From JAYKJB01 sp035284745 [NCBI: Candidatus Sericytochromatia bacterium] (GTDB lineage Bacteria; Cyanobacteriota; Sericytochromatia; S15B-MN24), in contig JAYKIL010000002.1 in assembly GCA_035284745.1 (NCBI GenBank), forward strand, positions 1-42,000: DNA of 42,000 nt, read 5' to 3'. The notes under the pieces were generated by a model. The model ran no database searches and was not told the origin of the DNA. It saw only the letters and a program-made list of their open reading frames with translations. Each line of letters begins with the position of its first letter. The first letter of the stretch is position 1. The position numbers and the translations under genes are program-made. Positions 1 through 42,000 of the stretch are shown one piece after another.

Positions 1-416
1 GACGGGGCTTTGGGCGCCGGTTCGCCCCTTGTGCTGGGCCCATTTCGGTCCTGAAATTTTGCCAGGTTCCAAATGGTCAGGACCGCTTGGGCGGCCCCCA
101 ACAAAGGCCAAAGCATGGCAAGAGCGGCCCAGGCATTCACGGTGTATCGCCTTTCCAAAAATTGAACGTTCCTGCGCCACGTGCCAAGTTGGCGCACGTT
201 CGCCTCATCAGAATACCCACCCAGCCACTGTTTTCTACAGAATCCCTGAATATTTGGCAGATTTTGACGGGGTATCGGTTTTTCCGACGTCAGGGGTCAA
301 ACACAGTGGATTTTTAAAACCTTAAACCAAAATTAGCGTCACTTTTATCCCTTAATACGGGATAAATCCGTGGGAGTTTACTGGGAAATGATGAACTGAA
401 CAAAGGGAGGGTGGCG
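1..416. other. Non-coding 5' region with inverted repeats
   Basis: I see no convincing gene here. The open frames present overlap one another, lack a good ribosome site and resemble nothing I know. Three inverted repeats stand out. GGTCCTGA at 47-54 pairs with TCAGGACC at 77-84. GAACG plus TGCGCCA (164-168, 173-179) pairs with TGGCGCA plus CGTTC (190-201), leaving a four-base bulge. TTTATCCC at 344-351 pairs with GGGATAAA at 359-366 across a seven-base loop. The last lies about 50 bases before the hydrolase start and could be an operator or a leader hairpin. None has a following T-run, so I do not call terminators. Confidence 0.4.
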
Positions 417-1448
417 ATGACCATCGACCATTGGGCTGCGTCAAATTTTGGCTGGCGTCGACACGGGGGTTTCCCAATGAGGGGAGTGGCAGAATGGCCC
501 ACGGGCGGTTCTGGAACAAGGACGACGTGGCCTTGGGCGGGGGACTTGCGCTCGGGGCGTCTGTGGGACTGGATGTCGCGTTTGGGAGCGCCCGCCTCAT
601 CCCCGCGTGATCCTGCTGCTTTTTTCGGAGATGCAGCGACACTGAGCACGTCCCAAGGGGCTTTGGCGCCCTCCGCGTCACCGCCCCCGCCACCGCCGCC
701 TCCGCCCCCACCGCCGCCTCCGCCCCCGCTGCCGGCACTCCGGCCCGCGGCGTTGCCGCCTGTTGTGCAATACCCTGATTCGCAACTTCAGTCTGATCCC
801 GCTTTCCAGCAGTTTGTGGCCTTGCGCGAGCAGGTTCGACAGTTGCAAGCGACCGTTGAGTTGCTTTTGGCAAATGCCAACTCAGAGCCAACCCGCCCCG
901 GCAATGCCCAAACCGTCGGAAATCCCGTTGCGGCGGTGGCGAATTCTGATGATGCTGCCATCCAGCGTCTTAAAAGGATCACCCCCGCAGAATTGGCTGA
1001 ACTGGGACGAAACAACAGGCAGGCGTTTTTCGATGTGTTGCGGCCCGCTGCAGAGGAGGGAGAGCGTAAATATGGCGTCCCAGCTGCGATTACATTGGCG
1101 CAAGCAGCGTTGGAAACGGGTTGGGGAAAATCTTTAGCGGCGGGCTATAACCTGTTTGGCGTCAAGGGAACCGGGCCGGCCGGGAGTAAAGTCACCCGCA
1201 CGCGCGAGGTATACAATGGCAAATCGGTTTATATCAATGCGAAATTTGCCGCTTACAATAATTTCTACGAAGCCGTTGAATTGCACGGGAAGCTTTTTCA
1301 CAACGGTTATTACAAAAAAGCGATGGAAAACTGGAAAAAGTATAAGGATCCCGATCGATTCGCACGTGACATTACGGGAATCTATGCGACGGCGCCTGAT
1401 TATGGTGCGGTGCTCATCCAGTTGATGAATCAATATCAGCTGCGCTGA
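417..1448 (+). CDS. Peptidoglycan hydrolase, FlgJ-type glucosaminidase domain
   Basis: Predicted cell-wall hydrolase of the glucosaminidase (FlgJ C-terminal, GH73-like) family, which cleaves the N-acetylglucosaminyl bond in peptidoglycan. The domain fills residues ~200-343. It holds the family pattern ALETGWGKS, with the likely catalytic Glu at 233, then YNLFGVKG, a YIN...F.AY.NF segment and a C-terminal YATAPDYG. The N-terminal 200 residues are low complexity, with 16 consecutive prolines at ~89-104 followed by a short helical stretch. No clear signal peptide is visible, which is odd for a wall enzyme. Start chosen at ATG 417, six bases after AGGGAGG; the GTG at 411 abuts that site. The gene stands alone before the metal-uptake operon, and nothing ties it to flagella. 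Confidence 0.8.
   Translation: MTIDHWAASNFGWRRHGGFPMRGVAEWPTGGSGTRTTWPWAGDLRSGRLWDWMSRLGAPASSPRDPAAFFGDAATLSTSQGALAPSASPPPPPPPPPPPPPPPPLPALRPAALPPVVQYPDSQLQSDPAFQQFVALREQVRQLQATVELLLANANSEPTRPGNAQTVGNPVAAVANSDDAAIQRLKRITPAELAELGRNNRQAFFDVLRPAAEEGERKYGVPAAITLAQAALETGWGKSLAAGYNLFGVKGTGPAGSKVTRTREVYNGKSVYINAKFAAYNNFYEAVELHGKLFHNGYYKKAMENWKKYKDPDRFARDITGIYATAPDYGAVLIQLMNQYQLR
690..725 (+). repeat. Perfect 18-bp tandem duplication in polyproline codons
   Basis: CCACCGCCGCCTCCGCCC occurs twice head to tail, inside the codons for the 16-proline run of the hydrolase. The identical codon order, including the third positions, shows a recent duplication rather than selection for proline alone. The length may vary between strains. 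Confidence 0.85.
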
Positions 1449-1502
1449 TACATAGTGGGGAGCGCACGAGCAGGCGGCCGGAAAACTTTTGCCAGCCGCC
1501 TC

Positions 1503-1531
1503 TTGAATTCTTGCTGGCCTGTCTCTAATAT
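1503..1531 (+). promoter_or_regulatory. Promoter of the metal-uptake operon
   Basis: TTGAAT at 1503-1508 and TAATAT at 1526-1531 are separated by exactly 17 bases. Each matches the sigma-70 consensus at four of six positions. The predicted transcript would begin near 1538, at or next to the first ATG of the regulator gene. The -10 box overlaps the palindromic operator. Confidence 0.55.
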
Positions 1532-1548
1532 TTAGGCATGCCTAAATA
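1529..1548. promoter_or_regulatory. Perfect 20-bp palindrome, likely DtxR/MntR operator
   Basis: The core TTTAGGCATGCCTAAA sits in a perfect 20-base palindrome. Half-sites TTAGG/CCTAA are of the kind recognised by DtxR/IdeR/SirR-type repressors. It covers the end of the -10 box, the expected transcription start and the ATG at 1538, so binding of the adjacent metal-responsive repressor would block the promoter. Autoregulation is inferred from position and symmetry. Confidence 0.7.
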
Positions 1549-2275
1549 TGAAATCAGTCTTGGCAACAATTCGCCGGCAGGCGAGTCTCAAAGTTTGCTC
1601 GGTGAGTCCTCGATTGCCATACAAGACTACATAAAGGCCATTTTTAAGCTTCAAGATGGGGGCGCCGTCGTCACGAACACGGCGATTGCGGAAAAATTGG
1701 GGTACACCCCGGCGTCCGTGAGTGGCATGTTGAAGAAGTTGGCCCACGCTGAATGGGTCCGTCATCACCCGTATCAGGGGGTCGTATTGACAGAGCGAGG
1801 GCGTCGCCTCGCTTTGGAACTCATTCGTCACCATCGCTTGATCGAACTGTATTTGATGCAGGCATTGGGTTATAGCTGGGATGAGGTGGATGCAGAGGCT
1901 GAGCGCCTAGAGCACGTCATTTCAGAGGAAATGGAAGCCCGGATGGCTGCGTTTTTGAATGAGCCGACAGAGGACCCTCACGGGGACCCCATTCCCACGC
2001 GGGATGGGGTGATGTCGAATGTCCGCTATGAGACACTGACAGCGATGGCGCCGGGGCAGCAGGTGCGAATTCGGCGCGTGAAAGACAGCGATCCCGATCT
2101 CCTGCGCTACCTGGGGCGTTTGGGGTTATATCCCCACGTCGTGATCGACGTTTTGGACAAGGCACCTTTCGATGGTCCTTTGACCATTCGGGTGAGCGAC
2201 CTCGAACACGCCTTGGGGGTGCACGTGACGGACAGTGTATTTGTGGAACCCGTGGTCACCGAGGGGGCGCCGTGA
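1538..2275 (+). CDS. DtxR/MntR-family metal-dependent transcriptional repressor
   Basis: Cytoplasmic repressor that binds DNA when loaded with Mn(II) or Fe(II). It has three parts: a winged helix at ~25-90 (DYIKAIFKL, then TPASVSGMLKKL as recognition helix); a dimerisation/metal domain at ~90-150 (EAERLEHVISEEMEARM..., then the family hallmark PHGDPIP); and a FeoA/SH3-like C-terminal domain at ~165-240. The start is uncertain. ATG 1538 lies inside the operator at the predicted transcription start and would be leaderless. TTG 1595 gives an N-terminus closer to the family's usual length. The stop overlaps the transporter lipoprotein gene as GTGA, so regulator and transporter are co-transcribed. 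Regulation of its own operon is an inference. Confidence 0.9.
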   Translation: MPKYEISLGNNSPAGESQSLLGESSIAIQDYIKAIFKLQDGGAVVTNTAIAEKLGYTPASVSGMLKKLAHAEWVRHHPYQGVVLTERGRRLALELIRHHRLIELYLMQALGYSWDEVDAEAERLEHVISEEMEARMAAFLNEPTEDPHGDPIPTRDGVMSNVRYETLTAMAPGQQVRIRRVKDSDPDLLRYLGRLGLYPHVVIDVLDKAPFDGPLTIRVSDLEHALGVHVTDSVFVEPVVTEGAP

Positions 2276-3153
2276 GGTCTTTACTTGCGCTGCTTTTTTT
2301 GACGCCCTTGTTCGCCTGCCAATCGGGGGGGGGCGCCAAGGGTCCTTTCAAAGTCGTCGGTACCACGACGATGGTGGTGGATATGGTTCGGCAGGTGGCG
2401 GGCCATCGCGTGTCCGTGCAAGGTTTGTTGGCGCCGGGGGGGGACCCCCACGTTTATAGGCCATTGCCGGCGGATGCCCAAGCCGTGGCGGGGGCCCAGC
2501 TAATTTTTTCCAACGGCCTTCACCTGGAGCCTTGGTTACCCGACCTGATCAGGCAATCAGGCAGCCAGGGGCGTTTGGTGGCCGTGGCAGAAGGCCTGAA
2601 GACCCGTGTGAGTCCGCAGGACAAGTCAGTTCCTGATCCGCATGTCTGGTTTGATGTGCGGCGTTGGAAACAGGCGGTGGGTCGGGTGGAGCGGGCTTTG
2701 TCTGAATTTGACCCCGCAGGGCAAACCACTTTTTCGGCGAATGCCAGGCTGTATGAGCGTCAACTGACCGTGCTTGATGACTGGGTACAGGCCCAAGTGG
2801 GTCGCATTCCGAAGGCGCGGCGCAAGTTGGTGACGAGTCACGATGCTTTTGCCTATTTCGGCGAGGCCTACGGCTTTGAGGTGGTTCCTTTGCAAGGTAT
2901 CTCCACTGAGTCTGAGGCCAGCACCCGAGATATGGCCAGGGTAGTGGAAATCGTTCGTGGGGCCAGTGTTCCGATGGTATTCGTTGAAACATCCGTCAAT
3001 TCACGTCTCATTGAGCAGGTTGCGCGTGAGACAGGGGTGCGTGTCGGGGGCCCTTTGTACAGTGACTCTCTGGGGGTTCTCGAGAGTTCTGCAGGTACTT
3101 ATACCGGAATGGTGCGTGACAATGTCGCGTTGATGGTGGAGGGTTTGCAATGA
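2272..3153 (+). CDS. Zn/Mn ABC transporter, substrate-binding lipoprotein (TroA/ZnuA-like)
   Basis: Cluster A-I metal-binding lipoprotein that captures the metal and delivers it to the membrane permeases. The N-terminus is a lipoprotein signal with lipobox LFAC and lipidated Cys16. Four metal ligands are visible: His60 (DPHVYRP), His124 (DPHVWFD), His190 (TSHDAFAYF) and Asp265 (YSDSLG). This is the His3-Asp set of TroA. Classical Mn-binding PsaA/YfeA-type proteins carry Glu at the third position. A His-rich loop, common in ZnuA, is absent. Length (293) fits the family. The GTG start overlaps the regulator stop, with GAGGGGG upstream. The metal is Zn, Mn or both; the sequence does not decide. 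Confidence 0.9.
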   Translation: MRSLLALLFLTPLFACQSGGGAKGPFKVVGTTTMVVDMVRQVAGHRVSVQGLLAPGGDPHVYRPLPADAQAVAGAQLIFSNGLHLEPWLPDLIRQSGSQGRLVAVAEGLKTRVSPQDKSVPDPHVWFDVRRWKQAVGRVERALSEFDPAGQTTFSANARLYERQLTVLDDWVQAQVGRIPKARRKLVTSHDAFAYFGEAYGFEVVPLQGISTESEASTRDMARVVEIVRGASVPMVFVETSVNSRLIEQVARETGVRVGGPLYSDSLGVLESSAGTYTGMVRDNVALMVEGLQ

Positions 3154-3935
3154 CAGACGCCACTGTGGCACCGGTTGAAGCGATGCGAGTGGTCGATTTG
3201 CGCGCGGGTTATCCGGGACATCTCGTACTCGATGGTGTCAATTTTTCCTTGCCGATGGGCACGATGACGGGGGTGATCGGTCCGAATGGCGCGGGGAAAA
3301 GTACCCTGCTCAAGGCCGTGCTCGGTTTGCTTGAGGGGGCCACCGGGCAAGTCTCGTTGTTGGGCGGCTCCTTGCGTGAATGTCGCAAGCAAGTGGCCTA
3401 TGTGCCTCAGCGTTCTTCGGTGGATTGGGACTTCCCGGCCAGCGTTTTTGATGTCGTGTTGATGGGAAGGTATGCGCACGCACCGTGGTGGGCCCGCCCG
3501 GGCCGCGCCGACCGGGCGGTGGCCCGAGAAGTTCTTGAACGAGTGGGTTTGGCAGAACTTGCTGAACGGCGTATCAGCGATCTATCCGGCGGGCAACAGC
3601 AGAGAACTTTTCTGGCTCGGGCTTTGGCGCAGGAGGCGGCTTTGTATTTGTTGGACGAGCCTTTGGCAGGCGTCGATGCAGCCAGTGAAAGTGTGATTAT
3701 GAGGGAATTGGATGAGCTTCGTGAACAGGGGGGGGCCGTGGTCGTGGTCCATCACGACTTAAACACCGCCCCGCGATATTTTAATCACGTGCTGTTATTG
3801 AATCGTCGTGTCGTCGCGTGTGGCCCGGTATCAGAAGTTTTTGTGCCTGATTTGCTCGCCACCACTTATGGCGGAAATGTATTGATGTTTGCCGGTGGAA
3901 AACCTGTTCTGGGCTTGCGGGACTCGCGTGATTAA
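3150..3935 (+). CDS. Zn/Mn ABC transporter, ATP-binding protein
   Basis: ATPase that drives metal import. It has every ABC motif: Walker A GPNGAGKST at 44-52, Q-loop at VPQR (~Q87), signature LSGGQQQR at 145-152, Walker B LYLLDEP from 165, D-loop AGVD and switch His at ~201-202 (VVVVHHD). At 261 residues it has the usual length for the ZnuC/TroB/MntB group. Its ATG overlaps the binding-protein stop (ATGA), so translation is likely coupled. It should pair with the two permeases that follow. Confidence 0.93.
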   Translation: MTDATVAPVEAMRVVDLRAGYPGHLVLDGVNFSLPMGTMTGVIGPNGAGKSTLLKAVLGLLEGATGQVSLLGGSLRECRKQVAYVPQRSSVDWDFPASVFDVVLMGRYAHAPWWARPGRADRAVAREVLERVGLAELAERRISDLSGGQQQRTFLARALAQEAALYLLDEPLAGVDAASESVIMRELDELREQGGAVVVVHHDLNTAPRYFNHVLLLNRRVVACGPVSEVFVPDLLATTYGGNVLMFAGGKPVLGLRDSRD

Positions 3936-3937
3936 CA

Positions 3938-4807
3938 ATGGCAGATGATCCGGCGTGGTGGGCCTTGACCTCCGATGTGTTGACGTTGCGCTATGACTTT
4001 ATGCGTCACAGCCTCATCGGCACGATGTTGGTGGGGGCAGCTTGTGGACTGCTGGGTTGTTTCATTATTTTGCGGCGGTTGGCCCTTTTTGGAGACGCTC
4101 TGGGGCATGCCGTTTTGCCGGGTGTTATGTTGGGTTACCTGTGGGGAGGGAAGGCGTTTTTTGCCATTTTTGCGGGGGCGGTGGTCACTGGGTTGATGGC
4201 TGCCGCACTGGTGGGCTGGATTCCCCGTGCCAGTCGGCACCGCTCTGACACGGCCATCGGAATCGTCTTTACAGGTTTTTTTGGCGCTGGGGTGGCTTTA
4301 CTCAGCTGTTATCAAATGGGTACCAGCGGAGTCACCACTTTTTTGTTTGGTCGGGCTTTGGCGATTGGGCCGAGTGAGGTCGTGCATGCCGCCTGGATGT
4401 TGGCGGGCGTGGTTCTTTTTTTAACATTGGCGTATCGCCCGATGGTTTGGATGACGTTTGATCCTGTGGGTGCTGTGGCCCAAGGTGTTCCTGTGGGCGC
4501 GTTGACTGGCATCTTGATGGTGGCCCTCACCGGAACCGTGGTCGTGAGCTTGCCGATTGTTGGCGCCGTATTGGTGGTTGCTCTGTTGGTCATTCCCGGC
4601 GCGACGGCTTATTTATTGGTGGACCGCTTGGCCCCGATGTTTCTCATTGCCGCCATCGTGGGGGCGGTTTCGTCCTTGGGGGGGCTTTTACTCAGTCACA
4701 TGTTTGCGTGGGCCAGTGGCGCGGCCATGGTGCTCGCCGCTGCCTTTTGTTTTGTGATGGCCTTGATGTGGAACCTTTCTCGGAGGAAATATGCCTGCTT
4801 GGGCTAA
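3938..4807 (+). CDS. Zn/Mn ABC transporter permease 1 (TroC-like)
   Basis: Integral membrane permease of the ABC-3 family, about eight hydrophobic helices in 289 residues. Family segments visible are RRLALFGDALGHAVLPG near residues 45-65, the usual contact region, and the conserved IVGAVLVVALLVIPGATAYLL segment in the second half. It starts three bases after the ATPase stop and overlaps the second permease by 17 bases. Two different permease genes in a row are the TroC/TroD arrangement, implying a heterodimeric channel, in contrast to the single ZnuB. Confidence 0.9.
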   Translation: MADDPAWWALTSDVLTLRYDFMRHSLIGTMLVGAACGLLGCFIILRRLALFGDALGHAVLPGVMLGYLWGGKAFFAIFAGAVVTGLMAAALVGWIPRASRHRSDTAIGIVFTGFFGAGVALLSCYQMGTSGVTTFLFGRALAIGPSEVVHAAWMLAGVVLFLTLAYRPMVWMTFDPVGAVAQGVPVGALTGILMVALTGTVVVSLPIVGAVLVVALLVIPGATAYLLVDRLAPMFLIAAIVGAVSSLGGLLLSHMFAWASGAAMVLAAAFCFVMALMWNLSRRKYACLG

Positions 4808-5630
4808 TTTCCTGGGTGCGCCGTGGTTTTGGAATGCGACGGCCCTGGTGGCTGTTTCGGCCGTCCTGTGCGCGTTAATTGGTGTTTTTCTGATCTATCG
4901 CCGTATGAGTCTGCTGTCTGATGCGATCAGTCACGCGATTTTACCGGGGGTTGTGTTGGGGTATTTGCTCGGAGGTTTTTCGGCCGCTGCCTTCGTGAGC
5001 GGTGCGGTGGCTGCGGGGTTACTCTGCGTAGCGTGCATCGGTCTTCTCGTGCGCTATACGCGCCTCAAGGAGGATGCTGCGATGGGTGTGGTGTTTTCCG
5101 CGATGTTCGCAGCAGGGATCGTCATGCTTTCCCTGCTGAGGGGCGTTGATCTTGATCCAGGGTGTGTGGTCTATGGAGAGCCCCTCGCGGCGAAACCTGA
5201 GAGCCTTGAACTGTCATTGGGGGCCTTGTTGGTTGTTTTGGGGCTGCTGGCCGTGGCCTATCGCCCGCTCTTGATTGCGACTTTTGACCCCGTTTTTGCG
5301 AAGCTTGTGGGGGTTCCCGAACGCCTCATTCATATCATCTTGTTGGGAGCCGTTGCGCTTGCAACCGTGGCCGCTTTACGCGCAGTGGGTATCGTACTGG
5401 CCGTCGCCTTTTTTATCACTCCCGGTGCCACTGCCGCTCTCTTTTGCCGCCATATGGGTTCTGTGTTGTGGGTGGCTGCCTTGATCGCGGCGGGAGAATC
5501 ACTGGTGGGGATGGTTTTGGCGGTCGCCTGGAATGTCAGTCCCTCTGGTCTCATTGCCACATTGGGTTTGGGCTTATTTTTGTCGATTTTGCTGTGGCAG
5601 CGAGTTCAGACAGGCAACCGTTTGGCCTGA
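4791..5630 (+). CDS. Zn/Mn ABC transporter permease 2 (TroD-like)
   Basis: Second ABC-3 family permease, 279 residues with about eight membrane helices. It shows the same family pattern as its neighbour: RRMSLLSDAISHAILPG near 35-55 and RAVGIVLAVAFFITPGATAAL near 200-220. A strong ribosome site, GGAGGAAA, lies inside the end of the first permease gene, two bases from the ATG. This is the last gene of the operon; no T-rich terminator follows in the 87 bases before the next gene. Confidence 0.9.
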   Translation: MPAWANFLGAPWFWNATALVAVSAVLCALIGVFLIYRRMSLLSDAISHAILPGVVLGYLLGGFSAAAFVSGAVAAGLLCVACIGLLVRYTRLKEDAAMGVVFSAMFAAGIVMLSLLRGVDLDPGCVVYGEPLAAKPESLELSLGALLVVLGLLAVAYRPLLIATFDPVFAKLVGVPERLIHIILLGAVALATVAALRAVGIVLAVAFFITPGATAALFCRHMGSVLWVAALIAAGESLVGMVLAVAWNVSPSGLIATLGLGLFLSILLWQRVQTGNRLA

Positions 5631-5632
5631 AC

Positions 5633-5661
5633 TGGTCAACTTGTGGCTCGCGGGCCATAAT
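5633..5661 (+). promoter_or_regulatory. Candidate promoter for the acyl-CoA dehydrogenase gene
   Basis: TGGTCA at 5633-5638 and CATAAT at 5656-5661 stand 17 bases apart (four and five of six consensus bases). It lies in the short gap after the transporter operon. It would give a leader of about 50 bases before the TTG start. Confidence 0.4.
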
Positions 5662-5717
5662 GACCGTCGAGCACGGTTCTTTCGCACGCGCGGGTACCAC
5701 TGCAACGGAGAAGGGGT

Positions 5718-6884
5718 TTGGTATTGGATACCGCCTGGGATGCCTTAGGGCCTGAATATCGTTTGGTTTACGAAGCGGCCCTGGAGTTCGCACGCGCTGA
5801 ATTTGGCGCGTCTGCTGCAGAAGACGATGAGAGGGATCACTGGAGTGACGATCCTTGGCCCAAACTTGCGCGTGCTGGGTATTTGGGAATTGCGATTCCT
5901 GAGGCCTATGGGGGCAGTGGCGGGGACTATCTGTCCGCGGCATTGGTATGTCAGGCTTTGAGCCGGGTGAGCCCTGCCTTAGGGCTGTCCTACGGCGCAC
6001 ACTTGAATCTGGTGGCACATAATCTTTTGCGCAATGGGACGGAAATTCAAAAGCGGCGATGGCTTCCAGCTTTGTGCAGCGGGGAACGAATTGGTGCCTT
6101 GGGCATCACGGAACCGGGGGCCGGTTCAGACGCGATGGGCATCACAACCCGTGCTGACGCCTCAGGAGCGGATTTCATATTGCACGGTTCCAAAATGTTT
6201 GTGACCAATGGGCCGATCGCCGACTTCATGATTGTTTATACCAAGACGGAACCCTCCGCTGGAAAACGTGGAATATCGGCTTTTTGCTTGGACCTTCCGG
6301 CCCCAGGATTTAGCGTTTCGCGCAAACTCGACAAAGTGGGGATGCGTGGATCACCCACCGGTGAAATTACTTTTTCTCAGACCCCGGTTCCCAGGGAAAA
6401 TCTTCTGGGAGAACTCAATCAAGGGTACCGGGTGGTGATGAGTGGGTTGGACCTTGAGCGCGCTTTTTATGCCTTTTTAGCGGTCGGAGTGGCAGAGGAA
6501 GCCTTGGCTTTGGGTTTACGTTACAGCCAAGAGCGAGAACAGTTTGGAGAGAAAATTTCCAACTTTCAACTCATACAGGCAAAATTGGCCGATATGTTTG
6601 TAGCGGTGATGTCGTCCCGTTTAATGGCCCTAGAAGCGATGCGCCTCGTTTTGGCCGACAGACGGTGCAGCAAGGAAGCCGCGGCGGCTTTGTTGTATAC
6701 CTCGGAATCGGCTCAACGTACGGTGGATATGGCCTTGCAAATTCACGGGGGCTACGGATATTGCAAAGAATATGCCATTCAGCGCCTATGGCGGGATGCG
6801 CGGCTCGGAACCATCGGCGCGGGCACCAGTGAAATTCGCCGTTTAATCATTGCCCGAGAGTTGCTCGGTGTGCGAGGCAGGTGA
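5718..6884 (+). CDS. Acyl-CoA dehydrogenase (isovaleryl-CoA dehydrogenase-like)
   Basis: FAD enzyme that introduces the alpha-beta double bond into an acyl-CoA and passes electrons to ETF. Landmarks: GALGITEPGAGSDAMGI (127-142), FVTNGPIADF (161-170), GMRGSPTGEI (208-217), RYSQEREQFGEKISNFQ (268-284), and the C-terminal QIHGGYGY and GAGTSEIRRLIIARE. The segment VVMSGLDLERAF resembles isovaleryl-CoA dehydrogenase, whose base is the Glu of LDLER (Glu247 here). Glu351 in YCKEYA also aligns with the base of medium- and short-chain enzymes. A role in leucine breakdown is plausible, but no partner genes are nearby. TTG start chosen, seven bases after GGAG; TTG 5724 is possible. Confidence 0.88.
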   Translation: MVLDTAWDALGPEYRLVYEAALEFARAEFGASAAEDDERDHWSDDPWPKLARAGYLGIAIPEAYGGSGGDYLSAALVCQALSRVSPALGLSYGAHLNLVAHNLLRNGTEIQKRRWLPALCSGERIGALGITEPGAGSDAMGITTRADASGADFILHGSKMFVTNGPIADFMIVYTKTEPSAGKRGISAFCLDLPAPGFSVSRKLDKVGMRGSPTGEITFSQTPVPRENLLGELNQGYRVVMSGLDLERAFYAFLAVGVAEEALALGLRYSQEREQFGEKISNFQLIQAKLADMFVAVMSSRLMALEAMRLVLADRRCSKEAAAALLYTSESAQRTVDMALQIHGGYGYCKEYAIQRLWRDARLGTIGAGTSEIRRLIIARELLGVRGR

Positions 6885-6958
6885 GCCCCGAGTATTGCCG
6901 CCCTGATTTTGCGCTGCAGTTTTCTGCCGTTGAGGGCTCGGCAATTTTCTCTATCGGT

Positions 6959-7681
6959 TTAGAGGCGCTTTTCCATGTCTTCACGGCGTCGCTTTACTTC
7001 ATCTGCCAACCCTCGCAATTGATCTTCCAGATAATGTAAACCGGCGCTCGTCTTTTTTTTCTTCAGTTGACCAAAGATGAAATCGCCAATGTCTTCAAGC
7101 AAACCCCCAAAAGAATCCCCATCCCCCGTTTGATGGGGAGAGAATTCTTGGCCGCAGCCCAAACAGCGAATGGCTTTTGAAGTGCCTCCCAACAGCGAAT
7201 TCCTCATTTGACAGTGGGGGCAGCGCACCTTGACGGATGGTTGCGAGGACGACGGGATAAACGGATCCTCTGAAGAGTTTTCCGGTCGCGTTCCTAAGAC
7301 TTGCTGGCATGTTCCACAGCGCACGGTCACGTTGCGGGGGTTCTCTTTCACGCGATTCAGAGTCCCACAATGATCACACAGTGCTACCGTAACTTTTCCA
7401 TTCGTTTGCGCTGGGTTGTGAGGGCGGTCCTTCGCCTGTGACGCCGAGCCCCGCGAGCCCAGCGCGCGATCATATTCTGCTCTGCGCTTCGGATCGAGCA
7501 AGACGTCGGCCGCTTCATTCACTTTGGCAAGTTGGGCGGCGTCCCCCCCAAGATCGGGGTGCAGTCGCTTTGCCAGCGAGCGATAGGCCAATTTAATTTC
7601 TTTTTCGCTGGCCGTTCGGGAAACACCCAGTCGATCGTAATAGTCAGGCGTTGCCGGCAAAACGGGGTTCTCCAAGGCCAA
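6959..7681 (-). CDS. DnaJ-domain protein with two zinc ribbons
   Basis: J-domain co-chaperone. The J domain spans ~13-75 (YYDRLGV...) and carries the HPD tripeptide at 41-43 that stimulates Hsp70. Unlike true DnaJ it lacks the Gly/Phe region and the four-repeat zinc centre. Instead it has two separate ribbons, Cys102/105-122/125 and Cys154/157-173/176, then a Lys-rich amphipathic C-terminus. It is last in a minus-strand run after an ATP-grasp gene and abuts it with no spacer. The only reasonable starts are TTG (used here), and no clear ribosome site precedes them, so coupling to the upstream gene is likely. The client is unknown. Confidence 0.8.
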
Positions 7682-8878
7682 TTAAACGATACGAACGGTC
7701 ATTTCGCGCTCGATGCGCTCAGCCAATGGTAAGAGCCTTTCCCGTACTTGATTTTCGCTCTCACCCGTGACCAATAGTCCCAAATGGTAAGGCTTGGCAG
7801 GCAATGCTTGTATGTGGTCGTTGAGATATGCGCTGACGTCGGGCTGTGAGACCGAGGTCGCGCTCGCAAGAACACCTGCGTAGATGTCCTGACTGCGTTT
7901 AACGTGGTATGGCGGGACAACTTCGCCAATTTCCAGCCTTGCCCATTCCGCCCACAGATTGATGCCGCTCTCCGCTTCTACCATATTCTCAATGAGGCCA
8001 GCCCCCACTCGGGCACTGGCCTCCAGGAAGTAGTACTCTCCGTCTTCGCGGCTTCGAATGTATTCAATATGAAAAACACCCGCCAGCATTCCAAAGGCGG
8101 CAATGACGCGTCGGTTGAGGGCATAAAGCGCTTGTGTCTCAGGGCTCTTCTCTTCGAGTCGCCAACTGGTGTACACCCCACCTTGGGTGTGAAGGTCCAG
8201 AATGGGCTTGCCGTAGCGATGGGCCGCCTCGAAGACCACTTGCCCGCCACTCACGATGCCGTCAACGTGAAAGACGTCTCCCGGCGTGTATTTTTCGATG
8301 AGATGGTGACTCGCACGATCGCCCAAGGCATCCAAGCTGTTCCAAACGGCGTCACGTTCAGTCAGTTTTTGAATGCCCTTGGATGAGGCGGCCATGCGGG
8401 GCTTCAGAACCCAAGGACCTGGCGTATCACCCAAAAATGTGGCGACCGCGGGGTGGTGGATGGCGCCTATGAAGGCAGGCACTTGAATCCCCCTGCCTTG
8501 AGCACGCTCCCGCATCGCAAGCTTGTCGCGGAAATATCGCGCCGTCGTTTCTCCCATGCCTGGGATCCTCAAGTGCTCCCGAAGGCGAGCCGCGACCTCG
8601 ATGTCGTATTCCCCCAATCCGATGAGGCGGTCGATCTGTTCGGTGCGGGCCAGATACCCGACGGCATTCTCAACCCCGAGGGGGTCAAAAATGTCGGGCA
8701 CGGCGTATAGTGCGTCCATCAAGTCGCGGGGCCAGTCATAACCCAAGGCGTCCGCCCGTGTCAGTACGACCACCCTGTGCCCCTGCTGCTTCAGTTCGCG
8801 CAGGAAAGACTCCCCGTACAATCCATGGGTGGCGGCCATCACCACGAAAAAATGTAGTTTCTCACTCATGGACAACAT
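7682..8878 (-). CDS. ATP-grasp family ligase
   Basis: Soluble ATP-dependent carboxylate-amine or carboxylate-thiol ligase of the ATP-grasp superfamily; substrate unknown. The N-terminal ~100 residues form a pre-ATP-grasp Rossmann-like region (FFVVMAATHGLYGESFLRELKQ). The ATP-grasp fold runs ~115-310: GPWVLKPRMAASSKGI (ATP-binding lysine), LIEKYTPGDVFHVDG, then GVFHIEYIRS and YYFLEASARVGAGL with the Mg-binding Glu/Asn-type positions. The C-terminus is compact. ATG start; the alternative ATG at 8869 removes three residues. It sits between a membrane protein and a DnaJ-like gene, which gives no clue to the product. Confidence 0.8.
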   Translation of the reverse strand: MLSMSEKLHFFVVMAATHGLYGESFLRELKQQGHRVVVLTRADALGYDWPRDLMDALYAVPDIFDPLGVENAVGYLARTEQIDRLIGLGEYDIEVAARLREHLRIPGMGETTARYFRDKLAMRERAQGRGIQVPAFIGAIHHPAVATFLGDTPGPWVLKPRMAASSKGIQKLTERDAVWNSLDALGDRASHHLIEKYTPGDVFHVDGIVSGGQVVFEAAHRYGKPILDLHTQGGVYTSWRLEEKSPETQALYALNRRVIAAFGMLAGVFHIEYIRSREDGEYYFLEASARVGAGLIENMVEAESGINLWAEWARLEIGEVVPPYHVKRSQDIYAGVLASATSVSQPDVSAYLNDHIQALPAKPYHLGLLVTGESENQVRERLLPLAERIEREMTVRIV

Positions 8879-8916
8879 TCTACCCCATATGACAAGCCGC
8901 TGTTGTGCGGGAGTCT

Positions 8917-10512
8917 TTAACCAGCAAGAAGCTTGCGTTTTTGCTCTTCGAGTACTTCGAGCAAAACGCGTTTGACCTGTTCTTCTGTGCCCACGTGAGC
9001 GGTATGTTTGAGCAGCGATTCTGTTAATTGGCTAATGAATGCCCTGGTGAGAGCGACGTTGCGGGGATCGTTGATTGCGCGAAGCATCGTGGTGTGGGCC
9101 TGTGCCATGCTGTCGCCGATGGCGCGCCTGAGCAATTCCTCCGGCAGTTGACCGAACACCGGCAAGGTCTTTAACTGTGTGTAGGCGGGCGTGCTCTCAA
9201 GCGCCTGTTGCGCCGCGCTATTTGCGAGCGATTCCAGAGCAGGACGCACATCAGGCAGAACTTTTTCAACGATCATCAGCAAATTGGCCTCGATTAATTC
9301 TACAAGTTCTGCACGTTGCTTTGGATTTAGCGTATTAAGGGCCTTCTCAAGCTCAAACTCACGGATTCCCTGTTGATAGTTCGAGAGCAGTTTGACGTTC
9401 ACCAAGTCCGCCACGATATCGAGTGGTTTTGTGACATAGGGGCTGATGACGGCAACGGGATTGATCAGTCCGAGACGTTCCATACGAGCTCCTACCGAAA
9501 TGATTCGGACCGCGTGTAAGGGACCCTGCAACGAGGGGGGGAGGGTGTAAAGCAGCAGCGGCAGAAAGTAAATCACGTCATACCAGCGGGCGAGAACGAA
9601 CAGACGAAAATTAGGGTAGACACCGCGTCGAACCCCAACCCAGCCCCGAAGAATGAATTCTGCCGCGAAGATAGGGATAAACATACAATCGATGACCCAA
9701 AAGTGGTCGGCCGGACCTCCGTCTTCACCATAGGTCTGCCAATAGTTCCGGGCCAGCAGAGGGGTGATTTGGCTCTGGAACCAGCGCTTTTCTGTCTCGA
9801 GCCGTTCTGGGGTTAGGTTGTCGGCTGTCCAAAATCCGTCCAATGGACGGGTCGTTGGTGAAGAGCGCTCGGGGAGTCGGTTGGCGGCCCGCGAACCAAT
9901 CACAGCCGTCGTGACGGAAATTTTGTCCCACGGGCGGGAACGAAGCTTGAAAGTGGCTTCAAGCCGTTGAATGCTCAGGGGGTCGTACCATATTTTGAGG
10001 TCGGCGACACTCGCCCCTTGCGCCCAAGCATGTTCGCGAAATTTCGATTTGAGGCGTTCGGACACCCCTCGTAAGCCCGCCGTAACAAAGGGGTCTTCCT
10101 TCAAGATGGCCACGCTTTTCTGTTGCATGTCCCGTATTGCCTGCCTCGCCGCGGGCGACGCGGGACGCTCAGACAGTATTTGAAAGGTTTTCTCCGCCGC
10201 TGTCTGATAGCCCAAAGTCACTCGGTGCGGCTCGATTCCCTTGACACGGTCGTAGGAATCAACCAGTTCGCGCCAGCCTTGCGCTTGGTAGAAGTGACGC
10301 AAATCCAGGTAGGTGTAATCGATCAACACCAACGACAAGTTGACCAAGGCCAAAACCAAAATCAACCAGTTGGCCGGAACATCAAAAAAACGCCACGATC
10401 GCCCTTCCCGAGAGGAAGGGTCTAGGGCGCGTTCTAAAGGCGGACGCAACAGTCGGTCGACTGTGCGCCTCAACTCCGCATCGTCCTGCGGAATGCTGGC
10501 TCTTTTGTTCAC
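8917..10512 (-). CDS. Unknown three-segment membrane protein
   Basis: Not recognised by name; similar-looking proteins occur in cyanobacteria. Membrane segments are predicted at ~48-66 (WLILVLALVNLSLVLIDY), ~271-290 (FWVIDCMFIPIFAAEFIL) and ~310-327 (YDVIYFLPLLLYTLP). A ~200-residue charged, helical domain separates the first two. A long soluble helical tail follows at ~365-531, rich in Glu and Leu. The middle segments loosely resemble part of an ion-channel-like core, but no selectivity filter is visible. GTG start, poorly spaced from GAGG. The gene lies 29 bases after infA and 38 before the ATP-grasp gene, so it is probably co-transcribed with both. Confidence 0.7.
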   Translation of the reverse strand: MNKRASIPQDDAELRRTVDRLLRPPLERALDPSSREGRSWRFFDVPANWLILVLALVNLSLVLIDYTYLDLRHFYQAQGWRELVDSYDRVKGIEPHRVTLGYQTAAEKTFQILSERPASPAARQAIRDMQQKSVAILKEDPFVTAGLRGVSERLKSKFREHAWAQGASVADLKIWYDPLSIQRLEATFKLRSRPWDKISVTTAVIGSRAANRLPERSSPTTRPLDGFWTADNLTPERLETEKRWFQSQITPLLARNYWQTYGEDGGPADHFWVIDCMFIPIFAAEFILRGWVGVRRGVYPNFRLFVLARWYDVIYFLPLLLYTLPPSLQGPLHAVRIISVGARMERLGLINPVAVISPYVTKPLDIVADLVNVKLLSNYQQGIREFELEKALNTLNPKQRAELVELIEANLLMIVEKVLPDVRPALESLANSAAQQALESTPAYTQLKTLPVFGQLPEELLRRAIGDSMAQAHTTMLRAINDPRNVALTRAFISQLTESLLKHTAHVGTEEQVKRVLLEVLEEQKRKLLAG

Positions 10513-10541
10513 ATCCTCAGACTATCGACTGCAACTTCTCC

Positions 10542-10823
10542 CTACTTTGGCGGGGGGCCACCGGGCGGGGGCGAGCCACCGCTCGAACCACCGGAATTGA
10601 ACGACAGTTTCTCCCGAAAGGTAATTCGTCCACGAGACAGGTCGTAGGGGGACAATTCCACCCTCACTTTGTCTCCCAAAAGAACCTTGATTCGAAAGCG
10701 ACGCATTCGACCCGCGAGATGTCCCAACACCTCGTGCCCATTTTCTAGCACGATACGGAACATACCGTTAGACAATGCCTCTTGCACGGTCCCCGTCATT
10801 TCTATGACGTCTTCTTTGGGCAT
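10542..10823 (-). CDS. infA: Translation initiation factor IF-1 with C-terminal tail
   Basis: IF-1 is an OB-fold protein that binds the ribosomal A site and assists IF-2 and IF-3 in initiation. Residues 1-72 match the family closely: [52 protein letters not shown] and [10 protein letters not shown]. Typical IF-1 ends there at ~72 residues. This one continues for 21 residues of Ser, Gly and Pro ([13 protein letters not shown]...). The ATG opens MPKEDVIE, the canonical family start; the upstream AGGAG is rather distant (~14 bases). It is not in a ribosomal-protein operon here, but heads the minus-strand run. Confidence 0.9.
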
Positions 10824-11250
10824 ACAACCAGTTCGCTCTCTCCTCAATTTCAGTCGCACAAGCGTGTGCAACCCGAACACCTAACGAGACTACTGAACGC
10901 ACTTTCATCTGGCTATCGGCTTCTTCGACTAAACAACCTCCCGCCGTCCCGCGATTCCGCACCTCCCAATGCTGAATCTCAAAACGTCTTAGATGTCATT
11001 TCGCCGGTGTCACCCGATAAGGACAGTGAAAAGAAATCGTCCCCAGCAACCGTATCATACCCGCGCCACGGGAAAGAATGACGTTCATCACCGATTTAAT
11101 CATCGCCAGGGGAAGAGGTTGGCAGAACAATCTACCGAAGGCTACACGTTAAAACGCCATACAGTCTGCTACAATACTCTTTTCGCGGTGGTTCTTGTCT
11201 CTCAGCGGGGCTTGTGGCCGGCGTGCGTGAAGAGGATCGGCACAAACGGT
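10824..11250. other. Divergent intergenic region between infA and the helicase gene
   Basis: About 430 bases without a supported gene. It must carry the infA promoter (minus) and the helicase promoter (plus). A small perfect hairpin, GCACA-AGCG-TGTGC, lies at 10856-10869 in the infA leader. An open frame runs through on the plus strand in phase with the helicase, but its translation (many Arg, His and Gln) does not look like protein. Confidence 0.5.
11167..11175 (+). promoter_or_regulatory. Candidate extended -10 promoter of the helicase gene
   Basis: TGCTACAAT is an extended -10 element (TG, one base, then TACAAT with five of six consensus bases). No good -35 is seen, as is common for extended -10 promoters. 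The predicted start near 11182 leaves a leader of ~70 bases before the ATG. Confidence 0.4.
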
Positions 11251-14200
11251 ATGCAAGATTGGGATCTTAAGCGATGGGCTGATCCTGCCACTCTGCGCCG
11301 AGGTGCCGCGTATGTGAAGCGCGGCGCGGTGGATTTTAAGGCAGTCACTGAGCCGATGCCGGGACATTTGGTCGTTGATGCCGAGGTTGATGAGGGGCCC
11401 CTCTCGCCTGTCCGGGTCACACTTCGTTGGGATGGTCGCCAACTTCACGCGGCCTGCTCGTGCCCGATGTCGCCCCCCTGTAAGCACGCGATGGCGGTGG
11501 CGATGGCGCATCTGCAGGCGCCTGCCAAGGCGTTACCTCTCCAAACAGCAGACGTCTCTTCAGGGCCTCGGCCGGGACAAGACGTCCTTTATTACAATTT
11601 GCATCTGGCCCCTCCCCCCAAGCGCTTAGAGAAACAGTATGCGCGTAATCTTGCCGTGTGGGTTTCTCTTGAGCGCGCCATCGTAATGGACGATGGCCTG
11701 CCGGGCATGCCGCGCCCATTGGCACTGTGGAGCCCTGTGAAGCGGGAGACACTCTCATCCGTCGATGCCAGCATTCTCGACCTGTTGGAGCCGTATTACC
11801 GGTCCCACCATCGTGATTTTTCATCACCTCACGCCCACGGCATTCCCCTGCGCGACGACATGGTGAACCCCGTTTTTGCGCTGTTGGCGCGTTGTCCCTT
11901 CGTTTTCGGTGCGGGCAGGACGGCCCTTGAGATTCGCCCCGATCTCCCCATTCGAAGTGTTGGCGGACCTTATGAGGCTTTGTGGGATATTGACGGCCAC
12001 CTTGTGGCGGGGTCCAACGTGCGTTTGGTGGGGCTTGAACCGCCGTGGCTGCAGGTGAAAGAAAGCTTGCGTCCATTGCTGGAGATCGCGCCCGATGCCA
12101 CGGACGCAGACGGCGAGGGCGCCCTGACTTCAGCGAGCAGCGCAGACGAGATAAATTGGGAGTCGACGCAACGGCATCCCGCGGTCTCGCCCCGAGGACG
12201 TCTCATGCTGGCTGAGGAGGGCGAACGCCTGATTGCGCGCCTGACCTTTCGCTACGATGTGTCGCCTCCGGTCTCACCGGCAGACGCCCGGGCACTGGTT
12301 GGGGGTGAAAAAGACGGCGTTTGGGGGGCTTGGGAACGCGACCCGGCGGCTGAGAAATTTTTGGTAGAGCGTTTAGGGGCGACTGCGTTGGACGCACGGG
12401 GCGCAAGCCAGTATTGGGCGTGGGGTGACGCTGCGCTTCAATTTTTGATGGATGAATTACCCGTATTGATGCGTGAGGGGTGGGATGTTTATGGTGAGGA
12501 ACGCTTGGTGAAATTGCAGGTGAGGCGAAGCACACCTCACGTTTCTGTCGGGGTCAGTTCGGGCATTGACTGGTTTGATCTGAAAACCCAAGTCCGCATT
12601 GATGACGAAGTGGTTCCCTGGGCTTCTCTGCGAGAGGCGTTCCGTCAGAATTCGCGTTTTGTCAGGCTGGGCAGTGGCGCTTTCGGGCGCCTCCCTGAGG
12701 AGTGGTTGGCTCGGCAAATGCAACTGGGGCAAAGCCTGGGGTTCTCAGATGACCTGGGCGACGCCAGCGGCTTCGTACAGCGTCTTCCACATTATCTGGC
12801 AACTTCGGCGCGCGAGTTGTTAGAGGTGGCGACAGAGGTTGATGTCGATGTGGACTGGCGACAGTTTTTGCATGGCCTCGAGGGGTTGGACGCGATTCCT
12901 GAAGTTCCTTCTCCGGATGGATTCATTGGAGAGTTACGCCATTACCAGTTGCGTGGGTTGGCGCGGTTAACATTTTGGCGAGATTACGGATTGCACGGCA
13001 TTTTGGCCGATGACATGGGCCTGGGAAAAACGATACAGGCCATCGCGCTTCTGCTTCATGAAAAAGCGGCCGGGACACCTGGTCCGAGTCTGTTGGTCGC
13101 GCCAACCAGCGTGGTCTACAACTGGGAGCAAGAAATTGCCAAGTTTGCCCCAGGGCTCAAAGTGCTGGTTTTGCACGGCGCCGATCGTCACACCCGTTTT
13201 GAGTCGCTTCCCGCAGCCGATGTGGTGATCACAAGTTATGGATTGCTTCAACGTGACAGGGCGACCTTGCTTGAGCATCCCTTCAATTACGCGATTTTGG
13301 ACGAGGCGCAAAAGATCAAGAATCCTCGCTCGCAGGCAGCGAAAATGGCTTGTCGCATCCGAGCCAGGCGTCGCCTTTGTTTGACGGGTACGCCGATCGA
13401 GAATAACTTGCTTGAGTTCTGGAGTTTGTTTCATTTTCTTATGCCGGGATTACTGGGCTCCGAGCGTCTTTTCCGTCAGACCTATCTCAAAACAGAACCC
13501 GATGAGATTGATTCCTCACGCGAACGCCTGCGTCGGATGACTCGCCCCTTTCTGCTGCGTCGGTTGAAGCAGGACGTGGCGACGGACCTTCCTCCCCGCA
13601 CAGAAATTGTTTCTTATTGCGAACTGGGACCCGAACAGCGCCGCTTGTATGACGAAACACTGGCGGCCGTTCGGGGGCACATTTTTGCAGAGGTGCGCTC
13701 AAAGGGGCTTCGCAGGGCCCATTTTCATGTCCTGGAGGGCTTGTTGCGACTGCGCCAGGTGGCCTGCGATCCCCAGTTGGTGCTCAAAGACGGAACGCGG
13801 GTGCCGTCCTCCAAGGTCGAACAATTTATGGAATTGCTGCGAGAAATTATTGCTGAAGGCCACCGCGTGCTCGTTTTCTCACAATTTGTGAAAATGCTGA
13901 CGATTTTGAGGGAAAACCTAGAAAAAGAAGGGATTGCTTACGCATACCTCGATGGTCAAACCAAGGATCGTCTAGAAAGAGTCCAGCGTTTCAATCAAGA
14001 TAATACGCCCGTGTTTTTAATCAGTCTCAAGGCGGGTGGTACTGGACTTAACCTGACAGGCGCCGATTACGTGGTCCATTTTGACCCTTGGTGGAACCCG
14101 GCGGTTGAGGATCAAGCGACCGATCGTGCCCACCGTATCGGCCAAACCCGGCAGGTTTTCAGTTACAAGTTGATTGCGCGGGGGACGGTCGAGGAGAAAG

Positions 14201-14307
14201 TCTTGAGCCTGCAGGCCCAAAAAAGACAGATTGTTCAAGATGTCCTGGGCGGCACTGACTTGGGCTCTGAATTAACGTTGGCAGACCTCGAATTTTTACT
14301 TAATTAG
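11251..14307 (+). CDS. SNF2-family helicase with SWIM zinc finger
   Basis: Large (1018 residues) DNA-dependent ATPase/translocase, probably acting on nucleoprotein during repair or transcription recovery. The N-terminal SWIM finger is CSCPMSPPCKH at ~69-79. A long poorly conserved middle region follows, as in bacterial SWIM/SNF2 proteins. The SNF2 core has motif I ADDMGLGKT at ~585-593, motif II DEAQ at ~684 and motif III LTGTPIENN. The C-terminal helicase half has VFSQFVKML, LKAGGTGLNLTGAD and motif VI ATDRAHRIGQTRQ at ~956-968. ATG chosen because protein-like sequence (MQDWDLKRWADPATLRRG) begins there; GTG 11227 is an alternative. It is transcribed alone and followed by a structured non-coding stretch and a terminator. 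Confidence 0.9.
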   Translation: MQDWDLKRWADPATLRRGAAYVKRGAVDFKAVTEPMPGHLVVDAEVDEGPLSPVRVTLRWDGRQLHAACSCPMSPPCKHAMAVAMAHLQAPAKALPLQTADVSSGPRPGQDVLYYNLHLAPPPKRLEKQYARNLAVWVSLERAIVMDDGLPGMPRPLALWSPVKRETLSSVDASILDLLEPYYRSHHRDFSSPHAHGIPLRDDMVNPVFALLARCPFVFGAGRTALEIRPDLPIRSVGGPYEALWDIDGHLVAGSNVRLVGLEPPWLQVKESLRPLLEIAPDATDADGEGALTSASSADEINWESTQRHPAVSPRGRLMLAEEGERLIARLTFRYDVSPPVSPADARALVGGEKDGVWGAWERDPAAEKFLVERLGATALDARGASQYWAWGDAALQFLMDELPVLMREGWDVYGEERLVKLQVRRSTPHVSVGVSSGIDWFDLKTQVRIDDEVVPWASLREAFRQNSRFVRLGSGAFGRLPEEWLARQMQLGQSLGFSDDLGDASGFVQRLPHYLATSARELLEVATEVDVDVDWRQFLHGLEGLDAIPEVPSPDGFIGELRHYQLRGLARLTFWRDYGLHGILADDMGLGKTIQAIALLLHEKAAGTPGPSLLVAPTSVVYNWEQEIAKFAPGLKVLVLHGADRHTRFESLPAADVVITSYGLLQRDRATLLEHPFNYAILDEAQKIKNPRSQAAKMACRIRARRRLCLTGTPIENNLLEFWSLFHFLMPGLLGSERLFRQTYLKTEPDEIDSSRERLRRMTRPFLLRRLKQDVATDLPPRTEIVSYCELGPEQRRLYDETLAAVRGHIFAEVRSKGLRRAHFHVLEGLLRLRQVACDPQLVLKDGTRVPSSKVEQFMELLREIIAEGHRVLVFSQFVKMLTILRENLEKEGIAYAYLDGQTKDRLERVQRFNQDNTPVFLISLKAGGTGLNLTGADYVVHFDPWWNPAVEDQATDRAHRIGQTRQVFSYKLIARGTVEEKVLSLQAQKRQIVQDVLGGTDLGSELTLADLEFLLN

Positions 14308-14474
14308 TCTCCGAGACGCTCGAGCCGGTTTTCCGGATAAAAATAATTATCTTGGCTTTGTGTCCGAATTTTTCCCTTTGGGAAAATTTAAGTCGGCGAG
14401 ATACTGACTCGGGAAATCCCAAGATGATTGCACAGCTTAGAAAATGAGTTATATGCGTCCAGGGAATCATGTGA
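14308..14474 (+). ncRNA. Candidate structured RNA (three-way junction) after the helicase gene
   Basis: No protein gene fits. Read on the plus strand the segment folds compactly by eye. Two small hairpins come first: CGAG-ACG-CTCG at 14312-14322 and CCGG-TTTT-CCGG at 14325-14336. An 11-pair closing stem follows, AATTATCTTGG (14345-14355) with CCAAGATGATT (14419-14429), one G-U pair. It encloses hairpin TTTTCCC-TTT-GGGAAAA (14370-14386), extended by CCG/CGG at 14364-14366/14394-14396, and hairpin CGAG-ATACTGA-CTCG (14397-14411). A strong terminator lies ~45 bases on. It may be a long structured 3' UTR of the helicase mRNA or a separate small RNA. It matches no RNA family I know. Confidence 0.4.
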
Positions 14475-14513
14475 CACCGGACACCAGGATGGTGTCCGGT
14501 GGGCTATTTTTAT
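14475..14513 (+). terminator. Rho-independent terminator
   Basis: An 11-pair perfect stem, CACCGGACACC with GGTGTCCGGTG, closes a five-base loop and is followed by CTATTTTTATA. The T-run lies on the plus strand, so it ends helicase (or small RNA) transcription. It also lies just past the 3' end of the convergent PHP gene but has no T-run in that direction. Confidence 0.85.
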
Positions 14514-14526
14514 AAGAGGTCACAGG

Positions 14527-15342
14527 TTAGGCCGTCACGCGCAGTTGTCGTTTTTCAATGGTGTGTAAGCGGGTGACGCCGAGGGCCCTCAGCAAGTCCG
14601 TGGCTTGGGGGTATCCTGCCCCGACGTCCTCAGGACGGTGCGCGTCGGACGAGAGCACAAGCGGAACATCCGCCGCGACGAGCATGGCAATCCATTCTGG
14701 GGCGGGGTAAATTTCTTTGACGGGTTTGCGCCATCCAGCTGTGCTGACTTCAACAGCCATTCCGCTTTCTTTGATCATGGGCGTGAGGCGCTTATACCAA
14801 GTGTTGGCGACCCGCGGGGCGTGAAATCCAAAAACTTTGATGACGTCAGCGTGGCCGATGATATCGACCGGACGATCGCGGATCATCTGTTCAAGGATAC
14901 TAAAGTAGGTGTCGTGAATGTCCTCAACATTGCCCGCGTTCCATTGCTCACGCATCTCCTCAAGGTCAAAGCCGAAACCTCCAAGCCAATGAACTGAGCC
15001 GATCGCATAATCGAACGGATATTCCGAGAGGAACTTCTTCATTTCGGCCCCATTCTCGGGCATGTAGTCCATCTCGATGCCAATCTTGACGTTGACCCCT
15101 CGCTCGCGGGCGGCCAATAACATCTCGATATAGGCATCAAGGTCTTCTGTTTTTTTGCGCGCAACCCATGGGTTCCACAACAAGTGTTTGGTTTGAAAAA
15201 ATCGGTAGGCGTGCTCAGAGATTCCGAGATCCGTCACCCCCTGCTTTTGCGCTTGGGCAACGAATTCGTCCAGCCAAGCCTGGGTGTAGGGGCCGCGCTC
15301 CACGTGCACGTGGTAATCCGTGATGGTTTCAAAGGCACGCAT
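14527..15342 (-). CDS. PHP-domain phosphatase, histidinol-phosphatase (HisJ) type
   Basis: Metal-dependent phosphoesterase of the PHP family, closest in pattern to HisJ, which converts histidinol phosphate to histidinol. Metal-ligand motifs appear in order: DYHVH (His11, His13), ISEHA (Glu43, His44), GIEMDY (Glu90), GSVHW (His118), IIGHAD and LSSDAHRPEDVG. Length (271) is normal. ATG 15342 is preferred because AAAGGA lies nine bases upstream; the TTG nine bases earlier would touch it. No histidine gene is adjacent; the upstream genes belong to the lysine/diaminopimelate group. PHP enzymes vary in substrate, so HisJ is a likely assignment, not a certain one. Confidence 0.8.
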   Translation of the reverse strand: MRAFETITDYHVHVERGPYTQAWLDEFVAQAQKQGVTDLGISEHAYRFFQTKHLLWNPWVARKKTEDLDAYIEMLLAARERGVNVKIGIEMDYMPENGAEMKKFLSEYPFDYAIGSVHWLGGFGFDLEEMREQWNAGNVEDIHDTYFSILEQMIRDRPVDIIGHADVIKVFGFHAPRVANTWYKRLTPMIKESGMAVEVSTAGWRKPVKEIYPAPEWIAMLVAADVPLVLSSDAHRPEDVGAGYPQATDLLRALGVTRLHTIEKRQLRVTA

Positions 15343-15508
15343 AGAAGCCAATCCTTTCCATTGAAAATTTGTCTTTTGGGACTACCTGGTGAAAGTCGGA
15401 ATCAGGGTGTGGGAAAACGGGTTCGCTTTAATCTTATTGCACAACGCGGCGCGGATGTCTGTGGCGGTTGCTTGGTGTCCGGTTTCCTTTACTGGTGTCC
15501 AGTTGGTG

Positions 15509-16645
15509 TCAGGTTTCGGGGTGGAGAAAATATTCCTTTATCCTTGCAAGGCCGGTGGCGAGGTTGTCTGGGGATGTCACCCACGAGATGCGTAACCAGC
15601 CCTCCGCGCCGAATGCGCTGCCTGGGATGGTAACCACCCGATGGCGTTTGAGCAATTCCAATGCGGTCGCGTATGAATTTTGCCCCAAGGTTTGTGGAAT
15701 GGCTAGCAGGGCATAAAACGCGCCTTCGGGGACGATGTGCTTCAGCCCATATTGCGTGAGCATTTTTACCAGGATTGCTCGCTGACCCGCATAGTGGGCG
15801 CGCGTGGTGTCTAGCGGCTCCGCTGATTGGAAGATTGACAGGGCGACCTGTTGTGAGAAGGTGCTGGCCGCCGTGACGATAAATTGATGGGCCTTACTCG
15901 CTGCGGATTGGATGTCGAGCGGCGCGAGCAACCAACCGAGGCGGAGGCCCGTCAAGGAGTGACTTTTCGAGAGGCTGCCTGCAATCAAGGTGCGGTCGTA
16001 CCAAGAGGCCAGTGAACGGGGCTGGGGTGTGACATAACACAGTTCGCGATACACTTCATCCACGAGGACATAGGGGCGCCGATCCCCGATTTGATACAAG
16101 CCCCTTGCAAGGGCTTGGTAATTCTCCTCTCGCCACACGCGACCGGTCGGATTGGCCGGAGAGGCCAAGATGAGAAGCCGTGTGTCAGGCGTGATCGCCT
16201 CTAACAATTTTTCTGCGTCGGGGGCGAAATCGTTGTCAGGAAGCAGGGAAACAGGACGATAAGGGACTCCCTCCATCTGGCATATCTTGGCGTAGGCGGG
16301 ATAGGCAGGTTCCACGATGATGGCTTCATCGGCGCCCGGTGCGCACACGGACTTGATGGCAAGAAAAATGGCCTCTTGGGAGCCGACGGTCACACAAACA
16401 TTTTCACTTTGGTTGAGGCCTGGATAACCGTACCGATGCGCGATGGCTTGTCTCAACGCCGGCAAGCCCGCGTTCGGCGTGTAGGGGCATCCATTGTCCT
16501 CGACCCATCGCAACGCGTCGCGAAATGCGCGCGTGTCTGGGGGCAGGATCGGCTCACCGAGGCCCAAGTCGATGTCACCAGGCTCTTTTTGAGCATTGAT
16601 AGCTCGGATGACAGATGGCGCCAGTTGGTTGAAGACGGGGTTCAC
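15509..16645 (-). CDS. Class I/II PLP aminotransferase, probable DapC
   Basis: Fold-type I aminotransferase. PLP landmarks: Asn165 (SPANPTG), Asp196 (VLVDEVY), Lys227 in SLSKSHSLTGLRLGW (Schiff base) with Arg235 as the phosphate contact, and Arg in GWLRISWV binding the substrate carboxylate. Because dapD and dapE lie just upstream on the same strand, the best guess is N-succinyl-L,L-diaminopimelate aminotransferase (DapC), the step between them; that is inference from context. GTG start with no clear ribosome site. A strong minus-strand terminator ends only ~12 bases before this GTG, so how the gene is transcribed is unclear. The 3' end overlaps a cluster of GGTGTC repeats. Confidence 0.8.
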   Translation of the reverse strand: MNPVFNQLAPSVIRAINAQKEPGDIDLGLGEPILPPDTRAFRDALRWVEDNGCPYTPNAGLPALRQAIAHRYGYPGLNQSENVCVTVGSQEAIFLAIKSVCAPGADEAIIVEPAYPAYAKICQMEGVPYRPVSLLPDNDFAPDAEKLLEAITPDTRLLILASPANPTGRVWREENYQALARGLYQIGDRRPYVLVDEVYRELCYVTPQPRSLASWYDRTLIAGSLSKSHSLTGLRLGWLLAPLDIQSAASKAHQFIVTAASTFSQQVALSIFQSAEPLDTTRAHYAGQRAILVKMLTQYGLKHIVPEGAFYALLAIPQTLGQNSYATALELLKRHRVVTIPGSAFGAEGWLRISWVTSPDNLATGLARIKEYFLHPET

Positions 16646-16656
16646 AGCTGGATACG

Positions 16657-16681
16657 AAAAAAAACCCCGCCAGTGCGGGGT
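16657..16681 (-). terminator. Rho-independent terminator after the ferredoxin gene
   Basis: On the minus strand ACCCCGC-ACTG-GCGGGGT is followed by seven more T residues, a textbook terminator. It lies 10 bases past the ferredoxin stop and about 12 bases before the GTG of the aminotransferase gene on the same strand. It could act as an attenuator for the latter. Confidence 0.88.
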
Positions 16682-16690
16682 AAGGACGGT

Positions 16691-16930
16691 TTAGCCGATG
16701 TCTCCATCGTCGCCAATGGCATTCACAGGACAGCCCGCCATGGCCTCCTCGCAGGCCGCTTCTTCATCGGCGGAAGAGGGTTGCTTATAACACACGTCGT
16801 GGGTTCCATCTTCAACCGCTCGGAAGTTATCGGGTGCCAAGGATTCGCACAGGTTGCAAAAGATGCAAGTCTCATCGACGTAATATTTGCCAGCGGCGTT
16901 GTCTGCGTATTTTGTTGCTTTGTCAGCCAT
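16691..16930 (-). CDS. Small 4Fe-4S ferredoxin
   Basis: Cytoplasmic one-electron carrier of 79 residues. The cluster ligands are Cys22, Cys25 and Cys28 in CIFCNLC, with Cys67 in GCPVNAIGDDG, the single 4Fe-4S pattern. Extra Cys47 and Cys60 lie between them, so a second cluster cannot be built from the usual CxxCxxC. The protein is strongly acidic, as ferredoxins are. It has its own candidate promoter about 100 bases upstream and its own terminator, so it is probably a single-gene unit between dapE and the aminotransferase gene. Its redox partner is not visible here. Confidence 0.85.
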   Translation of the reverse strand: MADKATKYADNAAGKYYVDETCIFCNLCESLAPDNFRAVEDGTHDVCYKQPSSADEEAACEEAMAGCPVNAIGDDGDIG

Positions 16931-17027
16931 ATGATTGCGCGCCTCTCAAGAGGGTGTGGACGGAGAACGTACCCATCCGGGCCCGTGGAGATCCCTCCGT
17001 GCCGCGGGAGCACGCCCCCACGAACGT

Positions 17028-17056
17028 ATCATGCCAGAATGCAAGTTATCCGGCAA
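17028..17056 (-). promoter_or_regulatory. Candidate promoter of the ferredoxin gene
   Basis: On the minus strand TTGCCG (17056-17051) and CATGAT (17033-17028) are 17 bases apart, with TG correctly placed for an extended -10. The predicted leader of about 90 bases is GC-rich and can form small hairpins (CGTGC...GCACG and GGAG-GGAT-CTCC). Confidence 0.45.
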
Positions 17057-17086
17057 CCTCGCTTTTATTGCATCCTTACCGTGTTG

Positions 17087-18157
17087 TTATCGCAGAAGCT
17101 CAAAAAGGGCGTCGCGGCATTGCAGAAGATGTGCGACAGCGATAGATTCTCTCGCTTGATGCGCTTGAGCTGTTTCACCGGGCCCAAAGTTGAGCGCGGG
17201 AATTCCGTATGCGGTGAGCCTCGCCACATCGGTCCACGCCTGTTTTGATTCACGTTCAAGATGGGCCTGCCGTTGCCAGGCGGCAACCAAAGGGTGGTCG
17301 AGACACACATCGCCTGCCGGGGCTTCGTCTATCCACTCTATCGTGGCCTCCCCTTGCACCAGCGCCTCCAGTTCCGCCTTCGCCTGCATCACCGACTTCC
17401 CGGGTGCAAATCGCAAATTCACATTCAGCGTGAACCTGTCCGGGATTACATTTCGTGAGTTGCTCGTTGCGGCGTTTGTGGCACTCATGACCTCGTAGAA
17501 AATGAGGTCATCATATTGCACTGCAACACGTTCTCGTGACTTCAGGCGCTGAAGGAAAGGAACTGCCGCGTAGATGGCGTTACTTCCCTGCCAAGGACGA
17601 GCACTGTGCGCACGGGTCCCTGAAAAATTCACGAGGGCGTGGAGCCCGCCCACGCATCCTAACTGGAGCTTGTTGTCCGTGGGTTCAAGGCAAATTCCCA
17701 ATTCGATCGGCGGGAGCGCCCGCTTTTCGAAGACGACCTCGAGTCCGTTTTCGTTGGCGGGCCCTTCCTCTCGGTCGTAAAAAACCGCCACCAGATTTGC
17801 CTTCTGCAGCGCGTGGTGCGCGCACAACAGGTCAATCATGACCGCAAGACCCCCTTTCATATCAGCGGCCCCACATCCAAAAACACGGCCATTGTCAACG
17901 CCAAGAGGTTGGTCTAGAGAGGGTTTTACGGTATCTAGGTGTCCAAAAAGCCCGATGGTCGGCCGGCCGATTATCGCAGGGGGTGTGGCGATGAGGAGGT
18001 TTCCAATGCGCGTGGTGCGCGTGTTAGGAGAGTTCTGGGCCAAGTATTCTTCAATCCAGCGGCACAAGGGGCCTTCGTCGCCGGTAACGGAGGGAACGCT
18101 ACACAGCGCCAAGGTCAGCTCGGCCAGGGACATCCCTTTGGCCTGGAAACCGCTCAC
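17087..18157 (-). CDS. dapE: Succinyl-diaminopimelate desuccinylase
   Basis: M20-family metallopeptidase that removes succinate from N-succinyl-L,L-diaminopimelate, giving the precursor of meso-diaminopimelate and lysine. Metal and catalytic residues: His73 and Asp75 in GHLDT, Asp99 in GAADMKGG, Glu130/131 in YDREEGP, Glu158 in CLEPTD and a late His in QAHQARE. The dimerisation domain lies in the middle (~175-285). The 356-residue length and AADMKGG style match the actinobacterial type more than the enterobacterial one. The GTG start overlaps the dapD stop as GTGA with GAGG seven bases upstream, so it is translationally coupled to dapD. Confidence 0.88.
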   Translation of the reverse strand: MSGFQAKGMSLAELTLALCSVPSVTGDEGPLCRWIEEYLAQNSPNTRTTRIGNLLIATPPAIIGRPTIGLFGHLDTVKPSLDQPLGVDNGRVFGCGAADMKGGLAVMIDLLCAHHALQKANLVAVFYDREEGPANENGLEVVFEKRALPPIELGICLEPTDNKLQLGCVGGLHALVNFSGTRAHSARPWQGSNAIYAAVPFLQRLKSRERVAVQYDDLIFYEVMSATNAATSNSRNVIPDRFTLNVNLRFAPGKSVMQAKAELEALVQGEATIEWIDEAPAGDVCLDHPLVAAWQRQAHLERESKQAWTDVARLTAYGIPALNFGPGETAQAHQARESIAVAHLLQCRDALFELLR

Positions 18158-18978
18158 ACCGGCACCTCAAAGGTTCGCAGTACGTCGTTTAAACTGGTTT
18201 TGGTGTCCGTGCTGGCGGTCCGTTGCCCTATGATCAGGGCACAAGGGACCTGGAACTCGCCCGCGGGGAATTGTTTCGGCATCATCCCGGGAATGACCAC
18301 CGCCCTCGCAGGGACCCGCCCCTTGATAATTCGAGGGGATGAGCCTGTCACATCGACAATGGGCGTTGATGAAGTCAGAACAACCCCGGCGCCCAAGACG
18401 GCACCGGTCTCCACCCGTACGCCCTCCACCACGATACAACGTGAACCGATGAATGCATCATCTTCGACGATGACCGGACGTGCCGCCGGTGGTTCAAGCA
18501 CTCCTCCGATTCCAACCCCGCCCGACAGGTGGACATTTTTCCCTATTTGGGCGCAGCTGCCGACAGTCGCCCACGTATCGATCATTGTGCCAGCGCCCAC
18601 ATAGGCGCCAATATTCACGTAGCCTGGCATCAGGACGCAACCAGGTTCCAGAAAAGCGCCATGACGGGCAACCCCCGGCGGCACAACCCGGATGCCCAAT
18701 CCTTCCAAATTTTTCTTGGTCGGGACTTTGTCAAAAAACGCCAGATCACCGGCCTGACTGGGCGACAGCGATTGGGTCGCGAAATAGAGTAAGATTGCTT
18801 CCTTTACCCATTCGTGGACGAGCCAATCGCCGTCTGACGGTGTCGCTACACGGATTCTCCCGGTGTCGAGAAGTTCGATGGCGGCCTGGATGGCTTCGAC
18901 CACCTCGGGGCGCTTCAGGTGCGCGCGGTCAGCAAAAGCGCTCTGGATTACAAGGGCGAGAGAATCAGGCGTGTTCAT
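18154..18978 (-). CDS. dapD: Tetrahydrodipicolinate N-succinyltransferase
   Basis: Transfers succinate from succinyl-CoA to tetrahydrodipicolinate, the entry step of the succinylase branch of lysine and diaminopimelate synthesis. The N-terminal helical domain (~1-100) includes WLVHEWVKEAILLYFA. A left-handed beta-helix of hexapeptide repeats follows (YVNIGAYVGAGTMIDTWATVGSCAQIG, then VHLSGGVGIGGVLEP and VIVEDDAFIGSRCIVVEGV). The C-terminal part has TGSSPRIIKGRVPARAVVIPG. At 274 residues it equals the classic DapD length. ATG start with GGAG six bases upstream. It is first gene of a dapD-dapE pair. Confidence 0.92.
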   Translation of the reverse strand: MNTPDSLALVIQSAFADRAHLKRPEVVEAIQAAIELLDTGRIRVATPSDGDWLVHEWVKEAILLYFATQSLSPSQAGDLAFFDKVPTKKNLEGLGIRVVPPGVARHGAFLEPGCVLMPGYVNIGAYVGAGTMIDTWATVGSCAQIGKNVHLSGGVGIGGVLEPPAARPVIVEDDAFIGSRCIVVEGVRVETGAVLGAGVVLTSSTPIVDVTGSSPRIIKGRVPARAVVIPGMMPKQFPAGEFQVPCALIIGQRTASTDTKTSLNDVLRTFEVPV

Positions 18979-19038
18979 GCCAGGCTCCGTTTTGGGTATG
19001 AGGTGCAAGGAAGGGGTTAATTCGCGCGAGCAACCCGC

Positions 19039-19067
19039 ATGATAGGGCATCAGGTGCGTGCTGGCCA
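19039..19067 (-). promoter_or_regulatory. Candidate dapD promoter
   Basis: On the minus strand TGGCCA (19067-19062) and TATCAT (19044-19039) are separated by 17 bases, with four and five consensus bases. It lies about 60 bases upstream of the dapD ATG in the divergent region shared with the signalling operon. Confidence 0.4.
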
Positions 19068-19108
19068 CGGTGATTCGACCGGGCGACCCGCAACGCCGGC
19101 TGGTTCGC

Positions 19109-19137
19109 TTGACGCGTAGCGACCCGACACCTATTCT
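19109..19137 (+). promoter_or_regulatory. Promoter of the signalling operon
   Basis: TTGACG (19109-19114, five of six) and TATTCT (19132-19137, four of six) are 17 bases apart. The predicted start near 19144 gives a 60-base leader before the GTG of the first response-regulator gene. Confidence 0.5.
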
Positions 19138-19205
19138 GTGACCGCGGAAAGTGACAGAGAAACCCACGGATTGGTAGTTTACGGGAACGATTGCGAGGAG
19201 TGTTC

Positions 19206-20207
19206 GTGTCCAAGAAGTATTCGATTTTGGTCGTGGATGATGAACCCGATAACCTCTTGCTGCTTGAGCGTGTTTTGCGGCGGGAGTACAACGTGTTCTC
19301 GGCGAGCAGCGGACAAGAAGCGCTGGAATTTCTTGAGAGCATGGACGTGGATATGATTATCTCCGACCAACGAATGCCTCAAATGACGGGTGCTGAGTTG
19401 CTTGGCGCGGCGTATTTGCGTAATCCTGACCAAGTGAGAATTCTACTGACGGCATACTCCGACGTGAAGGATATTATTGCTGCCATCAACGCGGGACACA
19501 TTTATCAGTACCTGGCAAAGCCTTGGGATCCTGATGAAATGAAACTGGTGGTAAGGCGCTCGCTGGAGTCGTACCAACTGACCCTGGATAATCGAAAACT
19601 TCTCTCGGAATATCGCAATGACGAGGCGATGGTCCTCTCCACGTTCGCCAATTTGGTCGCGAAACTCGAGGAACGGGCGCCCCACTGCACCGGCCGGGCC
19701 GTGCGAGTGAAGGGGTATGCCAGTGCTTTGGCGCGAGAGTTGCGTCTGTTTGGCGAGGAGATGACCCAGTTGGAGGCGGCAGCGCACGTGTATCAACTGG
19801 GGGCTCTGGTCCTGCCGGATGCGCTTTTGAATGCCTCCCCGGAGAGCCTCGATGAAGTCTCCCGCCAGCGTTTGGCGCATTCCGCGGGCTTCACCGAGGA
19901 TCTGTTGATGCCGTTGCCATTCTTTGTCAAAGCCACCCCTCTGCTGGGGGTTCTGGGCGAGCGTTTCGATGGGACGGGGCCGCGCGGGACCAGTGGGGCT
20001 GAAATTCCCCTCATTGCGCGCATCTTGCAAATTGCAATCGCATTTGAGGAGCGTGTGCAAGGGCAACCGGGGACACCGGGTCTCGCCCCCAACCTAGCCA
20101 TCGAAAAGCTTCGTGCGCTAAAGGGGGGTGCCTTGGACCCTGAGTTGGTCGAGCAGTTTGCGAACCTGGTGGCATCGAATCCGGACCTTACCCTATGTCA
20201 CAGTTGA
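19206..20207 (+). CDS. Response regulator with degenerate HD-GYP output domain
   Basis: Two-component receiver protein. The receiver (~5-125) has acidic Asp11/Asp12, phosphoacceptor Asp54 (IISDQRMP), LLTAYSD and Lys105 (LAKPWD), so it should be phosphorylatable. The C-terminal half (~140-330) has the layout of an HD-GYP cyclic-di-GMP phosphodiesterase, but the catalytic residues are lost. The HD pair is YQ (196-197, in YQLGALVLPDALL), the HHE motif is LGE (250-252), and GYP is reduced to GP in RFDGTGPRG. It probably binds a partner or ligand without hydrolysis. GTG start chosen for GAGGAG five bases upstream; a TTG 15 bases earlier is possible. Its stop overlaps the next gene by 13 bases. Confidence 0.82.
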   Translation: MSKKYSILVVDDEPDNLLLLERVLRREYNVFSASSGQEALEFLESMDVDMIISDQRMPQMTGAELLGAAYLRNPDQVRILLTAYSDVKDIIAAINAGHIYQYLAKPWDPDEMKLVVRRSLESYQLTLDNRKLLSEYRNDEAMVLSTFANLVAKLEERAPHCTGRAVRVKGYASALARELRLFGEEMTQLEAAAHVYQLGALVLPDALLNASPESLDEVSRQRLAHSAGFTEDLLMPLPFFVKATPLLGVLGERFDGTGPRGTSGAEIPLIARILQIAIAFEERVQGQPGTPGLAPNLAIEKLRALKGGALDPELVEQFANLVASNPDLTLCHS

Positions 20208-21184
20208 TCCTGGCCGACAAGTCTGATTTGTTCCGGCGCTCCATCTCCGCTGTCTTGCAAAACGACGGGCACGAAGTGGTGACTGCCGATACAGGGCAGA
20301 AAGTTCTTCAATTGATGCATTCGCTGAAGCCAGCAGCGATTATTCTCGATTCTGAAACCCCCGACCCCAGCGGACTTGAAACCTTGCTCCTTTTGAAACG
20401 GAATCCGCAGTTCCGGCGGGTGCCCGTGATTCTATTGGTGAGGGACACGACGCCACCGCAGCTCCTCAACACCATAAAGGCGGTTGCGGATGCAGTGATG
20501 TTTAAGCCATTGGACCTTAATGCGCTTTTGAAGAACCTGGCCACATTGGTGATACCGGTTCCTGCCGTGAACCAACCCGTTGAAATTACCTTTGGCGCGA
20601 CCCGCCTGGTGGGCCGGGTCCGTTTTGTGGATCAATATGGAACTTTATACTTCGACAAGGAAGCCCAACGCCTTCCGAACGGAGGAATTGGTCGTACGAT
20701 GGGCATCGCCCCGTTGGGCAGTATTGGAACCTTGGGTTTTGAGAATGACGGGGGGCAACGCGTTTTTCAACGTGTTCTACTCGACGAGGAGAATGAAACC
20801 GGCCTGGCCGTCTATCCTGCAGGGGATCCCGGGGTCGCGGACCCTCCAGAGATTTTGCGGGTGCCTGTGAACTATCAAGGCCGCTATCTGGTCCCTGGTT
20901 CGGTGGTGAAGGCGGCGGTGGTGGCACAAATCCACGGCCAAGGCGCCGTTCTATCTGGTTTGGACGAGGAGCCTCGCTTCAACAGCCCCATTCAAATGAC
21001 CGTATTAACCTCTAGCATCGGCGCGGAGGTGGGTGTAACGGTCAACGGAAAAGTTACTTCGACCCGAACGAGCAATGCCGGACTGTTTGAGGCGGAAGTG
21101 ATTCTCACGGAACCGCCGGGTGCAGCCTATGTGAATTTACTCGCCGAGGCTTCGTCTGGGCGTCCATTCCGACATGCGGGCTGA
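20195..21184 (+). CDS. Response regulator with unrecognised C-terminal region
   Basis: Receiver domain at ~1-120: LILADKSD (Asp8), phosphoacceptor Asp52 (IILDSETPDPSG) and Lys104 (MFKPLDLN). The remaining ~210 residues are beta-rich. They seem to hold two similar modules (~125-215 and ~225-320), the second containing RYLVPGSVVKAAV and VGVTVNGKVTSTRTSNAG. This resembles the general look of PilZ or YcgR-type folds, but I see neither RxxxR nor DxSxxG, so I do not call PilZ. No DNA-binding motif is present. The ATG lies within the end of the upstream regulator gene. It is an output or relay protein of the local histidine kinases by inference from the operon. Confidence 0.75.
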   Translation: MSQLILADKSDLFRRSISAVLQNDGHEVVTADTGQKVLQLMHSLKPAAIILDSETPDPSGLETLLLLKRNPQFRRVPVILLVRDTTPPQLLNTIKAVADAVMFKPLDLNALLKNLATLVIPVPAVNQPVEITFGATRLVGRVRFVDQYGTLYFDKEAQRLPNGGIGRTMGIAPLGSIGTLGFENDGGQRVFQRVLLDEENETGLAVYPAGDPGVADPPEILRVPVNYQGRYLVPGSVVKAAVVAQIHGQGAVLSGLDEEPRFNSPIQMTVLTSSIGAEVGVTVNGKVTSTRTSNAGLFEAEVILTEPPGAAYVNLLAEASSGRPFRHAG

Positions 21185-21200
21185 ACACGATGGGGGGCGT

Positions 21201-22049
21201 ATGAATTCGTCGTCATCGACTTCATCGAGGTCAGCCCAACGTTTGGCGCAGTCCGAACGCCTCCAGAGCCTGGGGCAGTTGGTTGCTGGGGTCATTCACG
21301 AACTAAATAATCCTTTAACGATCGTGAATGCTAATCTGCAAATTTTGGCAGAGTATGTCGAGCAGCAGGCCCGTTTGCTTGAGATGTATCGCAGCCTGGG
21401 TGTGAACACCAAGGAAGTAGATGAGTACATAGAAGAGATAGAGGCGGATTATCTCACTCAAGAAGTGCCTCGGGTCCTGGCTTCTTGTCGAGAAGGCGCA
21501 TCGCGTGCACGGAGTTTGGTTGACGAACTTCGTCGCTTTTCCATCGCGAATCAGCACGAGGTCGTCCTGATTGATTTGCGAAGTTTGCTGACATCCACGG
21601 TGCGTTTGGTTGAGAGTTCGTATCGCGCGCGGGTTGAGTTTCGCGTGGAATTTGGACAACTTCCTCCGATTACCGGTGTGACCGGGCATATTCAGCAAGT
21701 CTTTATGAATCTGATTGTCAACGGGTGCCAGGCCATTCCGGAGAAAGGCGTACTGACGTTACGCTCTCGTGTGACCGGAGATGAAGTGATTGTAGAGGTA
21801 GCCGACACGGGTGCTGGCATATCAGCAGACGTGATGCCTCAGATTTTTGAACCGTATTTTTCAACCAAGGGCCCCTGCGAAGGCACTGGCTTGGGCTTAC
21901 CCATCACCAAGCGAATCATTGAGAAACACGGCGGTCGCCTCGAGGTACACTCCGTCGTCGGGGAAGGAACTATTTTTAGGGTTTTTCTGCCGAGGGAATG
22001 TGACCCAGGATTGGCGGAAAATCCAGGCTCTCCTTATGATTTTTCTTAA
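21201..22049 (+). CDS. Soluble sensor-less histidine kinase
   Basis: Short (282 residues) cytoplasmic kinase with no membrane segment and almost no sensor region. The DHp domain carries the phosphoacceptor His33 in IHELNNPLTIV; its two helices are separated by an unusually long linker (EIEADYLTQEVPRVL). The HATPase domain has the N box (HIQQVFMNLIVNGCQAI), G1 (VADTGAGIS), F box (IFEPYFSTK) and G2 (EGTGLGLPITK). Start at ATG 21201, just after GGGGGG; ATG 21174 would overlap the previous gene and add nine residues. The partners are presumably the two receiver proteins encoded upstream. The next gene follows after 14 bases. Confidence 0.85.
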   Translation: MNSSSSTSSRSAQRLAQSERLQSLGQLVAGVIHELNNPLTIVNANLQILAEYVEQQARLLEMYRSLGVNTKEVDEYIEEIEADYLTQEVPRVLASCREGASRARSLVDELRRFSIANQHEVVLIDLRSLLTSTVRLVESSYRARVEFRVEFGQLPPITGVTGHIQQVFMNLIVNGCQAIPEKGVLTLRSRVTGDEVIVEVADTGAGISADVMPQIFEPYFSTKGPCEGTGLGLPITKRIIEKHGGRLEVHSVVGEGTIFRVFLPRECDPGLAENPGSPYDFS

Positions 22050-22063
22050 GGGGGGCTAGTCAC

Positions 22064-24154
22064 GTGTTTGGCAACTTCACGACACCCTCCCAACGGCGCA
22101 TCAACGACCGATTTGAATTGATTGAACTCATCGCTGATGGCGGCATGGGCCCGCTGTATCGGGCGCAAGACCACTTGCTGGGTCAGCAGGTTTTTCTCAA
22201 GGTGATAGAGGGAGACCATCCGATTGCTCCGGCCCGTTTGTACCGCCTGAAGCAAGAGTTCCTTCGCACCCCGGGTGTTTCGACCGAAGCCGGACAGGAG
22301 TTGTTTGAAATTGGTTTAACTGATGATGGCTCGTTGTTTCTCGCACTGCAAAATTCTTCTACGCCGTCATCTACGCCAAACGTGCGAACGACGGAGGCTG
22401 TTGACCCCTCTTGGTTCGACCTTCGGGCCCGATCAGAGTTGCTCGAAGGCGAGCACTTAGAGAGCCTTCTCGCTTGGACCGCGCGCTGGGTAGGGGCTGA
22501 GTGGGGGCTTTTCCAGGCTTTTGGGTCGGATGGTAGAGAGCGTCGCTCGTGTGTGTTCGGGGCATCGCCGCAAGAGGTGTTCGAAGTGGCTCGGATGCCT
22601 TTGGAGCGAGCCCGTTATGAGGGCGAGCCGTGTGAGTTGTCACAGGATGGGCGTGTTGGGTACGCCCTCCCCCTGACACTGGACGAAAAATTGTTGGGTT
22701 GCCTCTGGTTTGGGGGTGAATCAGGGGGGCTAAAAATTCCGCGCATTGTGACCATCAGCCACGACTGGTCACTGGCCCTTGCTGCTGACCAGCGGATGCG
22801 AGAGGTGCTGGATGACAAACACCACCTCGAACAGTTAAACGAATTGGCTCGGGCGGTTTCCGCCACTTTGGATATGAGCGCCATTCTTGATATGGTCCTG
22901 AGACAGGCCTTGGATGTGTCTGAGGCGGAGCAAGGCGCTGTTTTCTGGGGGGTTGAACGCCTGGCCACACGGGATCGCCAAGGACTCGCGGTGCCAGACC
23001 TTCAGGTCAGTCAAAGTGTCATTCAGCAAGTCTTGGCGCAGGGGATTCCGGTGGCTTTGATTGATGTCCGCGAAGATGAGCGTTTTGCAACCAAACACAG
23101 CATTATGAATTTGCGTTTGCGTTCCGTGATGTGTGTTCCTCTGCGGGCAGGCGAGACCGTGATGGGGGTTTTGTACGTGAGTTCGAAAAGTGTTGCACGG
23201 ACCTTTGGCCCCAATGATTTATCCGTGCTCGAGGGCTTAGCTGGCCAGGTGAGCTTGGCTTTGGCGAATGCCCGGGCTTATCAGACCATTCGAGAATTGA
23301 ATGCAGGCTTGGAGGAGAAGGTGTCTCAACGCACCGCCGAGCTTGAGTCGGCGGTGCGTGAACTTAAGAAGATGCAAGGCCAACTCGTGCAAGCCGAGAA
23401 GATGTCATCGCTCGGTCAAATGGTGTCTGGTGTTGCCCATGAGCTTAACAACCCACTCAATTTTATCCACGGAAATACTAAAGTCTTCAAAGGGTATGCG
23501 CAGGATTTGTTTGGCTTGATTGAAGTTTTTGAGCGCAAGATGCCTTCCGATCGTGACGTTGAAAAATTTAAGCAGGAAATTGATTACGATTACCTGCAAG
23601 ACGATGTCCAAAAAACCATTGACAGCGTGGTGAAAGGCACCGTTCGTTGTCAGAAAATTGTGGCTGATCTCAAAACATTCTCGGGCCACGATGAAGCAGA
23701 GCTGAAGGAAACAGACCTTAAAGAAGGCCTTCAGAGCGCTGTCTCAATGGTCCAAGGTCGATTTGGGGATCGGGTCGTTTATGAGCTGACGGCGACAGAT
23801 GTTCCCGTCTTGAATGCTTACGGGAAACAGCTAAATCAAGCATTTTTGGCCTTGTTGACCAATGCCGCTCAGGCCATCAGCGGTGAGGGGACAGTGTCGG
23901 TATCGCTCTTCCAAGAGAACGAAGACCTGGTGGTGAGGGTTACTGATACGGGGTGTGGAATTCCGCCGGAGAATTTGAATAAAATTTTTGATCCGTTTTT
24001 CACGACACGGCCCATTGGAGAAGGCACCGGATTGGGATTAACCACTGCCTACTCGGTTGTAGAACGTCACCAAGGTCGCATCGAGGTGCAGACCACCCCC
24101 GGAAAAGGTTCAACCTTTACGATTCGACTGCCCGTTGTGGGCATCCCTGAGTAA
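22064..24154 (+). CDS. Hybrid: Ser/Thr-kinase N-lobe fragment, GAF domains, histidine kinase
   Basis: Cytoplasmic sensor kinase of 696 residues with an unusual front end. Residues ~17-97 read like the N-lobe of a Hanks-type Ser/Thr kinase: RFELIELIADGGMGPLYRAQD (Gly-rich loop), FLKVI with Lys46, then a region ending LTDDGSLFLALQ at the hinge. The kinase then stops; no HRD, DFG or C-lobe follows. A weak GAF-like domain (~110-240) and a clear GAF domain (~255-405) come next, then a coiled coil (~410-450). DHp follows with His459 in HELNNPLNFIHGN, then HATPase (TDTGCGIPPENL, IFDPFFTTR, GEGTGLGLTT). GTG start eight bases after AAGGGGGG. The DHp linker resembles that of the preceding kinase. Confidence 0.85.
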   Translation: MFGNFTTPSQRRINDRFELIELIADGGMGPLYRAQDHLLGQQVFLKVIEGDHPIAPARLYRLKQEFLRTPGVSTEAGQELFEIGLTDDGSLFLALQNSSTPSSTPNVRTTEAVDPSWFDLRARSELLEGEHLESLLAWTARWVGAEWGLFQAFGSDGRERRSCVFGASPQEVFEVARMPLERARYEGEPCELSQDGRVGYALPLTLDEKLLGCLWFGGESGGLKIPRIVTISHDWSLALAADQRMREVLDDKHHLEQLNELARAVSATLDMSAILDMVLRQALDVSEAEQGAVFWGVERLATRDRQGLAVPDLQVSQSVIQQVLAQGIPVALIDVREDERFATKHSIMNLRLRSVMCVPLRAGETVMGVLYVSSKSVARTFGPNDLSVLEGLAGQVSLALANARAYQTIRELNAGLEEKVSQRTAELESAVRELKKMQGQLVQAEKMSSLGQMVSGVAHELNNPLNFIHGNTKVFKGYAQDLFGLIEVFERKMPSDRDVEKFKQEIDYDYLQDDVQKTIDSVVKGTVRCQKIVADLKTFSGHDEAELKETDLKEGLQSAVSMVQGRFGDRVVYELTATDVPVLNAYGKQLNQAFLALLTNAAQAISGEGTVSVSLFQENEDLVVRVTDTGCGIPPENLNKIFDPFFTTRPIGEGTGLGLTTAYSVVERHQGRIEVQTTPGKGSTFTIRLPVVGIPE

Positions 24155-24198
24155 TGGATGGTATTCTGTAACGCCTCCCTTGCGAAAAGGAGTAGATT

Positions 24199-24600
24199 TT
24201 GGCGCGTTCTCAAATACCGGTGGAAGATGTTCTCAAATGGTTGCAACAGGCGCTGGGGAAGTCTTTGAAACATGTGGGTGTGACTGTTGACTTCGATTAC
24301 AGCGGTCGTGAGCGCGGCTCTTTGACGGTCTGGGGAGAAGGCAAAGTATTGCAGACTTCCTATTTCTCGTCTTCAGAGATTCGCGCGTTGCGTGACGGCG
24401 GGCTCGTGGCTTTGGAAAAACAACGAGAAGCCTTGGTCTCTCAGGTGGATCGCGTCCTGAATCCTCCGCCCCCTCAACCCGCCAATTTGACGGTTCTGTT
24501 TCCTGCACGGCGGGGTCGGGCCGCGTCCAAATCGGAGTCCGAAGGCGCTCTGAGGGAAACCAGTGACAACGATTCGCCGGAAGCTTCATCTGAAGAGTAG
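24199..24600 (+). CDS. Small protein of unknown function, end of signalling operon
   Basis: I do not recognise it. It has 133 residues. The N-terminal ~90 look folded (VEDVLKWLQQALGKSLKHVGV, then a beta stretch GSLTVWGEGKVLQTSYF and a helix EIRALRDGGLVALEKQREALV). Then come PPPPQP and a charged, Ser/Glu-rich tail. No signal peptide or membrane segment. TTG start, six bases after AAGGAG, a good site. It follows the hybrid kinase by 44 bases on the same strand and is likely co-transcribed. Its stop codon lies in a perfect hairpin shared with the convergent gene. Confidence 0.65.
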   Translation: MARSQIPVEDVLKWLQQALGKSLKHVGVTVDFDYSGRERGSLTVWGEGKVLQTSYFSSSEIRALRDGGLVALEKQREALVSQVDRVLNPPPPQPANLTVLFPARRGRAASKSESEGALRETSDNDSPEASSEE

Positions 24601-24615
24601 GGCTCTCGAGCCCTA
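24598..24615. terminator. Hairpin spanning two convergent stop codons
   Basis: TAGGGCT-CTCG-AGCCCTA is a perfect seven-pair hairpin. Its outer TAG is the stop of the plus-strand gene, and the mirror-image TAG is the stop of the minus-strand gene. There is no T-run on either side, so termination strength is doubtful; it may instead protect both 3' ends. Confidence 0.45.
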
Positions 24616-25269
24616 CGTGGTCTGAGGGCTCGTTAATGGGTGATAATTTGCAAGGGTCTGATAGACCTCTGAATTATCGACCTGTTCGAAATTGACGTAG
24701 TAGCTGCCCACCGCGCTGAAAAATTGCGGGACGTCCAGAGCAAAAATGGCGTTGACCAGACTTTTGAGCCGCTGGGATGCTGCAGCAGAAATAACAGGCG
24801 CTGCGACAATGATTTGCTTCGGGGCCTCCCGTCGCAACGCTCTCAGTGCTGCTTCCAGTGTCATGCCAGTGGCTACGCCGTCGTCGACAACCACGACAGT
24901 GCGGCCTTCCGTGGAGGTTTCTGGAAAGTTTTGTCTGAATGCGGCTTCTTGTTTTTCCGCGGACTTGAGGGCGCTGAGGCGTAAACCTTCGCAATCTGCG
25001 GCGCTGATGTGTAGCCAGTCGACGAGGCTGGTGTTCCAAGCCGTCGTACCGTTGGATGTCACCGCGCCGAGTGCTAATTCTGGTTGACCGGGAACGCCGA
25101 TTTTTTTTACAACACGGACGTCGAGAGGGGCTCTCAGGGCAGCGGCAATTTGCCCAGCCACAGGAACCCCGCCTCTGGGCAGCGCAATGATAACGGGTTG
25201 GTTATCGCTGTGCCCCTGGAGGAGAGTGGCAAGTCGACGTCCTGCATCTTCTCGGTTATTAAAGAGCAT
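24613..25269 (-). CDS. Phosphoribosyltransferase-family protein
   Basis: Type I phosphoribosyltransferase fold of 218 residues; substrate unknown. The PRPP-binding loop is VVVVDDGVATGMT at 125-137. Upstream are IIALPRGGVPVAG (~27-39), the pyrophosphate loop region, and VVKKIGVPGQPELALGAV, all typical of a widespread family of free-standing predicted phosphoribosyltransferases often linked to salvage or stress. ATG start preceded by GGAG at seven bases; upstream in-frame sequence runs through the tRNA gene and is not coding. It lies 84 bases downstream of the tRNA on the same strand. Confidence 0.82.
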   Translation of the reverse strand: MLFNNREDAGRRLATLLQGHSDNQPVIIALPRGGVPVAGQIAAALRAPLDVRVVKKIGVPGQPELALGAVTSNGTTAWNTSLVDWLHISAADCEGLRLSALKSAEKQEAAFRQNFPETSTEGRTVVVVDDGVATGMTLEAALRALRREAPKQIIVAAPVISAAASQRLKSLVNAIFALDVPQFFSAVGSYYVNFEQVDNSEVYQTLANYHPLTSPQTT

Positions 25270-25353
25270 CGTCTCTCTCCTCGCCCAGAGTCGTAAAGGA
25301 ATCATGGCGAGTGCAGAGGGGAGATGCAAGCAGCAGGCAGGGCAAAAATTCAG

Positions 25354-25426
25354 TGGAAGCTGTGGGGATCGAACCCACGACCAAGCCATTATGAGTGGCC
25401 TGCTCTAACCGCTGAGCTAAGCTTCC
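25354..25426 (-). tRNA. tRNA with CAU anticodon, probably tRNA-Ile2
   Basis: The 73 bases fold into a full cloverleaf. Acceptor stem GGAAGCT/AGCTTCC with discriminator A; D arm GCTC...GAGC; anticodon arm GGCCA-CTCATAA-TGGCT with anticodon CAU; five-base variable loop; T arm GTGGG-TTCGATC-CCCAC. CAU can mean Met or, with lysidine at the first position, Ile (AUA). The D-arm-to-variable stretch (GGTTAGAGCAGG...CTTGGTCG) is closer to bacterial tRNA-Ile2 than to elongator Met, so I favour Ile2. CCA is not encoded and must be added after transcription. Confidence 0.92.
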
Positions 25427-25437
25427 GAGGAAAGCCA

Positions 25438-25466
25438 AGTCTAACAGTCACTTTTCGCGGGGTCAA
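25438..25466 (-). promoter_or_regulatory. tRNA promoter
   Basis: On the minus strand TTGACC (25466-25461, five of six) and TAGACT (25443-25438, four of six) are exactly 17 bases apart. The -10 lies 11 bases before the tRNA 5' end. Confidence 0.6.
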
Positions 25467-25499
25467 GACGAACAAACTGAGCAATATCCGAAGGTCTAA

Positions 25500-25513
25500 G
25501 ACGCTTTCGCGTC
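25500..25513 (-). terminator. Short hairpin after rpoD
   Basis: GACGC-GAAA-GCGTC (a GNRA loop on a five-pair stem) lies right after the rpoD stop, followed only by TTAG. It is stable but lacks a proper T-run, so it is a weak terminator or an mRNA end stabiliser. Confidence 0.35.
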
Positions 25514-25514
25514 G

Positions 25515-26558
25515 TCAATCGATGTATTCGCGCAGGCGTTTGTTTCGGTTAGGGTGGCGTAATTTACGGAGCGCTTTGGCTTCAATTTGCCGAATTCGCT
25601 CCCTCGTGACGCCAAATTTTTGCCCGACTTCCTCCAGGGTTCGCTGACGGCCGTCTTCCAGCCCGAAGCGCATCCTCAGAACATCCCTCTCTCGAATGGA
25701 AAGAGTGTTCAGGACATCGGAGATGTCCTCTCGGAGCAATTCGTGGGTCACCGCGTGGACAGGGGCTTCGGTGTCCCGGTCCTCAATAAAGTCACCGAGC
25801 CGGGAATCTTCTTCTTTTCCAACAGGTGTCTCGAGCGAGACGGGCTCTTGGGCGACCTTGATGATTTCTCGCAATCGCTCTACCGTGACTTCCATTTCCT
25901 TGGCGACTTCTTCTTCTTCCGGACGCCTCCCAAGATCCTGGGCGAGTTTACGCGTGACCTTCTTCAGGCGGTTGATGGTTTCAACCATGTGGACGGGAAT
26001 GCGAATGGTCCGCGCTTGGTCAGCGATGGCACGGGTGATGGCTTGCCTGATCCACCACGTGGCATAGGTTGAAAATTTAAAGCCCTTTTGATGGTCAAAT
26101 TTTTCAACAGCCCGGATAAGACCCAAGTTTCCTTCCTGAATGAGGTCCAAGAAGAGCATGCCGCGTCCCACGTATTTTTTTGCGATGGAGACAACCAATC
26201 GCAGGTTCGCCTCGGCCAGCTTCCGCTTCGCTCTCTCGCCGCTGGGCCCGCCGGCGGCAATTGTTTTTGCCACCGCAACCTCTTGCGCGGTGTTGAGCAA
26301 GGGAATCGCACCAATTTCTCGCAGGTACATACGCACGGGGTCGTCCGTCGAGATGCCCTTGGGCACGGAAAGGTCAAGGTCGACTTCATCTGAAACCTCT
26401 TGCAGGTCTGCTTCTGCAGGCGCCTCGACCTCTTCGAGCGTGGCCGCCGCGAGTTCAAACAAATCGTCTTCCAGAGGACCTCCGTCACCTCCTGAGAACG
26501 CGTCAAGCAGATCCTCTTGCGCATTCTTGCGATTTAAGGTGTCGGCTTTTTCTACCAC
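25515..26558 (-). CDS. rpoD: Primary sigma factor (sigma-70)
   Basis: Directs RNA polymerase to housekeeping promoters. After ~65 acidic residues comes region 1.2 ([16 protein letters not shown]). Region 2 follows ([55 protein letters not shown]), then region 3, and region 4.2 with the HTH ([30 protein letters not shown]). Regions 2.4 and 4.2 match the housekeeping type, consistent with the TTGACA/TATAAT-like promoters in this window. At 347 residues it lacks the large non-conserved insert of proteobacterial RpoD. GTG start, seven bases after AGGAG. It follows dnaG by 32 bases, the classic dnaG-rpoD pairing. Confidence 0.95.
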
Positions 26559-26590
26559 GTGATGTCTCCTCAGATCCTGACGATTGGGTT

Positions 26591-28420
26591 TTATGTTCCC
26601 GCGCGGGGGGCTTTTTCATCGGTGCCAGCGCTTAATTTTCTCCGGCGACGGTCCAATTCAATGAGATATTGCAAAATTTCTTGCAGGCGGCGGGTTTGCG
26701 CACCGGAGATGTCTTCTCCCCCCTTGATTGACTGAAGGAGGGACTCTTTGTGTTTTTGCCAGTGCTCCACTTCCAAGGTGAGTGCGCAGTCTTCCACGAC
26801 AGGTTCGAGTTCATTGACCCACGCATTGTAGTTTTCGAACGATATCGCAGAAACAATTTTTTGCGTGGGTGGGTCGTTTTGAAATTTTTCAAGCAGGGCC
26901 GGCCAAGCAGAGGCCTCCTCGAGCTGTTCGGGAAGATGATGAATTGCCTCTCGAATTACTTGGTGCTCCGTTGCAAATGGGATTGAAGCGAGTCGAGAGC
27001 TGATAAGGGCGCGCACGGAAGGACGTTCCACCATGTAATACAGCAGCAGCCGCTCTGCTTCGCGCCCAGAGAACTTCTTGGCGGACGGAGCCACACCCCG
27101 GACCGGCGCCACATTATGCCTGATGCCACGGCCAATTTCCAGTCTGATGGCTTCAGGGCGGACGGCAATTTTTTCGGCCAACCAACCCACGTAATGGTCT
27201 TGAGAAACATAATTTTCGATCTGTCGCAAGATGGGTACTGCGGCAGTGACGGCCTGCGCGCGACCTTCGGGGCGCTGAGTTTCGAACCGGCTGATAGCCT
27301 GCTCGAGCAAAAATTCGAACAAGACCGGAGCCTCATCAATCAGCTGAGTAAACTCAGCACTGCCGGCGCTTCTTAAATAGGCGTCGGGGTCCTTTCCGCG
27401 GGGCACTCTCAAAACCCGAAGATCGAGGCCAACCCCTTGACTGACTTCGCTGAGGGTCCCGATGCCTCTTTCCGCGGCCTGTAAACCTGCGCGATCGGCG
27501 TCGAAGGCCAAAATGACCCGTCGTGAGGGAGAGTAGCGTAACAGGGTTCTTGCTTGGTGCGGGGTGAGTGCCGTTCCAAGCACGCCCACGGCTTCCGAAA
27601 ATCCGTGGACGTGGGCCGTGATCACATCCATGTAGCCTTCTACCAAGAGAACGCGGTCTTTGTTTTTAATGCTATCTCTTGCCTCATTTAATCCGTAGAG
27701 TAAATTTCCCTTGCGGTAAACCAGGGTGTCAGGGCTGTTGAGATATTTCGGTTCGTCGCCGGCCTCAAGTGCGCGGGCTCCGAATCCAACGACCCCGCCT
27801 GACTCATTGACGATGGGGAACATCAGGCGTTGGCGAAAATAATCATAGTAACCTTTTCCGCTTTGCCGCGTCCTTACCAGTGCGGCTGCGACCTGAATTT
27901 CAGGGGATATCTGACGCCCGTTAAGGTGGGCATGGAGGCCGTCCCATCCGGTCGGCGCCAGGCCGAGCTTGAATTTTTTCCGCCATGCCGCCGGAATGCC
28001 CCGTGCCTCCAAGTACGCCCGAGCCTGGGCTCCGTGGTCTTCGTGGTCGAGCAGCCACGCATAATATTCACTCGCCAGTTCATTGGCTTCGAGCACTTTG
28101 GCCCGTTCATCTGCATCGGGCCGCTTTTCCGGCAACACGACGCCCGTTTTGTCAGCCAACGTCTTGAGGGCTTCAGCGAAGGTTTGGCGCTCCGCCTTCA
28201 TGACGAAAGTGAAGACATCGCCCCCTTCGCCACAGCCAAAGCAACGGAAAATTTGTCGTTGTGGATTGACGTTGAAAGAGGGGGTTCTCTCCTGGTGAAA
28301 GGGGCATAACCCTGTAAAGTTTCTGCCGCTCCGCTTCAAGACGACATAGGACGATATGACTTCGACTATGTCGGCCCGGGAACGTATTTCGGCGATGGGG
28401 TCGTCGGGAATCAGGCTCAC
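26591..28420 (-). CDS. dnaG: DNA primase
   Basis: Synthesises RNA primers at the replication fork. The N-terminal zinc-binding domain has Cys39, His42, Cys60 and Cys63 (CPFH...CFGC). The catalytic core shows [19 protein letters not shown] and the Toprim motifs VEGYMDV and AFDADRAG. The C-terminal ~150 residues form the helicase-binding region. Length ~609 is normal. Start: GTG 28420 forms a GTGA overlap with the upstream dGTPase stop, like other junctions here; TTG 28432 would add four residues. Neither has a clear ribosome site, so coupling to the upstream gene is likely. Confidence 0.94.
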
Positions 28421-29460
28421 AGGGACATGCAAACAGATTCGTCACTCAAGCGCCACGGGGTGGGCAAAAACAACTCTTGGTATTTTGCGATGGCGTAACG
28501 GTCGGTCATGCCAGATACGTAGTCGACAGCGGTTCGCGCGAGTTGGGCCGAGGCAACGGATTTGCCCCACGCTTCTTCTAGGGCCTCTGGACGACTGGAA
28601 AAATATTGGAACAGGCGCGCGACAATGCCCATCGCCTTCTCTTCTTCCTGTTTTGCCCGACTTCCCAGATAGATATGCTTGAACATCCAGGCGCGAAGTT
28701 CTAAAAAGGGGTCATGGCGTTGTTGGCTGAAGCGTATCTGCCTGTTCTCGAGGTCGCTGTGTTCTATGAGGTCCAGCACCATCGCCTCAATTCGTTCGCC
28801 CCGGGTCCGACCAAAGGTACTGCTAACCCAAGCCGGCAGGGCACTCTCATCGATCAGTCCGGCCCGTATGGCGTCGTCCAGGTCGTGGTTTAGGTAAGCC
28901 ACGCGGTCGCAAATTTTAACCACCTGTCCCTCAAGCGTATAGGGCACTCCAGGCCCGGTATGGTGCAAGATCCCGTCGCGAACTTCGTCGGTCAGGTTCA
29001 AGGGTTCAAGAGTGTCGACGACCCGCACACTTTGCTCGTTATGTCGGAACCCATCGGGTACGAACAGGTTGTCGAGAACGCGTTCACCGGCGTGACCGAA
29101 CGGCGCGTGGCCCAGGTCGTGCCCGAGGCCGATGGCCTCTGTGAGGTCTTCGTTCAGCCCTAAGCCGCGGGATACGCTGCGTGAAATCTGTGTTACTTCC
29201 AAGGTGTGTGTCAGGCGGGTTCTGTAGTGGTCTCCTTCAGGTGCAATGAACACCTGAGTTTTGTGCTTGAGGCGACGAAAGGCTTTGGTGTGTAAGATAC
29301 GGTCGCGATCGCGTTGAAATGACGTGCGAAGAGGGCAATCCTCCTCAGGTATTTTACGCCCCCGTGAGGCCATCGACTGGGTGGCTTCGGGATGCAACCA
29401 CGTTTGCTCAAAATTTTCTTGGTGAGCACGACCGGCGTGCTTGACACGTGAAAGGGTCAT
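28417..29460 (-). CDS. dgt: dGTP triphosphohydrolase-like HD protein
   Basis: HD-superfamily dNTP triphosphohydrolase that splits a dNTP into nucleoside and triphosphate, tuning dNTP pools. Metal ligands: His85 in RTRLTHTLEV, His114-Asp115 in GLGHDLGHAPFGHAGE, and a later Asp in KICDRVAYLNHDLDDA. The N-terminal segment PLRTSFQRDRDRILHTKAFRRLKHKTQVF is the typical family lead-in. The 347-residue length matches the short, non-enterobacterial type. It is upstream of dnaG and overlaps it, a sensible pairing of nucleotide-pool control with replication. ATG start; ribosome site GAGAGCGG is close. Confidence 0.88.
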   Translation of the reverse strand: MTLSRVKHAGRAHQENFEQTWLHPEATQSMASRGRKIPEEDCPLRTSFQRDRDRILHTKAFRRLKHKTQVFIAPEGDHYRTRLTHTLEVTQISRSVSRGLGLNEDLTEAIGLGHDLGHAPFGHAGERVLDNLFVPDGFRHNEQSVRVVDTLEPLNLTDEVRDGILHHTGPGVPYTLEGQVVKICDRVAYLNHDLDDAIRAGLIDESALPAWVSSTFGRTRGERIEAMVLDLIEHSDLENRQIRFSQQRHDPFLELRAWMFKHIYLGSRAKQEEEKAMGIVARLFQYFSSRPEALEEAWGKSVASAQLARTAVDYVSGMTDRYAIAKYQELFLPTPWRLSDESVCMSL

Positions 29461-29537
29461 GAACCGCTCTCTTTCGACCTCTGGCTGGCCCCATGATTAA
29501 CATAATATTTTGTCTGCGACAAGCATGGGGTGGGCGC

Positions 29538-30026
29538 CTAGGCCAAACCGTTTCGCACGTAATTCTGCCCCTTGAATGTCAGCGTATAGCGACCATCTCG
29601 CAGACGTTCGAGGAAGCCTGATGCGATGGGCATCTCAATCTCTGTTTGGGTCTCACGACACTCCCAGGCAGGAAGGAGTTTAAGCGCCTCGTGTAATTCG
29701 CCGAGTTCAAAGCTTTCCTGTCGCCGGTATTTTTCCAGGTAGTAGGCGGCAACAATCAGCAGGTCGCTTGGGGATACGGCTTCCTTCATTTGCGTGAATT
29801 CTTCGAGCGTGACATTGACCTTGGGTTGAAACCTGGGGTCAACACGGGGAAATGCTGTCGCTTCAGCGGCACCCGATGGCGATTCTGTTCCGTGTTGCAA
29901 TTGCTCGGAGCCCATCGATGAAAGCCAGGCGGCCAGGTGGTTCTGGAGAAGGTTTTCCACGAATGGGACGGGCCCTGCCACTTCCACCTCAAAATTATCC
30001 CGTTTCAGGTGAAATTTTGCGTCCAC
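29538..30026 (-). CDS. Conserved-looking protein of unknown function
   Basis: I cannot name it. The 162 residues show two parts. The N-terminal ~35 form a small beta-helix unit (VDAKFHLKRDNFEVEVAGP, then FVENLLQNHLAAWL). The C-terminal ~95 (EEFTQMKEAVSPSDLLIVAAYYLEKYR..., ELGELHEALKLLP..., IASGFLERLRDGRYTLTFKGQNYV) look like a winged-helix or similar all-helical fold ending in a beta wing. The linker is low complexity. GTG start with AGAGGAG eight bases upstream. It lies 22 bases after recN and ~77 before dgt on the same strand, so it probably belongs to the recN transcript. Confidence 0.7.
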   Translation of the reverse strand: MDAKFHLKRDNFEVEVAGPVPFVENLLQNHLAAWLSSMGSEQLQHGTESPSGAAEATAFPRVDPRFQPKVNVTLEEFTQMKEAVSPSDLLIVAAYYLEKYRRQESFELGELHEALKLLPAWECRETQTEIEMPIASGFLERLRDGRYTLTFKGQNYVRNGLA

Positions 30027-30048
30027 GGCGATCGCTCCTCTGTCGTTG

Positions 30049-31773
30049 TTAATCCTTGCGTGAGACTGGTGACGATTTAAATTTTTGAGCTTGTGAACGT
30101 AATTCGGCTGCGTGGTCGAGTGCGGCGGGGGCAGCGAATCCACCGGCCATGGCGGCCAGTTCTTGTATGCGTTCGCTCTCGTCCAGAGTTCTGGCCAGTA
30201 CGTAGGTCTGCTCGTTGCGAATTTGTTTTTCTAAGTGCACGTGTTGGTCCGCCATGGCCGCTACAGCCGGAAGGTGTGTGATGCACAGGACTTGCCGGTG
30301 ACGGGCCAACGAGGCAAGTTTATCTGCCACTGCCCGCGCAGCTCTTCCACTGATTCCAGTGTCGACTTCATCGAACACAAGGGTGCTGACACCGTCGACG
30401 GCTGCCAGGGCGCTTTGGATTGCCAGGAGAACCCGTGCCATCTCGCCGCCAGACGCTGTTTTGTTTAATGATCGCGCAACCTCTCCTGCGTTCAGGCTGA
30501 CCTCAAATTCTATGTCCTCGGCACCGTAGGTCCGGAACGGCTTACCCTGGGGATGGGGGCGCAGCCTGACAAAAAACGCTGCCCGAGGTAACTCGAGTTC
30601 TCGCAGATGGTCTTGGACCGCCTGTTCTAGCTGTTCAGCCGCGTGGTGCCGAGCCAGCGTGAGGGCGCGGCTGGCTGCCTCCAGGGTGTGCTGGGCTACC
30701 GCCAATTCGCTGTCTACAGTCGTGAGATGCGCCTCATCGCGGTGGATGGCTGCCAGTTTTTCGCGCAGTTCGTCGGCGTGGTTTATCACCGCGGAGAGGT
30801 CTGGTCCCCATTTGCGCAGGAGGTCTGTGAGTTGGTCAAGGCGCGATTCGACCTGCGTCAAGCGGGCGGGGTCCGATTCGAGACTGTCGAGGTGTTGCCG
30901 CAGGTCTGATGCAATATCTCGGATGACCTCTTGCACGCCGGCCAGCGAATCTGTGGCTCGTTTGAACGCTGGATCATATTCAGATATTTCGCTCAGTGTA
31001 TGCACGATACGGGAGGTTTGGTCGTATAGGCTTGGTTCCTGCTCACCGGCGTAAAGGCTTTGGTAGCCTTGCTCACAGGCGCGCTTCAGGGTTTCGGCGT
31101 TGACCAGACGCAATCGTTCCGCCTTGAGAACGCGATATTCATTCGGTTCTGTGAGTTGGGCGGCGTCAATTTCCGCCAGCTGAAACCGATAGAAGTCTTC
31201 CTCCCTCGCCCGTTGCTGCTGATTATTCAGCAATTGGTGCTTTTGGGCGAGAAGCTCCGAAAATTGAGTGTAGGCTTCTTCGACTTCTGCGACCAAGTGT
31301 TCGTGCTGGCCTCGCCGGTCGACCAGATGCCTTTGAAATTCGCTTTCGCCGAGGCGTTGGTGTTCGTGTTGTGACACGATGGTGACGAGCTGTGTTCCGA
31401 TTTGGCGCAGGCTGGACTGGGTTACAAGCTGACCATCGACGCGACATCTGCTTCCTCGGGCTGTAATCTCGCGACACAGAGTGAGTTCGCCCGCCACCTG
31501 TTCCTTAATTCCCTCATCGTTGAGCAAGCGTTGTAATTCGGTGGGCCACGGGTTTCCGTCTGCACACTTGAAGGTGGCTTCAATCATTGCCCGGTCGGCC
31601 CCTTTTCGAATGACGTCCAGACTCACGCGGGCACCCAGTGCCGCATCGAGTGCGTCAATGAGAATTGACTTGCCGGCGCCGGTTTCACCCGCAAGAAGGC
31701 ACATGCCTGTTTGCAATGTGAGTTGCACCCGTTCGAGGAGCAAAAAGTTTTGAATCGAGAGGCTAGATAGCAT
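30049..31773 (-). CDS. recN: DNA repair protein RecN
   Basis: SMC-like ATPase that helps repair double-strand breaks. Walker A is GETGAGKS at 29-36 after MLSSLSIQNFLLLE; the family's VSQHEHQRL segment follows, then a long coiled coil (~190-350). The C-terminal half has the ABC signature ASGGEMARVLLAIQSAL and Walker B TLVFDEVDTGISGRAA, then VLCITHLPAVAAMADQH. At 574 residues it is full length. ATG chosen at the canonical N-terminus; upstream in-frame residues are not protein-like. No strong ribosome site is visible. No SOS box was recognised upstream. Confidence 0.94.
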   Translation of the reverse strand: MLSSLSIQNFLLLERVQLTLQTGMCLLAGETGAGKSILIDALDAALGARVSLDVIRKGADRAMIEATFKCADGNPWPTELQRLLNDEGIKEQVAGELTLCREITARGSRCRVDGQLVTQSSLRQIGTQLVTIVSQHEHQRLGESEFQRHLVDRRGQHEHLVAEVEEAYTQFSELLAQKHQLLNNQQQRAREEDFYRFQLAEIDAAQLTEPNEYRVLKAERLRLVNAETLKRACEQGYQSLYAGEQEPSLYDQTSRIVHTLSEISEYDPAFKRATDSLAGVQEVIRDIASDLRQHLDSLESDPARLTQVESRLDQLTDLLRKWGPDLSAVINHADELREKLAAIHRDEAHLTTVDSELAVAQHTLEAASRALTLARHHAAEQLEQAVQDHLRELELPRAAFFVRLRPHPQGKPFRTYGAEDIEFEVSLNAGEVARSLNKTASGGEMARVLLAIQSALAAVDGVSTLVFDEVDTGISGRAARAVADKLASLARHRQVLCITHLPAVAAMADQHVHLEKQIRNEQTYVLARTLDESERIQELAAMAGGFAAPAALDHAAELRSQAQKFKSSPVSRKD

Positions 31774-31903
31774 GGCGTATGGGGTGGCCCGAAACCGCAG
31801 CTTTGCGGCTTTGCAGCGAGAGGGCTGATATGATCTTACTAGCCCCGTGAACGCTCTGCAATCAAAAAACTTCAATGGGGACGGTTCGCTGTGTGATTCA
31901 ACG

Positions 31904-31912
31904 TGCTAGAAT
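31904..31912 (+). promoter_or_regulatory. Extended -10 promoter
   Basis: TGCTAGAAT combines TG with TAGAAT (five of six) in the divergent region between recN and the RodZ-type gene. A -35 match is poor. The predicted start near 31919 leaves about 50 bases before the GTG. Confidence 0.45.
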
Positions 31913-31970
31913 GTAGGGCCGCTGCGTTGAATGATGAGGCTGTCGGACGAATTTTTTGGAGCTCACCGCT

Positions 31971-32687
31971 GTGACTGACGTGTGTCAACTGTTGCGCGAA
32001 ACCCGTCTCAGTAAAGGGTTAACCCTCGAAGAGGTGGCGCAGCGAACCTATATCAAACTGCATTACCTTGAGGCTTTGGAAGAAGGCCGCGTAGACCGAC
32101 TGCCGGCGATGGTTCATACCTATGGTTACATTCGCCAGTACGCGAAGCTGCTGGGTTTGGACGGAGGCTCTTTGGTGGCTCAGTTTCAGCAGTTTGAACG
32201 CGCCGCTCACGCGCCGCGGGGGGTGAAAGAGTATCCCACCGATTCATCACCGGAAAATTTGGGCTTTTTGCGCCCGCTCAAATCGCCCTATTCGGAGGCG
32301 AATGGGGGGGCGCCTGCGGCTTCTCTTCCTGCTTCACAATTAAACAGTGTTTTACGTCCGGTTCAGACCGTTGAACCTGAGAATTCCATATCTCGGGTTC
32401 TGGGCGCATCGTCTCCTTCAGAGGCTGCAAGCAGGAATGCGGGCCCGGCAGATTCGACTTCGGCCCCCGTGCCGGGCGTTGACCTGATGGAGGCTCGCTC
32501 ACAGGCGCAGCAAATTGTTCTCTCGGCGGAACGGGAGGCACGGCAGTTGATGCGTGGTGCCGAAGGATACGCAGACGAGGTCTTGGGAAGCCTTGAGGAA
32601 GAGGTTTCATCGGTGCTGCAGGTGATTCAAAACGGGCGCCAATTCTTGGCTTCACGCCGCCGCTCTCTGGCTTCCCGCGAGGGTTAG
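31971..32687 (+). CDS. RodZ-type helix-turn-helix protein with coiled-coil tail, no membrane segment
   Basis: Residues ~3-70 form the HTH of the RodZ/HTH_25 family (CQLLRETRLSKGLTLEEVAQRTYIKLHYLEALEEG, then HTYGYIRQYAKLLGLD), which in RodZ contacts MreB. True RodZ then has a membrane helix and a periplasmic domain; neither exists here. A ~100-residue low-complexity linker follows. The tail (~170-235) is a charged helix (EARSQAQQIVLSAEREARQLM, then ADEVLGSLEEEVSSVLQVI) like ATP-synthase b or DivIVA-type coiled coils. GTG start with GGAG nine bases upstream. A cytoplasmic scaffold or regulator is an inference. Confidence 0.75.
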   Translation: MTDVCQLLRETRLSKGLTLEEVAQRTYIKLHYLEALEEGRVDRLPAMVHTYGYIRQYAKLLGLDGGSLVAQFQQFERAAHAPRGVKEYPTDSSPENLGFLRPLKSPYSEANGGAPAASLPASQLNSVLRPVQTVEPENSISRVLGASSPSEAASRNAGPADSTSAPVPGVDLMEARSQAQQIVLSAEREARQLMRGAEGYADEVLGSLEEEVSSVLQVIQNGRQFLASRRRSLASREG

Positions 32688-32796
32688 TCGGTCTCATCGC
32701 GTGCTGAATAGCGCAAATGGCTGTATGATTTGGGTTCCGGCAAGGTAACCTTCCCGTTTTGTTTTCGTCACCCTTGCCTGGACAGGAGCTGATACG

Positions 32797-33420
32797 GTGT
32801 TTCGCTTGATTCCCCGCGAAGAGAGTTTCTTCGATTTGCTTGAGGCATCCGCGCGCAATGTTTTGGCGGGTTCGCGATTGCTCCGCGACCTTGTGGAAGA
32901 CTATCGCGATGTGCCCGGACGCTTTCAGAAGCTGACTGATGCGGAACACGTGGGAGACAAAGTCACCCACCAAATTTTAGAGAAGCTCAACAAGACTTTT
33001 GTGACGCCTTTAGACCGGGAAGACATTCACGCGTTGACGATCGATCTTGATAACATCATTGATTCCACAGAGTTGGTGGCTGATCGCCTGTTGCTGTATC
33101 ACATCGACAGCCCGACAGACCTTCTGATTACCAAAGTAAGATTGCTTGAGCGCTGTTGTGAACAAATAGACCAAGCGGTTCCGTTGTTGAGAAGTCCGAG
33201 GCGTCACCGTGATATTCTCCCGCACGTTGTGGAGATTAATCGTTTGGAAAACGAGGCCGACAAGCTGAATCGTGTGGCGCTGAGCGCCCTTTTTGATTCG
33301 CCGCGCGACGTTCTTCACGTGATTAAATGGAAGGAAGTCTACGACACCATTGAGTCGGCGATCGACATGACTGAAGATGTCGCGGGTCGTTTGCACGGGA
33401 TCGTACTCAAGAATGCCTGA
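32797..33420 (+). CDS. DUF47/PhoU-like phosphate transport accessory protein
   Basis: Helical cytoplasmic protein of the DUF47 family (207 residues), related to PhoU and almost always encoded next to PiT phosphate transporters, whose activity it is thought to modulate. Recognisable features: FRLIPREESFFDLLEASARN at the start, DAEHVGDKVTHQILEKLNKTFVTPLDREDIHAL (with acidic metal-contact residues) and HVVEINRLENEADKLNRVAL in the second PhoU-like repeat. GTG start eight bases after AGGAG. Its stop overlaps the transporter start by eight bases. Confidence 0.9.
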   Translation: MFRLIPREESFFDLLEASARNVLAGSRLLRDLVEDYRDVPGRFQKLTDAEHVGDKVTHQILEKLNKTFVTPLDREDIHALTIDLDNIIDSTELVADRLLLYHIDSPTDLLITKVRLLERCCEQIDQAVPLLRSPRRHRDILPHVVEINRLENEADKLNRVALSALFDSPRDVLHVIKWKEVYDTIESAIDMTEDVAGRLHGIVLKNA

Positions 33421-34429
33421 ACTACTTCTGTTGGTTGCGCTGGTGGTTGTCTTGGCGCTGGTGTTCGATTTTATCAATGGATTCCACGACACTGCGAATG
33501 CTATCGCTGCCAGTGTTTCTACGGGTGTCTTGACACCCCGGACCGCGATTTTGATGGCAGCAACGCTGAATTTTGTCGGGGCCTTGATTGGGACAGAGGT
33601 GGCCAAAACCATTGGCAAGGGCATTATTGACACGCAAATTATCGAATCGGGCGCCATTGCCGGGCAGTGGGTGGTGGTCGCGGCATTGCTGTCCGCCATT
33701 GCTTGGAACTTGCTCACCTGGTGGTGGGGTCTTCCGAGTTCTTCGTCTCACGCAATTATTGGGGGTCTCATTGGTTCAGCGGTGGCTGGATTTGGATGGA
33801 GTAAACTGCACTGGCTGGGGGTGGAGCGCATTTTTATTTTTCTGGTGGCTTCCCCGATTATCGGTGGTATTCTGTCGTTCGCCATTATGGTTTCGTTGAT
33901 GTGGGTATTTCGCTCGGCACTTCCCAGCTTTGTCACCAATCTCTTTCGACCGCTTCAGGTCGTGGCCGCTGGGTTTATGGCGCTCTCACACGGAATGAAT
34001 GATGCGCAGAAGGCCATGGGAATCATTACGTTGGCTCTGTTGACCGGGGGACTCATTCCCACCTTTGAAGTTCCCTTATGGGTGAAGCTGGCTGCTGCGG
34101 CGGCGATGGCGTTAGGGACCAGTGCGGGTGGGTGGAAGATTATCAAGACGATGGGTACGCGGATTGTTAAATTGCAACCCATCAATGGGTTTGCGTCGGA
34201 TACGGCCGCTGCACTGACCATTATGACGGCCTCCCACTTTGGGCTTCCCGTTTCTACGACACACGTCGTGTCGGGTGCCATTATGGGAGTTGGAGCGACG
34301 AAGCGGGTCTCTGCCGTTCGCTGGGGCGTTGCAGGCAATATGGTGCTTGCCTGGGTGTTCACCATTCCGATCACGGCATCGTTGGGAGCGTTTGTCTTTG
34401 TTGTGCTGCGCTGGGCCCTGAAATTTTAA
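33413..34429 (+). CDS. Inorganic phosphate transporter, PiT family
   Basis: Membrane importer that moves phosphate with a cation. It has ~338 residues and about ten membrane helices. The two PiT signature repeats are present: FDFINGFHDTANAIA (~16-30) near the N-terminus and MALSHGMNDAQKAMGI (~184-199) in the second half. SSSHAIIGGLIGS and STTHVVSGAIMGVG give the inverted-repeat partner motifs. ATG is within the end of the DUF47 gene, so translation is probably coupled. The long cytosolic loop of some PiT proteins is short here. Confidence 0.92.
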   Translation: MPELLLLVALVVVLALVFDFINGFHDTANAIAASVSTGVLTPRTAILMAATLNFVGALIGTEVAKTIGKGIIDTQIIESGAIAGQWVVVAALLSAIAWNLLTWWWGLPSSSSHAIIGGLIGSAVAGFGWSKLHWLGVERIFIFLVASPIIGGILSFAIMVSLMWVFRSALPSFVTNLFRPLQVVAAGFMALSHGMNDAQKAMGIITLALLTGGLIPTFEVPLWVKLAAAAAMALGTSAGGWKIIKTMGTRIVKLQPINGFASDTAAALTIMTASHFGLPVSTTHVVSGAIMGVGATKRVSAVRWGVAGNMVLAWVFTIPITASLGAFVFVVLRWALKF

Positions 34430-34441
34430 GGGGGCTTTCCG

Positions 34442-35428
34442 GTGGAAATGCAAGCGGTATTTTTGGGGACCTCGGGCGCCGTTCCCACCCCGGAGCGTGG
34501 TCTTTCTGCCACTTTGATCAAGCGCGGTGCTGAACGTATTTTGGTTGATTGTGGTGAGGGCACGCAGCGACAACTGATGCGTGCCGGTATTGGCATCAAC
34601 CAAATCGGCTGGATTGCCCTGACACACCTTCACGCAGACCATTATCTGGGGTTGCCGGGCATGTTAAAGACGTGGGAGTTGTGGGGAAGGGAAGAGCCGG
34701 TTCAGATTTATGGGCCGAAGGGTCTCCTGAGCATGGTCAGTTTGTTTCGTCGAATTATTGGAATGACTTCCTTTCCGGTCGAGTATCATCAAGTGGAGCC
34801 CGGTGATGAAATTCCTCTCGACGGGTGGTCGATGACCTCAATACAGACTGACCACCGGGTTTCTTCCGTGGGCTGGGTTTTTCACGAACCTCAGCGACCG
34901 GGGCGTTTTGATGCGAAGGTGGCAGCCAATCTGGGGGTGGTGCCAGGGCCAGATTTCGGCACGCTTCAGAGAGGACAGTCTGTTCTGGGGGCGCGTGGTT
35001 GGGTTCATCCCGCGGACGTGTTGGGGCCTCCGCGTCTGGGTCGTAAGGTTGTTGTGACAGGCGATACGCGACCTTGTCCGGATGTAGCGCGTGCTGCATT
35101 GGGGGCTGACCTGTTGGTTCACGATGCGACCTTCGCCGACGATGCAGAGCAACGAGCGCGCGACACCTATCACAGCACGGCAAAGGAGGCCGCTGAGCTT
35201 GCACAAGCCTCTGGTGTCAAGCTTTTGGCTCTGACGCACATTAGCTTTCGCCATGCGGCGCGAGACCTGCTGGCAGAAGCGAAGGCCGTGATGGGCAATG
35301 TGATTCTGCCGTATGATTTAGACCGCGTGGAAATTCCCTTCCCTGAGCGGGGGATTCCTTGCTGGATTGACCATCGCGCTGAGCGTGCAGCGTTGCGCGC
35401 GGCTGCGGCCAGTCAAAAGCCTGGATAA
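34442..35428 (+). CDS. rnz: Ribonuclease Z
   Basis: Metallo-beta-lactamase-fold endonuclease that trims tRNA 3' trailers. The N-terminal FLGTSGAVPTPERG and the zinc motif THLHADH (His62, His64, Asp66, His67) are diagnostic. Further motifs are GDTRPCP, VHDATFADD and LALTHISFR; the exosite region lies at ~150-200. Length 328 is typical of the short form. GTG start seven bases after AAGGGGG; ATG 34448 is also in frame. The tRNA in this window lacks an encoded CCA, the class of precursor that RNase Z usually processes. It starts 12 bases after the phosphate transporter gene. Confidence 0.93.
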   Translation: MEMQAVFLGTSGAVPTPERGLSATLIKRGAERILVDCGEGTQRQLMRAGIGINQIGWIALTHLHADHYLGLPGMLKTWELWGREEPVQIYGPKGLLSMVSLFRRIIGMTSFPVEYHQVEPGDEIPLDGWSMTSIQTDHRVSSVGWVFHEPQRPGRFDAKVAANLGVVPGPDFGTLQRGQSVLGARGWVHPADVLGPPRLGRKVVVTGDTRPCPDVARAALGADLLVHDATFADDAEQRARDTYHSTAKEAAELAQASGVKLLALTHISFRHAARDLLAEAKAVMGNVILPYDLDRVEIPFPERGIPCWIDHRAERAALRAAAASQKPG

Positions 35429-35452
35429 AGCCTCCAAGGGGAGGTTCCATTG

Positions 35453-35472
35453 AAAAAAAAACCCCGCGGGGT
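35453..35472 (-). terminator. Terminator-like palindrome with A-run
   Basis: Read on the minus strand, ACCCCGCGGGGT leads straight into eight more T residues. It resembles the terminator after the ferredoxin gene, but no minus-strand gene lies upstream. The perfect 12-base palindrome leaves almost no loop, so function is uncertain. On the plus strand it falls in the gap after rnz. Confidence 0.35.
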
Positions 35473-35516
35473 GGTATGCAAAGGGAGAGCCCGGTTCGCG
35501 CTCAGGAGAGGTGTGC

Positions 35517-36569
35517 TTGGATACTTGCAAATATCATTCGAAAACGCGGGCGGTGATGACGTGTTTGCGCTGTAAGTGCCTGGTTTGCGCAACGTGTCGC
35601 GATGAAGGTGAGCGTGGAGTCTGTGGCCCCTGTTTGACAAGTCAAAATTCAGACGCTGAGATTCCCCAATCAACCGGAAAAGGGTCGGTCAAATTTTTTT
35701 CGCGTTTGCCGCAAGGAACCGAAGCCGAGAAAAAGAAAGAGATTCTACCCCCAGGTCCCCCGCGGCGTTTACCGGCGAGTGAAGCGAACGTTCGCAGTCG
35801 TCGAAATGACCTGGTTTATTGCTCGAACCATTTGGAGATGAGAGCGACAGGGCCCTGTTTGGTCTGTGGACGGCCATTTTGTCCTGCCTGTGTCAATACC
35901 AAAGGAATTTGTGGGCGCTGTGCTCTTGAAAATGAGGATGCCCTGCGGCAAGCTTTTCCGACGGAATTTTCAGCCAAGGCCCATACTGAGCGGTCGGGCG
36001 CGGGGATTCTTTTTCGGGTGGTTGTATCGCTTCTGTCGGTGGGGGGGCTGGCGTGGCTGGGGTGGCGCATCACGCACCCGCCGGCGCCTCCCGCCTCCGT
36101 GGCGGTTTCCCGTGGGGCAGATGCCCCCCGAACCACTCTGACAGACTCCGAGCGGGCGTTCCTTGCCCGCTTGAAGCGCGAAAAGCGCGTGGAAATGAAA
36201 GACACCGCCGCTCCGCCTCGTTCCGCGGGTAAAACCCGGGCCTCCGCTGTCGCCGCGAATCAAGAGGCACGTGCCCATGCCGCGAGGCCGGAAGCCGTAG
36301 TTGGGCCCGTCGTTTTCCAGGCTGTTGCGCCGATGGACGGTGCGATTGTTGGCGGTGTTTCATACATACGTGCTTCCTTGTCTGGGGCTCCCACGCGTGT
36401 GGTGTGTGAGGTAGACGGGGTGGTGTTGGGGGCTGCGCCTGGCGTGTCTCCCGTTTTTTCGTGGGATACGCGAAAGTCTGGGAATGGTCCCCACATTGTG
36501 ACCCTAACAGCGGTTGGGGCGGGAGGGGGCAGCACCACGACGTTTACATTGAACGTCATGAACCGGTAG
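35517..36569 (+). CDS. Membrane protein with two B-box-like zinc clusters and Ig-like tail
   Basis: Not a named family. Two Cys/His clusters at ~4-39 (CKYH...CLRC...CATC...CGPC) and ~102-135 (CSNH...CLVC...CPAC...CGRC) have the CxxH-x8-CxxC pattern of B-box-type zinc fingers. A single membrane helix follows at ~164-184 (LFRVVVSLLSVGGLAWLGW). A Lys/Arg/Ala-rich linker leads to a C-terminal beta domain (~270-350) that reads like a bacterial Ig-like fold (VVCEVDGVVLG, then GPHIVTLTAVG and TTTFTLNV). The zinc clusters would be cytoplasmic and the Ig domain outside. TTG start chosen at eight bases from GGAG; GTG 35511 is almost on top of it. Confidence 0.7.
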   Translation: MDTCKYHSKTRAVMTCLRCKCLVCATCRDEGERGVCGPCLTSQNSDAEIPQSTGKGSVKFFSRLPQGTEAEKKKEILPPGPPRRLPASEANVRSRRNDLVYCSNHLEMRATGPCLVCGRPFCPACVNTKGICGRCALENEDALRQAFPTEFSAKAHTERSGAGILFRVVVSLLSVGGLAWLGWRITHPPAPPASVAVSRGADAPRTTLTDSERAFLARLKREKRVEMKDTAAPPRSAGKTRASAVAANQEARAHAARPEAVVGPVVFQAVAPMDGAIVGGVSYIRASLSGAPTRVVCEVDGVVLGAAPGVSPVFSWDTRKSGNGPHIVTLTAVGAGGGSTTTFTLNVMNR

Positions 36570-36599
36570 TTCTGAAACCCGACACTTTAAAGGAATGGC

Positions 36600-37649
36600 G
36601 TGTCTCCCAGGGCAAATGTTATTGTGCTCCATGGTTTGAGCGAGGAGGGTGTTTTGGACGCAGTCAGCAATGTCAGTGGTTTGCCGCAGGTGGCCGGTTT
36701 GCTGTTGGCTGAGGATCGTTTTCTTATCACGCCGCATACTTCGCCTGATCCGGACGCTTTTGGCTCGTGTTGCGGCTTGGCGCTGTTGCTGCAGCAATTG
36801 GGTAAACAGGTCGTCGTGTATTGTGACGAAACCGTCCCCCAAAATTGCCATTTTCTAACTGAAGGTTTTCCTGTGTCCACTGAATTGCCGGCGGATATTG
36901 ACCGTTGGAAAGTGCTCTTTTTGGATGGGGGTGAACAGCACCGCCAATTGAAGCCTGTTCGCGCCTTGTCGATTTGGATGAATTTGGATCATCACTTGGA
37001 TAATGGACGCTTCGCCGAATGGATTTATGTAGATACGAATGCGGCAGCCACTTCGTTGATCGTGGCCCAGTTGGCTGAGTATTTACCTGTTCAAATGTGT
37101 GCAAAGACGGCAGAATGCCTCTTTACGGGTATTTTGTTTGACACCCGCGGCGGATTTGTCACTGATCGGTGCACGGGAGACCTATATCGGACCGTGGGGA
37201 AGTTGGTGGATGCTGGCGCGCGGCCGGATGATGTGAATCGGCAATTGCACGAGCAAATAAGCCAAGCTGATTTGCAGGTGTATGGCCACGCGTTATCTGC
37301 GGTCAAGACCCGGGTGAATGGCCAGGTGGTCTATACGTGCCTGACGCGTGAGATGCAGACTTTGGCGGGCCAGAGCGACCAAGCGATGGAGATGATTACC
37401 CAACACCTGCCCAAAATTCAGGGCGGTGAGGTCTACGTTTTGTTTAAAGAGGTGGCCCCGGAATTGGTCAAGGTGAGCCTGCGCTCGAAAGGACGGATCG
37501 CAGTCAACGAAATCGCCAAACAATTCGGAGGCGGGGGACATAAATTTGCTTCGGGTCTGCGGATCGACGCCTCTCTCGAAGAGGCTATCGCGAGTGTTGT
37601 GCCTGCCTGCGAGCGGGCCGTTCAAGTGGACTGGGCCCGTACTTCATAA
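36600..37649 (+). CDS. DHH/DHHA1 phosphoesterase, NrnA-like
   Basis: Manganese-dependent phosphoesterase related to NrnA/GdpP-type DHH proteins that degrade short RNA (nanoRNA), pAp or cyclic-dinucleotide products. Motif I is ITPHTSPDPDAFGS (His46, Asp50, Asp52), motif II LFLDGG (Asp109) and motif III NLDHH (Asp130, His131, His132). A late Asp in LFDTRGGF follows. The DHHA1 part ends with GGGGHKFASG (~318-327). GTG start five bases after AAAGGA. No membrane or PAS domain is attached, so it is the free-standing NrnA form. The exact substrate is undecided. Confidence 0.85.
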   Translation: MSPRANVIVLHGLSEEGVLDAVSNVSGLPQVAGLLLAEDRFLITPHTSPDPDAFGSCCGLALLLQQLGKQVVVYCDETVPQNCHFLTEGFPVSTELPADIDRWKVLFLDGGEQHRQLKPVRALSIWMNLDHHLDNGRFAEWIYVDTNAAATSLIVAQLAEYLPVQMCAKTAECLFTGILFDTRGGFVTDRCTGDLYRTVGKLVDAGARPDDVNRQLHEQISQADLQVYGHALSAVKTRVNGQVVYTCLTREMQTLAGQSDQAMEMITQHLPKIQGGEVYVLFKEVAPELVKVSLRSKGRIAVNEIAKQFGGGGHKFASGLRIDASLEEAIASVVPACERAVQVDWARTS

Positions 37650-37690
37650 TAGGCGGGATGAGGTCTTGTCAGCGACGCTGAGAGAAGCAG

Positions 37691-38710
37691 ATGAGTGGGC
37701 TTGACACACAACGACTCGCAGACGTGTGCGAGCCATTCAGAAGCCTTGCTATTGCAGGGACGGCGAAAAATGCGGGCAAAACGACGGCGTTAAATTTTCT
37801 CGTACACGCCTTGACGGAAAGAGGCCATGTTCTCGGGTTATCTTCTGTGGGGCGTGATGGCGAGGCGGTCGATCAGATCACCAATCGTCCCAAGCCACGG
37901 ATAAGGCCTCCGATGGGGACACTGGTCGCTACTTCCCATGAATCAGCACTTTACTCGCAAGCGACCCTGCGCTTGCTGGAGTCGACGCCTTTTCGAACGG
38001 CGCTGGGCCCCGTGGGAATTTATCGGGTCGATAAGGTTGGATTCGTTGAAGTGGCAGGGCCTGTAAAGGTGCGCGAGGCAACTTTGCTTCTGGGAATGCT
38101 GTTAAATTGCGGAGCTGACAAGGTTTTACTGGATGGCGCGGCGGATCGGCGCACATTTATCTCGTGTGGCGTCGAGGGCTTTGTGCTCGCAACCGGCTTG
38201 GTTACTGCCGATGACCTGTCGGGGGTGGTGGCCGAAACCCAACGGGTGCTGCAGTGTTTACAGCTTCCGGCTCCGCCGTTGGAATGGGCTAAAATCTGTA
38301 TGGAACAATCGTCTCCAGGCGCTGTGATGGATCGTGGCCTGAAGCCGTGGTTAGCTTCGACTTTCCTGGGTGACTTCTCCGGATATTTAAATTGGCTGCC
38401 TCAAGGCTGTCGGGCTTTGTTTGTTCCGGGTGCGTTAGTTGATGGGTTGCTTGAGACCCTTTTGAAGGGGGCCCATCTCCCAGCTATTGTCGTATCTTCT
38501 GGGACGCACGTGTTGGCGGCGCAAACACTTCTCGAACGCTATTTTAGGCGAGGCGGAAAACTTTATTCTCTGAATCCCTTGCGGGCGTCGGCCTTGACCG
38601 TCAATCCCACGGCACCCGACGGGCGAAGCTGTGATCCTGCCGAGTTGCTGGCGGTGATGCAACACGAGTTTCCGGGTTTGCCTGTGGTGGATGTTGGTCC
38701 CCACTGGTAA
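37691..38710 (+). CDS. kamB: P-loop protein, probable KamB-like lysine 5,6-aminomutase reactivase subunit
   Basis: P-loop NTPase-like protein of 339 residues. Walker A is GTAKNAGKTT at 23-32, an unusual pattern that I associate with KamB proteins of lysine-fermentation clusters. GRDGEAVD and VLLDGAADRRTFIS (~146-159) follow. KamB is thought to work with the MutS-related ATPase KamC to reactivate lysine 5,6-aminomutase, whose adenosylcobalamin is easily inactivated. The assignment rests on the loop pattern and on kamD/kamE lying 0.76 kb downstream, beyond a minus-strand PadR gene. I see no KamC in this window. GAGAG precedes the ATG. Otherwise it would be an unnamed P-loop protein. Confidence 0.6.
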   Translation: MSGLDTQRLADVCEPFRSLAIAGTAKNAGKTTALNFLVHALTERGHVLGLSSVGRDGEAVDQITNRPKPRIRPPMGTLVATSHESALYSQATLRLLESTPFRTALGPVGIYRVDKVGFVEVAGPVKVREATLLLGMLLNCGADKVLLDGAADRRTFISCGVEGFVLATGLVTADDLSGVVAETQRVLQCLQLPAPPLEWAKICMEQSSPGAVMDRGLKPWLASTFLGDFSGYLNWLPQGCRALFVPGALVDGLLETLLKGAHLPAIVVSSGTHVLAAQTLLERYFRRGGKLYSLNPLRASALTVNPTAPDGRSCDPAELLAVMQHEFPGLPVVDVGPHW

Positions 38711-38737
38711 TCGCGCCGGTTGTTTTCAACCCGAAGC

Positions 38738-39265
38738 CTAGCCGAGCTGTTCGATGGTCTGTTGCAACCAGCGCTGATAAAGTTCACACTGCTGTTGGCC
38801 GAGTTCAAGCGCCAGGCGCGGGCCCACGTGGTGCAATGGGTTTTGGTTATTCTCGTTCAGGCTTGCGGCTAAGTTTTTCAAGTGTTCCTGTCGGGTTTCC
38901 AGTTCGGAGGCATATTGTCGCAGGCTGCTCAGGGCCAAAGTTGGCTCAATGACGCCGAGCGTCCAAACCTTCATCACCAAGGTGTCGCGCATCGACTTCG
39001 GTTCGAGGTCGGCCGCGACCCAAGACTCCAAGGCGGAGCGGCCCTCGGCTGTGATGCTGTAAACCTTTTTCGACGGCTTGGCGCTTTGCTGCACCACCTC
39101 AAACGTCACCAGCTTTTCACGAGACAAGGCGGCGAGTTCGGGATAGATTTGGCTGTGTTTGGCGGACCAAAAGAAATTGACGCTACTTTGAAATTGTTTT
39201 CGGAGATCGTAACCCGTCAAGGGTTCACGAGCGAGTAGGCCCAGAATGGCAAAACGAAGGGACAT
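38738..39265 (-). CDS. PadR-family transcriptional repressor
   Basis: Winged-helix repressor. The N-terminal domain (MSLRFAILGLLAREPLTGYDLRKQF, then WSAKHSQIYPELAALSREKLVTFEV and KKVYSITAEGRSAL) is textbook PadR. The C-terminal ~85 residues form the helical Vir_act-like dimer arm (LSSLRQYASELETRQEHLKNLAASL). Its own start and kamD diverge across 200 bases, so it is the natural candidate to control kamD-kamE and itself. The inducer is unknown. ATG start; no strong ribosome site. It converges on kamB, with a small GGTTG-TTTT-CAACC hairpin between them. Confidence 0.88.
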   Translation of the reverse strand: MSLRFAILGLLAREPLTGYDLRKQFQSSVNFFWSAKHSQIYPELAALSREKLVTFEVVQQSAKPSKKVYSITAEGRSALESWVAADLEPKSMRDTLVMKVWTLGVIEPTLALSSLRQYASELETRQEHLKNLAASLNENNQNPLHHVGPRLALELGQQQCELYQRWLQQTIEQLG

Positions 39266-39290
39266 ATTCTAAGCGTTTTCTCTAAAATCA

Positions 39291-39313
39291 AGACTAGGAA
39301 ACGTTTTTAGTCT
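39291..39313. promoter_or_regulatory. Dyad repeat between padR and kamD, candidate operator
   Basis: AGACTA (39291-39296) and TAGTCT (39308-39313) are perfect inverted repeats 11 bases apart, with the palindrome AAACGTTT nested in the middle. It lies 26-48 bases upstream of the padR ATG, where an autorepressor would bind. Assignment to PadR is inference. Confidence 0.4.
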
Positions 39314-39391
39314 ATTTCGTATTTGTGTCACGGCGCCAATTATTCATTCCGTACACCAAGTGTGTCTATCCTGTGGCTCGATGTCAAGCGG

Positions 39392-39412
39392 GCCGATGCC
39401 GATGCCGATGCC
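39392..39412 (+). repeat. Hexanucleotide repeat (GCCGAT)x3 plus GCC
   Basis: Three perfect head-to-tail copies of GCCGAT followed by GCC, in the leader region of kamD about 60 bases before its start. It lies in short open frames (26 and 34 codons) that I do not consider proven genes. Copy number may vary. Confidence 0.7.
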
Positions 39413-39468
39413 GCCTATGCAAATGCGCTTCGAGCGGCTTAGAATATTGATGAATTGGAGATTTGCTT

Positions 39469-41040
39469 GTGTACATTCCAATTGATGCGCAACTGGTCAA
39501 CGAAGCCCGGCAGCGCTCCGGGGCTATCGTGGAGCGGATGATGGTTTTCATCAGGGCCCACACGACGGTCTCTATCGAGCGAGCCGCGCTGCGCTTGCTG
39601 GGTGTTGATGGGGTGGATGGAGAGGATGTGCCTTGGCCCAATCGGGTCGTTGATGCGGTGCAGGCCGCCGGGGTCTTAGACCACGGGGTCATCCATTGGT
39701 TGGCAGGGGTCTGTTTGTCCAAAGGTCTTTCTCCACAGCAGGCAGCGGAGTATATCGCGTCGGCGGGTGGATATGCGTCGTGGGGCTGTGATGATGTGAC
39801 AGTGGAGGCACGCAAAGGCTGGGCCAACGAGCGGGCGCTCACCGCCCTTGAGTCCTTGGCGCTGGCTCGCCAAGAACGATCTGCCTTTAAGGAGCGACTT
39901 GGGCTGGGGCCGACCCCACTGCGCTACTTGATCGTTGCCACTGGGAGTATTTACGAAGATGTGCCTCAAGCCGTTGCCGCGGCCAAACAAGGGGCAGACA
40001 TTATCGCGGTCATCCGAGCGACGGCACAAAGTCTGCTTGACTTTGTGCCTTATGGGCCGACGTCAGAAGGTTCAGGGGGCACATTTGCGACCGGAGCAAA
40101 TTTTCGTTTGTTGCGGGAGGCATTGGACGAGGTGTCCTTGGAATTGGGGCGGTATGTGCAGGCCACCAATTACGCGTCGGGTTTGTGTATGCCCGAAATT
40201 TCAGTTCTCGCAGCGCAAGAAGGTCTCGATATGCTCTTGAATGACGCGCTGTACGGAATTCTCTTTCGGGATATTAATTTGTACCGGACCCTGACGGACC
40301 AGTATTTTTCCCGAATGGTGAACGGTTTTTCGGGAATTTTAATTAACACAGGGGAAGATAACTATCTCACCACAGCGGACGCGATTGAGGCCGGCCACAC
40401 GGTTCTTTCCAGTCAATTTATCAACGAGCGGTTTGCGCAGGAAGCAGGAATTCCGACTCATTTGATGGGGTTGGGCCATGCGTTTGAAATTGATCCGAAG
40501 CGGGAGAATGGATTTCTAGATGAGCTGGCGATGGCGCAACTGGTGCGGCAAATTTTTCCACAGCATCCGCTCAAGTATATGCCCCCTACAAAACACATAA
40601 CAGGTAACATTTTTCAGTCTTATGCGCACCAGACCATGTACAACTTGGCGACGGTGATGACGGGTCAGACCATCTGCCTGTTGGGCATTTTGACGGAGGC
40701 TATTCACACACCTTTTGTTGCCGACCGGTATCTTGCACTTCGCAATATGTCGTACGTAGAGAACTTTTCGCGCGATTTGATGGGTGAGTTTGACCTGAAA
40801 CAGGACGGTCATATTGCAAAAAGGGCAAACCAGGTTTTGCGCGAGGCTGTTGCTCAATTGGAGCATATCGAACGGGTGGGTTTGGTCTCAGCATTGGGTG
40901 AGGGATGTTTCGCTGATGTGAAACGATTGCCGGACGGCGGTAAAGGATTAGAGGGCGTTTTAAAGAAGGCGCCTGGGTACCTCAATCCGTTTTGGGTCGA
41001 GTTGGAACGGCGGGCAACGGCGCAGCGGTTAGCTTCGTAA
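39469..41040 (+). CDS. kamD: Lysine 5,6-aminomutase alpha subunit
   Basis: Large subunit of the adenosylcobalamin- and PLP-dependent mutase that moves the terminal amino group of D-lysine or beta-lysine from C6 to C5. The 523 residues match the family length. The central TIM barrel includes LRYLIVATGSIYEDVPQA, IIAVIRATAQSLLDFVPYGPT and EGSGGTFATGANFRLLREAL, then ATNYASGLCMPEI and LTDQYFSRMVNGFSGI. GTG start eight bases after GGAG; TTG 39463 is too close to it. kamE follows after 20 bases. Other lysine-fermentation genes (kamA, kdd, kce, kal) are not in the window. Confidence 0.93.
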   Translation: MYIPIDAQLVNEARQRSGAIVERMMVFIRAHTTVSIERAALRLLGVDGVDGEDVPWPNRVVDAVQAAGVLDHGVIHWLAGVCLSKGLSPQQAAEYIASAGGYASWGCDDVTVEARKGWANERALTALESLALARQERSAFKERLGLGPTPLRYLIVATGSIYEDVPQAVAAAKQGADIIAVIRATAQSLLDFVPYGPTSEGSGGTFATGANFRLLREALDEVSLELGRYVQATNYASGLCMPEISVLAAQEGLDMLLNDALYGILFRDINLYRTLTDQYFSRMVNGFSGILINTGEDNYLTTADAIEAGHTVLSSQFINERFAQEAGIPTHLMGLGHAFEIDPKRENGFLDELAMAQLVRQIFPQHPLKYMPPTKHITGNIFQSYAHQTMYNLATVMTGQTICLLGILTEAIHTPFVADRYLALRNMSYVENFSRDLMGEFDLKQDGHIAKRANQVLREAVAQLEHIERVGLVSALGEGCFADVKRLPDGGKGLEGVLKKAPGYLNPFWVELERRATAQRLAS

Positions 41041-41060
41041 TGATAGGAGAGCTTTAGACG

Positions 41061-41855
41061 ATGCGCATGTCTTCATCCGGTTCGTCGTCGTCAAATTCTC
41101 CGGCTTCTGTCAATTTACAGGCCATCAAGGCATATGGAGACACGCTGGATGACGGGGCGGTACAGCTGAGTTTCTGTTTGCCAGTTCCGGCCGGGCCCCA
41201 AGCGGAGGAAGCGGCTAAACTGCTGCTATCAAAAATGGGTCTGGATGACCCATTAATCACCACCATCGAGAGCATGGGCCCTTCACTGACAATGTTTGTG
41301 GCGTATGGGCGCTGTCCTTACACCGTGGACTACGCATCGATTGATCTTCCCTTGGCAAAGTTTCCCGTGTTGGATATGGACGGCATTGACGCACTGGTGG
41401 AGAGAGAGTTTGGACGTCGCTTGACGGTGATAGGTGCGTGTATTGGCACAGATGCCCATACTGTGGGCATTGATGCCATTATGAATATGAAGGGATATGG
41501 CGGGCATTATGGCCTCGAACGTTATCGTATGATTCGCGCCATCAACATGGGGGCACAAGTGCCGAACGAGGTCTTGGTGGCCCGTGCCATTGCAGAACAG
41601 GCGGATGCAATCTTGGTTTCCCAGATTGTTACGCAAAAGAACGCTCACATTACAAATTTGACGCAGTTGTCTGAAATGCTGGAGGCGGAGGGCTTACGAG
41701 AGCGCTTGGTCTTGATTGCAGGAGGGCCGCGAATTTCTCACCAATTGGCTACTGAGTTGGGTTATGATGCGGGGTTTGGCCCTGGAACATTCGCAGAAGA
41801 TGTGGCAAGTTTTGTGGCATTCGAACTGTGTCGTCGGGCGGGCAAGAACGCCTGA
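41061..41855 (+). CDS. kamE: Lysine 5,6-aminomutase beta subunit
   Basis: Small subunit, carrying the B12-binding Rossmann domain. The base-off motif DxHxxG is present as DAHTVG, with His133 as the lower cobalt ligand. MKGYGG holds Lys144, the residue that forms the internal aldimine with PLP in the clostridial enzyme; both numbers coincide with the characterised protein. AILVSQIVTQK and LIAGGPRISHQLA complete the cobalamin fold. ATG start ~12 bases after AGGAG; ATG 41067 is possible. The extreme N-terminus is Ser-rich. It forms one transcript with kamD. Confidence 0.94.
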   Translation: MRMSSSGSSSSNSPASVNLQAIKAYGDTLDDGAVQLSFCLPVPAGPQAEEAAKLLLSKMGLDDPLITTIESMGPSLTMFVAYGRCPYTVDYASIDLPLAKFPVLDMDGIDALVEREFGRRLTVIGACIGTDAHTVGIDAIMNMKGYGGHYGLERYRMIRAINMGAQVPNEVLVARAIAEQADAILVSQIVTQKNAHITNLTQLSEMLEAEGLRERLVLIAGGPRISHQLATELGYDAGFGPGTFAEDVASFVAFELCRRAGKNA

Positions 41856-41890
41856 CCTGATCAACTGGGTGTGAGCCTTAAAAAAAATGG

Positions 41891-41919
41891 TTGACAGCGT
41901 CGGTTCTTTGTGGGAAGAT
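41891..41919 (+). promoter_or_regulatory. Strong promoter near window end
   Basis: A perfect TTGACA (41891-41896) and GAAGAT (41914-41919) are 17 bases apart, with TG placed for an extended -10. It follows the kamE stop by 35 bases and reads out of the window, so it drives whatever lies beyond. Confidence 0.5.
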
Positions 41920-42000
41920 TAATTTCCGCCCGGTTGCTTTAACGAAATCTAAACGGTTTCTTAAACGGCTTGGGGGGAAAAGCCAGAACCTTGACAACTG
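41920..42000 (+). other. Possible rRNA operon leader (partial)
   Basis: This is non-coding to the window edge. A small GGCTT...AAGCC hairpin is followed by CCAGAACCTTGACAACTG. That resembles the AACCTTGAAAACTG type segment found in rRNA operon leaders and spacers of many bacteria. With the promoter just upstream, a 16S gene may start beyond the window. This is a guess from motif memory. Confidence 0.3.

What the first reader, a model, noticed from the sequence alone, without database searches (positions are those of the whole stretch)
19206..24600. Five-gene signalling operon with pseudoenzyme and hybrid components
Two receivers, two histidine kinases with matching long DHp linkers and one orphan small protein are packed with overlaps or short gaps behind one TTGACG/TATTCT promoter. 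None of the outputs is a recognisable DNA-binding or catalytic domain. One is a dead HD-GYP, the second an unrecognised beta-rich region, and the last a small unknown protein. The combination looks like a closed phosphorelay whose readout is protein binding. I know of no described system with this set.
Basis: partly seen in the sequence, partly recalled or inferred. Interest (0 to 1): 0.65.

Follow-up and report, generated by a model that had tools for sequence, protein, structure and literature searches.

The report
Two-kinase operon with dead HD-GYP regulator
A compact set of five bacterial signalling genes, two protein kinases and two regulators with worn-out parts plus one unknown small protein, looks like a new variant of known circuits in which a dead enzyme works by binding other proteins.

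Summary
The five genes are real: 19206-24600, one strand, tightly packed, coding scores like neighbours. RR1 is a canonical receiver on a catalytically dead HD-GYP. HK3 is a sensorless kinase. HK4 resembles cyanobacterial Ser/Thr-plus-histidine kinases, but only the N-lobe of the Ser/Thr kinase is left. RR2 has a pseudo-receiver (second DD acid is Lys, Thr is Val) and an unmatched output. The fifth protein has no credible relative. RR1 and HK3 homologues lie within 2 kb of each other on Burkholderia and Vibrio plasmids (11 of 12 listed rows), and the HD-GYP motif is altered in both relatives read. Described circuits, NosK/NosR and Shewanella HnoK/HnoS/HnoD, already combine histidine kinases with a degenerate HD-GYP regulator; HnoD is reported to act by protein binding. 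So 'no described system' fails for the core, and 'closed phosphorelay' is unsupported: no Hpt or hybrid receiver was found. The half-kinase, pseudo-receiver regulator and orphan protein remain unusual. Conservation of the whole five-gene set could not be tested.

The parts
19109..19137 (+). sigma-70-like hexamers TTGACG-17-TATTCT upstream of the operon
   Evidence: not clearly above the shuffled expectation
19206..20207 (+). RR1: canonical receiver (residues 7-116) plus degenerate HD-GYP/HD_5 output (154-314)
   Evidence: Pfam; motif loss; closest NCBIfam model NosR, 252 bits against a cut-off of 400
20195..21184 (+). RR2: pseudo-receiver (5-115; D8, K9, D52, Val at the Thr position, K104) plus unmatched output of about 210 residues
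   Evidence: structure model uninformative for the output
21174..22049 (+). HK3: histidine kinase without a recognised sensor domain or hydrophobic segment, long DHp, HELNN motif (H42); start perhaps at 21201
22064..24154 (+). HK4: Ser/Thr-kinase N-lobe, unassigned region (98-260), GAF (269-400), long-DHp histidine kinase (432-691, H459)
22100..22354 (+). N-lobe of a PknB-like Ser/Thr kinase (HK4 residues 13-97); no C-lobe seen downstream
   Evidence: NCBIfam PknB E=2.4e-8; PDB PknB E=6e-5 and StkP E=0.012 over 15-96; 11 of 11 plasmid matches to residues 1-261 lie within 3-97; forward frames read by eye
24199..24600 (+). 133-residue protein without known relatives; predicted alpha-beta-beta-beta-alpha core and a tail of low confidence
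24597..24616 (.). hairpin (9-base arms) over the last stop codon, before a convergent gene; no T run
   Evidence: read; not listed as a terminator

Best explanation
A cytosolic two-kinase, two-regulator module that works like NosK/NosR and HnoK/HnoS/HnoD. HK4 reads a cytosolic signal through its GAF domain (and perhaps the kinase N-lobe); HK3 has no sensor and depends on a partner or acts as a second phosphate source and sink. Both carry H-E-x-x-N and are likely kinase/phosphatases for RR1, whose receiver is canonical. Phosphorylation of RR1 gates protein contacts of its dead HD-GYP, most likely with a c-di-GMP enzyme or other partner encoded elsewhere, or with RR2. RR2 is a pseudo-receiver regulator whose state is set by contacts rather than by ordinary phosphorylation. 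Shown: domains, active-site residues, gene order. Inferred: pairing, direction of signalling, partners, any c-di-GMP link.
For: Active-site residues kept in RR1's receiver and in HK3 and HK4. HD-GYP motifs lost in RR1 and also altered in its Burkholderia (HGIGK, HQYE..GTP) and Vibrio (HEIGL, HQDE..GHP) relatives. In 11 of the 12 plasmid rows listed for HK3 the same record's RR1 hit lies within 2 kb on the same strand, in two genera, at about 31-38% identity. RR1's best NCBIfam model is NosR. Precedents for degenerate HD-GYP regulators acting on other proteins: PMC6335343, PMC12570481, passages read; the latter also gives the H-E/D-x-x-T/N phosphatase motif. RR2 meets the published definition of a pseudo-receiver (PMC12632262, passages). 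No strongly hydrophobic segment in the five proteins (best 19-residue mean 1.59 against 3.08 in a membrane protein of the window).
Against: RR1 is well below the NosR cut-off, and matches to that model below cut-off are common: 12 of 14 control genomes ring, none over it. No GGDEF, EAL, PilZ, Hpt, FIST or haem-NO-binding domain appears in the Pfam results of 30 other window ORFs, so a c-di-GMP or NO link is not local. The 11 rows are largely near-copies of plasmids in two genera, so about two independent cases, and in Vibrio an EAL gene lies between the two. HK3 and HK4 may serve different regulators. Nothing explains the fifth protein.
Confidence: 0.5

Rival explanations
1. Two separate two-component pairs side by side: HK3 with RR1 and HK4 with RR2, sharing a transcript but not phosphate.
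For: Two kinases and two regulators are present; an RR1-like gene and a long-DHp kinase gene are adjacent in Burkholderia pyrrocinia.
Against: RR2's receiver lacks the second DD acid and the Thr, so it is a poor ordinary substrate; HK3 and HK4 share the same DHp type without gaps.
Confidence: 0.2
2. Closed multistep phosphorelay, with phosphate passing among the two kinases and two receivers.
For: RR2 keeps the phospho-acceptor Asp and the Lys; changes at DD, T or K do not necessarily abolish phosphorylation (PMC12632262, passage).
Against: No Hpt domain and no receiver attached to a kinase in the operon; a relay needs a His step between receivers.
Confidence: 0.05
3. A decaying locus: dead HD-GYP, half a Ser/Thr kinase and a pseudo-receiver are relics of degeneration.
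For: Three parts have lost catalytic residues or a lobe; HK4 residues 99-260 have a low codon score (0.12).
Against: All five frames are open with coding scores of 0.19-0.28; tight overlaps are kept; RR1's receiver and both kinases keep their active-site motifs.
Confidence: 0.1
4. RR2 is the true effector: a phosphorylation-independent regulator held by RR1 or the fifth protein, as a partner switch.
For: The Lys in RR2 sits where D13K makes CheY constitutively active (PMC4671073, passages; the position by the alignment and recalled CheY numbering).
Against: The same paper reports that D13K did not activate EpsW; RR2's output is unidentified and its model is unusable.
Confidence: 0.15

Closest known systems
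HnoK/HnoS-HnoB/HnoC/HnoD network (Shewanella oneidensis; PMC6335343, one passage)
   Same: Two histidine kinases branching to several regulators, one with a degenerate HD-GYP that is reported to act by binding a partner
   Different: No counterpart of HnoB (EAL) or HnoC (transcription factor) among the five genes; no haem-NO sensor seen in the window; HnoD's sequence was not compared
NosP/NosK/NosR (Burkholderia; PMC12570481, passages)
   Same: Kinase without a sensor domain next to a receiver plus degenerate HD-GYP; RR1's best NCBIfam model is NosR
   Different: Score below the family cut-off; no FIST/NosP domain found; extra kinase, extra regulator and small protein
HstK-type Ser/Thr-plus-histidine kinases of cyanobacteria (cbSTKIII; PMC2176072, passages)
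   Same: Ser/Thr-kinase homology at the N-terminus, GAF, and the same long-DHp histidine kinase (35% over 390 columns)
   Different: HK4 has only the N-lobe; the C-lobe and the AAA_16 region are missing; 696 residues against 1,787-1,819 in the three relatives scanned
Atypical response regulators with pseudo-receivers (PMC12632262, passages)
   Same: RR2 lacks two of the five conserved residues
   Different: Output domain unmatched; none of the reviewed proteins was compared

Membership tests
NosR family (NF053512) | score at or above the curated cut-off of 400 bits | tested here: not met
   252.2 bits
NosR family (NF053512) | receiver plus HD-GYP-type output | tested here: met
   PF00072 and PF13487
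NosP/NosK/NosR system | FIST-domain NosP gene nearby | tested here: not met
   no FIST domain among Pfam matches of the five proteins or of 30 other window ORFs
Active HD-GYP phosphodiesterase | HDxGK and HHExxDGxGYP metal and catalytic motifs | tested here: not met
   YQLGA and LGERFDGTG-P
Hno network | two kinases and a degenerate HD-GYP regulator together | tested here: met
Hno network | regulators HnoB (EAL) and HnoC (transcription factor) | tested here: not met
   no such domains in the five proteins; no EAL domain in 30 other window ORFs
Hno network | sequence relation of RR1 to HnoD | not tested
   HnoD was not fetched
HstK-type dual kinase | complete Ser/Thr kinase domain | tested here: not met
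   only the N-lobe matches; no C-lobe seen in the forward frames downstream
HstK-type dual kinase | AAA_16 region between the kinase and GAF | tested here: not met
   absent in HK4, present in three of three plasmid relatives scanned
HstK-type dual kinase | GAF plus long-DHp histidine kinase | tested here: met
   35% identity over 390 columns
Pseudo-receiver (atypical response regulator), RR2 | lacks at least one of DD, D, T, K | tested here: met
   DD2 is Lys and T is Val; definition from PMC12632262
Multistep phosphorelay | Hpt domain or hybrid kinase receiver | tested here: not met
   none in the five proteins or in 30 other window ORFs
PilZ output (considered for RR2) | RxxxR ... [D/N]xSxxG motif or PF07238 match | tested here: not met
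   no [D/N]xSxxG in RR2; no PilZ match up to E=10 in either half of the output (within HMMER's filters)

The most novel reading that the evidence does not exclude
HK4 is a 'half-kinase' sensor: an isolated Ser/Thr-kinase N-lobe that keeps the glycine-rich loop, the beta-3 Lys and the alpha-C Glu (read from the alignment) serves as a nucleotide- or partner-binding input of a histidine kinase, and the operon is an all-contact circuit in which a dead HD-GYP, a natural 'D13K-like' pseudo-receiver and an orphan protein replace every catalytic output.
Probability: 0.1. Interest if true: 0.6.

Novelty: new variant of a known kind. Interest (0 to 1): 0.3.

Why it matters
It adds a case to the small set of regulators in which a dead HD-GYP seems to be the output, linked to a kinase type that lies beside such regulators in distant bacteria (two genera here). 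A Ser/Thr kinase cut down to its N-lobe on a histidine kinase could show how such domains are reused. It does not open a new class by itself.

Tried and rejected
Rejected: closed phosphorelay (no Hpt or hybrid receiver). Rejected: PilZ as RR2's output (second half of the motif absent; no family match); the loose PilZ pattern rang 14 times in the six frames of the window, many across stops, none in RR2. Rejected as chance: MBG_3 on RR2's tail (E=0.18 and 0.016, below cut-off), SpmX (E=0.034), a PHROG (E=0.14) and antibody chains (best E=0.015) for the fifth protein, and ribosome-associated or dsRBD folds for it (best Foldseek E=0.069, 0 of 831 at 0.001 or better).

Led nowhere: the scan of species genomes with RR2 confirmed 1 of 126 candidate stretches, a receiver-only match. 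In whole genomes of that locus's phylum, 2 of 198 matched RR2's output at E<=0.01; I read one ORF and judged the similarity chance and did not read the other (51-residue frame, two stops inside). The fifth protein gave 0 of 395, an empty answer without a positive control. Plasmids: RR2 matched 992 of 72,556 records at E<=1, the listed rows weak and mostly over the receiver; one covered over 80% of it (Streptomyces, 24.9%, E=0.007), lying across two differently annotated genes, and was taken as chance. Viral-contig scans with four of the five proteins (not HK3): none for RR2 and the fifth protein, one kinase-domain locus for HK4, two receiver loci for RR1; their neighbourhoods were not examined. 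RR2's model (mean pLDDT 38) was not used for a fold search. The taxon was not settled: the best listed plasmid matches of the sigma factor are mostly Firmicutes, while HK4 looks cyanobacterial. In one search two kinases (L004, L012) were dropped because the H-box pattern missed them.

Full report
What is there. Between a divergent dapD gene and a convergent phosphoribosyltransferase-domain gene lie five same-strand genes: RR1 19206-20207, RR2 20195-21184, HK3 21174-22049, HK4 22064-24154 and a 133-residue protein at 24199-24600. Overlaps are 13 and 11 bases and gaps 14 and 44; HK3 may start at 21201 instead, behind GGGGGGCG. All five have codon scores like 19 neighbouring genes (0.19-0.28; neighbours' mean 0.25, minimum 0.15) and negative ones in the other forward frames; HK4 residues 99-260 alone score lower (0.12), and antisense readings score weakly positive. 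The quoted promoter hexamers are at 19109-19137, but the number of such sites in the region is not clearly above shuffles (5 against 2.5 +/- 1.7).

RR1. Pfam gives a receiver (E=9e-23) and HD_5 (E=3e-24). The receiver keeps DD, D, T and K (read). The best NCBIfam model is NosR (252 bits, cut-off 400), named after a regulator that is itself described as degenerate (HG-GTP; PMC12570481, passages). Matches to this model below cut-off are common (12 of 14 control genomes, none over it), so this is a lead to kind, not membership.

RR2. The receiver aligns with a solved response regulator (4ja2, E=9e-11). The second acid of the DD pair is Lys and the conserved Thr is Val; Asp 52 and Lys 104 are kept. 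By the definition in PMC12632262 (passages) this is a pseudo-receiver; the review finds about 80% of pseudo-receivers non-acidic at this DD position, so the loss is of a common kind. The Lys falls where D13K makes CheY constitutively active, but the same change failed to activate EpsW (PMC4671073, passages). The remaining 210 residues match no Pfam or NCBIfam family above cut-off, no PHROG, and no PDB sequence better than E=0.79. The single-sequence model is unusable there.

HK3 and HK4. Both kinase cores keep their motifs and align with each other without gaps over 251 residues at 33% identity. From H box to N box both have 137 residues; four other kinases measured have 108-110. Of the seven comparison kinases in that script, two gave no N box by the pattern and one a wrong one; by eye L002 and L003 are somewhat longer than the four. 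The long DHp is not private to this operon: the NCBIfam model T2SS_HK aligns over it at near equal length, and cyanobacterial, Burkholderia and Vibrio kinases share it. HK3 has no recognised sensor, and neither kinase has a strongly hydrophobic segment. HK4 has a GAF domain and, at residues ~13-97, the N-lobe of a PknB-like Ser/Thr kinase: NCBIfam PknB E=2.4e-8, PDB PknB E=6e-5 and StkP E=0.012 over 15-96, and 11 plasmid matches to residues 1-261, all within 3-97, 8 of them annotated as protein kinases and 3 without annotation. Pfam's kinase model does not report it even at E=10. No C-lobe motif is seen in the three forward frames downstream (read by eye). In plasmids no record covers 80% of HK4; of the 12 rows listed the six highest by bits (223-253) are cyanobacterial, three annotated as Ser/Thr kinases and three as ATP-binding sensor histidine kinases. 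The three that I scanned carry complete Pkinase, AAA_16, GAF and HATPase domains, and in one the N-lobe also aligns (E=0.002). HK4 thus looks like a shortened HstK-type protein. HstK itself I know from passages and the citation in PMC2176072; the original paper is not held.

Fifth protein. No match in Pfam, NCBIfam, plasmids (72,556 records) or the viral-contig scan, and no credible one in PHROGs or PDB sequences; 0 of 395 genomes of one phylum, without a positive control. The model (mean pLDDT 67.5) has a helix, three strands, three helices and a tail without structure; 0 of 831 Foldseek matches reach E=0.001.

Neighbours elsewhere. With RR1 as query 146 of 72,556 plasmid records match at E<=1e-10, 63 over at least 80% of it; with HK3, 1,990. 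Of the 12 HK3 rows listed, 11 are records in the RR1 list of 12, and in each the two hits lie within 2 kb on the same strand; the twelfth is a Nostoc plasmid. The 11 are largely near-copies in two genera, so I count about two independent cases. In Burkholderia pyrrocinia the two genes are adjacent; in Vibrio sp. THAF191c the kinase, an EAL gene, the HD regulator and an Hpt gene follow each other. Both relatives of RR1 that I read also have altered HD-GYP motifs. I saw no counterpart of RR2's output or the fifth protein in the annotation of these two loci.

How it most likely works. RR1's canonical receiver and the H-E-x-x-N motif of both kinases suggest that the two kinases set RR1's phosphorylation, and that the dead HD-GYP passes this on by contact. 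The precedent is HnoD, reported to lack phosphodiesterase activity and to suppress HnoB by direct interaction in a network with two kinases (PMC6335343, one passage). The partner here is unknown: Pfam scans of 30 other window ORFs show no GGDEF, EAL, PilZ, Hpt, receiver or histidine-kinase domain (one further ORF, 39463-41040, was scanned with NCBIfam only), and narrow motif patterns for GGDEF, EAL and intact HD-GYP found nothing. The pairing of kinases and regulators, the role of the N-lobe, and the place of RR2 and the fifth protein are inference.

Limits. No genome is held for the window; the one scan of species genomes found only a receiver match; and the only whole genomes open to me lay in the phylum of that match, whose record is titled Deltaproteobacteria. 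In the held papers, 'degenerate HD-GYP' with 'response regulator' gave 2 papers, a broader five-term search 47, of which I saw 15 in the listing, and a six-term search for a histidine kinase with a Ser/Thr N-lobe and GAF gave 0; most subscription papers are not held, so this is weak evidence of absence from print.

Changes on checking. 

Noticed in passing
15509-19167, - strand: Divergent lysine/diaminopimelate genes: an aminotransferase, dapE (Gram-positive type, above cut-off) and dapD (above one cut-off).
   Followed up: partly
37691-41855, + strand: Lysine 5,6-aminomutase genes with the KamB reactivase (KamB and the alpha subunit above NCBIfam cut-offs; B12-binding subunit), pointing to lysine fermentation.
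   Followed up: partly
24597-24616: Hairpin with 9-base arms over the stop codon of the last gene, between convergent genes, without a T run on either side.
   Followed up: partly
25354-25426, - strand: A tRNA gene overlaps the upstream part of the listed ORF 24613-25389, whose true start is probably further in.
   Followed up: no
8917-10512, - strand: A 531-residue ORF with no Pfam match at E<=0.001.
   Followed up: no
L021 1-6651: Vibrio plasmid cluster of HDOD, receiver, CheC, long-DHp kinase, EAL, degenerate HD regulator and Hpt genes, reminiscent of the Hno network.
   Followed up: partly
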